From: Nilaparvata lugens
Lineage: Eukaryota > Arthropoda > Insecta > Hemiptera > Delphacidae
DNA: 64,000 nt
Reading direction: 5' to 3'
NCBI RefSeq assembly: GCF_014356525.2
Contig: NC_052518.1
Span: 28,584,655 to 28,648,654 of the forward strand
In this document: one piece after another, positions 1 through 64,000 of the stretch
How the letters are laid out: every line of letters starts with the position of its first letter
Numbering within the stretch: the stretch's first letter is position 1
Made by a program: the position numbers and the translations under genes
The notes under the pieces: model-generated
Database searches by the model: none
Seen by the model: the letters and a program-made list of their open reading frames with translations, nothing else
What the model was told of the DNA's origin: nothing

Positions 1-562
1 TAAAGGAGATGGCAGTACTAGAACATGATAATAATCACCATGTAACAACTCATCACTACTTTTCAAGCCACCCTACACAGATATGCTGTTGAAAGCTAGT
101 GCAATGCTTGACAACAATTGTCTACATCAAGCTAAACATGGACTAAGATGGTCGGTCAAAGGAGCCTGTCAACAACATCTTCCCTACACAGCTCTGAAAC
201 CAATTGTTTGTAATTTGATTGGATGATGGCTGGCTGACAGCAACTTGGGACAGTCAATCAAGATCTTTGTCTATGGATATGATACCTGGATACCAAGCCT
301 GGAGGAAATGATGAGGACCAGCACTGGACATGGAAGGTACTGCCTGGAGCATTACCTACTCAGCTATGTGGAGTCTGTGCGGAAGAAGCTGACTGGATCA
401 AGGAAGGAGCCTATGGATGCACCACTACTCTGCGCACTCAATATTGTGAACTCAACCCATGATTGGATTATGAAGACAATGCTTGAAGATAGATATTTTT
501 GTTGTAATCTTTTCATGTCAATAATTCAAATTCAAATTCTTTATTCAAAAAAAAATAAATAA
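1..562 (+). other. Unidentified open stretch (105 codons at 245-562)
   Basis: An open frame of 105 codons runs from 245 to 562 and ends in an A-rich stretch. The frame can be followed a little upstream (about 205-245) past one stop. I recognise no domain, signal peptide or membrane segment, and see no splice signals around it. It may be a decayed gene or retrocopy, or chance. The first 200 bases hold nothing I can name. Confidence 0.15.
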
Positions 563-779
563 CAATCAAATACATTCCCAAAAGCAAATACAATATTTTT
601 TTCTAATTCCTAATGTGTTCCCTATAGGCTACCCTGTGTGGGGACACTTGAATATAATAATAAAATATTAATATACAAATTTAAATATTATAATGTGAAG
701 AACATAATAATTGAATATGATATTATATTGAAATAATCAATATATCAATTATAATCATTCTTGCACACATTCACATGCG

Positions 780-780
<1 letters not shown>

Positions 781-834
<54 letters not shown>

Positions 835-853
835 ACACACACACACACACACA
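781..853. repeat. CA dinucleotide microsatellite
   Basis: About 35 CA units with a single interruption (an extra C near 831). It lies in AT-rich DNA between 563 and 890 that shows no other feature. Confidence 0.95.
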
Positions 854-1119
854 AAACTTAAAATTATGTATGGAGTGGTTGCTGTTTTTTTTTCATATTT
901 AGTTCAATTTAATTCATAGTTGATGTTACATTTTTTTCCAAAGTGCTGATGTAATTAGATCATAAATGAATACACATTTTTGAAGAAAGAGACAGTGATT
1001 GAAATTTAATACTGTCTTACTGTTTATGCATACCGGATGGGATTTGTGAGCTCAATGATCTTTAATTGTTGTAATGTTCATGTCATGTAATGTGTAAATT
1101 ATACTCAATTTATACCTAT

Positions 1120-2310
1120 ATTAATTAAGTAAAAGAATCATTCATGTTGTCTACTTGTAATATGAATTTCTTGATTTCTTTTCTAAATAACTGATGTGAT
1201 GTTATTTTCCTTGTTGTTACTGGAAGTGAATTGAATATTTTTATAGCTATGTATTTGAAGTGTCATCTGGAATGTTCTAATCTTGGTTTTGGGAGGTTAA
1301 TGTCCTGTGAATTCCTGAGGTTTATTCTTTCATTCATCTGTTGGATATCAAAATTATTTTCAGCTAAATCCAGCATTGCTTGAATAGAGAAGAATGTCTC
1401 ACTGGTAATATTGATAGTTCTCTGAAGACCATCATTGAACTATATTGTTTAGGTTTATTACAAATTATTTTTAATATATGTTTCTGACCAGTAATCACAG
1501 GTTTAATATGAACATTGTATGCACTCCCATAGCATATAAAACCATAATTTATTCTAGAACCAATAATTGCATGGTATAATTGTAACAATACTTCTTTTGG
1601 ACATAACTGTCTGAGGTAACAGAACTTCCTCATGTATACTAATAACTCATTTTTTATCTTCTGTACATGATCTGACCAAGTGAGCCTACTATCCAATATG
1701 AGGCCCAGATACTTAACTGTACATGCTTGTTTTATTGTTTCACAGTTACACAATATATTATTCGCCTGTTGGCAAAATCTAATTTATGGAAGTAAATACT
1801 AGTCAACTCCTGATCTGTGTTTTGAAGATTAGATTGTATTATATTAGATTTGTCTGTGTTGATAGTTAATTTATTTTTGCAAAACTACCACCTAAGGTGC
1901 TTAAGATCCATTTCTAATTTATTTTTAAGTTCTTGATTTGTTTTGGTCGAATAAAATATAAATGTATCATCTGCAAATGATATAATCTTTCCCAGTAAGT
2001 CACCATCCATCAAATTGTTAATAAAGACCAGGAATTTTGTTTTTCAATTTTCTTATTATACTTGCTACTTCCTCGGGATTTGTAGGGTGAAGAAAAATTG
2101 ATTTAGTTGGAGTTTGTATGGAAACCTTATTTTTGATATTCTAGCAGTCTCTTCCCTGGTTTGCAATGTGCATTGTTTTAATTTATCATTCATTTTATTC
2201 ACAACATTTAGAAAATGAAAATTAAACAAATCGGAAATACTATTACTATCATGTATGCTATTTCCCTGCTCATCAACATTTAGTTTTAGTGGTTCTTTAT
2301 TTTCTTTCAA
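1120..2310 (-). pseudogene. Reverse transcriptase with core deleted
   Basis: The linker before RT (2310-2065) reads through P-T-N-P-E-E-V and reaches the conserved K-L-K-N-K-I-P-G motif near 2040. The next codons belong to the palm region: F-I-N-N-L, then F-A-D-D-T near 1965, then the thumb-like part (Y-L-G-L-I-L-D, 1753-1364) and the distal H-S-x-x-F-K-Y motif with N-S-L-P near 1230. Roughly 200 residues carrying RT motifs 1-4 are absent. At least three frames are used, so this is not functional. Confidence 0.75.
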
Positions 2311-2622
2311 TCCTATTAACGCATCAATTGTTTTCCATGTCTTTGTAATGTTTCCCTGGCTTTCTCTAAACAGTTTTGAATAATAATATTTCTCTCAGTT
2401 TATTACGTAAGTTATTTTTGAATGTATTGTATATTTGTTTTAAGTCGTCATTATTAGGTTGTTTGATTACATTCTTGTATAACTCATTTCTTAAGTTTAT
2501 TTGTTTGATCAGATAACTATTTATCCATGGCGACCTAAATTTCTGTGTCGAGTTATTTTTACATGAAGATTTTCTTGTGAATCTTTGATAGCACTTGTTA
2601 AAATGTCAATAATGCCATCTTG

Positions 2623-3207
2623 TTAAATGCCATCCCAATCAATCAATGATAAAATATTATATAACTTTCCATAATTGATTAGGTATACTTTATTATTATC
2701 TTTATCTGCTTCTTCGTTGGATCTCTTCAATCCTTCAACTTGAAGTATGATTGTACTGTGATCAGTTATATCTAAATGTAGTATTTCTGGAATTAGATTA
2801 ATTTCATTCAGTTTTGTTCTATTTTTGCCAGATTTTAAGTAAATATTATCTATTAAAGAGTTAGAGAATCGGGACCTATGAGTGTAATCAGTATTGAGTG
2901 AGTCAAATCCAAAACTGTTCATTAGATATTTGTAATTGTCAATAATTCTGGTGTTCTGAAAAAGATCTATATTTATATCTCCCGTGAAAAAGAAAGGGAC
3001 CTCATTGTTTTCGTTAATATTAAATATTTCTTCAAAGTACAAGGTTAATTCGTTAAGAAATATTTTGGGTGAGTTTGATTGCAACCTGTAAGCAGCCAAC
3101 AACTGAAATTCAAAATTATCATTTGAACAAGATATATGTACACAGTCTGCTGAAATAAAATCTATTGTCTTTGTTTTGAACGTTATCTCACTGCTTATAT
3201 AAACCAA
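2623..3207 (-). pseudogene. Non-LTR endonuclease domain
   Basis: 194 codons of an exonuclease-endonuclease-phosphatase (APE-like) domain. Visible signatures are the G-D-I-N-I-D catalytic block near the middle and D-I-T-D-H-S-T near the end (the S/T-D-H motif), which in this family nick target DNA for target-primed reverse transcription. The N-terminal strands lie upstream in another frame (3207-3370). The frame ends shortly after the domain, and the linker to RT continues with stops. Confidence 0.8.
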
Positions 3208-3415
3208 AGTTCCTCCTGCTCTGTAGTTATGATTAAAATTACCATGTATGAATAGCCCTCTATATGATATAAGTCTATTTCATTCTCTAGTATCCATATT
3301 TCTGTCAAGACTATTATTAGCGGGTTGTTTTCTAATTTCCTCATTTGCACTAAGAGTAAATTGAAATTACTTCGCAGACTGCATTATATTTTTATGCATA
3401 ATTAGTGTTTCTCTG

Positions 3416-3697
3416 TTACTTATCACTGATGACATTTTTATTACTGGCACTGTTATTTTCTGGGTTATCTGGCTGCTCTGATGCATTTCTCATGCTCAAC
3501 TTTCTCACTTGTTCACTGTTCTTGAGTTCAATAACTGGTGTTCCATCTTCTTTCCTTGCTAGAATCTTCCCTTCCTTAATCCATAGGTATTTGATGTTGC
3601 CTCTTTTGAAAATCTCTCTCGCCATGGTGGAAATCCTTCTTTGCTTAGGTGCTAGATTTTCATTCACATAGACTGGATGGTTCGTTGTTCCTCCCAT
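3416..3697 (-). pseudogene. Non-LTR ORF1 protein, C-terminal part
   Basis: 93 codons matching the C-terminal region of L1/Jockey-type ORF1 proteins: a segment with V-N-E-N-L followed by a basic helix and the typical 'I-K-Y-L-W-I-K-E-G-K-I-L-A-R-K' pattern of the nucleic-acid-binding C-terminal domain. In this family ORF1p binds element RNA. The N-terminal PHD/coiled-coil part is absent, in agreement with 5' truncation near 3700. It lies just upstream (minus strand) of the endonuclease. Confidence 0.75.
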
Positions 3698-3989
3698 ATG
3701 CTGTGTAGAAAACTTTCCTTTTATTCAATATTACTTGTTTGTCTGTTCTACGAACGAATTTAACAATGATTGGTGGAGGTAGGTTTTCATTTCATTGTTT
3801 TAGTCTGTGACAAATGTCACAGACATTTTTTTTCATAAAAGCTTCATCTTATTATAAATAAACATTTGATCTAATTTACTGTTTTATTATTCACTTTTAC
3901 CCCCACCACCATCATTATAGGCTATATATTAGTGGAGACGTTTGTCTCTTGGACATTAGTCAATTGCTAACTGTTGACAATGTTGTACT

Positions 3990-4403
3990 TTGAAGGTTAT
4001 GTTCTGTTTGGTGATAGCCAACAAGTACGTTTGGATACTATCCACAGCTGTTGTGAATTTGGATAAAGTCTATAATTGGCAAAATGAGGATATCAAGATT
4101 GAATTGATCTTTAACAATTATTCATCGCAAAAGTATTGGTGTGAATTTGAATGTGGTGGCAAGAGTCTAACTCTTATCAGCAACAACAGGAAGGTAACAT
4201 TTGCAGGATTCTCGTACTGCAGAGATGACAGACGTGTGAAGAGATTTAGAGTTGCTGATGGATGTTCAGGAGACCCTGCTCTACTAATATCTATCTACAG
4301 TGCTGCTTTTCGGGATACTGTACAAACTGATGGAGTATGCAGCATTTCAGAACAAGAGGAAAGGTCGGCAGAGGTCTATCATGAAACCACCAAATATAGA
4401 TAA
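3990..4403 (+). CDS. Unidentified gene family, copy A (C-terminal part)
   Basis: 137 codons. From residue about 25 the sequence aligns with copy B (5147-5446 plus 8851-9149): shared blocks are W-x-N-x-D-(I/V)-K-I, W-C-E-F-x-C-G, L-T-L, F-A-G-F, V-K-R-F-R and G-x-S-G-D-P-A. The distance between F-A-G-F and V-K-R-F-R is the same in both. Near the end both have a Glu-rich stretch with E-x-S-A-x-x-Y-H. Copy A is uninterrupted where copy B has a putative intron. Two AATAAA signals follow near 4421 and 4446. The upstream part appears frameshifted. I do not recognise the family. The pairing of two copies with conserved blocks argues that it was a real protein. Confidence 0.5.
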   Translation: MKVMFCLVIANKYVWILSTAVVNLDKVYNWQNEDIKIELIFNNYSSQKYWCEFECGGKSLTLISNNRKVTFAGFSYCRDDRRVKRFRVADGCSGDPALLISIYSAAFRDTVQTDGVCSISEQEERSAEVYHETTKYR

Positions 4404-4599
4404 GGATTTCCAATTACTAATAAATATATTCTATTTTATAATGGAAAATAAATGTATATGGGAAGAATAAAAATATTGTTTTCTCTTCTCTACCAACAAG
4501 TGATAAGTATAGTTGAGTGTACACTAAGTGTTCAGACTTCTACATACAAAAATACATCCTCTGGTTCTGTTGATACTGACCTTTAATACTTACCTTTAC

Positions 4600-4667
4600 C
4601 GCTTTGGATTCGAACCTGGAACCTCTGACTTGGAAAGCTGACATGCTAACCACTACACCATAGAGGA
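4600..4667 (-). ncRNA. tRNA-like sequence (probable SINE head or tRNA pseudogene)
   Basis: The minus strand carries an A-box-like TGGTGTAGTGGTTAGCA and a B-box GGTTCGAATCC at correct spacing, which are the internal RNA polymerase III promoter elements of tRNA genes. The acceptor and anticodon stems do not pair, so it is not a working tRNA. A very similar sequence lies at 9385-9450 after copy B of the adjacent gene. Confidence 0.6.
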
Positions 4668-5446
4668 TTTATGTTTAAAGACTCAAATTATATAGAATGA
4701 TATACTTCTTCTTACATTACTAATGATAAAGAGGAATTGAGAAGTTAGTCACAATGGGGTGACATCATCAAGGACCTGTTGAAACAGGAAAAGTTACCCC
4801 ACCTCTTTCCTCTGTTTGGTATAAGAAGGCTTGTCAGCACTGATGAGTATTCAGTCTACTGCAATATGTTGTCAAACAGTGAGCTACGTCTGCAGGATGC
4901 AGTGATTGAGCTTGAGCTTGACTTTTTCAACAATTCAGGACATTTGGAATCATGTCCAGATCATGAGTCTTACATTTGTGCTTGCTCCAGACTTCGGGAT
5001 AAGTGACAGGCAGTTGTCAATGCAGTAAGTGTGGACAGCATTCTCTATAGAAGAGGTGATATTCACAATCCATTGGAAAATACAGCTGTCAGCAATGGAT
5101 GTGTGCATCAGTTCCTGACTGATGAAGAATATGAATCACCCACACTATGAAGAATATCAAGGATGGAATCAACAAATTTATAATGCAGCATTGCCCGCCT
5201 GGACTTCCAATCAAGTTTAGTATGCTGTTTGATGACACACAAGTGTTGTTGAAGACATTCTTCAAGCTGAGACACAGCATGGTCACCATTGTGGATCTCC
5301 AACAGCTGCCTGACTGGAAGAACAAGGATGTGAAAATTGTACTGAACTGTCTTGATACACAAGAATGCTGTTGGTGTGAATTCAAATGCGGTCTCCAAGA
5401 ACTGACTCTGCTAGGATTGGGCAAGGAGAAGATTATTATTTGCAGG

Positions 5447-8400
5447 TGATGAGTCTCGTGGCAGGTTGGGTTGTGAAGCCAACCTAACTTGAGTGGACTT
5501 TATGATGTGAGAAACAGAATTTGATAAAAAGAACTAACACTTGTCTAGTTCTTGCACCACAGACCCAACAAAGTGCCAAATTGAAATTACAACTGTTATA
5601 CAAATTGTAATTAACTCTGGAAGCTAGAATGTTTGAAAAGAATTGTAATTGAAAACCTGAAAAATGTAATAGTTCTAAGTTGATATCTGTGATAATGATT
5701 TTTCTAAATAAAAACAAAGTTGTACAGAAATAATGACTGATTTTATTTTGCCTTTTTGACATAGGCTTAGAATAATTCACAAACGACTAAATGTTTATTG
5801 ATGATGGAGAAATAAAAAAGGCTGATGCAATAATACAAATACTTGCAGAAAAATTCAAAGATGTCAATAAGTCAATGGATATTACAAAACATTTGTGAAA
5901 ATCTGAATATAAGAAATGTAAGAATACAAAAATGATTATGGATAAGTTTTCAATGTAAATTAATATATAATTTAAATATAGATGAATATAACTTGAATAA
6001 TTTGGTTTCTACCAATAACTGGATTGAGAAATTTAATAGTCCTGAATTAACATATTTATGAAGTCAATAATTCAATAGGTAAGCAATTGTCTGTGAATTC
6101 ACTTTCACTGATTCTTAAAATAATTGTTCCTGAAAAAATGAATGACAAAAAAGGATAGAAATATTACACAGTATTGTTGATTAGAATCAACCATGGATCA
6201 TCAATAAATCCATAAAGTCCCAACAAATCATAACAATACTTCATATAACATGAGACTACACCAGAAGCAACTTGGCTAATGTGTAGAACAGAGCAAAGAC
6301 AGCTATACTGTCTGATTTAAAATGATTGATAATTAAAGTGAAAACGTTGAAAATTCCTAGAATTATACATATACAGAATTACTAAATGTGACTTCAAATA
6401 CTTGAAGTGGCAAAATTGTTGAACAACAGACTTCCAATGTTGTCGTAAAAGGAGAAAGAGACTCATAAAAAAGGGTAAGTAGAAGTTTCAATGTAGTAAA
6501 TAAGTAGCAATTTAAAAACAGAATTAAAATATGAATATTAGAAATACCTCTGAAAAATGGACCAAAGAATAAATCTAAAAATATTGAAAGTGACAAAAAC
6601 TCATCTGATAAACAATTGTTGCAAGTCAGGCTATCTAACTTGTTCCTGGGAGGGTGCGTGAGACACACACCAGTGACTTGGACCTGGCAGGGCACCTTGG
6701 ATGCAATCAGTGAGAGAAGGGGAGACCAATGAGAAGGACACCAAAGACCGATGAAGCAGAACTCCGCGACCAATGAGATAAGCTCCATCAACTGAAGAGA
6801 AGAGCACCGAAGACTGATGAATGACCTCTGTGGGGTCCCATCTGACCGAATCCCAAAAGGTTGAGATTTTCGGCCAAATGGGATTACTATTAAAACTTTT
6901 TGATCATTTGGGATTCAACCATTTGGGAAAGTAAAAGTTTCAAATCTATCATTTGGGATTCTTCAATTTTTGATCTTTTGCAACAAAATAATAATTTCAA
7001 CCAAATGGGAATCAGTGATTTGGCATGCCACTAAACTTTAACTTTCCCAAATGGTTGAATCCCAAATGATCGAAAAGTTTTAATAGTAATCCCATTTGGC
7101 CAAAAATCTCAACTGTCGCAAAAGGTCTAAGATTTGATTTTCTCATCTGACCGATTCTCTTACAGTCGAATCCCATTTGATAAAAAAATGTTGTAGTTTT
7201 TTGCAAATGATCAAATCTCATTGGCTAGATGGGATTCGACCAAATGGGAAAGTATACTTTTGACCTTTTGGGATTTGACTACTTGTGACAAACTACAAAA
7301 CTCTCCTACCTAGTAGGATTTGACCATTTGCGACAAACTACAACATTTTTCTATCAAATGGGATTCAACATTTTGACCGAATCCCAAAAGGTCGAAGAGT
7401 ATACATCCCCATATGGTCGAATCCCATCTAGCTGATAAGATTCGATCAATTGCGACGAACTACAACATTTTTCTATCAAATGGGATTCAACTGTTTGAGA
7501 ATCGGTCAGATGGGAAAATCAAATCTTCGACCTTTTGCTACAGCTGAGATTTTCAGCCAAATGGGATTACTATTGGAACTTTTCAATCATTTGGGATTCA
7601 ACCATTTGGGAAAGTACAAGTTTCAATTCTACCATTTGGGATTCTTCAATTTCCGATCTTTGGCGACAAAATAATAATTTCAACCAAATGGGAATTGGTC
7701 ATTTGGCATGCCACCATGACGTGGACCGACACACAAAATTTGTAATTGTAAGTTGGAATGGCACGGTGCCAGAGTTCAGAACATATGCATAATGTGAGGT
7801 AGTGGTTGCAGTTAGCACAAACTAGAAATGTCCATCACAACGGTGAGAATAATTTGAATTGATTTGATACAGTTGAAAAACAATTTGAAACAGAAAGTTC
7901 TGAGCACATTTGATAAGCCAGATCACTGGATGCACAGAGAAATTGCACACAAGCAAGAATAGAGTTTATGAAACTTGAAGTTGGCAGCAAGGCTACTTTT
8001 CTGATTGGTTGAGAATTGAACTGGGTTAGTATACACCCACAAGATGTAGAATCTTGAAAATAGTAGAGCAGCAGATCTTCAATCCTGATGCTGAGTGCGG
8101 CAGACACAGTGTCCTGATGCAGAGAGATAGTATTGTGGCCTACAAGTCACTGTGACTTGTAATCGAACCAATCAGACAAAGTGCCAAGAGAGAAAAAATT
8201 GAACTTACATTAAAATACTCACGAATACAATTTTTTAGTGTTCATAATAATTTATGATGGCAGGAAACATTAGAATTTTGAAGATAGAGTTTGTGGAAAA
8301 TTAGTTATGCATTTTTAAAGTTGAACACAAGGTGACATAGCACTAATAGCCTATGGAATGATGAATATATTTTGAACAGAAAAAATCCCACAGAGAAACT

Positions 8401-8850
8401 TATTTGCACAGAATGACAAGAAGAACTTGGAAAACTCTTTAAAACATTAAATTTGGGTGAAAAGATAAAATTGATACATATTTGAAGAAATGAAAAAAGA
8501 AGCCTTGACCAGGCAACTTGCATAGAAGAAAGGTACAGCAGAAGTGTCTTTCATTCAATCATACCCACCGATGACCGATGAGGTATTGAAAATAAAAATG
8601 ACACAGAACCAATGCAAAATGGCTCGAATAATTGCAGAATATGATGGGAACTGCAATATAAATTACTAGAACAATGAAATTAATAAAATACATCAGAAAA
8701 TCACATCTTAAAATATACAAAATTAGAAGTAGACAAAGTGTGTAAATGACAACTAGCACTAACAAACAACTAGCATCAGAGCGGACAACTTACGAATTAA
8801 AGGAGCTTGATACAAAGACCAAAGTCTGTATGACTGAGTTTTTACAGCAG
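5447..8850 (+). other. Putative intron of copy B; mostly unrecognised DNA
   Basis: AT-rich DNA bounded by GT...AG as described for copy B. Apart from the hairpin-forming repeat at 6838-7715, I see no genes. The open frames on both strands (for example near 5484-5780, 6363-6791, 7835-8107) have no motifs and read as chance. Confidence 0.4.
6838..7715. repeat. Composite repeat with ~190-bp inverted arms
   Basis: The block is built from many copies of an 11-mer, CAAATGGGATT or its complement. Arm 7022-7213 is the reverse complement, with few mismatches, of 7450-7712, separated by about 240 bases. A third copy in direct orientation to the second lies at 6858-7030. GGCATGCCA occurs near 7021 and 7707. 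The transcript of either strand could fold into a long hairpin. Both strands stay open in several frames because of the repeat, which is not evidence of a gene. Confidence 0.85.
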
Positions 8851-9384
8851 GCTTTTTAATGGTTGAGGGCACTGATCGGGTTAAGAGATTCAGGATTGAG
8901 GATGGAGAGTCGGGTGATCCAGCTTTTAAAATAATCATTTACAAGACAGTTGCTTCTAGAATTATGTGCACACCTTACAAATTCTATGACAAAGATGATG
9001 ATCTTTCTTGTGATGAACCTGATGGACCCTGCAAAGTTTGTGAGCATGAGGAGCCATCAGCTCAGAGGTATCATAGGACCGATGATTATACAAGAGTAGA
9101 GGAGCTGTTTCATTTGTATATATTCTTTTCAATAATTGAGATTTGTTAATAAATACTATATACTTGCACATTTTCGTTATTATTCAACAACTTACTTATC
9201 ACTTGGCCATAAGTACATTATGATGTCATACAGACCAGTTGAAACATGAAAACTTTCCTGTTGAGTCATAGTTGATCTATTGAAAAAAGTTATTTCAACA
9301 AAAGATATCCATCATTGTGTAACGGTTTACAAACAATTACACCTACACTCTACCTACCTACATTTCCTTAACCTACCTATATAC

Positions 9385-9450
9385 AATAGAGATTCGAACC
9401 CAGGACTCTAGAATGGAAAGCAGAAGCACTAACCACTACACCACAATGGA
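9385..9450 (-). ncRNA. tRNA-like sequence, second copy
   Basis: The minus strand has the A-box-like GGTGTAGTGGTTAGTGC and the B-box GGTTCGAATC. It is close in sequence to 4600-4667 and in the same orientation and position relative to the upstream gene copy. Stems are imperfect, so it is a SINE head or tRNA relic rather than a functional tRNA. Confidence 0.6.
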
Positions 9451-9525
9451 TATCTATTTACTTGTTGTTTATTATGTATACTTTAACAACTATATAGAAG
9501 TTCATTGCAGCTTCTAGTGAGCTGT

Positions 9526-9678
9526 AAGTGAACACTGATTGAACACTGTCCGAACAGTGACTGATCACTGACTGAACAGTGACTGAACACTGACTGAACA
9601 GTGACTGAACACTGACTGAACACTGACTGAACAGTGACTGAACACTGACTGAACAGTGACTGAACACTGACTGAATAC
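9526..9678. repeat. Minisatellite of 11-bp units
   Basis: About 13 units alternating ACTGAACACTG and ACTGAACAGTG in tandem. Neighbouring units are partly complementary (CACTG/CAGTG), so single strands can form small hairpins. Confidence 0.9.
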
Positions 9679-9765
9679 TATTGGATGCTGTTCTGTGAAA
9701 TATAACTAAGAAAATATATCCCTTGTGATAAAATGATTTGTTCACAATCTAGGATTCATATCTGA
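9674..9765 (+). repeat. Dispersed repeat, copy 1 (second copy 15686-15782)
   Basis: Both segments start with GAATACTATTGGATGCTGTT and run for about 95 bases with a handful of differences. They sit on either side of the pogo/Gypsy composite, one just left of it and one about 760 bases to the right. Confidence 0.75.
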
Positions 9766-10289
9766 GACTCTTGAAAGCTCCTTGTATATTGTATGGAAGG
9801 ATCACTTCTTCTTACATTACTAAATGTGGGTAAAGAGGATTTGAGGAATGAAAATTAGTACAGTCGAACCTCTGTATAACGGACCTCCACTTAACAAAAT
9901 CCACTACACAACAAATTTTTACCTGGTCCCATGACATTTTAGAGTTTTTGCTGCTTATTTACCTCTATTTAACGAGTTTCGGACCTCTCAACAACAGAGT
10001 TTTCTCTTTACTTCAACATACAAAGTGTAGTGTGTATAGGAAGTAGACAGTCATTTTCAAGGAATTCTTTAGTTTCAGCAGTACAGTCAATAGACTTAAA
10101 ATAATGGCAATTCAGGTAGGAAGAAGATAGAGTGGTAGACAGTCAATAGAGGGTAAAACACAGTTGGAAATTTAATGCAAGCTACTGGAAATTGAATTCC
10201 AAGAGCTTGTCATTATTGTAGACCAGGCAGGTGAATGACTGGACTTTCCCATTCTTGCTTTTGTCACACACTTCAATTCTTTGAACTGA

Positions 10290-10605
10290 CTATGATGATG
10301 ATAATGACTGTGACGTACCTGAGGAGAAGAATCTGTCAGATCAAGAAGTTCTAGAGGCTCTCAAAATTATCAGGCAAGGATTGAAACTGAAAAATGGTGT
10401 ACCAGACATGTCTGACTGTTTGAATAAATTTGAGTTATTTATTGAACATGATGTTTTATTCAAATGCGAAATTCAAACAATATTACTCACTTTTTCAAAT
10501 ATAAAACAAAAAATAGGGAATTTGAGTTATTATAGTATTTATAGTGAAGATATTGACAAAATAACCGTATTTTGCATTCCATCTGATAGTAGTGTAAAAA
10601 GTTGA
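10290..10605 (+). pseudogene. pogo/Tigger transposase remnant
   Basis: An open frame of about 105 codons starting with an acidic stretch (D-Y-D-D-D-N-D) followed by S-D-Q-E-V-L-E-A-L, the pattern seen in C-terminal tails of Tigger/jerky-type transposases. The DDE catalytic core is not present between the left TIR and this tail; only short degenerate pieces occur at 10110-10280. Confidence 0.5.
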
Positions 10606-10724
10606 AAAATATTGCTATAGAGTATGTACTTTGATTAAACTCTACTAATAGTACAAATCAAGCTCTCTGGAAATAAATTGGTGAGTTCACTTACTAATTA
10701 CATTCTACAAATATTCAAAAAACA

Positions 10725-10820
10725 TGTAGGATAGAGTGAATTCCAATCAACAAACTATTAAATATTATAACTGATTTATGTCATCTGTTTTGCATAACAT
10801 CTGGTTTCTGGTATACTACA
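10725..10820 (-). repeat. 3' LTR of the Gypsy element
   Basis: 96-bp copy, TGTAG...CTACA, next to the polypurine tract. It differs from the 5' copy at one position near its plus-strand start. Confidence 0.85.
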
Positions 10821-10842
10821 TCTTCCCCCTTTCTTCTTAAGT

Positions 10843-11295
10843 TCAATCTGCATATCGCAGTTGATCTGCATGGCATCTTCTCATCATTTCCTCAACATTC
10901 ACTAGGTATGAGTATGGTCCATTTACTTGAACGATTTTTCCTTTTTTGTAGCCTTTGCCTGATCTGTCTAGTACCCATACGCCATCGCCCTCTCCGAACA
11001 CCTTTGTGTTGACTCTCGGCTTGCTGTTCCCTTGTCTAACTAACTCTTCGTCTACTCTGTCGTTAACATCTGGTAGTAATAGATCTATTTTGCAGCGTAA
11101 CTCGCAACCGAACATCATAAAAGCAGGTGTTTTTTCCGTTGCTCTCTTTGGGGATGTTCTATGAGCGAATAAAAATTTATTTAGTTTTTCTTGTAAGGTG
11201 CCAGTACTTCCTTTTGAAATTCCCATACGTTCTTTGAACGTTCGTACGCTCCGCCAATCCATTGCTTTTTGGGTGATATGGGGTGATACGTGCAT
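10843..11295 (-). pseudogene. Gypsy integrase C-terminal part, frameshifted
   Basis: 150 codons in a different frame from the 758-codon ORF. From residue about 20 they continue the integrase after the catalytic Glu: helices with H-R-T-S-P and T-P-A-x-M-M-F-G, then an SH3-like C-terminal domain (G-D-G-V-W-V, H-A-D-Q-L-R). One indel near 11235 separates it from the rest of pol. Confidence 0.85.
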
Positions 11296-13453
11296 GTTTT
11301 ATGTTCAGTTCTTTGCAGAAATTTTGGAATTCATACGAAGTCAGTTGAGGACAGTTGTCACTTACAATTATTCTTGGGTAGCCAAATTTAGAAAATAGAT
11401 CTTGTAATATATTGATCGTGGATTTTGTTGTGGTTGTTGACATGGGTATTACTTCGAGCCATTTCGATCTAGCATCTACAACAACTAACCACATTTTCCC
11501 TAAAAATGTTCCTGCGAAATCTATGTGGATTCTAGACCACACTTCTGTTGGAAGAGTCCATGAGAAAAGTGGCATCTCAACATCTCTGTTTCTGTTTTCT
11601 TGACATGCGGTGCAGTGTTTTACATGTTCCTCTAAATCTTTGTCCAGTCCAGGCCACCATACTTGGAATCGTGTTTTTCCTTTCATTGCTACAATTCCTG
11701 GATGACCTTCATGAAGAATTTGTAGTACTTTTGTTCTTAATCTTGTGGGTATGACTAAACGACCCCACCAGAGGAGTATGCCATTTTCAAATGATAGTTC
11801 TTCTCGTTTATTGTAATATGGTAGTAGTTCTTTGTTTACATTTGTATCTGTTGTCCAACCACTTTGGAGATAGTTTGTAACTTTTGCAAGTGTTGTATCA
11901 TGTTTTGTTGTTTCTTGTAAGCTGTTTGTTGATAATGGTATATCTTGAAATCGAAGGTGGAAAAGATGTGCTCTATTGTTTTCCCCTAACTTTTCGTTTT
12001 TTGACTTCAATACATTTTCCAAAGGAAACCTTGATAGCATATCCGCCGTTGCATTATCTGCACCGCTGTGATAATTTATTGAGTAGTCGTATGAGCTCAA
12101 AATTAAAGCCCATCTAGCAATATGGTTAGAAACAACTTTTGGAATAGAGTCATTTTCACCGAAAACTTTCACTAAAGCTTTATGATCAATACGAATCTCA
12201 AAGTGTCTGCCATAGAGAAACTGTTCAAAACGTGTTACTCCAAAAATTAAACCTAATGCTTCTTTTTCAATCACACTGTACCGTTTTTCAGCTTTGTCAA
12301 GTCGTCTTGATGTGAACAAAATTGGCCTTTCAGTACCATCAGTATATCTGTGAAAAAGAGCTGCACCTAATCCGACTTCACTTGCGTCTGTGGCAAGAAT
12401 TAGAGGAAGTGATTCATCATAATGAGCTGAAGTATCTGATGTTGTTAATAAATGTCTCAATTTTGTAGCGATTTGTTCATGTTTTTTATCCCAGTGCCAA
12501 TTTGCTCCTTTTTGAAGTAATTTGTGTAACGGAATGCACAGTGATTGTAAATGTGGAACAAATTTACTGTAGTAGTTGATTGATCCCAAGAAGGATCTTA
12601 GTTCTTTGACATTTTTCGGTGATGGCATATCTTCTACGGCTTTGATGTGTTCAGTTGTGGGGTGTATACCTGTTTGATCTATTCTGTGTCCCAAATAGTT
12701 TACTGATTCCTCAAACCATTTACATTTTGTGGTTTGTACTCGAAGTCCATTGTTTTCAAAACGTTTTAACACTTCCCTGACTCTGTTAATGTGTTCTTCT
12801 CTTGTGGGAGCTGTTATTATTACATCGTCTAAAAGACATGCAACGCCTTCCAAGCCAGCCAAGATTTGATCCATTTTACACTGAAAAGCTGCTGTTGCTA
12901 TTTTTATCCCAAAAGGAAGGCGTGAATATCTGAAAAATCCTTTATGAGTAGAAATAGTGAGATACTTTTGTACAGAAGTATCAACTTCCATTTGTAGATA
13001 TGCATCCTTCAAATCAATAATTGTGAATTCTTCCCCTCCTGTAAGTTTTGAAGTGATTTCTTCAAACCTAGGTAGGGGATAGTTGTCTGGACTTATAAAC
13101 TTGTTTATGGTGGTTTTAAAATAAGCACATATCCGGACTGCTCCTGTAGGTTTCACCACAATAACTATTGGTGAGGACCATGTGATTGGTTCTTCACTTG
13201 TGTTTACAGGTGATAGTACATTACTGTCTACTAAACGTTGTAGTTCCATTTCTACTGCTTTTCTTAAGGAAAACGGAACTGGACGTGGTTTTGCAACTAT
13301 TGGTATGGCATTTTTTGACATGTGGAAAAGTACCTTGCAGTTCTTTATTGTTCCCAGATTTGGATTGAAAACATCAGAAAAATCTGTGATTATTTTATTT
13401 ACCAAAACTGAGTTCTTTTTTTGTGGAGAGCTTATCATTTTTTTACTGAGCAT
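11177..13453 (-). CDS. pol: Gypsy pol: reverse transcriptase, RNase H, integrase core
   Basis: 758 codons. RT occupies roughly residues 50-240: I-I-D-L-K-D-A-Y, then L-P-F-G-I, then L-L-D-D-V-I in place of the usual Y-x-D-D. RNase H is about 340-460 (A-T-D-A-S, E-K-E-A-L, I-D-H-K-A-L, A-D-M-L-S-R). Integrase has an H-x3-H-x(n)-C-x2-C zinc domain (C-T-A-C, about 640) and the D, D, E core (I-D-F-A-G, S-D-N-C-P, N-G-L-A-E-R). The frame goes out just after the catalytic Glu near 11235; the rest is in 11295-10843. It copies RNA to DNA and integrates it. Confidence 0.95.
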   Translation of the reverse strand: MLSKKMISSPQKKNSVLVNKIITDFSDVFNPNLGTIKNCKVLFHMSKNAIPIVAKPRPVPFSLRKAVEMELQRLVDSNVLSPVNTSEEPITWSSPIVIVVKPTGAVRICAYFKTTINKFISPDNYPLPRFEEITSKLTGGEEFTIIDLKDAYLQMEVDTSVQKYLTISTHKGFFRYSRLPFGIKIATAAFQCKMDQILAGLEGVACLLDDVIITAPTREEHINRVREVLKRFENNGLRVQTTKCKWFEESVNYLGHRIDQTGIHPTTEHIKAVEDMPSPKNVKELRSFLGSINYYSKFVPHLQSLCIPLHKLLQKGANWHWDKKHEQIATKLRHLLTTSDTSAHYDESLPLILATDASEVGLGAALFHRYTDGTERPILFTSRRLDKAEKRYSVIEKEALGLIFGVTRFEQFLYGRHFEIRIDHKALVKVFGENDSIPKVVSNHIARWALILSSYDYSINYHSGADNATADMLSRFPLENVLKSKNEKLGENNRAHLFHLRFQDIPLSTNSLQETTKHDTTLAKVTNYLQSGWTTDTNVNKELLPYYNKREELSFENGILLWWGRLVIPTRLRTKVLQILHEGHPGIVAMKGKTRFQVWWPGLDKDLEEHVKHCTACQENRNRDVEMPLFSWTLPTEVWSRIHIDFAGTFLGKMWLVVVDARSKWLEVIPMSTTTTKSTINILQDLFSKFGYPRIIVSDNCPQLTSYEFQNFCKELNIKHARITPYHPKSNGLAERTNVQRTYGNFKRKYWHLTRKTK

Positions 13454-13947
13454 ATTTCAGCACCGGGAGGTAAGGGTAGATTGAATTTGAGGACCCAATT
13501 AAGTCCAAACAAAGGTATGTCATCTTTCTTTATAACAATTACTGGTAATTTCCTGGAGTCACCAAAAGCATTGACATTTATATGTGTTTCTCCAAGTGTT
13601 TCAATGTCAATCCCTGTGTATGCCGTGAGGTTTCTTGTTGGTTTTAAAATGGGACTTCCAATTTTTTTCCATAATTTCTCGTTAATAACGCTGTAAGTGG
13701 CACCTGGATCATACAGCATTTTCACTGTGTTGTTGTTGAGTTTAACGTTCACCATTACTTTACAGCCTTTTTCCAGAGTTCTTATATGTTCAATATCGGA
13801 AAGTGACAGGTTGTCATCTTCTATTGATAAATTTTCGCGGACCTGATTTATCTGTTTGTCTTTTACAATTGTAGCGTTCCCTACTTTTAGACATGCATTT
13901 GTTATTTGCAGTGCACATGACACCATCAGAATGTCGCCGGTTTCCAC
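13435..13947 (-). CDS. Gypsy protease region
   Basis: 170 codons overlapping gag by 134 bases in another frame. The aspartic-protease active site appears as Y-D-P-G-A-T, where the family usually has D-S/T-G-A, so proline replaces the catalytic-loop Ser/Thr; activity is doubtful. Further on are hydrophobic strands ending in I-P-L-F-G-L-N-W, typical of the flap-to-C-terminal part. It is followed, with overlap and frame change, by RT. Confidence 0.8.
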   Translation of the reverse strand: METGDILMVSCALQITNACLKVGNATIVKDKQINQVRENLSIEDDNLSLSDIEHIRTLEKGCKVMVNVKLNNNTVKMLYDPGATYSVINEKLWKKIGSPILKPTRNLTAYTGIDIETLGETHINVNAFGDSRKLPVIVIKKDDIPLFGLNWVLKFNLPLPPGAEICSVKK

Positions 13948-14629
13948 AACAAAGACAATGTGTATTTTTGTTCAATTTTAGAGTCGATTTCTTTTCATAT
14001 TTTTCGTTGTACTTTTGAGGGTTAGATTCCATTGCCTGATGTTTATCAGAAATTTTTACTCTATTCAAATTTGTAGAACTGTTTTTAATTTCTTGCTGTT
14101 GAAGGTTAACGGTTTCTAGCAATTTTGCTGATTCTACTATTTTTGTAAAAGTTGTTTGTGTTGATGCATGCATTCTCAATAACTCAAGTTGCCAACTATC
14201 GTTGTTGATGCCTAATATGAACTGATCTCTTAAACGTTCATCCAGGTTATCACCAAAATTACAATTTCCTGCGAGAAACCTTATATCTAGTTCAAATTGA
14301 GTTATGGTCTCACCTTCATTCTGGAATCGTCGAGAAAAACAAACTCTCTGGGATAGAGGTGCTTGTGGTTTCGTGTAGTATTTGTTTAAGACTTCTATCG
14401 CATCATTAAATCCAATATTGTTTATGGGAGTCGGATGCATAGAATCGAAAACTATCTTGAATGGTTGCGGTCCCAGATTCTCAAGTAGTAAGTCTCGTTT
14501 TTTTCCTTCGTTTTTGATGTTTCCATTTCGTAGGAAAATCTTGAACCTTTCGTGCCAATATATCCAATCTTCGGTTGTTCCATCGAATGGTTGACATTTG
14601 CTGTGATTTTTATTTACCAACTGCGCCAT
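13814..14629 (-). CDS. gag: Gypsy gag protein
   Basis: 271 codons starting at the ATG at 14629, the first one after the 5' LTR. The N-terminal two thirds are the capsid-like region of insect Gypsy gag (W-x-x-W-x-E-R-F near residue 25 and a conserved F-x-x-R-F-Q-x-E-G-E-T block near 100). Close to the C-terminus is a zinc-knuckle-like C-x-C-C-G-x(4)-H-x(4)-C. The second knuckle seems to be read in the frame of the protease ORF, so a frameshift lies near 13870, either programmed or a mutation. It forms the retrotransposon particle. Confidence 0.85.
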   Translation of the reverse strand: MAQLVNKNHSKCQPFDGTTEDWIYWHERFKIFLRNGNIKNEGKKRDLLLENLGPQPFKIVFDSMHPTPINNIGFNDAIEVLNKYYTKPQAPLSQRVCFSRRFQNEGETITQFELDIRFLAGNCNFGDNLDERLRDQFILGINNDSWQLELLRMHASTQTTFTKIVESAKLLETVNLQQQEIKNSSTNLNRVKISDKHQAMESNPQKYNEKYEKKSTLKLNKNTHCLCCGNRRHSDGVMCTANNKCMSKSRERYNCKRQTDKSGPRKFINRR

Positions 14630-14695
14630 GTAGAATATTAGAAATAAATAAGTTTCAAAGATTAATACTCAACGTGTGTAATCTCTATTAAAACA

Positions 14696-14791
14696 TGTAG
14701 GATAGAGTGAATTTCAATCAACAAACTATTAAATATTATAACTGATTTATGTCATCTGTTTTGCATAACATCTGGTTTCTGGTATACTACA
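14696..14791 (-). repeat. 5' LTR of the Gypsy element
   Basis: 96-bp copy next to the gag start. Near-identity to the 3' copy indicates a young insertion relative to the pogo element it sits in. Confidence 0.85.
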
Positions 14792-15173
14792 ACTATGATA
14801 CAATATTATAAGATCCATAGGATCATGGCAGTTTTCTTGACAGAACCTGTCAATAATGAATCCCTCTCAGCAGCAAATTTTTTCTTGGGATAATCGACTT
14901 TGTTATACAGAGGTTCGACTGTAATTCATTGCTACTTCCATTGAACATATGCTATTTTATTGAGGATCAAAACAGCAGTGGGGTGATGATGGCTCTTGAC
15001 TGAACACTGATGGTCCCCCCACTGTTGTGCACACTATATACACACTCCAGAGTGGGTGGGAAGTCTTCTGACTTATTTTTATTTATTTTTATTGAGTTTT
15101 ATTAATTTTTTTTTAAATTTTTTTTATTATTATTTTTCCCCCTTTCAGAGTTTTGACCTTGACCTTGACCTTT

Positions 15174-15230
15174 GGTTAGGTTAGGTTAGGTTAGGTTGAA
15201 TTCTGCTAGGTTAGGTTGATTTTTGACCTA
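15174..15230. repeat. Short TTAGG-type run
   Basis: GGTTA repeated about five times without a break (15174-15197) plus scattered AGGTTAGGTT up to 15230. This is the insect telomere motif in an interstitial position. Confidence 0.8.
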
Positions 15231-15397
15231 TGGAGAAGTCTGGCACATGTTGTCCCAGACTCCCCAATTAATATCTACTATCATTATCTGCCATTTTTCT
15301 CAAGAATATTACAGAGCTCCTGAAATTTTCCCTGAAATGAGACTCATGCCAGTTGATAGGGTTTATGAATCCATGGTATAAATTTGAAGAAAATCGT

Positions 15398-15502
<105 letters not shown>

Positions 15503-15685
15503 ACAAAATCATGTTTTTGGAGTCAGGGGGCCTTGAAATGTATAGAAAACTTGAAATTAGGGTACCTTATCTTTTTGTGGAAAGCAATTCTTTCCTTACC
15601 TATGGTAATAGGGCAAGGGAAGTGAAAATGAAGAAGAATGAGATTAAACTAATAATAAAAATAAAATAAAGTTAATAAAGAATAC

Positions 15686-15782
15686 TGAATACTATTGGAT
15701 GCTGTTCTGGGAAATATAACTCAGAAAATATATCCCTTGTGATACAATGATTTGATCACACTCTAGAATTCATATCTGAAAG
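15686..15782 (+). repeat. Dispersed repeat, copy 2
   Basis: Same sequence as 9674-9765 with a few substitutions; see that entry. Confidence 0.75.
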
Positions 15783-15814
15783 CATACATGCTACCCAGAG
15801 GATAATTCATTACT

Positions 15815-16021
15815 GTTTGGATAATCCTTGGGTGACCTTGAGGTTATGTTTGGTCATCTTGGGTGACTTTGAGGTTAGGTTTGGTCGTCTTTTTTTTAGG
15901 TTAGGTTTGGTCTTGGGTGACCTTGAGGTTAGGTTTTGTTGTCTTGGGTGACCTTGAGGTTAGGTTTGGACCAGAGTCGCCATTTTTATACTACTGACGC
16001 TTTGTGTTCCAGAGTCGCCAT
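15815..16021. repeat. GGTTAGG-containing degenerate tandem repeat and a 43-bp duplication
   Basis: Four or five diverged units built on TTGGGTGACCTTGAGGTTAGG (15829-15970). They are followed by two tandem units starting CCAGAGTCGCCATT with TATACTACTGA (about 15972-16040). Confidence 0.75.
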
Positions 16022-16028
16022 TATTATA

Positions 16029-16640
16029 CTACTGATGCTTAATAAAATTGGAAGTCTGGCACAACTTATGAAAAGGATTTTTCTGACTTGTTTTTGATAT
16101 ATTTATTTCCAATATATTTCTCAAACACCAGTCATGAATCACAATCAGATCCCGTTGCAAGAGAGAGCAATCCTCCAGACTGGAAATAGGTCTGAAAAGT
16201 TTTTCATCGTCTGCAAAAAGCAAAATACTAGATTCTTTAATATGGTCAGGCAGATCATTTATGAGTAGAAGGAACAGCAAGGGACCAAGGTTTGATCCCT
16301 GTGGAACTCCAGAAGAATTGGTAAAGTAAAGAGATCTATGATTATTAAAACCCACATAAGACATCCTATCAGTTAGATAACTCTAAAAAAATGTAATCAA
16401 ACTATCATACAGACAAAACCTTTTCAATTTTTTCAACAAATTCCCAAAATCCACCTAATCAAAGGCTTTTTTGTAATCTAAATAGATAACATCCATATGA
16501 CCATGCATGTCTAGCTGCGAAGAGACAGATTGGATGAATGCATCTCTGCTCTGATTCATCTGAAATTCGACCATTAGCACGTTTCATGCATAATCTTGTT
16601 TCACCTTGGAAAAAATGGTTGTGAAGTAGAGAACACTCTC
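16029..16640 (-). pseudogene. Non-LTR reverse transcriptase, 3' half (left flank of the Polinton-like element)
   Basis: Minus strand, two or three frames: M-D-V-I-Y-L-D-Y-K-K-A-F-D (RT motif with the first catalytic Asp) near 16495-16465, then G-V-P-Q-G-S near 16310 and L-L-F-A-D-D near 16215 with the catalytic Asp pair. It stops near 16029, so the thumb and 3' end are missing. Orientation and RT coordinates continue what is lacking from the fragment at 27728-29338, as expected if one LINE was split by the element in between. Confidence 0.8.
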
Positions 16641-16730
16641 TCACATTGAAATAGAATGTAGCTATCTATTTCTCATGCAATTTCTCCCAAGCAATTTGCA
16701 TCATGAAATCGGTTAGAGATTGATGTGATT

Positions 16731-17762
16731 CTAACTTGATGGTTTTAGAACATTCCTGTAGATACTTAAACCCATTTTATCGGTAATTAAATCACCTACT
16801 TGATCTTCTGTCAAATTATGCTGTTTTGCCTCAATCCAATTCATATGAAAGCTAACTTTTGCATAGTTCTGAACTATTTGGTAGGCTATTCTATGTATAA
16901 ATAAAGTGAGATAATCGGTGAATGCAGGTGAACATTATAATCTTGTGACTTTATCATTCTCAGTATTTTTAATTGAAGATGCTATTTCCTCACGAATTGA
17001 TTTGACTGTAGCTTGTAATTCATCTTTCTTAATAAATGCTTGCATTTCACTACTCAGATCATTTTTCAATACATAAGTTTCGCTAAACGTAGATAGCAAT
17101 GTATTTAAATCGTTTTTTGAAACAAATTGTTCAATCCCCTCCATAAGATTTGTCTTTATTGTATTAGTCATTGCCGATAATCGATCTTCAAACTCTTGTT
17201 TTGTTATAACAATGTTATTCAATGCCTGCACAGTTTTATCCAAATATTCCTTATCAACCGATAATGAATGAGTTTCATTTACTCTAGTAAAAAGTTTTGT
17301 GCTAAGCTGTTTCAATCTGGTATTTAGATAATTTCTATCTAATACTTGCAAATTTTTAATCTTGTCTGAGATAACTTTCAATTTCTCATCCAAATAATTC
17401 TTGTCAACTTTATTATCGTTGATCGTATTCAAGTGCGATCTGAATATCTCTGTTGTTGATTTGAGATCATGTAGAGAATTCTCTAAATTGATAGATTTCT
17501 CTTCAACTCCCCTAACGATATTGTCAGATAACTGTTGTAATGTACTGAAGATGTGTTCCTTTTCGATCTTGTTCAATCCAATATTCTTAACTATATTAGA
17601 TAATTGTGAATCTAAATACGAACGCAGAGATTCACTAACACCCTGTTGATTAATTACCTGGATTATTCTCTCACTAAAACTGTCAAGATCTGGTTCATTC
17701 CATACAATCTCTTTCTTCGCAGTGACTCTCTTGCTTTTACCTCCGAATCTGTGCACGCTCAT
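16731..17762 (-). pseudogene. Long coiled-coil protein of the Polinton-like element
   Basis: Open from 17792; the best start is the ATG at 17762 (M-S-V-H-R-F-G-G), 7 bases after the stop of the preceding gene. A TAA at 16935-16937 ends a 285-codon frame, but the same frame stays open for another 67 codons to a TAG at 16731-16733, so the intact protein was probably about 340 residues. From residue about 125 of the longer frame a motif [V/I/L]-x-K-[N/E/D]-x-[L/F] recurs about seven times (near 129, 151, 179, 196, 224, 241, 254) within heptad-like helices. This looks like a trimeric stalk or fibre, but function is unknown. There are no membrane segments. Confidence 0.6.
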
Positions 17763-17769
17763 TCTGCAA

Positions 17770-18752
17770 CTAAACAATAATTTTACCTTCACGTAATTCT
17801 TCTATAATTGATGCAATCTCAACATCATGACCCAAGTGTCCAGCAAGTTTTGATGATTTTAATAAATGAAGTCTCTGAACCAATTCATCATAGTTGTCAT
17901 AATATTGGTAAATTCTATTGCTAGAAGTATTTTTTGCAAATTTCAATAACCCTGAACCTCTCTCACTCGCTTTTTCAACAGGAAACAGCATTTGAATTAA
18001 GCAAGACTTTACACCAGTGTTACGTTTCACATATCCTCGTCTATCTAAATGAACTTTTGTTATTGATAAAATCTTCTTGTATTTATTTAGATCTTTTTCA
18101 TCAAAGAGATATGAATTTGGTCTTGGGGCAAATAACAGTTCTAATAGACCATGTGTAATTTTTTGTTATCAATATAAAAGAAGTAGTTATCAAAGCTAAC
18201 AACCATCTCACCCATAAAATATAATTTTTGGTCAGAATCATAGGAAATTCCATAAGGAATCGAGTTATCCAATTTTTCACTATGAAATGTATACAAATAT
18301 TGTGCAAGCACTTGATTCTTTATCTTCTTTATTTTGCTGCTTGTATCACTCTCAAGCCTAGTTGAATTAAATATACTTGAATCGTTCATGCTTAGATCTT
18401 TTTCAGCTGCTGATGGTGATGCAACTTCTATTGTTTCACTAATATCATCATGTTTTTCTCCTAGATCCATACTTTCTTCGTCTTCATCTTCTTCTTCTTC
18501 TTCTTGTTCCTCCTTTTTTGGTATAAAACTCTGATCGGATTGGTGAGAAGATCTAGTTTTCCCCATTTCAACTAGAGGTGTGATAATCAGTTTAAAAAGT
18601 TTTTCTCTGTAATCGTCAGATTGCTTTTCAAAATGTACAATGCTTCTATGTTTGTCTCTAATAACTTTCCTCAATTTCTTAATCTTATCGATTAGAGCAA
18701 TGCTAGCATTTTGTCTTCTACGAGACATCCTCATTCTTTCACTGCTACTCAC
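17770..18752 (-). pseudogene. DUF8207-like protein, one frameshift
   Basis: The N-terminal 203 codons (18752-18141) have a basic helical start, a run of about 12 Asp/Glu, and a Tyr-Gly-Ile ... D-N-Y-F-F-Y-I-D strand pattern. After a single-base shift in an A-run near 18150-18165 the frame continues as G-L-L-E-L-L-F-A-P, D-E-K-D-L-N-x-Y and an H-L-D-R-R-G-Y stretch to the stop at 17770. This pattern matches a conserved domain of many insect Polinton-linked proteins that I recall as DUF8207; function unknown. The start lies 3 bases after the ATPase stop, and the next gene starts 7 bases after its stop, so the three are tightly packed. Confidence 0.65.
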
Positions 18753-18755
18753 TCT

Positions 18756-19490
18756 CTACTGAATGTCAATAAAGTTATCCAGACCCTGCCTATATTTTCC
18801 ACTATTAGCTACACATTCAGTCATAATAGTAAGAAAACTATGCTTCTTAGAATTCCACACATTTGAACACAATTTACTGAAATCTCTGAAGCAAATATCT
18901 TCACCCACATAGTCTCTATGTATTAATTTGAGTGATAATTGATCAATTTTGAATATAACAATCATATTTGCATTATCTCTGGTGAAATGTTTTTGTGTAG
19001 CACCATAACTTTGAATTAAACATGCTGTATCAATATTACAATGTCTACCCATAGTAAAATAATCCCTTATTTGAGGTGTGTGACTAAGTTGTAAATCGTC
19101 AAATATAACTAGAGAATATTGTGGTATATTGTTTGGATGTGGAATGCTATTGGGAATATCATTCACGTGAAATTCAATACCTTTCATTTTTGAAAAGACT
19201 TTTCTTAAAAACAAGTACTTATCTTGATATTGACTTTTAGTATTTAAATAAATATGTTTAAATCTCAATCCATTTTTGGAAAAAATCAAGTTGAACAATA
19301 AATTCGTTTTACTGCATGCAGATGGGCCCACAATGAGAATTCTAGCGTTATGTGGTATCAATGCCCCATTCTTACACCATACAGGCTTTTCCTCTTGTGC
19401 AATTAACTTATCGAAATTTACAATGACAAGTTTGTTCATGAGAAAGTGAGATATACAAACAGAGCAAACTGTTTCATGTGTCTGGTTCAC
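18756..19490 (-). CDS. A32-like packaging ATPase
   Basis: 244 codons; the Met 19 codons in (M-N-K-L-V-I-V-N-F) is the more likely start. It is a P-loop ATPase of the FtsK/HerA type found in Polintons and large DNA viruses, where it pumps DNA into capsids. The Walker A loop is G-P-S-A-C-S-K-T, with Ser where the invariant second Gly should be. Walker B is S-L-V-I-F-D-D near residue 135. A downstream S-Y-G-A-T-Q block resembles sensor motifs. The frame is otherwise unbroken, and length is normal for the family. The Walker A change probably inactivates it. Confidence 0.8.
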   Translation of the reverse strand: MNQTHETVCSVCISHFLMNKLVIVNFDKLIAQEEKPVWCKNGALIPHNARILIVGPSACSKTNLLFNLIFSKNGLRFKHIYLNTKSQYQDKYLFLRKVFSKMKGIEFHVNDIPNSIPHPNNIPQYSLVIFDDLQLSHTPQIRDYFTMGRHCNIDTACLIQSYGATQKHFTRDNANMIVIFKIDQLSLKLIHRDYVGEDICFRDFSKLCSNVWNSKKHSFLTIMTECVANSGKYRQGLDNFIDIQ

Positions 19491-19680
19491 TCGCTAATGA
19501 AGCGTTTTCTAGGTGACACACATAAATGTACTCACCCATTCAACATCTAGACACGTACCACATGCTACTCCTTCACACTTCTCTATGACAAAATGAGAAA
19601 TGAAAGAGCGAACATTCAATTCAAGTTGTTTTTATTTAAAAAACACACACACAATGTAAAGAATATTACAATGATTATCC
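19491..19680. other. Spacer between ATPase and integrase genes
   Basis: AT-rich, no gene seen. It leads into the 69-bp tandem repeats. Confidence 0.5.
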
Positions 19681-19905
19681 ACAACAGATGTGGATAGATA
19701 ATTATACAATGTACATTATTTACATCATATGATCTTACTCTAATTATTTACAACAAATGTGGATAGATAATTATACAATGTACATTATTTACATCATATG
19801 ATCTTACTCTAATTATTTACAACAAATGTGAATCGATAAAATTATACCATGTACATTGTTTACAACATATGATCTTACTCTGATTATTTACAATCTTACT
19901 CTAAT
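19681..19905. repeat. Three tandem 69-bp units at the integrase 3' end
   Basis: Units start at 19681, 19750 and 19819 with ACAACARATGTGRATMGATA and contain TACATCATATGATCTTACTC. Units 1 and 2 are almost identical; unit 3 has several changes and one extra base. A partial fourth unit overlaps the integrase stop (19896). Confidence 0.92.
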
Positions 19906-20884
19906 AAGTTCTCTTGATTTATGAATGATGGTTGTGGAAATCCAATACATTTCACAAGCAACTTATCCTTATCTCGCCTCAATATTTTTTCTATCAAATA
20001 AACATCTCTTTCAGATTCATTCAAATTTGTTTTTTTAATTTCTTCTTGATAAAACCTACCCTGTATTATCTCACCACTAAGATCTTCTAATGAGTAAGTG
20101 ATAGGTCTTGTGGGATGTATGCTCACAATTCGGAAATATTCGGGTGACCAATTCATTAGATATTTTTTATCAAATATCTGTTTCTTTTTAGAAATTCTCA
20201 CAATATCACCTAGCTTATATTTTGGTTTCAACACTTTTAATTTGAATTGTCTATTAAATGCAGAGTTTAGTGATTCTAAAATGCATTTACAATATTTTTT
20301 AGTTACATCTTTAGGTCGCATTCCAATGGAACTGTGTACTGTATTGTTATAATCATCTACAATATTTTGTAAGTTATAAACCCAGTTTTTACTCCCACGT
20401 TCAGTTAAAGATCGATATATTTTTGATTTTATTGTACGATTAAATCTCTCAGCGATACTAGCTTTCTTATCAGTAAAAACAGAATAATGCTTGATATTAT
20501 ACTTATCTAACAAATCTTTCACATACTTATTAAAATACTCCTTCCCTCCATCTGTCTGGAAAAAATGCATATATGTTTATTCTTACAAATAATGGGTTCG
20601 AGTGCATTATAAACACTTTGTGCAGTCTTATTCTTTGAAGGTATACAATGAGCGTACTTAGTAAAACAATTAATAACAACTAAAATATAATGATATCCTT
20701 TATTGAATATAGATAAGCTACCCATCTCAATCAGATCTGATTGATATAAATCGTTCTCATTCTTCAACTCATATCTACGTGTGGGGTAATTTACACATGC
20801 AGCAGAGTGAAGCTCTGCTGCTAATTTTGCTCTAATATTACTCCTTCTTCTTCTTCTTCTTCTTCTTTGTGTGAAGACACGCAT
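19896..20884 (-). pseudogene. Polinton integrase (rve family), one frameshift
   Basis: Two overlapping frames, 20884-20519 and 20570-19896. The first carries the start of the catalytic core (Y-Q-S-D-L-I-E-M, first Asp) after a run of Arg codons encoded by CTT repeats, which is probably not part of the original protein. The second carries T-D-G-G-K-E-Y (second Asp) and S-I-A-E-R-F-N (catalytic Glu), then helices with N-x-x-V-H-S-S-I, and a C-terminal SH3/chromodomain-like part (K-Y-K-L-G-D-I-V-R-I; F-Y-Q-E-E-I). The indel lies near 20570, between first and second Asp. It inserts the element into the genome. Usual length for the family is restored if the frames are joined. Confidence 0.88.
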
Positions 20885-20941
20885 GAAACAGAATTCAATG
20901 TGTTGGTCACTACCTCATTACACACACACTGATCTGTGCAA

Positions 20942-23900
20942 TCAGTTTGCTATTTTGTAGTGACCGAATGGTAATGTATCGATTCCGTTCTCTGCAATAA
21001 AGCGCTTGTCATCGAATGGGCTTAAACAAACCTTTGTGCATTCATTTTGATGTATGTTATGATTGAAGGATCTCAACATATTACATTTTTCTATATGTTG
21101 GCATCATTCAATCAAACATTTCTTATACAAATCAAAACTAAGTTTTCTATTTTTTACATGTGTCTTCACACCTTTTGCTACACACTTATTTACAGTTTCC
21201 TCCTTCTCATTATTTACAAGATATGAATACAATTTCGCCCGTAATCCCAGGAAAGATTTTAAAGGAATTGAAGCTGCCTCATCCTTAAATTTCCCTACAA
21301 CTTTATTCCTCTCATTGGAGAAGCATTTGTGCTCAGCTGGGTAATTTGAAGTGTCAAACAGTTCTAGATTTTCTCTTATCAATTGGTAGATGTCAGGTGT
21401 CTCCAACAATAAGAGGAAGCTATCTGTATCAGTCATACAAAGCTGGATGCATTGCCATGGTATGATTTTTGCAATTTACAGTAGAAAAAATCATACATGT
21501 GTAGTTTACTCAAATCCAGGATGCAGAAACCTGAATAGATTGGCCTATTCATTTCTAGTTCCAACTTTCATGAGAAAACTGCAATCACATCCGAACTTAT
21601 TATCTGCCAGCATTTACATAGGGGATTTGAAATGTACTTATCTAGACGCTTGGCATCTGTGATAATTTGAACATTACAATGATGGCGACTATTCTGTAAT
21701 GTCTTCCCATAAATTAGGTTGCTCATCTGTTTGAAGAATGAGACTTCAAATTTATTTTTCGCGGCTTGCCTATTACAGGTATTGAACTCAATGTAGTTCT
21801 TCAACCAAGGTGATTGGGAAAAGCTAATGACACAATGTACTTTTGTTAATTGCAATCCAAGTTGAAGGTACAGCTTCAAATTCATGTAATGAACAATGTA
21901 CCTCTCTCGATCAAAAAGTGTGTTCATGAGTTTTTTAGTCAGAGTTTGACCGTTCTCATTGGTTTGGTACTCAGAGAACAATTTGCTAGGAGGAATTTGA
22001 TGAAGTGGAGTGAGAGGGAAATTGGCATGCATATCATGTAACTCCTGGGGGTACTTGAGATCACATTCAATTACATAACCAGTTTCAGATTAACTCTTCA
22101 AATTTGTAAAGTCAAGAGCATGGATTTCTTCCTCTGAGAGGAACTTGAAATTTCCATAAGGTAAGAATTGATTCATAGAGTTGGCATACAAAGAATTACA
22201 ATCTATATAAAGCAAATAGTTACTTGGTTTTGTGGGATCGTATGTGTCAGGGATGTGTTTGTTATTGGCTTCGCAATAACGCTTGCCAATAAACGAAACA
22301 CCACCACCACGCATTCCTGATTCAAACATTAGATGTATATCAGGATTGCTAATCAATTGGAGTTCAACCCGGGTGAACTTTAACATACAATTCCAAGTGT
22401 AATGAGCAATCAAAAGAAAATGAGTCACATTGAGGCCATATGACCTAAAAAGTGTTGACCTCATTTCTTCAAAAACCTCAACTAATAGCATGATGTCTAG
22501 GCACAGATAGAAATCATGATACTCGCCGAGAGATTTCAACTTGAATGTTGAGAACACTCTTTGTGCATGCTCATATTCGTTGGGGGAGAGGGGTGTATCG
22601 TTAAGATCGTTATAAAAACATTCTACTGGAGGGAGAGAAGTCTCAGCAAATTTTTCAGGGCAAGATATGTACAAATAGGGATATACTCCTTTTTTTAACA
22701 AGAGTTGCCTATGTTCGAGATCGGGGTTATTAAATACTGAAAACAGACGTTTCAACTTCGATTCCATATCTGTACTATCTACCAAGTTGTGCACTAATAC
22801 TTCTAAGAATTCATTCATAAATCTATATGAATCGAAAAACTTAATTTTTCCCACTGTCAATGTCAAAACTCTTTCTGATGTATTGGTGATACAGGAAATT
22901 TCTTTTTTACATTTTCAGAGAGCTTTTAGAATAAAATGACTGTCAAATCCGCTAAAATTATGGAAGTAACAGCTAATTGTATCGTCAGTTCGAGTATTTA
23001 AATTACATGACACATGAGCAGCACACAAAAACTTTCCATTTTCATGTGCATGAAGGCGTACCTTTGTGTCTGTTTCGGTAAAAACTTCATCACAAAGGCC
23101 GCACTTATCAGCATTTTGAAATTCGTGTTGCTGACACTCACTTAAATGCTCCATCGGAATTTCACATTTTATATCCGCACTCAATAAATCGCCCAGTTCG
23201 ATTATTTCCTTGAGAAATTTCTCCATGATCTTTTCATTGATATTACTTGATCTATAGAGTACTGGGCCGTACACGATATCTCCATTCACATCAATTACAA
23301 CGAAACAATACCCGCACGGAATATGACGCACCGTTTTCTTGGTGTAACTTCTGGTGATAGGTACCATCCTCACAATCAGATTTGTTACCATTCATATTCA
23401 CAACAAATGTTTCCAAATCAGTGTAGATTGTATACTTTTTCTTCAAAGTCAAACCGAGTTTTTTAAATTTGATTGTCTCACCTTGTTTTGGGTACGAAGT
23501 TCTCTGAGACTGGAACTTTGAACAAAGCTCTAGATGTCTCATCAAATTTACTTTCCCATCACAATTTTTAGATTTGTTTGATGTAAATCTGTGAAAACAG
23601 AAATTACAAACATCTACTTGATGAGCATTTTTTGAAAGGTGAGAAAGAAGACGTGACAATCCATTTTTCCCGTTCGCGGTGTTAATTGAACAAAAATGTG
23701 TTTTTCCTGCATCACCTTTCAACATTAAAAGATTAATTTGGTATTTACACATACGGAATATGCTTGTTCAATAGGGGAAAAACTTTTTGTTGTCATACAC
23801 AATAACATGAATTTCGATGTCTGTATTAAGAATTTCAAATTTCTTTATGTCGCGATCGGTGGTTGGGAAATTAACTCCACGAGTGTTCAGCCTGTGAGCA

Positions 23901-24535
23901 AATTTGCTCAAATATTTCACCGTTAATGTCAGCCTATTTGGTTTCTGGTGGAAATAGGCTAGAACACTCCACAGAAAACACTTTTTATCAGAAAGATTTT
24001 TGACATTGATAACACATTTCTTATTCTTAATGAGCTTGGGTGTTTGAATATAACTGCTTGTGTATATTGGATTATATCTAATCAAATTTACATCAAGCGA
24101 GTCAATCTTCTTCAACACCCACCCACTCCCAAATCGAACAAAGTTATCGAATGAACTTAAAATTTTCCTAACTGCTAACATAAAATGTTCATTCAATTCA
24201 TCATAACTCTCCAAGATGTTCAAGCCTATGGCCGAGTAGCTATGTAGATTCACAATGGATGAAACAGCTTCGGATTCCTCTGATTCTAAAACTACCATCT
24301 TTTACAATAATACATTTAATACTAAGAACCATTTCACATTTCCTTCAAAACGTGCAGCGTGTTCTCTTATTATCTCAAAAACACGAGCTTTTGAGTTTTC
24401 AAGCACATTTTCAATGTCAGGTGCTACGTTTTCAAAGGAAATGCGATGGCAAATTGCACCTGAACTCATGCCTCTAACCCTGCGTTCTCTGGTGTGCTCC
24501 ATCTCTGCTACTAGTGGGGTGCTGAAAACAAACAA
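20942..24535 (-). pseudogene. Polinton DNA polymerase B, multiply broken
   Basis: About 1,200 codons in pieces: 24535-24302, 24298-23768, 23752-23291, 23391-22915, 22866-22090, 22032-21568, 21436-21104 and a tail to the TGA at 20942. In-frame stops are at 24302 (TAA), 23768 (TGA), 22915 (TGA), 22090 (TAA) and 21104 (TGA); frameshifts lie within 23291-23391 and near 21600. Exonuclease motifs: Y-T-D-L-E-T (exo I), H-N-F-S-G-F-D (exo II). A Cys/His cluster starts C-G-L-C near 23100. Polymerase motifs: D-C-N-S-L-Y (A, about 22190), K-Q-M-S-N-L-I-Y-G (B, about 21715), D-T-D-S (C, about 21428). This is the protein-primed replicase; every recognised catalytic motif is still readable. Confidence 0.92.
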
Positions 24536-24632
24536 AGAATATATTACTATAGCATAGAATTAGATATAAAAACAAGTAAACATTAATCTAAAAATCAGTT
24601 GTGATTTGACAAGCTGCAAGTACAGTGCAAAA
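24536..24632. promoter_or_regulatory. Divergent start region of the Polinton-like element
   Basis: About 100 bases of AT-rich DNA between the polymerase start (minus) and the BIR gene start (plus, 24633). Transcription of both gene sets must begin in or near it. No specific motif can be named. Confidence 0.35.
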
Positions 24633-24983
24633 ATGTTATCTCAGGATCAGATTTTCATGTATGAACGATTGAGGTTAATAACATTTGATAATCATTGGAA
24701 ATTAGAATCGAGTCTGTTGTCACCTCAAAATATGGCTAAACAGGGTTTTAAATTTGTGCGAACACCTGACGTTGTTCAATGTGTGTTTTGTACAGTATAT
24801 TTAGAAAATTGGTTGTAAACAGATGATCCTAGTAAGGAACATGAGCGATGCAGTCCAAATTGTGGATGGCGCAAAGAAGATAATATTTCATGTGAAGAGG
24901 AGAATTTCGATAATAATATTCTACGACAATATGAAGAACAAGTTTTAGATATAGATAGATATGCTTTGATGTATGTATCATAA
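24633..24983 (+). pseudogene. Single-BIR (IAP-like) protein with one in-frame stop
   Basis: Frame from the ATG at 24633 to the TAA at 24981, 116 codons, broken only by a TAA at 24816-24818. It has the BIR layout: R-L-x-x-I-T-F near the start, W-K, a Q-G-F-K-F strand, then Cys and His residues spaced CX2CX16HX6C when counted across the stop codon, with the W-x-x-x-D-D-P element in the right place. This is the zinc-binding signature of inhibitor-of-apoptosis proteins. About 35 acidic residues follow; there is no RING finger. In viruses and insects BIR proteins bind caspases or their activators. Cargo status is inferred from its place in the element. Confidence 0.75.
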
Positions 24984-25026
24984 TTTAAAAATAAAGAAAA
25001 TTATTGTAACATTGAGTGTTGACATT

Positions 25027-25470
25027 GACCTCTCCCCCCCTTCTCCTCATTCCTCTCTCATTTTTCCTCTCCTGCTAAACGAGTGGAGGAGGAGGACAAA
25101 GGAGGAGGAGGAGGAGGAAGAGGAGGAGGACAAAGGAGGAGGAAGGAGGACACAGCAAATCAAAGGTTAGTTAGTTATTTGATTGGTGTGTGATCATGTG
25201 ACAGGGGGAGATGGAGTGAGGGTCGTTGAAATAGCCTTCGTTGAAAGTATAGTAAGGTGATTTCTTACCTATATGAGAAGAAAACATGATCTATAGGGAT
25301 ACAGTGTGATCTTGACGTCGAGGATGACTTCTTCTACTATCAATCAAGATGTAGTACACCTAAACCACAGGAGGAGGAGGAGGAGAACGGAGGACAACGG
25401 AGGAGGAGAACGGAGGACAAAGGAGGACGATGGAGGAGGAGGAGGAGGAGGAGGAGAAAACAGAGCTTGT
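25027..25470. repeat. GGA/TCC purine-rich low-complexity tracts
   Basis: GGAGGA-type runs at 25083-25155 and 25369-25458 with about 200 bases of unique sequence between. Strongly purine-biased on the plus strand, able to form G-quadruplex or triplex structures. Open frames rich in Arg, Glu or Gly here are artefacts. Confidence 0.9.
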
Positions 25471-26212
25471 CATCAAACAGAAGGAAGAAACTCTCCTGTA
25501 AAAAATTAGCAACAGTCGACATGCATTGGTTCAAGGGAAATTCTAATCAAATTATTGTGAAAGAAATCGGAATCGTAGATCAGCTAAATAGCTTTGTTGT
25601 GTTGCATTTCAAGTCGCCATTTGCAAAGTCGGAATTGAATGCTAAATTGTGTAAGCAAGCAACATGGGCAGAGAACAATTATCACAAAATATGCTGGGAA
25701 GATTGTCATTTTATTTATACAGAGACAAATTATTGATATCTTATCTTGAAGGATATGATAAAATCTACACAAAAGGTACAGAGAAAGCTAAGTTTCTTAG
25801 AAGGTTACACAAAAACGTATGTTGTTTACCGGATGAAATTGAGAAACCAAATTTTAACTACTTCACAAGTTCATGGTGTTATAATGCATGTGAAATTCAT
25901 CATCATAATCTGAGTGGGCAATGTGTGCTCTTCGCCGCTCTTCATTATCATTCATTGATAATGAAAAATATGAACTTGTCTCCAAGTTTCATGTGCAAAA
26001 ACAATAGAATGCTTAGCATGAAAAAATGTAAATTCTATTCAAATACAGAAAATAAATACTTTGCAAGATATGGCTTTTTCTATAACGGACAAGAAATTAA
26101 ATGTGTTTATTGTATGCAAGCATTGAGATATCATACTGCTTGTGTATGTTGCATTGGTGGGAAGGGACAGGAGCCATTTAATTTCTCTATATTAGTACCG
26201 ACATATGTATAG
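25467..26212 (+). pseudogene. Polinton-linked insect protein with BIR-like C-terminal half, one frameshift
   Basis: Two overlapping frames (25467-25736 and 25664-26212). The first has V-D-M-H-W-F-K-G followed by I-V-K-E-I-G-I, and the second has K-I-Y-T-K-G-T-E-K and, later, C-x-x-H-H-H-N. This arrangement matches a multi-copy insect protein family I know only as hypothetical; the D-x-x-x-F-K-G / K-E-I pattern suggests an RNase H-fold nuclease (inference). The C-terminal 70 residues look like half a BIR domain: a Y-G-F-F-Y-N-G-Q-E strand followed by K-C-V-Y-C, then the frame departs from BIR before the His and last Cys. So it may be a fusion, or two damaged genes. Confidence 0.5.
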
Positions 26213-26230
26213 TTTCTTCATTCGCTCATC

Positions 26231-26506
26231 ATGGACCCGTGCAAGTGGATGCAAGCTGATAGTGAATTGGAAATGAGGTTAGAACAGTGTATTGATTGGT
26301 ATGATGCTTGTGAAATTGCAATTAAACATTCAACTCATGAAAATCATCATTTGATGAAACAACTAAAAGACATTTTCTTAAACACAGTGAATTTGAACGA
26401 TATAAATGATTATCTATGCTATTACAGACCCCATAAACTGTCTGTGAGTAAACTAATAAAAATTGAAGAGGAAGTGATGAACAATTGTAGTGAATTGTGT
26501 AAATAA
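26231..26506 (+). CDS. Unknown 91-residue protein of the Polinton-like element
   Basis: An unbroken frame 18 bases after the previous stop, starting M-D-P-C-K-W-M. It is helical in character, with mixed charge and seven Cys and five His residues, but I see no known metal-binding spacing. No signal peptide or membrane segment. Unbroken state and packing suggest a real gene. Function not recognised. Confidence 0.45.
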   Translation: MDPCKWMQADSELEMRLEQCIDWYDACEIAIKHSTHENHHLMKQLKDIFLNTVNLNDINDYLCYYRPHKLSVSKLIKIEEEVMNNCSELCK

Positions 26507-26651
26507 ATTTCTAGTGTATACTCGATTGTTTTCATTTCCATTGTACCTGCAATGTCTAGGTTTAATCGTTCAGTAACGCTTTGTTAGTTGAGCTGTAAAG
26601 ATCTCACATGCGTTGAAGCTCAATTCTATTTATAGGAGTGTGTAGTATAGT

Positions 26652-27041
26652 GTGCAGATACAAGTTCATTCAAATAGTTTCTTATCACGTTTTACCTGTA
26701 CATACACTCAACTGAAAAATATGGTTGATTGTTATAGCTTTTCAAAGTTCAAGAAACTATCTCATCTCTTGATGCCAATTTCATTCAATGAATTTGATCT
26801 AATTGCAAAGAATATTAAATTTTCAACGGGTGATGAGGTGAGCGATCTTGCATTAACAAAAACAGAAAATCTCCACTTTCCAATTTTATCTGAAATTTTT
26901 GAATTACTTGATATACTAGAAACCGGACATTTGCATTATGGTTGTTCAAATAATGATGAATCATTAGCTATTGTTAATAATTCTAATGATCTCTGGAAAT
27001 GCTTATATGACATTGCCAATAAAAAATGTAAAGGATCATAG
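26652..27041 (+). CDS. Unknown ~107-residue protein of the Polinton-like element
   Basis: An open frame of 129 codons; the ATG at 26721 (M-V-D-C-Y-S-F) is a more likely start than the first one. It is rich in Leu, Asn and Lys, probably globular and helical, with no motif that I recognise. It is the last open frame before the simple repeats that end the element. It could be a chance ORF. Confidence 0.35.
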   Translation: MQIQVHSNSFLSRFTCTYTQLKNMVDCYSFSKFKKLSHLLMPISFNEFDLIAKNIKFSTGDEVSDLALTKTENLHFPILSEIFELLDILETGHLHYGCSNNDESLAIVNNSNDLWKCLYDIANKKCKGS

Positions 27042-27423
27042 ATCACTCTCTAGAGAGTTTAAAGATATATGTCTAATTCAAAACTTATGTGTGTATTTGG
27101 ATATACTAGTTCATTCTATGCATTAGTTATGATTGAGGAAACATTAAAAATATAATGTTCATTGTGTGTACAACCCACAATTCTGCATGTGCTTGACAAC
27201 GTTGTCAAGTACATGTTTCAGTTAAATCTGAGAGTAAGATATTCATTTCACTTAAATCTGGCAGAAGTTCATTTCACTAAAATCTGTCAGTAGATTGCCT
27301 CTCTCTCTCACACATATCTCTCTCTGCTATAAATCATCATTAAATAGACCATGACTAAATGTAATTGAGCTTGACTGAATGTAATTGGGCATGACTATCT
27401 ATAAATGAAATAGAGCATAACAT

Positions 27424-27600
27424 AAAGAAAGAGAGAGAGAGAGAGAGAGAGCATCATTGTTATCATCATCTTCTTCTTCTTCTTCTTCTTCTTCTTCCTC
27501 CTCTCCTTCTTCTTCTTCTTCTTCCACCTATCCTTCTTCTTCTTCTCCTTCTTCTAGAGAGAGAGAGAGAGAGGGAGAGGTTCTTCTCCTTCTAAGGAGC
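27424..27600. repeat. GA and TTC/CTT simple repeats
   Basis: (GA)n at 27428-27450 and 27555-27574, and TTC/TCC-rich tracts between 27468 and 27556, followed by a G-rich stretch to 27680. Confidence 0.9.
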
Positions 27601-27727
27601 GGGGGAGGGGGCAGGGGAGGTGCGGAAGGAGCAGGGGAGGTGGGGGGTACATAGGATGGGTGGTGGGAAGGGGGAGGGGGGGAAAAGTCGTAAAAAAGTC
27701 TCGCAAATTCAGCAAATAGAAGCTACT

Positions 27728-29338
27728 AACAGGTGTCACCCTTGCAGCTTTCCATTTTTTAGGATATTTATTCGAACTCAAGGACAAATTGAAGATAAAT
27801 TGTAAAGGTTGAATAAGAAAATCTCTACAACCCTTTATAATGTATGCTGGTCCACAAGATCTAGTTGTTTAAGTTTATTTATAGCTGAATTTACTCCATT
27901 TTCAGAAATATATGAAACTTGTAATATGTCAAGATGAGATGAGAAAATGCTGTCATATGATTCGTTATTGTTATTATGTTGTATGTTATTACGGTTGTTG
28001 CTATTATTGTAAACAGATGAAAAATAATCAGCAAAAGCCTGCAGTACTTCCCGATCGTTATACCTGCACCCATTCCACTCAAAACACTTTGAGTCTGATC
28101 TAGATTCTTTTTTACTAGCAACATAGTTCCAGAAGTGTTTAACATTTGAATTTATGTTATTTTGTAAAGATTCTATATAATTTTGTTGGGCTATGTTGAT
28201 TTCACATTTTATTGAAGCTCTCAATTCCTTGAATTTGTTAAAATAATATCCCGAAAAAGATTTTTTCCGTGCACATTTATTTTTTAATTAAATCATCTGG
28301 ATACCTAATGTTTCTAGTAAACCAAACCAGATACTTCGATTTAATAATATTTTTATTTTTGGGCACATGCAAAGCAAAAGCATTATTCAATAAATCGTAA
28401 AAATAGTCTACAGCGAGATCGACATCATTGAATTATTGATAAACTCTATGCCAATCTGAATCCCCAAGTGTGAGATATAATTCATAGAAGTTTGCTTTTT
28501 TTTAAATTATAATACTCAATACTCAAAGGAGGATGCAACAGGCTCTTTTTAATCAAAAAACTAATATCTAAGCTTGGGTGATGTGGATCTTCAGCAAGCA
28601 GAGGGCTTGTTTCATGCAAAACAATCAGAGGTAGATTACTCAAAACAGATCAAGAGTTTTAGCATTGGCATTTAAAACATTATTAAAGGATCTTAAGTTG
28701 AATAAACACATGCAATTCATAAGTCTGGCATATTTACTAGGACTACCAACAAAATTAAAACTCTTGAACCATTTATTTCATTCAGAAATTTCAAGTCACC
28801 CAATATTAATAAATCATGTGAAAAAATATTATTATCACTTTCAATAAAATCAAAGAAGTCACAGTAATCGAGAAGACTAGATTCAGGAGAGAAATAGACA
28901 ACATTGATAAAGATTATGGTTATCTTGCATAGAAAACTTGACAAGTAAAGATTCATAGTGCGCTGTCGCCTGGGCATGAATGAGTCGGGAATGCCAACTG
29001 TTTTTCACTGCACAAAGTAGTTTTGCGATATCATTATCAGTTTTGATTCAATGAATGGCCAAGTTTTCATCTCTTCTTATCTTCATGTTACTCGGTCTGT
29101 CAACCCATAGAAACTTAAAGTTGATCTGATTTTTCACCCTTTTTGTTTTAGCAAATAAAATTCTTCTAGCCGGACATAGAGACTGGTTTATGTAGATGGG
29201 AGTATCCATTAGCATGCCTATATGTCTTGTAGACAGAGTCCTCTTCACCCGTCGCCTCTCCAACATCTTCTCCCTAATAGCTCGGCGAACAAAGCTTAAG
29301 ATCATCCCAGGAGATGGCCTGATTTGATTATACATCAA
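27728..29338 (-). mobile_element. Non-LTR retrotransposon, 5' part (right flank of the Polinton-like element)
   Basis: Minus strand, several frames: ORF1 C-terminus (29338-29048, Y-I-N-Q-S-L-C-P and F-K-F-L-W-V), endonuclease (28980-28560, with L-L-I-L-G-D and D-P-H-H-P), linker (28560-27850, with F-W-N-Y-V-A-S-K-K near 28120), and the very start of RT (K-K-W-K-A-A-R-V-T-P-V at 27760-27730). It ends abruptly inside RT motif 1 at about 27728. The following part of RT is found in the same orientation at 16640-16029. Confidence 0.8.
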
Positions 29339-29340
29339 AT

Positions 29341-29780
29341 TGAAGAGAATTCAATGCCCTATAAGCTCATAATGAGCATGGATTTTCTCATCGATTTTTT
29401 TAAAAGTTATAAGAGCAAGAATATACAAAAATTGGAGGCAAACGTGTTTTTTTTTTTAATGTGACACCTTCAAGAGCGGATATCTCGAAAACTAGAGACA
29501 TAAAAAAGTTGTGAGATGAATATTGTAGGAAATTATGTAAGCTTCAATTTGTTATATGACAATCAAGTCCTTAAGATACATACTTTTCGAGTTATATGCG
29601 AGAAACCAAAAAATGGTACCTTTGAACCACCCCCACCCTCTTAGCACAGGGGGTAGGGGTGGGGACTTTTGATATGTTCACCCCCTTCCTACCCCCTAAA
29701 CAGAACTGCAGGGTCAAAAATTGTCTTCCCAACTTTTCCCTCTGTACCCTCTTTTGAGCAATCATTTCCTGGACTATTAG
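29341..29780 (-). repeat. Dispersed repeat R1, copy 1
   Basis: About 440 bp that recurs at 45335-46180, 46655-46850 and 51735-52230. Landmarks are a GAGATATCCGCTCTTGAAGG core (here as its complement) and, about 120 bases away, TTTTTGGTTTCTCGCATATA with a C-rich stretch beyond it. No coding potential. The class is unknown. Confidence 0.8.
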
Positions 29781-30480
29781 GGATAATCAGTTTATATTCA
29801 TTGAATTATTTCCAATAGACTGTAAAAAATTCAAGTTTTTACAGTGATTTCCCTCTTGAATTGAAGTTGTACATGAAGATGAAAGCTTACCAGAGCTGAC
29901 TTCTGAATGTCTTCTGAGTTTACATTTTTCTTTGAAGATTTCAAATCCGAGCAGTTGGCACCAGAAAATAGGAGGGCTTTCGTTTTCTCTGAAAAACAAA
30001 AAAACATTATCAATTTATCAATGATTCATGTAATGACCAAATATAAATTATGATGGAGTTATTTTTGGTCATTTTTAGAAAATTGAAAAACTTTCTCAAA
30101 AATTGATACTGTATTTGATATTTTCAAACAGATATTTCATAAATTTCAATTAACAATATCATGAAGAATTTCTCCTTAAAGCTTCATGATCTTATCTCTT
30201 ACTGAATTTGAAATGATCTGTCCCAAAAAATGTCAACTTGATGCACTCATATCTCAAAAAGTAATATTCTTAAAAATGTTTTCCTGATAAAACTTTTCTA
30301 TTTTGATAATTCGATAGATACAAATGAAAAAACTTTGTAAAATAGCACCATTAAAAAGTTTTTTTAGCTGGTTGCACAGCCTCAATGAGGTTTTGTAGTT
30401 GATGCAATTTTTTCTCATGTAGTCCACTTCAACATACTACCTCTATAGACAGTCCAGCCATTGTAGAGTTTTCCTTTTTC
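29781..30480. other. Unassigned AT-rich DNA
   Basis: No genes, clear repeats or inverted ends were seen in this stretch. Confidence 0.4.
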
Positions 30481-30489
30481 AGCATCTTC

Positions 30490-30730
30490 AGTTTCTGTTT
30501 GAGCAGGTCAAGGGTGACGAAGGCTTATATTGTATCAGACCTGTGACAGTTTTACCTTCCTCCCAGAACTTGCTATTACACAGTTCTGAGATTGCTGTTA
30601 CTGTGCTAAAGCTATGTTGATGTACTGGAAGTATTTTGTTGTCTTCAAGGTGTTCAATTGGTTGGTCGTATACTGTTGCCCTTTCAATTAGTTTCTATGT
30701 TACTGACGAATTAGCTATTGACCTTTAGCT
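30490..30730 (-). pseudogene. Reverse transcriptase fragment (non-LTR)
   Basis: Minus-strand reading gives K-L-I-E-R-A, L-P-V-H-Q-H-S-F (the Q-H-G-F motif of RT) and E-E-G-K-T-V-T-G, typical of the fingers region of Jockey-type RTs. Stops interrupt it. It lies next to an RTE-like fragment on the same strand. Confidence 0.55.
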
Positions 30731-30939
30731 ATTTCTGTCTGACTGTAGTTCTTTCTGTACTAACTTGTCTTGTTAAATGGTGAGCTTGTTAGTTTAGCAC
30801 CTGTGCACCGTTAGTTTCACACATATGATTAGGAATGCATTATAATGCTGTCTCTGAGGGCAGTTGTGTGAAGGCTGCATTCAGGATGTTATTTACATGG
30901 TCTGTCTGTCTGTAGTTTTCTGCTCGTAAGCAGGTCCTT

Positions 30940-31167
30940 CTATATGGCAGCAGCCCTCCACTCTCTTCTATTCTCTGCCAGTCGCTTCATTGCATAGTAG
31001 CTCATCCCCTCCTTGATGTCGTCCAACATTTTGTATCTTCTTCTCCCTCTTCCTCTTCTTCCCTGAATGGTCCCCTCCATGGCTTCCACAAACAAGCATT
31101 GCCGTCTCATCCAATGTCCCAGCCATCTCCTCTTTCTTCCCTTTATCACATCCAGCAGACTCCACAA
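30940..31167 (-). pseudogene. RTE-like RT C-terminal fragment
   Basis: 75 codons ending at a normal stop. The pattern R-R-W-L-G-H-W-M-R-R, G-R-R-G-R-G-R-R-R-Y and M-L-D-D-I, ending R-R-E-W-R, is the conserved C-terminal tail of RTE/BovB-type ORF2 proteins. It is a 5'-truncated relic. Confidence 0.75.
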
Positions 31168-31211
31168 TTTACATGGTAGGTGCCAACTATTATTTTATTT
31201 ATGTTGAGTCT

Positions 31212-31311
31212 CATATTATCCTACTTTCCAAACTTGCTTCTGTTTCTTTCCTCATTTATTATCCTACTTTCCAAACTTGCTTCTGTTTCTTTCCTCATTT
31301 ATTATCCTCCA
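31212..31311. repeat. Exact tandem duplication of ~49 bp
   Basis: Two head-to-tail units containing ATTATCCTACTTTCCAAACT and TTCTTTCCTCATTT. It lies just left of the inverted LINE segment. Confidence 0.9.
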
Positions 31312-31329
31312 TAGTACCTAAGCTTATTG

Positions 31330-33440
31330 ATTAGTTGGTGTCATTTTCTCGAGGCATTGCTTCATTGATATTAAGGCACATGATTCTTTCAAAGTTACTG
31401 ATTCTTACAAAGTTCCTCTACTGAGACTTGTTTGGTTACCAGTTCCCAGTTTATATTAATTAATTTGTGTTTTAGGCTCGCTAAGTTCGGCTACTTTTGG
31501 AATAGTTTCTGGCAAATTTGAAAATAACTCTCTTGAAGTCAGCTTTCAGTAGAATTTGGCAGAGAATTGCACCATGATCAAAGTTATGGTTAGGTTAAAC
31601 AATGACTTTAATGTTATCAGCTGGCAAGCTATGGCAATATCATGACTTGTTACAGAATTGGGCATTGTTTGTGTAGATTATAAGAGCATCCATGTTGGAC
31701 TAGTGTGTTCTGTAGGTCTTTATAGCCTTGTGTGTTGGTTTTCAGGATGTCTCTGTTGATATCTCCCAATATTACAATCTGAAAATTCTTAGAGGAGTCT
31801 CGCTTCAGTAGAATTCATTTCTTTTCAAGATAGTAATTAAGTGTTTTAGGGTCTGGAGATCTGTAAGTGCCACCCAACCACTATCAGGTTTGTCTTTCTT
31901 AGTTGGATTATTACTAGTAGCCTACAGTCTCAAATGTTTGTTCAGTAGGTTGGAACGATTCATGTTTGATTTCTTCTATTTTGGAATTTGTGTTATTTTG
32001 TAGATAGCAATCCCTCCCCACTTGAAGTGTGAGCGACAGAAGTTTGCAGACCGGGTGTAGCCTGAAATGAGTGTACTCAAGAGCTCCTCACTGCTTAGGC
32101 CATGCTCTGAGGGAATTACTATGTCGGGGAGTATAGATGAAGTTCTATTTCTAGTATGTCAATTTTCAACTGCACAGGGTATTTTCCCTAATATATTTAA
32201 AGTCTCCAAGGTTGTTCCTGTTTATAAGAAAGGCTCTAGAGAGGAATCTTCCAGTTATAGACCCATCCAAATATTACCTGTCTTCTCCAGGGTTCTAGAG
32301 ATTGTCATGTATGTACAGGAGTATGAATACTTAATAAATATTTATAATTGAGTCTTTTGAAAACAGGTGCATTGTTTAGGCTGCCTTCTGTGACCTGAGC
32401 AAGGCATTTGACTGCGTAAAACATGATATTTTACTTGAAAAATTAGCTTTTCATGGAGTCAGTGGAAAGAGTCTCCTTAGTCTTTTTAGATACTACCATA
32501 GTGATCGCCAGCAAGTTGTTTGTGTGAGAAGTAAGAGATAGGATCTTGCTAAAGTAAAGTACAGCGTCCCCAAGAATCAGTATTGGGACCACTCCACTTT
32601 GTATTGATGAGAAATGATCTTCCTCTCACAATTAACAGCAAGACTGCTGTATGCTGATGACACCACTTTTCTTAATTCTCATTTAGATGCACACACTTTA
32701 AAAAATATGACAGCTGATACCTTGGTGGAAGCTTCCAAGTGGTTCACAGCAAATTATTTCAAATTAAATTATGATAAAACTGAACTTATGACATTTAGTC
32801 TCTGGTATTACACACATAAGTTATCCTTAGTAAAAACTAAAAGGTTATTGTGCTTAGTGTTTGATCACAGGTTGACCTGGGAGCCCCACATAAATTTAGT
32901 TTCTGCTAGGTTCTATTTGTTATCTATTTGTTAATGCAGTTGAAGAATCTTGTACCAGAAAAATACCTTGGAAAATCATATTTTGCTTTTTTATCCAAAG
33001 CATAATTGCATATGGAATTTTAGAATATGGAAATACCTGCCACATCAATAAGGTCCTACTTTTGCAGAAAATGGCTATAAGAATATTGACAGGTGCAGGA
33101 TATCTAAATCACTGTTGACCACTTTTCAAAAAATCCAATATTCATGCTTATGATACTAGGAAAAAAACCACATTGATATTCCATATCAACGTCTTGTCAT
33201 AAGCATGAAACACTATAACTGCAACGGCTTGAGATGGTACAATAAGTTGCCATTGGATATTATATGTTGTGAAAACATTGTTATTTTTTTTAATTACTTT
33301 TTGTGTGGCTGGTTTTGATACCATTCTTGTTTGACCAAGTTTTTCGATTCTACTTGATGTAATTCTACTTTATGACTTTTACCTATAAATGTATTACTAT
33401 GACTTTGTCAATCACCTATATTGGTCTATGACAATAAAAC
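31330..33440 (+). mobile_element. Non-LTR retrotransposon copy with inverted 5' part
   Basis: From about 32125 to 33260 the plus strand encodes RT in several frames: V-V-P-V-Y-K-K-G and S-S-Y-R-P-I at 32210-32270, D-L-S-K-A-F-D near 32395, L-L-Y-A-D-D near 32650 (614-type frame 32614-32934), then the thumb. From about 32120 down to 31330 the minus strand encodes the endonuclease and linker of such an element: E-H-G-L-S near 32090, K-W-G-G near 32005, G-D-I-N-R-D near 31760, F-D-H-G near 31575. An AATAAA lies at about 33433. The head-to-head order fits a twin-priming insertion. Confidence 0.7.
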
Positions 33441-34005
33441 TTATAATTATTTATAGTCCTCTTTTGATGGTAAATCTTGAGATACATAATTCAGCAAAAT
33501 TTTCTAATACAAAAGGTGAGTTTCATTACTCAAGTTTACTTTAATTAAAGTTCTGAATAAAAAAAATGTATATATTTAGAAAATTTAAAATTCGAAGTCA
33601 AGCCTACAAGAACAGAGACTTGAATCTTCTATACCAATGTAGACTCTCCTTTTGTAGATTCAATTTTTGTAGATGTTGAACATGTTTGACTTTTGGTTTC
33701 AACTTAAATCTTGAAGGTACAATCCAACCTACTAATGGTAAAATCATTAGATAAAAATTGGGTATTTATATGAAACGGGCACAGCAGGTATTTCAAAAGA
33801 AATAAACTTACTCACTCTATTCAAATATTAAAGTAATAAATTATTAAAGTTTGATTCTTCTAAACTATTAACATTTTTATTTTGGTTTAGTCACGAATCT
33901 AGTTTCATAAAAACATTTATAATCATTATTTATAAAAAATAATTATACTATAAGGCCTAGTAATAATTATATTATTACTAAGAATCATGGAGCAGTTTTT
34001 ACCGA
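33441..34005. other. Unassigned AT-rich DNA
   Basis: No coding motifs or repeats recognised. Confidence 0.4.
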
Positions 34006-34009
34006 ACGT

Positions 34010-34331
34010 GGCTTCAATGAATCTTTTTTTTGGATGTCTGTTGTAGCCAGGGATGGTGAAACATTTTTGAAGTTGATGGAAGAGTGGATCTTGCCTGGTT
34101 CAACGATAATTAGAGGGTGTATCAATCCCTCAATATAGACCTTTATAATCACCTCACAGTCAAACACTACTTCAATTTTGTTGATCCGAACAACCAGGCT
34201 CACACTAACACCGCTGAAAGGGCTTGGCGAGAGGTGCGAGGGACCATACCTAGCTTTGGTGTGAGAAAAGACCACTTCCCTGGCTACCTGTCTGAGTTCC
34301 AGTTTAAAGAAATGGTGAAGGTGCTATTGTG
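34010..34331 (+). pseudogene. ISXO2-like transposase remnant
   Basis: Plus strand in two frames: a strand with S-V-V-A-R-D-G-E-T-F and I-L-P-G-S-T-I-I (34040-34120), then in the frame of 34117-34331 H-L-T-V-K-H-Y-F-N-F-V-D-P, a H-T-N-T-A-E-R-A-W motif with the catalytic-region Glu, and G-Y-L-S-E-F. This is the ISXO2-like DDE domain common in insect and nematode DNA elements. It is a fragment with at least one frameshift. Confidence 0.7.
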
Positions 34332-34682
34332 AATTTTGAAGATGCTGCCATTGTTATATCTTCTCTTATGGCGGCAGTGGAATTGTATGTCCCCACGCAC
34401 TAGTAAGTCTGTAAAGGATTGATTAGGGTTGTACGAGCATGAAGATTTGGTTGGGATTGGTTTGGTGAGATTAGCTTCTCCTTTAGCATTTGAGGTTTGA
34501 GCGTTAAACAGTGAGCTGACACTATAGTATCAGAGATGTTTTGGGAAAAAAATATTGAAAATTTCAAAAAAAAAAATAGTGAAGAATAGGCCTACTGGTG
34601 CGTCCGTTCGGTATGGTATAACTTAATTACCAAAAATTGTTGTCAGTCAATGTAGAATGTATAAAAGTAAAAACAGCCAATT

Positions 34683-35159
34683 TTAACCTTCCGGTAATCG
34701 CGCCCTATTCAATCACACGAGCACTCGCGTGTTGTATTTTTTACAACATACAATTTTCCAAGTGTTATGTACTCTTTTTCCTGTTAAAACATATTAATTA
34801 ATTGTATAATTACTTTTTCCATCTTCTTGGATTATTTTACGCGAATGAACATTTGGATGATTACCATTTCATAGCCCAATAAGGTATATCAAGCAAAGCC
34901 ATCAATTCTGTGTTATTGGTTCGTTTACAGTCTTTTCCTAGCTTATGCAGAGTGCGACTTATGCACTGTCGCGACTAAATGACACCTAAAGACTGAACCA
35001 TTGCTCGGTTGATACTGCAACTCAGTGGAGTGATGGGGGGAAAGTTTTGGAATGCATAGGTGACTCATTCACTGATACCACCCCATTCAATAGTTTTGTG
35101 CAGTAAAAAAAACTGACACTGTTGTACTTTTTACAACAGCGCGACTGCCGGAAGGTTAA
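34683..35159. mobile_element. piggyBac-like MITE
   Basis: TTAA at 34683-34686 and 35156-35159 flanks 469 bp whose ends are inverted: CCTTCCGGTAATCGCGC at left and CCTTCCGGCAGTCGCGC (complement) at right, 15 of 17 matching. Subterminal TTGTATTTTTTACAACA and TTGTACTTTTTACAACA occur near each end. TTAA targets and CC-starting ends are the piggyBac signature. No coding capacity. Confidence 0.85.
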
Positions 35160-35429
35160 AAGTATGAAAAATAGGAAGAACATTTTGCGATTAATTGGAT
35201 TTTTCACGTTATTATTATATACTTTCGAGGTTATGAATACTTGAATTGAAGTTTTAAAAAACGCCCATTTTACTCAAACTTTAAAAAACTTGAATTCATT
35301 CACGCAAGCTCATTCAGTGAAAAATAATGCTGAACTTCAAATAGGTACCTAATAGGCTACCATGTTTTGAATTCAACAAAAATCTGATCATGAAATCATA
35401 ATTTGGTTGAAAAATCACACATAACTTAC

Positions 35430-35565
35430 CATAAATTCTCATCATATTGGCTTCCCTCAACACGCTTTTCTCATTTAGATCTTTATCACGTATTCTTACT
35501 TTAAACTGCCTGCCGTTTTCTCGTTCCAATTCAGAATATAATCTTTTACGTGTTACTATTGACAT
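35430..35565 (-). CDS. Candidate first coding exon (46 codons)
   Basis: Minus strand ATG at 35565 opens a charged 45-codon stretch (K-R-L-Y-S-E-L-E-R-E-N-G-R near the start) that runs to a consensus donor, G|GTAAGT, at 35430/35429, phase 1. I do not recognise the protein, and found no matching acceptor exon downstream in this window. It could be the start of a host gene running leftwards or chance. Confidence 0.3.
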
Positions 35566-35830
35566 AATGTGAAAGAGATTGTTTCTGGTTTATAATTGTA
35601 GTCTTCTTAAGTAAGTAAGTAGTTGAAATAGAATTCACAATCACTGGAACTATGAATTTGAAATTTTAACAGACAATAATATTATAGTTTTCAACGTTTT
35701 AACCTGAAACATGACTGTGACCACAGAGAAGAAAGCAGAGGACACAGCAGCTTCTTTTTGTCACAGATACAGAGTAACGGCCAGCATTGGTCACAGTTAT
35801 CACATAGTTATTCAAAAGTATTTTTTGAGT

Positions 35831-35955
35831 ATCTATAGTGAGGTCCACATTATAATGGTAGTGTGTGATTTACAATGGTGTTGCTATCCTTGTGTACCTA
35901 TCATACAACAAAGCAGATAGCGCTATCTCTTTCACCCATTGCAAGGTTGCCACAT
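35831..35955 (+). repeat. Fragment of the 'GTGAGGTCCACGTTATAATG' MITE family
   Basis: Starts CTATAGTGAGGTCCACATTA and contains TTGCTATCCTTGTGTACC; related to the complete copy at 49806-50018. The second end is missing. Confidence 0.6.
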
Positions 35956-35994
35956 CGTTTATCAACAATGTAGAAATTCAACTAATTGACAAAA

Positions 35995-37095
35995 TAGGGT
36001 TAAGGGTTAGGTTTTATTTAGGTTACATTTAATAATGTTTCATAAGGATAGGTTAGGTTTCTGCTTTGGAATTGCAATATGCTAGAAGGGACTAGGGTCC
36101 AGGTAGAGTTATGTTTTTTGTTGTTTCAAAGGTTTTATTTAGGTTACATTTAATAATGTTTCATAAGGATAGGTTGGGTTTTTGCTTTGGAATTGCAATA
36201 TGCTAGAAGGGGCTAGGGTCCAGGTAGAGTAATGTTTTTTGTTGTTTCTAAGGTTTCATTAAGGTCATATTTAATAATGTTTCATAAGGATAGGTTAGGT
36301 TTTTGCTTTGGAATTGCAATATGCTAGGAGGGGCTAGGGTCCAGGTAGAGTAATGTTTTTTGTTGTTTCAAAGGTTAAAGGATAGGTTAGGGGGTTAGGA
36401 GTTTGCTCTGAAATCCAAAGTATTGAATGTGAAAGAGCTAGGGGTTGGGTTTTTTCAAGTTATATTTAATAATGTTTCATGAGGCAAGGTTAGGATTTTG
36501 CTTTAAAATTGCAATATGCTAGAAGGGGGTAGGGTCCAGGTAGAGTTATGTTTTTTGTTGTTTCAAAGGTGAAAGGATAGGTTAAGGGGTTAGGAGTTTG
36601 TTTTGAAATCCAAATTATTGAATGTGAAAGGGTTAGGGGTTGGGTTTTTTCAAGTTATATTAATAATGTTTCATGAGGCAAGGTTAGGATTTTGCTTTAA
36701 AATTGCAATATGCTAGAAGGGGGTAGGGTCCAGGTAGAGTTATGTTTTTTGTTGTTTCAAAGGTGAAAGGATAGGTTAAGGGGTTAGGAGTTTGTTTTGA
36801 AATCCAAATTATTGAATGTGAAAGGGTTAGGGGTTGGGTTTTTTCAAGTTATATTTAATAATGTTTCATGAGGCTAGGTTAGGTTTTTGCTTTAAAATTG
36901 CAATATACTAGAAAGGGCTAGGGTACAGGTAGAATTATAGTTTTTGATATTCAAAGGTGAAAAGATAGGTTAGGGGGTTGGATTTTTGCTTTGAAATTGC
37001 AATATGCTGGAAGGGATTATGGGTTTTTACTAAGATTTATGTTTATTAATGTTTTAAATATAAAAGGGGAGGTTGGGGGGTTAGGTTTTGGCTTT
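35995..37095. repeat. TTAGG-rich tandem array (118-bp and ~195-bp units)
   Basis: A landmark TTTAATAATGTTTCAT occurs about six times: the first three spaced 118 bases (near 36029, 36147, 36265), the next about 200, 194 and 196 bases apart. Units also share GCTTTGGAATTGCAATATGC, GGGTCCAGGTAGAGT and one or more AGGTTAGG. The longer unit contains an extra block with TTAGGGGTTAGGAGTTTG. The last units toward 37095 are more diverged. Confidence 0.9.
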
Positions 37096-37271
37096 GAAAT
37101 GACAATATGCTGACTTAGTTGTAGTGTTTTTTAACATTAGTTAAATAACAACCGTTATATTTTATTAATTATATTATTGAAAAGTACTCTTTCTTTTATT
37201 ACATGAAATCATGATAATATGATGAATATTAAATCGAATTCAATGATAAATCATCATTGGATAATAATATC

Positions 37272-37471
37272 TGTTGGAATATAATAATTCATGTAAAACT
37301 ATATTTTGTAGGTATTATTTCTAGTGTAATGTCAAAATTATTTATGTGTTTGAACAACTATGTTGGTAGCACTGTCATGGTGATTAAAAACGCAGTTGGT
37401 ATGTAAAATCGTTTTCTTTGTGAGTTTCCCTCAACTCTTTATTATTTAAAAGTAAAACTAAAACTTTATCA
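37272..37471 (+). repeat. Copia 5' LTR
   Basis: 200 bp, TG...CA. It carries the 4-base insertion AGGT relative to the 3' LTR. Confidence 0.93.
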
Positions 37472-37486
37472 GGTTATGGGCCCAGA
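37472..37486 (+). promoter_or_regulatory. Copia primer-binding site (initiator-Met tRNA type)
   Basis: GGTTATGGGCCCAG directly after the LTR is the sequence used in insect Copia elements, where an internal fragment of the initiator methionine tRNA primes minus-strand synthesis. Confidence 0.8.
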
Positions 37487-37596
37487 TAATGGCCAAAAAC
37501 GTAAAAACAAGTAAAAAGTTTAATCTTGAAACAAGTAAAACATGAAAAGTGATTATTGGTTTTTCTCTTAAAATAATAGTAAAAGATAAACTCAAA

Positions 37597-37881
37597 ATGG
37601 TGACGATGGACGGGGAGAACTATGTGCATAAGCTGAAGGATGCAGATTCATTCACTATGTGGGAATTTGAAATTAAAATATTACTTAAAGCTAAAGATCT
37701 GATGTATGTGGTAGATGGAAATGAAACTTCAGAACAACAGGGTGAAAGTGCTGATAAGATAAAGATTTTCAAAAACAAAGACGCAAAAGCTCAACATTAC
37801 ATCTTGATTATGCTGGACAATGATGTTAAAGTACATATTATGTTGTGTAATAGTGCCAAGGAAATGTATGACACATTTTAA
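37597..37881 (+). pseudogene. gag: Copia gag, N-terminal part
   Basis: 94 codons from the ATG at 37597 (M-V-T-M-D-G-E-N-Y). It has the N-terminal Copia gag pattern: F-T-M-W-E-F-E-I-K-I-L-L near residue 18, D-A-K-A-Q-H-Y-I-L near 65 and A-K-E-M-Y-D-T-F at the end, where it meets a stop. The zinc knuckle and protease active site that should follow are absent; only about 170 bases separate this from the integrase region. Confidence 0.85.
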
Positions 37882-38051
37882 AATTTATTTAAACGTGACA
37901 CAACTCAACAAAAATGTGCTCTTCTTGTTATTTTGGAAGGGAATAAAAATAAGCAAGGTTTATATATGAAGTTCAATTAAAAGAAGAAATTAAAAATAAT
38001 GTAACTATTGCAGAATATTCCAGTAAAATAGGTAATCATGACAAGGCTATA

Positions 38052-38993
38052 GTGAATCATATTTCTAAGAAGATTGACAAAGATTCTGAATCCAGTTTCT
38101 CAAATCATTCAGAAGCAATGAATTGGCATAGGAAATTAGGTCATATTGGTTTCAAGAATCTTGAAAAATTATCCAAAATTTCAGTAGGAATTCCATCAAA
38201 TGTATTGGATATTTGTGAAGAGGAATTTTGTAATATTTGTCCAAAAGCCAAACAAGTAAGAAAACCTTTCAATTCCATAAGAAATAGAGCATCAAATTTT
38301 TTGCAAGTAATTCATTCAGATTTATGTGGTCCTATTGATCCACAAACTCATGATGGTAGAAATTATTTTTTGACATGTGCTGATGATTTCAGTCATTTTT
38401 GTAAAGTCTATTTGTTAAGATCTAAGAATGAAACTGCTACTTATTTGAAAGAATATGTATATGAAGCTGAAGCTCATTTCAATCTCAAAGTTGCTAAAAT
38501 CAGGTGTGATAATGGTGGGGAATATGTATCTAATTGCTTGAAAAATTGGTGTAAATCACGGGGAATCGTGCTAGATTATACTATACCCTATTCACCCCAA
38601 CTAAATGGAACTGCTGAACGAATGAACAGAACATTAATGGAAAAAGCAAGAGCATTAATTTTTTATTCAAATTTACCCAAAAGTATTTGGGGAGAGACTG
38701 TATTAACATCTGCCTATCTTATAAATCGTAGTCCAACTGTTAGTATTGATACAACACCTGCTGAAAAATGGTATGGTAGAGAACCGGATTTGAGTAAATT
38801 AAACATATTTGGTTCTAAAGTACATTCAAAAGTATTAGGTCCACTTAAAAAACTTGACAGCCGTAGCAAAGAGGCAATTTTTGTAGGATATGCCCCAAAT
38901 GGTTATAGATTATGGGATCCAGTGAAAAAAAATATTTTCATCTCGAGAGATGTTTTGTTTAATGAAAAAGAAGAAATTTTCTATTCAAATTAA
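38052..38993 (+). CDS. Copia pre-integrase and integrase
   Basis: 313 codons. GAG-pre-integrase zinc domain: W-H-R-K-L-G-H-I-G near residue 25 and C-N-I-C near 60. Integrase core: H-S-D-L-C-G (Asp 1, about 97), C-D-N-G-G-E-Y (Asp 2, about 155), N-G-T-A-E-R-M-N (Glu, about 193), all intact. A C-terminal V-F-V-G-Y-x-P-x-G-Y-R-L-W segment is typical of Copia. The frame ends at a TAA (38991-38993), and the same frame continues as RT. Confidence 0.93.
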   Translation: MNHISKKIDKDSESSFSNHSEAMNWHRKLGHIGFKNLEKLSKISVGIPSNVLDICEEEFCNICPKAKQVRKPFNSIRNRASNFLQVIHSDLCGPIDPQTHDGRNYFLTCADDFSHFCKVYLLRSKNETATYLKEYVYEAEAHFNLKVAKIRCDNGGEYVSNCLKNWCKSRGIVLDYTIPYSPQLNGTAERMNRTLMEKARALIFYSNLPKSIWGETVLTSAYLINRSPTVSIDTTPAEKWYGREPDLSKLNIFGSKVHSKVLGPLKKLDSRSKEAIFVGYAPNGYRLWDPVKKNIFISRDVLFNEKEEIFYSN

Positions 38994-39014
38994 ACTGTAA
39001 AAGACCAAAATGAA

Positions 39015-40772
39015 ATGCTTGTAAAATGTAGACAAAATAGAAATTATTTAGAAAATCAGAGAGAACAAGAAAATGTACAAGAAGCAGAGATGATGAATGA
39101 AAGAAAACAAGAAGCAGAGATCAGGAATGAGATGAATGAAAGAAAACAAGAAGCAGAGATGATGAATGGAAGAGATAGTTATAGTTTGAGACCAAGAAAT
39201 AATATAAGACTACCTGCTAGATACAATGATGGACAAGTAATGTTAACATTTATGGAATGCATGGAGAGTGAGGACAGAGAAAAATGGAAGGAAGCAATAA
39301 ATAAAGAGAAAGAATCTTTGGAAAAGAATGATACTTGGAGTATTGTTGATGAAAAAGAAACTACAGGAAAGGAAATTTTAACAAGTAGGTGGGCATTCAA
39401 AGTAAAAGATAATGGGATATACAAGGCTAGGTTAGAAGTTAGAGGATGTCAACAGAAAGAAGGTTCAATCGATTTTAAAGATACTTTTAGTCCTGTTGTA
39501 GACAATGCATCATTAAGAATTTTGTTTTCAATTGCAGCGCAGGATAATTTGAAAATCCAAACATTTGATGTAAAAACTGCTTTTTTGTATGGGGAATTAG
39601 ATGATGAAATTTTTATGAGAATTCCAGAAGGATTTGGTGATGAAGAAGGAAATGTATGTAGATTGAAGAAAGCCCTTTATGGATTAAAACAATCCCCTTC
39701 TCAATTGAATAAAAAACTAACTTCTTTTCTAAAGCAAGAAGGTTTACATCAACTAAAATCTGATCAATGCATTTTCAAAGACAGTTCAAATGAACTTTAT
39801 TTAGCCATACATGTAGATGATGGAATTTTGATGAGCAAGGATGAAACTAAAATGAATAATCTATTGGAAAAATTAATGAAAAATTTTGAAATGACAGTAA
39901 ATGAGAATCCAGCTAGTTATTCAGGTTTGGAAATAAGACAAAACAAAGAAGGCATTTTTGTAACACAGACAAGCTATTCTAAGAAAGTTCTTGAAAATTT
40001 TAGTATGACTGGCAGTAAATATCAAAATACACCCATAGTAAAAAATGACCAAATTGAAAAGCTTATAATAGATTTTCCCTATAGAGAGGCGGTAGGTAGT
40101 TTGCTATACTTAACTAACAAAACAAGACCTGACATGTCTTTTGCAGTCAACTATGAAAGCCGGTACTTAGATAACCCTAGTGCTAAAGATGTACATAATG
40201 TTAAGAGAACCCTAAGCTATCTAAATGGATCAAAAGATGTTGGTTTATTTTTTCCCAGTTGTAAGTCAAATGTATTAAAAGTTGAAGCATATTGTGATTC
40301 AGATTATGCTGGTGATCTAAATGATAGAAAAAGCACAAGTGGGTATGTTATATTGTTGGGAGGAGCACCAATTATTTGGAGCTCTAGAAAGCAACCAATT
40401 ATTGCCTTATCCACAGCAGAAGCTGAGTATATTTCTGCTGCAGAGTGTTGTAAAGAATTAAAATATTTGAAGACTATTCTTTCAGAATTGACTAACAAAA
40501 CTATAAATACAGTACTTAATGTGGACAATCAAAGTGCTATCAAGCTAATTAAATCAGGTCAAATGAACAGGAAAAGTAAACACATTGATGTCAGGTACCA
40601 TTTTGTAAGCGAACAATTTCATAATGGCATGTTTGAAATAAAATATTGTTGTTCAGAAAAACAGCTAGCTGACATATTTACTAAACCATTATTGAGTAAG
40701 AAAATTTCGAAGTTTAAAGATACCTATGTTGGTGACTATGTAAAACAAGTAATACAAGTGATGACTTTCTAA
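39015..40772 (+). CDS. Copia reverse transcriptase and RNase H
   Basis: 585 codons in the same frame as the integrase, separated by one TAA. A Glu/Lys-rich linker with three imperfect repeats of M-N-E-R-K-Q-E-A-E comes first. RT: Q-T-F-D-V-K-T-A-F-L-Y-G (about 190), L-K-K-A-L-Y-G-L-K-Q-S-P (about 222), H-V-D-D-G (about 270, where Y-V-D-D is usual). RNase H: Y-C-D-S-D-Y-A-G-D, S-T-A-E-A-E-Y, D-N-Q-S-A-I, H-I-D-V-R-Y-H-F. It ends normally with a Copia C-terminus. Because it is nearly unbroken and the LTRs are similar, the copy is young. Confidence 0.95.
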   Translation: MLVKCRQNRNYLENQREQENVQEAEMMNERKQEAEIRNEMNERKQEAEMMNGRDSYSLRPRNNIRLPARYNDGQVMLTFMECMESEDREKWKEAINKEKESLEKNDTWSIVDEKETTGKEILTSRWAFKVKDNGIYKARLEVRGCQQKEGSIDFKDTFSPVVDNASLRILFSIAAQDNLKIQTFDVKTAFLYGELDDEIFMRIPEGFGDEEGNVCRLKKALYGLKQSPSQLNKKLTSFLKQEGLHQLKSDQCIFKDSSNELYLAIHVDDGILMSKDETKMNNLLEKLMKNFEMTVNENPASYSGLEIRQNKEGIFVTQTSYSKKVLENFSMTGSKYQNTPIVKNDQIEKLIIDFPYREAVGSLLYLTNKTRPDMSFAVNYESRYLDNPSAKDVHNVKRTLSYLNGSKDVGLFFPSCKSNVLKVEAYCDSDYAGDLNDRKSTSGYVILLGGAPIIWSSRKQPIIALSTAEAEYISAAECCKELKYLKTILSELTNKTINTVLNVDNQSAIKLIKSGQMNRKSKHIDVRYHFVSEQFHNGMFEIKYCCSEKQLADIFTKPLLSKKISKFKDTYVGDYVKQVIQVMTF

Positions 40773-40868
40773 CAAGTAATTCTGATTAAAATCTTCATTA
40801 TCATTTAAGAAATAACAATTTAGATGTAAACTGATTTTTTGTTAAAACATTTTGACATCAAGGAGGAG

Positions 40869-41064
40869 TGTTGGAATATAATAATTCATGTAAAACTATA
40901 TTTTGTATTATTTCTATTGTAATGTCAAAATTTTTTATGTGTTTGAACAACTATGGTGGTAGCACTGTCATGGTGATTAAAAACGCAGTTGGTATGTAAA
41001 ATCGTTTTCTTTGTGAGTTTCCCTCAACTCTTTATTTTTTGAAAGTAAAACTAAAACTTTATCA
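40869..41064 (+). repeat. Copia 3' LTR
   Basis: 196 bp, TG...CA, preceded by AAGGAGGAG. Confidence 0.93.
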
Positions 41065-41079
41065 ATATCAACATCAAAA

Positions 41080-41410
41080 TGGAATGACGGCTCCAGTTAT
41101 GGTGCTCGGTAACCATCATCACAAAGAACGTTACATTCAAAGAACTGACTAAATGGAACGGGAAATAACCGTTACCAACGCATGCGCGATACGGTGCTGT
41201 CTGAGTTCGAGAGTGGTTTGGAGGGGTCGCCTGAATTGGGAATATCTGGAACTCAAAATATCGAGTCGTCTTAACGATAGAAGTGGAATTTGAAATGTTT
41301 ACCAAGATGGCGGCCGACCTTCACAGTGAACTTGGAATGCTGACAGCGCTCCAGTGGGCGTTTTGTGAACTACGAGAGTTACGAGACATGTTTCTATTCT
41401 TTGTAGGTTA
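41080..41410 (+). promoter_or_regulatory. Candidate promoter / first exon region
   Basis: Clearly richer in GC and CpG than its surroundings. It contains CCAAGATGGCGGCC near 41302, the YY1-type element that often overlaps the start codon of housekeeping genes, in a good Kozak context. From that ATG a 48-codon frame is open to a TAA near 41450. It could be the 5' end of the gene whose exons are listed at 42327 and 45187. Confidence 0.35.
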
Positions 41411-42326
41411 TGTTGTAATTTTAGCGGAAAATAATGGTTGTGTTTACTTATAATCAATAATAATTATTAGTTTGCAAGTTATATGAATATTTTAGCTACA
41501 AAAGCCAAAGTTTCAAAATAAAATTATTTTCCAAAATCGATTTGAGCTAGACTATATAGCTGTATGATAACATAAAATAATGACGAAGATTGATGTTATT
41601 CTTTACTGTACCGTACCAGGTTCCAGGTAAGACAAACAAATTTGATTGAAAATCAAACTTTTGAAAATAAACAGGTCCAATTTATTATTCAAAAAGTAAT
41701 GTATTTTTTCCCTTTTTATTATGTTATGATATAGTTAGCTTTTCAGGATTATCAATAATCATTCATTCCCGTAACCAGTAGCCTAACTTTTTGTAAAACC
41801 AACAAACATTGATACTGGAAGATATGCCGTAGCCCTGTATATGGCATATTCTTATAATGCATTTGACATTAAAAATTTATTTAGTGTTAGAATTTTTACT
41901 AAATGGCGTCTGTAAAAATTATTGTTATCTATCTAGATCTGTATAAACTAACAAGCTTTTAATGCACTTCAATTGTGCATACTTGTCTACATATAGACAC
42001 TCTTTAAAAATATTACTATATTATAATATAATATGTTTTTATTACCGTTATAATAACAGTGGAGAGAGAGATAGAAGAACACAGTTTCCGATTCTCTGTC
42101 TACTGTCTTCTATAAAGGATATCTGATGTAATATTAACTTTTCATTCTTGTTTGAAATAACTAATTATGTTTTATTCCTCAGGAAAAAATAATGATTGCA
42201 GGAGGTTTGTGGCATAAGGTTCTAATCCATCCTGAATGGAGCAAGTCCCTAGCTTAAACTCTTAACTTGTTTACAATTTTAGTTTTTTTTCTTCCCATTC
42301 ATATCCAACATTTTCTTATTTTTTAG

Positions 42327-42401
42327 AAAACATGCAGTCTGTAATCTACCCCCATGTCAGTGTAGAGAGGCCTGTTCATGAAGACACAAAATCATTCGAC
42401 G
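42327..42401 (+). CDS. Candidate internal exon (75 nt)
   Basis: Flanked by an acceptor with a T-rich tract (TTATTTTTTAG|A) and a consensus donor G|GTGAGTAAG. Open in one frame, including an ATG at 42332, and ending in phase 1 after S-F-D. Joined in phase to the acceptor at 45186/45187 it reads on to a stop at 45210-45212. Protein not recognised. Confidence 0.4.
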
Positions 42402-43017
42402 GTGAGTAAGGCGTTACTTGATCATTGGTCTTAGAGATGAACAATAATTATTATTCGGAAATATCTAGAATCCATTAAACGAGTCTCATCCTCAAACAAG
42501 AACATTCAAACTTGTTTCACTTGCCTGCCAATTTGAAACTGTCAGATTATATTACTCGTATGCCCAGTTTCTAGGCCATTTATTAAATCTAATGGACCAT
42601 TGAATCTTGGACACCACTTATTAAATCTAACTCGACCATTAAACCTATAAATTGTTTTGTCAGTGATTATGTTTAAGAGGGTGTATGATTTTAAATTGAG
42701 TTGGTAATTGACTAAGAACTCAATTTCAAATCAAACATCTCTCAACTTATGATGCAAAATTCCCTGTAATTGAAGATCAGAAACATTTATTCCCAGGGAG
42801 TTGATTCCCAAAATTCATAAATGTCCGAGAGTTTATGACTATTTTGTATGATAACTAAGAAAACGCCTTTTTTAACTAAACTTATTGATAATCATATAAA
42901 CAAGTTATATTGAAATGATTAGAATAAATAATTATTTATAATAATGAATAAATAAATAATTATTTATCACTTCTTGATGAGTGTGAGGAAGAATAAGCAT
43001 TCAGTTTCTAATAATTT

Positions 43018-43406
43018 AAGGCTCCGCGCCACGCTTTTGGAAACTTATTATTGGTTCCATTTCGAAGGTATTTTGATTTGAATTCTATCATAGATCATAT
43101 TATTTCCAAGGAAAAAATATTTTTATCATTTTTTTCGTTTTGATATTAGGCGCTTTAAAAGCGCATAACTTTCAAATATTGGGAAAGATCTATCCTCAAA
43201 GTTGAATTTATTTGCTATCATTTATGATGTAATGGATCTGCCCCAAGATTTGAACTTTTGGCGCTTTCAAAGCGCCCAATAAAAGTAAAAATGATAAAAG
43301 TTTTTTTCTTAAAATTAGTCAAATCTAAATAAATTGATAGTATACAATTCGTAATACTTTGATAATTTGCCAGTAAAAAGAATCAAAAAGCGTGGTGCAC
43401 ATCCTT
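43018..43406. mobile_element. MITE with AAGG(A/C)T...CACGCTTTT ends
   Basis: Left end AAGGCTCCGCGCCACGCTTT and right end (complement) AAGGATGTGCACCACGCTTT match in most positions over about 22 bases. The interior has paired GGCGCTTT and AAAGCGCC boxes. No ORF. A related half-copy starts at 57153. Confidence 0.75.
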
Positions 43407-43434
43407 GATTATTGTATACTGTACCACTATTATG

Positions 43435-43472
<38 letters not shown>

Positions 43473-43955
43473 TAATAATAAACTTTCTGTCCATAAAGTG
43501 ACCATGCAGGGCATGCTCACAAGAGACAAGTCAGGAGAAAACATAAAAGCCAAAAAAGGCAAAACCAGCAGCGGACATCACAGCGCCAAAAAAAGTCAAA
43601 AATATCTACTCACCAGTGCACTGTCACATTCAAAGAATTCTTTAAGTGAGTAGAAAGGATTCTCCTGCAGGAAGTGCTTCAACCTTCGCTTTAGGGCAGC
43701 CACAGGTAGACTCCTCACTGAAATGGGCAGCTTATTTATAATCTTTCCCGGCAGGTAGACCACACTGGACTGCGTCCTCCCCAACCTGCAGTATGGGAGA
43801 TCCAGCCGTAATCTGTTACGAGTGCCGTACTCATGGGAGTCTCCCCTGACAGGCTGGACCTCCAGGTCACCAAATGCATTCACAGCAGATCTGAAAATAT
43901 AAAGGCCATAAACAGTTAGAAGACCCTCTTGTATAAACAGTGATGCTACTTCCAT
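43435..43955 (-). mobile_element. Non-LTR retrotransposon 3' end with (ATT)n tail
   Basis: 119 codons on the minus strand (43955-43596) form the C-terminal tail of a Jockey/CR1-type ORF2: E-Y-G-T-R-N-R near the middle, then N-K-L-P and L-K-H-F-L-Q-E-N-P-F-Y-S. A 3' untranslated stretch and an (ATT)n tail (43435-43480) follow. It is a 5'-truncated insertion. Confidence 0.85.
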
Positions 43956-44025
43956 TTTATGTCTAGTAAATTAAATCTGTTATATACTCATATTCCTATC
44001 AGTCAAGTAAGCTTAGTCAACAGAA

Positions 44026-44102
44026 TATTGGGTTTATTTCGTCTTGAATTGCTCAAGAAGTTGAATTTTGGGTTTACTTCGTCTTGTATTGCTCAAGAAA
44101 TT
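44026..44102. repeat. Tandem duplication of ~44 bp
   Basis: Two units with TTTGGGTTTACTTCGTCTTG and TTGCTCAAGAA. The rest of 43960-45180 shows nothing I can identify. Confidence 0.8.
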
Positions 44103-45186
44103 TAATAATGATAAATCATCTATTATTTTGCAAAGAAGCTCACAATAATTTAAACCCAAAAATAAAATAATAAAGAACATACTAGAATGTTCGCTTCTTC
44201 AAAATTTCATTAGTATGTGAATATTTCATTTTTTGTGATAATAATGTGTAATATTCTTTCTACGAAGGCTTGGTTTTGAAGCATCTAAATTTGAAAATAT
44301 TTTAGGGCTGAAAATTTTGTGAAGTGAAGAACTACAAGACTTGACATATTTCGGACTATGTGTAACTTTATCTAAATTTGGGAGAGGAACAGCACAGGGT
44401 TACCTTATTTTTCCTCTCCCTATCATTTTCATGATATACTTATTATGATAAAGAATAAAGAAGGGGACGCTTTGCTTTAATTGAATCAGTAAAATCGATA
44501 GTATATTTAATTAATACTATCTAACTAACCCAACTAAATTCATCGATATAGGTGATCACTGGTTCACTCAACGTAAAGTCTAGCCAAATTATATAAAAAA
44601 TTGATGTAATTTGTGAGCTATTTACACTGCTTTTTCGAATGGATGATTTATTGATTATGATTGTCAAATGTGATTGAAATTGATAAATAATATAAACTAT
44701 TTTAATGCAATTTATTCCCATGGTTTCTTGGGCAGAGAAATATTACTCAATCATAAGTTTCTTCCCAATGGGAATATTCCCGAGTTACATTACTACCCAC
44801 AAAAATCAGCACTGACTACCCTGGAAATCTCCCCGTCTACTCACTACACCATGTTCCTACCTCACTTTGTTCAAGCAAATCAGTCTTAGCGCAAAACGCC
44901 TATAATATAGTCCAATACAAACAGAAGAGATGTAGCACCAAGTCCATTCTGTTTCCATTGGACCATATTTCTATATTTCTAGAGGTGTGAGAATCCTCTA
45001 CGCCACTTTGGTGTGAATTGGGTCTTATGCTTAGTGAACTGTAAGTAGAAGTATATTACAACATATTTATTCTACCACTCCTACCTATCGCTACAACTTG
45101 AACATTCAAAATGTTATTTTCAAATTTCATCAACTTATTTTTTATCATTCGATCAATCAATAATTCGTTTGTTTTTTCTCTTTCAG

Positions 45187-45212
45187 ACACCAAAACATAT
45201 TACACAGTGTAG
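45187..45212 (+). CDS. Candidate terminal coding exon piece
   Basis: Preceded by a very good acceptor, TTTTTTCTCTTTCAG|AC. In the phase set by the exon at 42401 it encodes eight residues ending Y-Y-T-V and a TAG. No other support; the link between the two exons is an inference. Confidence 0.25.
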
Positions 45213-45334
45213 ATGGACGGATAGAAAGCGTGAACATCAAAAGCCATCGTGTGTTACTCAGTTTCCATTCTGCATCTAACAATAGGAACCAAGCATCCAA
45301 AATCATAACTTTATTATTATATAGTCCAGACAAT

Positions 45335-46180
45335 GAATGCTCAAAAGAGGGTATAGAGAGAAAAGTTTGGAAGACTATATTTGACCCCGCAATTTTGTTT
45401 TGGGTATTAAGGAGGTAAAAATATCCCCTCCCTTCCCCTTGTGATAAGGGGGTGGGGTGGTTCAAAGGTACCAGTTTTTGGTTTCTCGCATATAACTCGA
45501 AAACTATGTATCTTACGGACATAACTGTTACATACAAAAGTATTATATAATTCGTTTTCAGGATGGACACGTTAAGCCGTCGGTCCCGGCTGCCTAAAAA
45601 GCAGTCGTTAGGTCATGTCAGAGGCCCTGAAATTGATCAGCGACCTGAAAACTCTGACACCAGACCTGAGCCAGCCAGGTCACTCGAATATTATTATTAT
45701 TATATAATTTTTATAATTTCCTACAATATTCATCTCACAACTTTTCTAGTTTTCGAGATATCCGCTCTTAAATGTGTGACATTTTTGAAAAAAACACGTT
45801 CGCCTCCAATTTTTTTCTATTTCTACTCTTATAACTTTTTAAAAATTGATGGGAAAAATCAATGCAGATTATGAGCTCATAGAGCCTCTTTCAGGAATTA
45901 TAACTCTCCAACAATGCATCGTAAAAATCAATGCTTATCGTAGGTTTGTAGAGCATTAAATTCTCTTTGAAATGGTGCATTATTTCACTATTCAAAGTTT
46001 CTGTTTCATTGTTATAGCAACTTTAATGTAGGGGATGGAATTTCCAATGCTGCAACAATTATTCATTTGGCAATTAAATTTGAAGCGGGTGTCTGTGACA
46101 CAATTTTTGACGTAGCAGCTTAATTTTGACTAGTTAGAAGATTAACATAGCAAAAGTGCACATCTTTATCCCCTCTGTTG
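45335..46180 (+). repeat. Dispersed repeat R1, longest copy, carrying a SINE
   Basis: Shares the TTTCTCGCATATAACTCGAA, GAGATATCCGCTCTT and AACTTTTTAAAAATTGATGG landmarks with the other copies. It extends beyond them to about 46180 (a TTTTTGAC...TTAG stretch also present in the copy at 51735-52230). Interrupted at 45553-45697. Confidence 0.8.
45553..45697 (+). mobile_element. SINE-like insertion with perfect 12-bp target duplication
   Basis: 145 bp beginning CGTTTTCAGGATGGACACG, containing GTCGGTCCCGGCTGC and GGTCATGTCAGAGG, and ending in (ATT)n. TATTATATAATT flanks both sides (45541-45552 and 45698-45709). No tRNA promoter boxes are obvious, so the origin of the head is unknown. Confidence 0.88.
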
Positions 46181-46654
46181 AAGGTTTGGAACCGCTGAGT
46201 TGACACTAGTTGCAATATTGAAAATGTTGCTACATTGCACTATCATTTTTGATCATTTGTTACATCACACAACTATTATATGAATACTTTGTATTGTTGT
46301 AACCAAATTGAATCAATTGACAATTCCTTTTTTACTGCTTATTCAAATTTACTATTTTGTTATTTTTGATTTTCATTAAACGTCTTTTTTCCTACTTAGT
46401 GCAGTCATCATAACTTTTAAGGCCATTTGTAAAGTGCCACTTATATCAATAAATGCAATCATTTGTTATTGTTACATTGTCTTACAATTTCTTGGCGTCT
46501 ACCTTGCTACCAGGTATTTAGTAGTTTTACTCATAAGTTTTATGTGAGTTTGGGTAAAGGTATTGATGAACAACATCAGCCTTCTATTAATTATATTTAT
46601 TATTTAACATACATTTCATTCAACTTAGTATACAGTCCACTTGAAGTCCCTCAT
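46181..46654. other. Unassigned DNA
   Basis: AT-rich, nothing recognised. Confidence 0.4.
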
Positions 46655-46850
46655 ACCAAACACATCAGATACATAGTTTTCGAGTTATATGTGAGAAACC
46701 AAAAAATTTTATCTTTAAAACACCCCCACCCCCTTAGCACAAGGGGTGGGGGGAGACTTTTGATATGTTTACCCCCTTACCACCCAAAACAGAACTGCGG
46801 GGCCAAAAATTGTCTTCCAAACTTTTCCCCTCTATAACCTTTCCTTGACT
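46655..46850 (-). repeat. Dispersed repeat R1, partial copy
   Basis: Matches 29560-29760: TTTTCGAGTTATATGTGAGA, a C-rich stretch, and CAAAAATTGTCTTCC. Confidence 0.85.
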
Positions 46851-47251
46851 GCACTGTATATCATCCAGTTAATTTTGATATCACATTAATTAAAAAGCTT
46901 CCCTCATAGTATAATTTTTCAATATTTTACCAATTTTATAATACACAAGAAATCAATATATTACCGAGGTTGTCAAAGATCTGAATTTTCAATGTGTTTT
47001 GATGTAAATTATTGCAAAAAACTAATATCATGGTTAGCTATGCATAAAGAGGCATGATAGCATGATGGTCATTCTTTACTGAATCGAAATAAGCTGTTAT
47101 AACTTTTTCTACTATTAATTTGGTTTTCAATAAACTAGTTATGATCAGATGCCTCATTACTAAATGCAAAATTCATGTCGGTTATGTAGCTTTTCTGCAA
47201 TAAACTAGAATTACTCAATAATTAAGTTGTTTAATTTGCTGTTAAAGTTAG

Positions 47252-47540
47252 GCCACATTCACACCAGAGTTGTCAACTAAGTTCTCAACAAATTGAGGCA
47301 GTTTCTGGAAATCTTTGTTTTAAACAAAAAGTTTCGTTTCCCAACCAATATGAGAAACACTGAAAAAGTTGTGAACAAAGTCTTCTACCTCTACAAGTCC
47401 ACGCAAACTATACAATCGCTATTAGACCAATTCTTTGGCAACAAGTTCTCTACTCTGTTGCTCTACAAAAGAACAGTAACTTTATAAAGAAAACTATTTG
47501 TGGACAAATTCTTTTGTTGACAACTTTGGTGTAAATGCAG
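47252..47540. mobile_element. MITE with ACACCARAGTTGTCAAC ends
   Basis: Left CACACCAGAGTTGTCAAC and right complement ACACCAAAGTTGTCAAC, about 290 bp apart. The interior is AT-rich with one open frame that looks like chance. Confidence 0.75.
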
Positions 47541-48197
47541 CAGCTTCAGCATTTATCCTTATCCATAAAATTATATTGTTGTACTTGAGTATACTCTTAA
47601 TTTTTAACTACCCTATGTCGCACCTGGCTATTCCATTGGCTGCGAGCGAAATAGTAACAACTATCAACAGTATATAGCTGGCTAGTAGAATTCCACTAGC
47701 TTCAAAAGTTTGAACATGTCAACAATTCATTCGGGCTACTGAGACAAATGCGCAGGTACCAAAAAATAAATTTGTAATGGAATCAGAAAAAGGTAGGTAC
47801 GGTAATGGAAAATTAAGTGTCACTGTTTTGATAGAAGCTATACAAGCATTGTTTTAATTGTCAGTTGTGACACAAGGCTTGCTATAATAATTCTAATCTG
47901 AAACAAATAATAGCTATAATACTTTGAAATCATTTCAAATAACAGTATTTTCCACAGAATAGGCAATGTCTTTATTTTTAGTCACTTTGGGTATGCCTAG
48001 GCCTGTATTTCTAATTTTATTTTTTGCAAAATCTCAAATTTATTTTTTATTCATTCATATACAATATATAATCTTCAATTCCATCATGATACATTACATT
48101 AATTCTAATAAGTTAGCATATCATTATTATATTAAATTGATGGTTAGCTGTCACAGGCGAATAGAAAGGCTATTATATCTATGAGCTCAGTCAGCAT
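47541..48197. other. Unassigned DNA
   Basis: No features supported. Confidence 0.4.
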
Positions 48198-48262
48198 ATA
48201 GCCACCTCTAATACATGTATTAGAGGTGGCTATGACCACTACCTCCGTTAACGGAGGTAGTG
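48198..48262. repeat. Two adjacent perfect palindromes (36 and 26 bp)
   Basis: 48198-48233 is a perfect palindrome centred on ACATGT. 48237-48262 is a perfect palindrome centred on GTTAAC. Only three bases separate them. Each could extrude as a cruciform or form a stem without loop in RNA. Confidence 0.97.
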
Positions 48263-49480
48263 CTATGACTCAGTACGGTAACCAATAACAAATAGTCTAT
48301 TGATGAATGAAGATTTTACAAAATAAGAATAGGCTACTTATGAAAGTTAATGGTAGGCCTACTATTACTTGATTTCTATATTCAGGCAATTATTATGAAA
48401 ATTCATTATTCGAATCATCATTAAACTATTTTTCTTGACGAATAAAATATGATTGATTATTTTAAACAAGTCACCAGGATCTTGGATTCAAATATGAATT
48501 ACAATACAATACTGTATATTAGGTATTTTCAATAAGAAATTTAGATCTCTCAACATTCATGGGAAGTTGAAGGACAGTGATGGTTTTTCTTCTTGAAGTA
48601 TACCATTGGACATTCAATAAATAAATATATCCATCAACAAGCTCTCAGACAAAACAACGTTTTTTTGTTGAACTTGAGTAGAGTTTCTAATTTAAGCTTC
48701 ACAAATTGTATTCAGTCTATTTCAAGGAAGTTCTCATTCTTCTACGTTAGGGCCAGATCATATTCAATTTATTACAAGAACAATATTAAGCATTTCTTTT
48801 ACCAATCGAAGAGCTTCCTGCTTTGCCGACTCTAAAAACGCTCAACTGGCCCTTGCATTGTTGATAAATAACCGGCAACATTAAACTTGTTCATACAGCC
48901 AAGCCATCTACTCTATATAGTAGATCTACAGTACTCGTATGCTACTAATTTATAAGCCTACGGTACGAATTACTAACAAGATTATCAGATATATTTACTA
49001 AAGTAAAATCCTCTATTCTTCATGTTTTCAATAAATATTGCTTATATTCTTTGTTGACCGCCAACACAAATCTCATTACGGGTACTGTAGTCTTTGATAA
49101 TTCGATCAAGAATTCCTCAAGTAGCCTGGACACATTTATGATGTTGGTTATTCTACTAAGATTCAGAGCTGAAATAAGCAAATATCCCCTTTCTATATTA
49201 TTTTCAATATTATTATAGATGGTAGCCTACCTACCTATATCATTTAATTTTCTTTAGTTCATGGTTAGAATACAGTAGGTATTTGAATTTGCCGGTTGAT
49301 AACTTGAATTTGAATATGCCGGTTAAGCCAACTTGATAATAGTGTTTCAAAAATGTCAAAATAAAGAAGAATAAAGTTAATCTAGCAATGAATCTTTTTT
49401 TTTAATCTGAATAGACTTATCAATGATTGATTTGAACAATTTTTCATTATAAAATATAAATTTATTTCATTTGAAATTAC
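48263..49480. other. Unassigned AT-rich DNA
   Basis: No gene or clear repeat. Two GCCGGTT motifs at 49290 and 49318 with flanking TTGAATTTG are the only short repeat seen. Confidence 0.4.
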
Positions 49481-49589
49481 AAAACAAATCAAGCTGGCCA
49501 TGTTGTCAGCATTCCAAGTTCAGCTTATCCTGGTAAACATTCCAAATTCACTTCTATGGTTAGGTAAATTGCAAAATATCTTGCAGCTG

Positions 49590-49720
49590 GCCGGAATTGG
49601 AAATATATGGAACTCCGAATATGTTGACAGGCGGAACTCCGAATATCGTGCAGGCCGGCGGAACTCAAAATATTTTGTCAGCTGGTGGAATTGAAAGTAT
49701 GTGGAATTGGAAATATATCA
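49590..49720. repeat. Degenerate GGAACTC-GAATAT tandem repeat
   Basis: Four or five units of about 32 bases built from GGAACTCCGAATAT and a CAGGC/CAGCTGG spacer. A weak relative occurs near 41230 (GGAATATCTGGAACTC). Confidence 0.7.
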
Positions 49721-49805
49721 AACTCACAGTATCAATCGTTATTAGCGAGACTGTGTAAATGTGTGATGAAACAAATTTATCGCAAAACAAATATGAAGGG
49801 TTCTA

Positions 49806-50018
49806 TAGTGAGGTCTACGTTATAATGACTATTAGATCAACTTTGGTTTTGCTATCCTTGTCTATCATTCGACAAAGCCGGTGGTATTATCCTTTTCTAG
49901 GTCAACAACAATGCCAATTATGTTTATGACAGTGTAGAAATATAATTAATTAATGCAGAGAATCGGCATCGCTATTCTTCTATCTTTATCCACTGCCATT
50001 ATAACGTGGACCTCACTA
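49806..50018. mobile_element. Complete MITE, TA target (mariner type)
   Basis: Ends TAGTGAGGTCTACGTTATAA and complement TAGTGAGGTCCACGTTATAA, flanked by TA on each side (49804-49805, 50019-50020). 213 bp, no coding capacity. Fragments of the same family are at 35831 and 60685-61100. Confidence 0.85.
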
Positions 50019-50020
50019 TA

Positions 50021-51734
50021 TATAGTTAACCTAGAATAAATTCATCAACAGTCGTCAGTCTTGTTTGAAACAGATAACAGAGTTTTGAAAACTTGCATAA
50101 TAATTATGTACATGACTATTATTTTATAAACCACTATAATTTTAATTCGTGTTTTTACTGTTGGTTATGGTATTAATTATTATAAAATGAAGTAGCAATA
50201 ATGTAGCATACCTAATAAAAAAATCTTTATTATAACAAGAAAGAAACTGACTTATATGTTGGTAAGTATTTCATTATTTAGGATTTGAATTTTCCTATTG
50301 AAATATTATGTTGCTATTTATCCATGATAACAATTAATGTTTATTTTTCAAGGTTGTTGGTCATTAACTTAGTTACATAGGTAGCCTACAGTATTTCCTA
50401 ATACATTTAGAGTTAAACAATAAGCAAGTTTCACTGTGAATCAATGAGATTGGTTGATCAACATTGTTTCATTGTTTATCACTTTATTTTATAATCATGG
50501 GTATCACATAAAGTAATACAATAAGAAAGACAACTTTATATTTTCAATGTTTTTAATTAAAAACATCAAACTTAAAACTAGAGTAGCATACCATATTTTA
50601 TTGATTTAACTTATTTTGGCTATTTAGTTTTATTCTGATGATAATTCACTTAGCCTATATTTATTTAATTTATGCTAGGCCTAATTGGAAACTATTTTTC
50701 ACATAACAATAGCAATTGCTTTCCTGCGTATCATCATTAATTACTACTGCCTATATCGTACCTATATTTTGAGTTTTCTGTGGAGAACGGATGGCTCAAG
50801 TTAATAAAGCTAATGAAATATCAAAAACCTACCAAGTAAGTTCTCTTTAATATCAAACTATTAAAACTAGATGTAAGTTACTTAAGTTTTGTGAAATGGT
50901 TTATTTACTTCTTTATGATTTAACTTCTTCAGCCCTTGTCAGTAATGCCAGGTCTTCGGGAACATTAAAAACTAGAAACTTTATAAAAGCTATAAAATAT
51001 AAGTTGATGTGTTCCAATAATCTAATGAAATTAATTAACATTTGCAATAAGTAAACGTAGGTAGGCTACTGAGGCACCCATACTTGATTTGCTATGTTTT
51101 CATATAGAAAATAAAGTTTTCCTGTACGGTAGCTGTTTTCCTATTATCACAGATAGCTTAGCCCCTTATCCTGTCTCGCTTTCTGTGTTTTATTGGGTGC
51201 ACTACAAGCTTTTTTGTGAATCTATAGCAATGATTATTTTATTTGATATTTTTCCTATTAACTTATCATTAAGTTAATACAATAATAAAAAAGAACTCTA
51301 CATAACCTCATTTATTATAACTCTACTTATATTGTATCATTTTTCATCACCTAGGCTTAAGATACTTCTAGAAAGTCGCCTTTGTAAAATACCGGACCGG
51401 GGTGACTTTGACCCACGTCGCGGAAAAAGATTCAAATCATTTATCTCTGATATCTGTTATCCAAAATCGATGTTTAACATTTATATCCGTAGCCTTGATC
51501 ATTATCTAGGTTTTACAATCAATATCTTCTCGAATCTCGATATATTACTTGAATTATCGACATAAAATCTAGCTTCTTGCTTCTTCTTGTGATTTTGTTG
51601 TCTGAAAACTTCGTAGCCATTTAGAAAACTCATTTCTAAAAGACTTATTTTAATTGTTATACATAGTGATCATTTAGAAAGTCATTTTAGGTTAAAATTA
51701 TGGTGACTTTGTCCCAGTATAAAAATTGTGGTTT
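50021..51734. other. Unassigned AT-rich DNA
   Basis: No gene supported. The open frame at 51332-51565 contains a short GC-rich piece (CCGGACCGGGGTGACTTTGA) of unknown nature. Confidence 0.4.
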
Positions 51735-52230
51735 CCATTTACCATTTTTTGGTTTCTCGCATAAAACTCAAAAATATGTATCTTAAGGACTTACCTTAAT
51801 TATCATATAACAAATTAAAGCTTACATGATCTCCTACAATATTCATTCTACAACTTTTTTTTATCTCCTCTAGTTTTCGAGATATCCGCTCTTGAAGGTG
51901 TGACATTAAAAAAAAACATTTGCCACCAATTTTTTTCTATTTCTGCTTTCATAACTTTTTAAAAATCGATGGGAAAAATCCATGTTGATTATGAGCTTAT
52001 AGAGCATTAAATTCTCCTCAATTTGATGTATAATTTCACACTTTTACAAATCTCTCAACACCTTTTGCAGCAGCTTTAGTGTTGAGTGTGAAATATCCAT
52101 TTTTGCAACAATAGACCAATTGACAAAGGAATTTGGAGGGAATGTTTTAAACAACATTTTTGACTTATCAGTTAGGAGGAGAACATATCAAAAGTCCCCA
52201 TTTTATGATGCATTATTGGAAAGTTATCAG
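51735..52230 (+). repeat. Dispersed repeat R1, copy 4
   Basis: Carries TTTTTGGTTTCTCGCATAAA, GAGATATCCGCTCTTGAAGG and AACTTTTTAAAAATCGATGG as in the other copies, and matches the distal part of the copy at 45335-46180. A short extra piece of the core is repeated at 52280. Confidence 0.82.
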
Positions 52231-52376
52231 CCCTGAAAGAGCAGAACATTGGATAAAAACCTGTTACTTTAACAATTACACACCTTCAAGAGCAAATATC
52301 TGGGGAACTGTTGGGAATATCACAAAATTTTACTAAACAAAAAGTGTAGAGAATGTATCAAGCTTCATTTTTGAAG

Positions 52377-53020
52377 TTAGTTATGTCGGCTGAATGCATT
52401 GTTTTCAAGATATGAGCGTGGAAGCAAAACGCTGAAAAATGCAACTTTTAAACCTTTTTTAGGTGGTTTGGTTTGAATCATCATGACTGGCTTTCTGATG
52501 AACCTATGCGACGCCATTAAGGAATGGCTTACTACTGTATGGTCGACTGGATCTGTACTTCTTGTATTTACTGATCTGGAGACGTGAAAATATGGTTCAT
52601 CTGTAGACCACTGAATAGTATCGTGTTGCACAGAGGTTAAGAGTGCGTTGCAAGCATCTGTATGCTTTAACCAGTCGTCTGAAACAACCATAATCTTTTA
52701 GGGGTGTAAATGGAGATCGAAGTGTAAAATTCGCCTTGCTTTTCTGGACGATATTCCAAGTGGAGCTGGATGTTTCCGCACAGAGCGCGATAGGGATTGT
52801 TCAATGGACGCCCTCACTGCCGCGATATTTTCAGGTACCCCACCTTTTTTAGGTTGCCCAGCTTGTTTTCTAGGAAGTGCAGATCCTTTCGACCATACAG
52901 TAGTAAGCCATTTCCTAATGGTTCTAGCATCAGGAACCAAAGACCTTAAAGAGATAAGGTCTGCATCTTTAAGGTCTTTGTCAGGAACTGTCATGAAGAT
53001 TCAAACCAAACCGCCTACAA
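52377..53020 (-). pseudogene. DDE transposase relic with foldback arms
   Basis: Minus strand 52994-52698 encodes a helix-turn-helix region (R-T-I-R-K-W, A-G-Q-P-K-K, R-S-V-R-K-H and R-R-I-L-H-F-D-L-H-L-H-P). The next frame, 52691-52570, gives T-D-A-C-N-A-L-L and T-D-E-P-Y-F-H-V-S, the DDE-domain start of a hemipteran mariner-like family with a DUF4817-type N-terminus. Segment 52455-52560 is an inverted, shortened copy of 52872-53020, so the relic can fold back on itself. A 14-bp perfect hairpin lies at 52938-52980. Not functional. Confidence 0.7.
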
Positions 53021-53129
53021 AAAGCATCTGCGTCGCTACCACATTGTCATTGTTTTTAAAGAACGTTCCAACAATAAAGCCTCCATGCTCACCTTACCAC
53101 TGCATGATGAACATGAATACTTAAAATGA

Positions 53130-54470
53130 CATAGTTTCCGCCATATAACACCACCACTCTTATTCCACTATTCACCTGCGCACTCTTCACTGATTTGAAA
53201 GTAGGGAGTCCATTCTGACCAAACTTTTAGGCTTATCAAAACAGGGAATATGTCGGCCATGATAGCTAAGACAACTAAGGCTGCACTCTTTATTCAGCTA
53301 GTGCTCTATACGATACGTGCAAAATGGATGCAACCCTTAGAAATAAAAATCAATATAAATTTCATGTGGATTGAGAGTAGATTAATCTCTAGTATGATGC
53401 ATTCAATCTTTTTAATTATTATTTCTTCTACTTAACTCGTTCTTCTACTAATACGTTTTTCTTTTTAAAAATAAAAATGCCATTTATGTCTGCCTGTCAC
53501 CACATAGAAAGCTTTCCGAAAGATACAATTCCTTGGTAAGTAGTTCCTCACTTTACTTGATTATTGGTTTATATAGTGTCCCAAAAAGGATGTTAGGTTT
53601 TAGAATTACTGTGAAGGTAGTGATTTCAATGTTTTAATGTTTCTACACATCCAAGTCTCTATTGTTCAATTAGATTGTCCTATTGTCCAAATTAGTCTCA
53701 CGTTTATTGTCCAATTGAGGATACATCATAATTAAGAGATATATTAGGGTGAAGAGTTCTGACTGAGGCCTATAGCTGAATTATGCCACCTGATTGAACG
53801 TCTGGCACTTTGAAGCACTGATATGTTAAAAGTCTGAAGTCACTATGTTAAACGTACATACTGCATCAGAATAAGTGCTTGACTTTCAATTCAGTGGTTT
53901 TATTCAGCTTAAGACCTTGGTTACAGCTTTTTTCAATAAAACCTCTCAAATTACCTACTTAAATAAGATGTTCTCTTGAATTGGATAATTTGACATACTC
54001 GGAAATGTAAAAATATCAATGTTGTTACAATTGAACTGTTTAAATTAATTTGCATTTTATATTATTTGTAAAAATATATTGGAATTTACAGTTTCAAGAA
54101 GTTTTATCGATCATCTGCATTTCTTCACGTGAATAACAAACGAAGACACGCTACACTACTGCAAATAAGTATTTTACAGATATCAAAGAGACCGGTGAAA
54201 AGAATGAAGTTTTTGATCCTTGAGGTGTCCTTATGCGTGTCTCTCCTCTAGGAAATACTGGAATGAAGTGCATCTAACGGGTGATTATCATAGAACATAG
54301 TCTCATGAACTTATATCAATGTGATGACAATTTAGTCGGTGTGCTACATACTATTAACTCGCCTCCTACAGGAGAAAATGCATAATTTACTTTTCCAAAT
54401 AAAGCATAATTACAATACTAAATTACACTATAATCTGATTTCTGATTTTGTCCATTATTTTGATTCCAGG
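53130..54470. other. Unassigned DNA with a possible small exon
   Basis: No gene can be supported. A consensus donor G|GTAAGTAG at about 53535 ends a 20-codon open stretch from an ATG at 53477. Without a partner this is weak. Confidence 0.25.
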
Positions 54471-54472
54471 TG

Positions 54473-54678
54473 AACCTATTGTACTGCATCATAAAAGCGG
54501 AAGAAGGAGGTGAAATCAACTTGCCGACTGTTTAGCTGTGGTAAAAGCTATCAAATCCATGAATCCAGGAACCTATTCAATTCTCAAGAACATTTCTGTC
54601 ATAATGTGGTCGGACCCGTTCACCAAGGAAGTTCGCAGTAATCAAAGCATTCATTTTACTCCTATTATCAAGTAATTG
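54473..54678 (+). pseudogene. Candidate (pseudo)exon
   Basis: An acceptor TTTTGATTCCAG|GT precedes a frame that reads 13 codons, meets a TGA, and then stays open for about 50 codons (A-D-C-L-A-V-V-K, M-W-S-D-P-F) to a TAA. If real, the TGA marks a pseudogene or an assembly error. Protein not recognised. Confidence 0.25.
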
Positions 54679-55739
54679 AAAAGCTTTGAGGATCGAAATA
54701 ATTTCTTGAAATATGTTAACTATTTCATGATTCAATGTGATTTCTTGACTATTGACATTTTAAATTATGGGACATCATGCAATTTTAGGCATTTGCCTGA
54801 TGCAAATGGTTGAGCATTGCCCATATATTGTGATGAAGAAAAATTTGTTTCAAATCACTTCAATGAATATTAAGATTCAAGCATTCTGATTATACAGATT
54901 CAAGCATGGGAAGCGGTAATTTTTGTCTCAAGTTACATATTATACATAATTTAAGATTTTTTATTTTTTCCTGTTTCATTATTATGTAAGTTCTGCTGAA
55001 ATTAACACGTGAGGTTTATTGGCTAAAATTACTTCCCACTATTTTACATTAATTTCTTCCAATTTATCGAATTTCAAAGTTTTTTAGCTTCCTCAACAAC
55101 CTGTCAACTCAAATTTTACTTGAATTTTTATTGCAATCTCTAGGCTTTTAAATTTCTAATAATGTATACAAATAGGTTTGAATGATAAATCATTCTATTC
55201 AAAAATTACATATCACTATACTGAGATTTGCTTTGCTTTTACTTGCTTTGCTTTTTCAAACTGGTTGTACTGACATCAGGACAGAAAATTTGTGCATCGC
55301 ACATTAGCGAAAACTTTTGCATTATAGATAATAGAATAGAATAAATAGAAAGAATGCTTTATTATTCAAGATTACACAATACAATATATATATATATATG
55401 AAAACTCATACAATTTACAGCTTGATTGAACAATCGCTAGCCGGAAAAATTCAATAATATTTTTTTTCAGTCAAACACAAATCTTACAAATGCGTAGAAC
55501 AAATTATTATCTAAAAATCCATTTTTATTAATTCTGAACAAAAGCTCATATATATTAATCAAATAAAATTACCAACACAATGTTCTCCCATGAAAATCAT
55601 ACCTAATGCGATAGTAACAACTCAGATTAAGGAATACAAATAAAAGGAACTTAAACAAATTACAAACATCTTATCTCAAATAAATTAATCATTTCCATCA
55701 AATAAGGTATTTTGTCCTGCCTTACCAGTTTGAACCATG

Positions 55740-55965
55740 AGCCTAAAAATAACCTAGTAACTTACATTGTAATATGCCTGTAATCCCATACCTGAGCTCC
55801 GTGACACAGTACAGCCCTTTCGCAAGCTTTAAACCATTTACATTTAGCTGGAAAGTCTACCTTAGCATTATTAAAAATGTCTCTCCATGCGAAGTTCAAC
55901 CCCAGATTCGCCTTCTCAGATTTATCCTTCACTTGAGCTTCAAAATTCAGTTTTGATGTCAGCAC
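55740..55965 (-). pseudogene. Non-LTR RT C-terminal fragment
   Basis: 67 codons matching the post-palm region of insect non-LTR RTs: L-T-S-K-L-N-F, K-A-N-L-G-L-N and the C-H-G-A-Q-V-W-D-Y motif. A 5'-truncated relic between candidate exons. Confidence 0.75.
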
Positions 55966-56075
55966 TACTAATACCCAATGAAAATAATATTGTTACTTAT
56001 ACTATTTCATAAAAATAGCTCATTCAGCAATAAATACAAACTTATTTTATTACATGATTTCTTAATGTTTTGCAG

Positions 56076-56233
56076 GACAAATTCTGACATTTTACAACAT
56101 TCTACAGTCACATAGAAGACTGGCTTATGATGGCGAAAGACTTTTGAAGGCGGTTACCTTGATTGGGATCATATCTATTAAACCTTCGAATCCTGCACTC
56201 AAAAGTAAATGTGATACCATTCAAATGGAATAA
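56076..56233 (+). CDS. Terminal exon of an unidentified host gene
   Basis: Good acceptor TAATGTTTTGCAG|GA; after two bases completing a split codon the frame is open for 51 codons to a TAA at 56231-56233. The encoded stretch (Y-D-G-E-R-L-L-K-A-V near the middle, then a hydrophobic I-G-I-I-S-I) looks protein-like and shows no repeat or TE motif. AATAAA signals follow at 56315-56320 and 56352-56357. Upstream exons are not firmly identified. Family not recognised. Confidence 0.5.
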
Positions 56234-56314
56234 GATTGATTTGAATTGGAATTTGTTATTCCTGTATCATAGTGCATTTTTCTACTAGTTACCCTACGTA
56301 TTGTACATTATTGT

Positions 56315-56357
56315 AATAAAGCACTAGCTGTTCCATAGTAGAAGTCTTTGAAATAAA
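56315..56357 (+). terminator. Poly(A) signals
   Basis: Two AATAAA hexamers (56315-56320, 56352-56357), 80-125 bases after the stop of the candidate terminal exon, followed by T-rich DNA. Confidence 0.5.
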
Positions 56358-56684
56358 AGGTTTCTTTTTCAAGTTAGTGTCACATTTTATATTTTTTATC
56401 CATTGTATACGGTATATCCATTTAGTTTTAGAACATTGTATTAACACTACTATTGTTTCAAAAAGAGTCTGAATGTAATTTGGAATATGATTCTATCGTA
56501 TGATTCTTCAACGAATCCATCATAACTTACAAAAACTACAGCATTTGTTCTATTTACTTGTCAATAATCGTAGTTGCAGAAGCATTTGTATTTCCAAAAC
56601 CAAATTTGGTATTTAATTATGAAGTATGAGTAAAGACATATTCGCCTACAAGACATATTATTCGTTGAGCATTGTTCTGATGCT

Positions 56685-56784
56685 NNNNNNNNNNNNNNNN
56701 NNNNNNNNNNNNNNNNNNNNNNNNNNNNNNNNNNNNNNNNNNNNNNNNNNNNNNNNNNNNNNNNNNNNNNNNNNNNNNNNNNNN
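56685..56784. other. Assembly gap (100 N)
   Basis: Exactly 100 N, the conventional size for a gap of unknown length. Distances across it are not reliable. Confidence 0.99.
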
Positions 56785-57152
56785 CCAATATGAACTTTCG
56801 AAAATAAAATATTAAATTATTTTGATGTTGCATACAAAATATTTTATGAGTTGATAAGCATAATAGCTAGACATGTTAAAATTGTTATAGTTAATCTATC
56901 AAAGATAAAATTATGGTAGTTTTAGTATTATCTAAGTGAAAATTGGTACAAAATTATAATAAATAAACGTAGTCTCAAGTAGACGAAGTACACCTAATAT
57001 GAATGTGATGTTTTTGAACCTGCTTTGTGCTTAGGCAATAAGTTAGTTTATGCTAGTCGGTATTCATAAATATATTCAGTGGAGTCACTTGAGCAAGACG
57101 TCAACAGTTTAGTGGGAGTGGCAGGTGCATGTTTGATAAGAATGATAACTTA

Positions 57153-57420
57153 AGGTTGTGCATCACGCTTTTCAAAACTTTTTATGGTAACATTTTTCAA
57201 AGAAGGCTATTCCGATTTGGATACCATCGGTCTCACTAAATGAAGCACATCACAAGGGAAAACTCAATTCATAATTTTTACTTTTTGCGATATATAGTTT
57301 AAATCTTGGGTGAGATCCGATCCATTGCTGAATAGGTAGCAAATAAATTCATGAAACTTTGAGGATTCATTATTCAAGATAGTTGCTCATTGTATACCAC
57401 TATTTCAACCTTTGTGGCCT
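57153..57420. repeat. Half copy of the AAGG...CACGCTTTT MITE
   Basis: Starts AAGGTTGTGCATCACGCTTT, matching the ends of 43018-43406. The other end was not found. Confidence 0.6.
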
Positions 57421-57479
57421 CATTTTGACTCTGCCTGCAATGTTTATCCTGGAATCAGCCTTAATGGTGGAATGGAAAC

Positions 57480-57735
57480 CACAAATGTTCACAATAAATG
57501 AAGAAACTCATCACTATAAAAAGATCTACAAGCAAAATTGATCCATGTAGTGGAAGTGACTTCAACCTTGGCCAGGAATAGGCCTGAATTATTGAGCAAA
57601 AGAATATTGAACAAGGTTGCAGCTACTGTACGAAGCATAGAAAGAGGACAAGTTGAAGAAGACCCTGAAAAGTTAGCGGGTAGACAGACCCACACCATGA
57701 CCACCACTCTGTCGACGAGGCTTATTCTGCACAGT
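57480..57735 (+). other. Open stretch of uncertain nature
   Basis: A frame of about 75 codons (V-A-A-T-V-R-S-I-E-R-G near the middle) is open on plus, but the opposite strand is open too. It has no recognised domain and runs into a MITE end. Possibly a decayed gene fragment. Confidence 0.2.
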
Positions 57736-59790
57736 GAGGCTAAGACGCTTCACACGCATTCGGTTCGGTTCGTTACCGAAAACGAATGAGGCTTTCATAC
57801 ATGTCAGGTTTTAATTCGTACGGTTCTAATTAGGTATTTTCTTCTCAAAAACAGCTGTGTTTGGATTTTCACAGGTCATGCTGGTATATTTAAATATAAC
57901 AGCTGGTGTTAAATTGTAAGATGTTATTTCTTGAACAATAAAAATTTAGGGCCGGTTTCCGAGCTCGGGATTTAGCCAAGTTCTAGACTTTGACTGGCTT
58001 TAAACTCTGGAGTCAGATTCAAAATCAGATGTAGTCAATTGGTTTTCCGAGTCAGAGCGTTAACGTAGTCGAGGACTCAAATAGACCCTGGAGTTTAGAC
58101 ATCACGTTAGACCCTGGAGTTTATAATTTCGCTTTCTGAGTGAAGGGCTTATAAGTCCAGGACTTGAATTAGATTCTCACCTCTTTCCAAGTCAAGGATT
58201 TATCAAAAATCATCCAGGACTTAAAACAGCGTGATTTTAAACCCTCGACTGAGGTAGGGTTTAAATTCAAGTTCCAGACTTAGGGCCGGTTTCCGAGCTC
58301 GGGATCTATAAGTTCTGGACTTACAGAGTCTAGGACTAAAATAAGCTCTCGGGTCTAAATTGACTTTCTGAGTCACGATTTTATCTTCTAAACTCAGGAG
58401 TCTATCAAGTTCTCGACTTATTTGAGTCCAGGACTTTAACGCAGTAAACATGAGGGAAATTCACAATATTTTGCTGTTGTATTGTTGGCATTATAGCAAA
58501 ACGGAAACAGCTGATTGCAGCGGGACAATTCAAATGAGCATGCTCTCCAAACTATTTTGTAAAAATACGTTTCGATTTCTTTGTAGGCCTATTCAAAGCA
58601 AAACCTTTGAAAGGTGAATGAATAAACATTTCATTTTACGAAATTATTGATCATTGATCCTAACCTGTGAATATGAATACAAATTTAATTAGGCTACTGA
58701 GTTTGAAAACGTATTTGTTTTGAAAAAAAACTGTATTCCATGACAATTATTTGGCTTTTTATCTTCTCCAAAACAATAACTGAATTGTGTTTGCTCAGTT
58801 AAGTCTAGAACTTGAATTTAAACCCTACCCCAGTCGAGGGTTTAAAATCACGCTGTTCTAAGTCCTGGACTTAAAAGCCCTTCACTCAGAAAGCGAAATT
58901 ACAAACTCCAGGGTCTAACGTGATCTCTAAACTACACAGTCTATTTAAGTCCTCGACTACGTCAACGCTCTGACTCGGAAAGCCAATTTTCTGACTCCAG
59001 AGTTTAAAGCCAGTTAAAGTCTAGAACTTAGCTAAATCCCGAGCTCGGAAACCGACCCTAAAAGTTAATTAAAAATTGTGAATTATTTGAATAGTTTCTT
59101 TTTGATTACGGTATGTTAATTTTGGATGTTTAGAGAGATAATTTTTTCAAATTGAAAATTTGTTCCTTGTTTTGACACATGGTATTATATAAACTTCATC
59201 TCTTCTCTATTGATGAAATCATATAATATTCGTGGAAAAAAAATTATCCCTGAGTTTTAATTTATATCTTTCATATTTTTTTGGCCAACTATTCATTGAG
59301 AAAAAAATGTTCCTGTGAACTAACAGAATTGAATTGACCATATGATTTTGACTTGGGAAATTTTGAAACAGATAATCACAATATCAGGTTAAAATAAAAA
59401 CAAAAAAGGCCAGCGTGTGTAGAAGAATTTGTTTTTTCCTGTTTCCCTAGCAACAAATTCGAATATGATAAAACCTATTCGTGTCGAGGGGGCGTTCGGT
59501 GCTATGCGGTTGCTATTCGGTACCGAATTCAAACCGAATCATCGTTTCACACTTATAGGAATTCGCCAAAAACGAAACGAACCGAACCGAACCGAAAGTG
59601 TGTGAAAGTAGCCTCTCGCTAGCAACGAATTGAAACCTGATGGAATTTATTAGAGTCAAGTGTCAAATAGGCGTTTGGTTCTATGCGGTTTCTATTCGGT
59701 ACCAAATTCAAACCGAATTACCGTTTCACACTTATCAGAATTTGCCGAAAACGAAACGAACCGAATGAGTGTGAAACTAGCCTGACGACC
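57736..59790. mobile_element. Probable composite of MITEs with TTCGGTTCGGTTCGTT ends
   Basis: CTTCACACGCATTCGGTTCG near 57750 is inverted relative to CGAACCGAATGAGTGTGAAA near 59757. At 59478-59620 and 59655-59787 two tandem units of about 180 bp each carry GCTATTCGGTACC / TTTCTATTCGGTACC and CGTTTCACACTTAT. The snapback 57949-59058 lies inside. Treating the outer ends as one element is an inference. Confidence 0.5.
57949..59058. mobile_element. Snapback element with ~260-330-bp inverted arms
   Basis: Left arm 57949-58281 and right arm 58797-59058 are reverse complements with about 10% mismatch and a 65-base insertion in the left arm. Ends are GGGCCGGTTTCCGAGCTCGG and GGGTCGGTTTCCGAGCTCGG (complement), flanked by TTA and TAA. 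The loop holds a third, direct partial copy of the end (58282-58440). The GGGCCGGTTTC end with a three-base TWA flank would suit a PIF/Harbinger MITE; class uncertain. Confidence 0.85.
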
Positions 59791-60031
59791 ACAATGCAGC
59801 AGCGTTTCCAGAGGGATGAAAACAAGTATAAAGTGATCAAGAAAGTATTGCCTGTCTCATTACATATTTGATTTCTCAGAATATCAATTCTAAGTAAATT
59901 ATAGATTTTTTTAAATTACCATATTCAAGTTGTTTTTGATAGTATCCAAATAGAAACAGTACAAAAATGTCACCTGTAAAATGTTTTCCAAGTGGGTGTC
60001 GCACAATATTTATAAATAAGGTAAAACTTTG

Positions 60032-60166
60032 TGGCTTGGACACACACAGCGATCTGCGGACAGGAATCAGAGAGGTCTTAGCAGGTTATAGACATGAATA
60101 TCTAAAATATAGATGAAGGCCACTCTGACCGCTTCCCGCAGATTGTTCTCTGTGTGTCCCAGCCCA
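60032..60166. mobile_element. Small palindromic MITE
   Basis: Left GGCTTGGACACACACAGC...ATCTGCGG and right complement GGCTGGGACACACAGAGAAC...ATCTGCGG pair over about 30 bases, 135 bp in total. Confidence 0.7.
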
Positions 60167-60684
60167 TACTAATTTGGAGCAAAAGCAAAAATACCATTTC
60201 ATGGTGAATTGTTTACTTACTTGGTCAAAAATAATTATTGCAACTACCGTATCAGTTACTGAATCACATCTTGAACGTTCCATTAGGATGCAGTTGATCA
60301 GTTTGGCACTGTAAAATATAAATAATAAGTTCAAGTTAATTTATAAGGAAAACTTTTGTATAATATTAAATTTAACATTAGCATGAAAAAAGTTGGCGAT
60401 CAAATGAAAACTACTCATTCAAAGAGGGTAAATAAATACAGCGATACTTAAGTACAGCTGATTTTACGAGTCACACTGGCAAACAAGGAATCTTCCTTCT
60501 GCAGGTATTTTTGCCTCACCTACTGTATGTGAGCATAAATTTAATCTCAATTTATTAATACTATTATCATGAATAAGGATATCATTTTGTTATAATTTCT
60601 AATAAAATTGATTAACATTTCCTCAATATTTATGTTTGTATCTTGTTTTTGGCAAATAAATTCATTCATTCAAGTAGGCTTATA

Positions 60685-61100
60685 GTTAGGTCAATGCTAT
60701 AATGCCAGTAGAAAAGATAGGACAACGGCGTTGCCGATTTCCTGTATTGCCACTGGCTCCTATAATAGTGAATAGCTGATTCGGAATAACATATCTGATG
60801 TAACCCAATATTAAATGTGCATTCTATTTAATAATAATGATAAATAATATTTTATTCGTCAAGAAAATATATTATTCAATTAGTAATTAATAAATTTTCA
60901 TGATTTAAATTAAATCTTTTTGTAAGGTCTAATTAATTATATTTTTACATTGTAAAAAACAATCATGTGAAGCAACATGAGGATACCAGTAGCGCTAAAC
61001 TTATTTCAATTTCCAAAGCAATTTGATTTGTCTAATGATAGACAAGAATAGCAACACCAATGTTAATCAAATGCTGCTATTAGGTGGACCTCATAGTACC
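60685..61100. repeat. Fragments of the TA-target MITE family
   Basis: 60690-60775 (TATAATGCCAGTAGAAAAGA and CGTTGCCGATTTCCTG) and 61020-61095 (GACAAGAATAGCAACACCAA, GGTGGACCTCATAGTA) resemble the two halves of 49806-50018. Confidence 0.5.
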
Positions 61101-62628
61101 AGAGTTTTTATATTTATATTGAGTTACCATAAAGCAAAAATACCATAGGAATATCAGCGGCTTGAGTTAACAGTGAAATTTACAACATAAGAGCCCTATA
61201 CTAAACCATTAAATTAAACACCATGAGATGTTTTTTATGCTATTGTTTCTCTATGATGTTACAAATTACAGTAGTCTGAGTACCGTATATAAATTATCTT
61301 CAAACAACCAATCCAATCAGCTCTAGGGCTTCAGTGAGTCTGGTTGAATTTCATTCAGTTTATAATTTGGTTAATGGAAAACTTTTTATAAAATACTGAA
61401 AAACTTTATTTTATAAAACAATCCACATTTGGCTAAACCACTCTAAGCTTAATCTTAAATCATTTCTCTAAATGGATTTTCCAACAAGTAGCCTGACTGC
61501 AGTAGGCCTACATGTAAATCACCTATGTTAGCAAATCCTTTTTTATTTAATTTATTGAATAAATGATGCAGTAACCTAACTACAGTATTTAAAAGAAGAT
61601 GAAATTTATAAATATCTCACAATAGGGAATAAGGTCTAAATACATTTAGCCTATTCAGTACCCCTACTTCTAATATTATTCAAGTATTCTAATGATAGAA
61701 CAAAGAAATTAATAAAAGTTGCTAGCCTATTATTAATAAATTAAATTTGCTATTTTAAAATAATATTTTCAACTTTAGTAACTTAGTCCACATTAAACTT
61801 ACGGTACCTCAGGATGAGAATTATTGAGAAACCAAATTCTGTCACAATGTAATAGATATCACTAAGCAAAAAGTATATTTTTGTATTATCCCAATCCTAA
61901 TTATAATTACATTTGAATACATTACATAAAAAAAGATTAGCCTGTAAAACAATACTCTATAAGAAGCTGTTTCTGTTGCAAAATGCAAATGTACGTTACA
62001 CCTACCTTAATTATTATTATGCATAACATAACCTATAAACTTAATGCAGTGCCTACTAAAGATCTACATGGCCAGAACATAGAGCCGATCAGCTGTTCAA
62101 AAGCGTACACTTCAACCCGTGTTTACATTGAAATCCCTATGTCGAGTGGAATTTTTCATGAATAAACACTAATAATTCAACTGATAACTACTTTTTCGAA
62201 AAAAGGGTTCTTATTTTATTTTACCAATACAATTTTTGTCCTTCATCATGAATTTCAAGGGTAGTAATCATTGAGTTCTCTTAATATTCTTAGTTATTGG
62301 TTAACCAATTTGTAGGTTAGCCTTGTTTTAAATTAGCTTTTTCAAATTCAAACACGTATTTCAATTATTGTCAAAAAATATAGTGTTGAGTTGCTTGAGC
62401 TTTGAATTAGGTCTACCTATTGTTTTTTCAATTTTGATTACAGTATTGCTCAATTTCTATGAGAGGAATTACAATCACGGCTTTTGTAGTATGCTAATAT
62501 TTATAGCTTTATTAGATTTAAGGAATTTTTAGATAAAACATAATTTTTTGAAAAGGTAAATAGGTAGGCTATCACTCATTTTATTATATAAGTCACTATT
62601 GGAATAAGAATTCTTCTCAAATCATAAC
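61101..62628. other. Unassigned AT-rich DNA
   Basis: No gene, repeat or signal that I can support. Confidence 0.4.
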
Positions 62629-63507
62629 ATGAATGCTAGCGGTGTAGCATGGAGATGCGAAAATTGCCCTGCTGAGACCAACGACGGTGATGACGCAAGT
62701 ATTATCGGTATATTAAAATCTATCCAAAAACAAATAGATGATAATAAGAAGGAGACAGCAGACAATTTCACTAACCTTCAAGCAACCTTGTCCTCAATTA
62801 ATTCTACATTGGCTGGTCTTCAACTAAAAATAGCCACTGTTGAACAAGACAATAAGAACTTGAAAATGAGTAATCAAAAACTGGAACAGGCAAATGCACA
62901 TTTAACTAATCAACTGAAAGACCTAGAGTGGAAGACCATGGAGCTTGAACGTTATACAAGGAGATGGAATATAGAAATTCGCGGAATTCCAACAACAGTC
63001 GGTGAAAATGTCTACCTGGTAGTGAATGCTGTCGCGAAAGCACTCGATTTAAAACATCACAAACATGAAGATATATCCATTTCACATCGTCTGCCTGGAC
63101 CTCGGAACAGCAAATGGCCGCCTGCAATATTGGTTAAATTCGTTCGCTGTGAGACAAGACTAGAGTGGCTAGCGGCCGCCAGGGTGAGGCGAATCGTGGC
63201 GACGGACGTGCAGCCTACATTTGGGGCGACCCCTGTCTTGGTTAACGAGCACCTCATCAAGTACGACAAAGATCTACTGAGCCGAGCAAAGAGTAGCGTC
63301 AGGACGGGAGAACTGTCGCATGCCTGGGTCAGGGAGGGAAAAATCTTTGTGAGGAAGACGGCGGACTCGAGAGCGCGCAGAATTTTCTACTGGCCGACAG
63401 ACGAGACACCGGTGACCGATGCACCTCCGCACCCGCACCCCGCCGCGCTGGCAGCGAGCCTGATACCCGCGACCGCCACTAAACAGCCAGAGCCACCGCT
63501 ACATTGA
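62629..63507 (+). CDS. Non-LTR ORF1 protein (L1/Jockey type)
   Basis: 292 codons, unbroken. The first residues end a PHD-like finger (W-R-C-E-N-C, residues 8-13), whose earlier Cys/His are missing, so this copy is 5'-truncated and the ATG is probably not the original start. Residues about 25-105 form a coiled coil. An RRM-like domain follows (W-N-I-E-I-R-G-I-P near 113; S-H-R-L-P; I-L-V-K-F-V). The C-terminal domain has V-N-E-H-L and H-A-W-V-R-E-G-K-I-F-V-R-K, then a Pro-rich tail. ORF1p trimers bind element RNA. The second half is markedly GC-richer than its surroundings. No endonuclease/RT follows before the window ends. Confidence 0.85.
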   Translation: MNASGVAWRCENCPAETNDGDDASIIGILKSIQKQIDDNKKETADNFTNLQATLSSINSTLAGLQLKIATVEQDNKNLKMSNQKLEQANAHLTNQLKDLEWKTMELERYTRRWNIEIRGIPTTVGENVYLVVNAVAKALDLKHHKHEDISISHRLPGPRNSKWPPAILVKFVRCETRLEWLAAARVRRIVATDVQPTFGATPVLVNEHLIKYDKDLLSRAKSSVRTGELSHAWVREGKIFVRKTADSRARRIFYWPTDETPVTDAPPHPHPAALAASLIPATATKQPEPPLH

Positions 63508-64000
63508 ACATCAAGTTTGTTGCCTTGGTGATAAGGTAACTCAGTCTCTTGATGAACTCACGATAATGGAAAAACCGAATTTATTTTGCAAATTATCCTT
63601 TTTTATAATTCTTTTTCCTCGTTATAAAATCGATTACGTAAGTGATGGTTTCAACTTATAAATAAATGGAACACTCGCCTTCTTTTCTCTTTATCTATAC
63701 GATAATGTTTGATATACATATATTACATCGTAAATTTAATATTTGAAAATGAATCTTTCTTTATCAAACATAAAGCCATTATTACTGTCTCTATAGTACT
63801 ATGCTTTATTACTATGTTATTCATGGAACGTACATTTATCAATAGGTTCAGTTATGAAATTCTTCAGCTTTGCAAGAAATACAAAGATAAGAACATGATA
63901 AGAACTCATTTTCCTTCTGTCTATGTTCTTTAATTTGTTTAAAGAAAAAACTAATCTCGCTCAGAATGACATAGAAAAATCAGAAGTTCTATCAGTATAG
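63508..64000. other. Unassigned DNA after ORF1
   Basis: AT-rich; an open frame at 63709-63933 has one hydrophobic stretch and no motif. The expected ORF2 of the element is not seen here. Confidence 0.35.

What the first reader, a model, noticed from the sequence alone, without database searches (positions are those of the whole stretch)
16650..27727. Polinton-like element carrying BIR (apoptosis-inhibitor-like) cargo and no recognisable capsid genes
PolB, integrase and packaging ATPase identify the element (known Polinton set). On the opposite strand, starting about 100 bases from PolB, are a single-BIR gene with the exact CX2CX16HX6C zinc spacing and a second ORF with a half BIR. I recognised no major capsid, penton or adenain-like protease, though a packaging ATPase is present. 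A capsid-poor mobile element with anti-apoptotic-type cargo would be unusual; it could protect host cells during replication (inference).
Basis: partly seen in the sequence, partly recalled or inferred. Interest (0 to 1): 0.8.

Follow-up and report, generated by a model that had tools for sequence, protein, structure and literature searches.

The report
Decayed Polinton with broken BIR gene
This is an old, mutated copy of a virus-like mobile element, probably in an animal genome; beside its DNA-copying genes it carries a cell-death-inhibitor-like gene that is broken here but has an intact close relative elsewhere, and no capsid gene can be recognised in it.

Summary
A Polinton-type element of about 11 kb (roughly 16656-27727) is really there: PolB, integrase, A32-type packaging ATPase and two unidentified genes on the minus strand, apparently inside a LINE. 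PolB (6 in-frame stops, 2 frame shifts), integrase, X1/X2 and X3 are also broken, so this copy can protect no cell. An intact 104-aa BIR protein, 92% identical, exists in a database; it diverges about as much as the nearest ATPase (94%) and X3 (93%) relatives, as expected if BIR travels with the element. Linkage was not shown: no contig was fetched and the own-genome search did not complete. The 'half BIR' is weak and depends on trimming. No capsid or protease family was recognised in the pieces scanned, but X1-X3 are unidentified and could be virion proteins. Printed work already mentions anti-apoptotic (and/or oncogene-like) homologs in most mammal-associated adintoviruses, and Polintons that lack capsid proteins. 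A new member of a known kind, modest interest.

The parts
16656..27727 (.). whole element, about 11.07 kb, apparently inserted in a LINE
   Evidence: left flank has a reverse transcriptase (RVT_1); the right flank matched no Pfam family and is taken as LINE by eye; weak left TIR; two of three tried flank joins keep one frame
27698..27727 (-). right terminus, begins AGTAGC
   Evidence: placed by eye where the flank frame stops; a 20-base pattern of it occurs once in the window at up to 3 mismatches
16656..16683 (+). possible remnant of left terminal inverted repeat (start by eye, end from the alignment)
   Evidence: anchored alignment score reached by 1 of 854 tiles (the tiling includes this zone) and 1 of 1000 shuffled termini
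20945..24559 (-). PolB, broken: 6 in-frame stops and 2 frame shifts; the stop at 24302 may lie ahead of the true start
   Evidence: PF03175 23.2 bits on 22093-22914; frames and stop counts; extent assigned by eye
19896..20914 (-). retrovirus-type (rve) integrase in two frames
   Evidence: PF00665 and PF13683, both below cut-off; frames
18759..19439 (-). A32-type packaging ATPase, open over full length; one nearly invariant P-loop residue is changed
   Evidence: PF04665; nine relatives; 94% to P0001 over 227 of 227 residues; alignment A1
17770..18755 (-). X1 and X2, overlapping frames, probably one broken gene of unknown function (joined by eye)
   Evidence: ORFs; no credible family match
16734..17771 (-). 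X3 of unknown function, one in-frame stop
   Evidence: P0010 (341 aa, 93%) and P0011 (49%) are unbroken; stop count
24633..24983 (+). single-BIR gene, broken by an in-frame stop at 24816-24818
   Evidence: PF00653 2e-11 on the first piece; 92% to intact P0012 over 104 of 104 residues
25467..26212 (+). U1, perhaps one frame-shifted gene (by eye); half-BIR-like stretch near 26040-26130
   Evidence: weak PF00653 match only when trimmed; none at full length
26231..26506 (+). U2, 91-aa ORF of unknown function
   Evidence: ORF; no credible family match
26646..27041 (+). U3, ORF of unknown function
   Evidence: ORF; no family match

Best explanation
A decayed copy of a Polinton (Maverick)-type provirus that integrated, apparently, into a LINE. 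PolB, integrase, packaging ATPase and X1-X3 form one minus-strand module; the stretch between PolB and the right terminus is an accessory region that holds a single-BIR gene and unidentified ORFs. In working relatives the BIR gene most likely makes a small RING-less BIR protein that blocks host cell death while the element replicates (inferred). This copy makes none, because the gene is stopped inside the domain (shown). The absence of capsid genes is most likely loss in this copy or its close lineage; the packaging ATPase would then be a leftover, or would serve capsids supplied by relatives (inferred).
For: ATPase, rve and PolB matches. BIR match with an intact relative. Similar divergence of the nearest relatives: BIR 92%, ATPase 94%, X3 93%. 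Left TIR remnant, and two of three flank joins in one frame. Decay counts. Accessory regions beside core modules are described for vertebrate Mavericks, of which 96% of loci were degraded and whose intact elements measure 12.7-24.6 kb (PMC8097293, sections 6 and 7); this one is shorter.
Against: PolB and rve scores are below the Pfam cut-offs. The right flank has no Pfam match, so the LINE reading there is by eye. The TIR is very short (vertebrate Mavericks: 46-1,447 bases) and the target-site duplication is imperfect. No second copy was seen, and the context of P0012 is unknown. X3 runs to within about 75 bases of the left end, so if that end is genuine there is no scar of a lost capsid module there.
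Confidence: 0.66

Rival explanations
1. The lineage never had, or long ago lost, jelly-roll capsid genes and moves as a transposon; the ATPase has another role.
For: If both ends are right, the six listed gaps between genes sum to 1,882 bases, the largest 686, so a full-size capsid gene could hide only in X1-X3 or U1-U3. Polintons that lack capsid proteins are mentioned in print (PMC4981718, one passage).
Against: A packaging ATPase is kept, open over its full length, with nine relatives. No intact sister element was seen.
Confidence: 0.17
2. X1/X2 or X3 are virion proteins of an unrecognised kind, so the element is not capsid-less at all.
For: They lie directly after the packaging ATPase on the same strand. 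X3 has two unbroken relatives. PMC11071296 (abstract passage) says that known replication modules were found paired with unrecognisable sequences that may be novel virion architectures.
Against: No credible family match. X3 is modelled as nearly all helix, but at very low confidence (pLDDT 39). X2 could not be modelled (pLDDT 39); X1 was not modelled.
Confidence: 0.3
3. The left part of the element, with the capsid module, was deleted; the left TIR match is chance.
For: Only 14 to 23 bases of the right end align there; two searches found no left TIR; the flank-joined LINE seems to lack a few residues (by eye).
Against: The match sits at the expected place and orientation and is rare.
Confidence: 0.25
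4. The BIR gene is host sequence captured or inserted beside a dead element, not element cargo.
For: Only one relative was found, on a 1163-base contig of unknown context.
Against: It lies between PolB and the right terminus, 73 bases from the PolB frame, and diverges from its relative about as much as the ATPase and X3 do.
Confidence: 0.1

Closest known systems
Polintons / Mavericks (Eupolintoviridae; adintoviruses)
   Same: PolB, rve integrase and A32-type ATPase; terminus beginning AGTAGC, near the published (AGT)2 motif of vertebrate Mavericks; an accessory region beside the core genes (PMC8097293, sections 6 and 7)
   Different: no recognised major or minor capsid protein or protease; integrase beside PolB instead of in the capsid module; shorter than the intact vertebrate elements; very short TIR
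Adintoviruses with anti-apoptotic homologs
   Same: a virus-like element with integrase and a gene of anti-apoptotic type (PMC11071296, discussion passage)
   [quoted passage not shown] this copy is broken
IAP / BIRC proteins
   Same: a complete BIR domain in P0012 (72.7 bits), best solved match NAIP, third BIR
   Different: single BIR, no RING or other separate domain found in its 104 residues
Polintons lacking capsid proteins
   Same: PolB-bearing element without recognised capsid genes (PMC4981718, one passage)
   Different: this one keeps a packaging ATPase; not compared element by element

Membership tests
Polinton / Maverick | protein-primed PolB | tested here: inconclusive
   DNA_pol_B_2 23.2 bits against cut-off 25.8 on one of the eight pieces scanned; terminal-protein and vOTU parts not tested
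Polinton / Maverick | rve integrase | tested here: inconclusive
   PF00665 22.6 bits against cut-off 32.6; PF13683 20.1 against 26.5
Polinton / Maverick | A32-type packaging ATPase | tested here: met
   PF04665 34.4 bits against cut-off 22.8
[quoted passage not shown]
   no match in the scans made; a weak test, since no dedicated capsid models were used and X1-X3 are unidentified
Polinton / Maverick | minor capsid protein and adenain-type protease | tested here: inconclusive
   same scans, no match; same limit
Polinton / Maverick | terminal inverted repeats and 6-base target-site duplication | tested here: inconclusive
   weak left TIR; AATAGA against AACAGG, 4 of 6, the best of four offsets printed
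IAP (BIR) protein family | BIR domain | tested here: met
   PF00653 on the window piece and on P0012; the window gene is broken
IAP (BIR) protein family | RING domain, as in baculovirus IAPs (recalled) | tested here: not met
   P0012 shows only BIR and an overlapping zf-C3HC match
IAP (BIR) protein family | inhibition of cell death | not testable with these tools
   needs an experiment

The most novel reading that the evidence does not exclude
A lineage of animal Polintons that has given up jelly-roll capsids, keeps a packaging ATPase with an unknown set of late proteins (X1-X3), and carries a dedicated single-BIR protein, so that a cell-death blocker is standard equipment of a capsid-poor mobile element.
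Probability: 0.15. Interest if true: 0.6.

Novelty: new member of a known kind. Interest (0 to 1): 0.33.

Why it matters
If the BIR gene is shared by intact sister elements, Polinton-type elements would be vehicles for moving cell-death inhibitors among animals, beside the anti-apoptotic-type genes already reported for mammal-associated adintoviruses. The X1-X3 genes next to the packaging ATPase would then be candidates for an unrecognised virion type.

Tried and rejected
So no second copy outside the window was looked at; inside the window none was found.

Related loci: 8 of 8 viral-contig scans and one prokaryote scan confirmed no relative, so gene order in relatives is unknown. Integrase, PolB, X2 and BIR were scanned as single sequences, which finds close relatives only. 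X1, U1, U2 and U3 were not searched in the protein database (its three searches went to ATPase, X3 and BIR).

Structure: X3 on a three-row alignment gave pLDDT 38.9 and X2 alone 39.3; both too poor, so no fold search was run. Solved-structure search of X2 found nothing; U1's first part one chance-level match; its second part XIAP at E 0.013.

Rejected: a functional BIR in this copy (in-frame stop). Weakened: my first view that the left end has no TIR at all.

Papers: the main adintovirus description (10.1093/ve/veaa055) is not held and was not seen. Searches near BIR, IAP or apoptosis in Polintons or adintoviruses: 2 papers; 0; 1; 0; 0; 4; 1. PMC8905726, PMC2836289, PMC11067908, PMC9341512, PMC6505742 and PMC4061559 were seen only as listings with the start of the abstract, so I make no claim that BIR in Polintons is unpublished.

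Full report
What is there. Between about 16656 and 27727 the window holds an element of about 11.07 kb. On the minus strand, in order, lie PolB (24559 to 20945), an rve integrase (20914 to 19896), an A32-type packaging ATPase (19439 to 18759), X1/X2 (18755 to 17770) and X3 (17771 to 16734). On the plus strand, between PolB and the right end, lie a BIR gene (24633-24983) and ORFs called U1, U2 and U3. Pfam supports the ATPase above its cut-off and the integrase pieces and one PolB piece (of eight scanned, nine in all) below theirs. The assigned PolB frames hold 2, 3 and 1 stops where the other two frames over the same spans hold 36-39, 48-66 and 16-21; so it is a once-real gene that has decayed. 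The extent of PolB, and the pairing of X1 with X2 and of the two U1 frames, are my reading by eye. The host is not known from any call; that it is an animal is inferred from the kinds of element present.

Ends. The right terminus (reading AGTAGC inward) begins where a frame that I read by eye as a LINE is cut at 27728; no Pfam family matched that right flank (two pieces). Left of 16650 lies a reverse transcriptase (RVT_1 at 3.6e-11 on 16032-16382); the short piece next to the junction (16458-16583) gave no reverse transcriptase match. Three joins of the flanks were tried: two (cuts 16650 and 16656) leave one frame, with stops of its own, and one (16651) does not; one join in three would do so by chance. 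A plain search found no inverted copy of the terminus, but an alignment anchored at the terminus found a weak one ending at 16683. Its score was reached by 1 of 854 tiles of the window on both strands (the tiling includes this zone; which tile was not printed) and by 1 of 1000 shuffled termini. I had seen the match before I set up that test, so its rarity is somewhat flattered. The bases outside the ends, AATAGA and AACAGG, agree at 4 of 6, at the best of four offsets.

The BIR gene. The first piece (24633-24815) matches PF00653 at 2e-11; the second (24819-24983) continues the profile at 14 bits, E 0.074, below the cut-off. The database search of the first piece gave one relative, P0012, from one candidate: 104 residues, unbroken, 55 of 61 and 41 of 42 aligned residues identical to the two pieces, BIR at 3.6e-20 and no RING. 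Its best solved match is NAIP, third BIR. In that alignment the residue four before the last zinc cysteine is Cys in P0012, as in NAIP BIR3, where NAIP BIR2 has Trp; I recall that this Trp helps to line the IAP-binding-motif groove in XIAP, so an ordinary anti-apoptotic mechanism is not assured.

Does BIR belong to the element? By position yes. By divergence, the nearest relatives of three genes differ alike: BIR 92% over 104 residues, ATPase 94% over 227, X3 93% over 341. That is what one related element would give, but the three come from separate short contigs (longest 1163, 1357 and 1657 bases) and from two different sources, so linkage is inferred. The 'half BIR' in U1 gave no match at full length and 16.4 and 18.6 bits when trimmed, below the cut-off of 22.9, with XIAP at E 0.013. 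Of the 27 window pieces scanned, only the BIR gene's two and the two trimmed U1 pieces matched BIR, so it may be a real relic, but it is not shown to be a working domain.

Capsids. None of the scans named a capsid or protease. The six listed gaps between genes sum to 1,882 bases, the largest being 686, so a full-size capsid gene could hide only in X1-X3 or U1-U3. X3 has two unbroken relatives and a mostly helical but very low-confidence model. So 'no recognisable capsid' stands, and 'no capsid' does not follow.

How it works. Shown: gene content, decay, intact relatives of three genes. Inferred: protein-primed replication and rve integration, as in Polintons; a BIR protein made from the strand opposite PolB to delay host cell death in intact relatives. 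This copy does none of it.

Known work. Vertebrate Mavericks have accessory regions beside two core modules, most loci are degraded, and end motifs of the AGT type are common (PMC8097293; sections 6 and 7 read, other passages seen). [quoted passage not shown]). Polintons lacking capsid proteins are mentioned in PMC4981718 (passages). PMC11071308 (passages) describes the vOTU domain in Polinton PolB; I did not test for it. PMC8363768 (passages) describes Drosophila-associated adintoviruses, one with homologs of capsid, protease and FtsK proteins. PMC12567637 (passages) gives the family name Eupolintoviridae.

Verdict. A decayed member of a known class, with an uncommon accessory gene whose intact relative deserves a follow-up.

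Noticed in passing
19663-19893: Three tandem copies of a 69-base unit lie between the integrase and the ATPase (90% and 61% to the first copy without gaps).
   Followed up: no
25010-25480: GC-rich (0.476 against about 0.33 around it) GGA-repeat stretch between BIR and U1, somewhat like the low-complexity stretch at 27420-27700; possibly a rearranged subterminal region.
   Followed up: no
16029-16650 and 27728-28287: Two parts of what looks like a decayed LINE into which the element is inserted; only the left part has a Pfam match (RVT_1).
   Followed up: partly
10843-14668: Minus-strand LTR-retrotransposon-like polyprotein frames, one of 759 codons (named by eye).
   Followed up: no
37953-40772: Copia-like integrase and reverse transcriptase in two long adjoining frames (named by eye).
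   Followed up: no
31214-31299: Two exact tandem copies of a 43-base unit.
   Followed up: no
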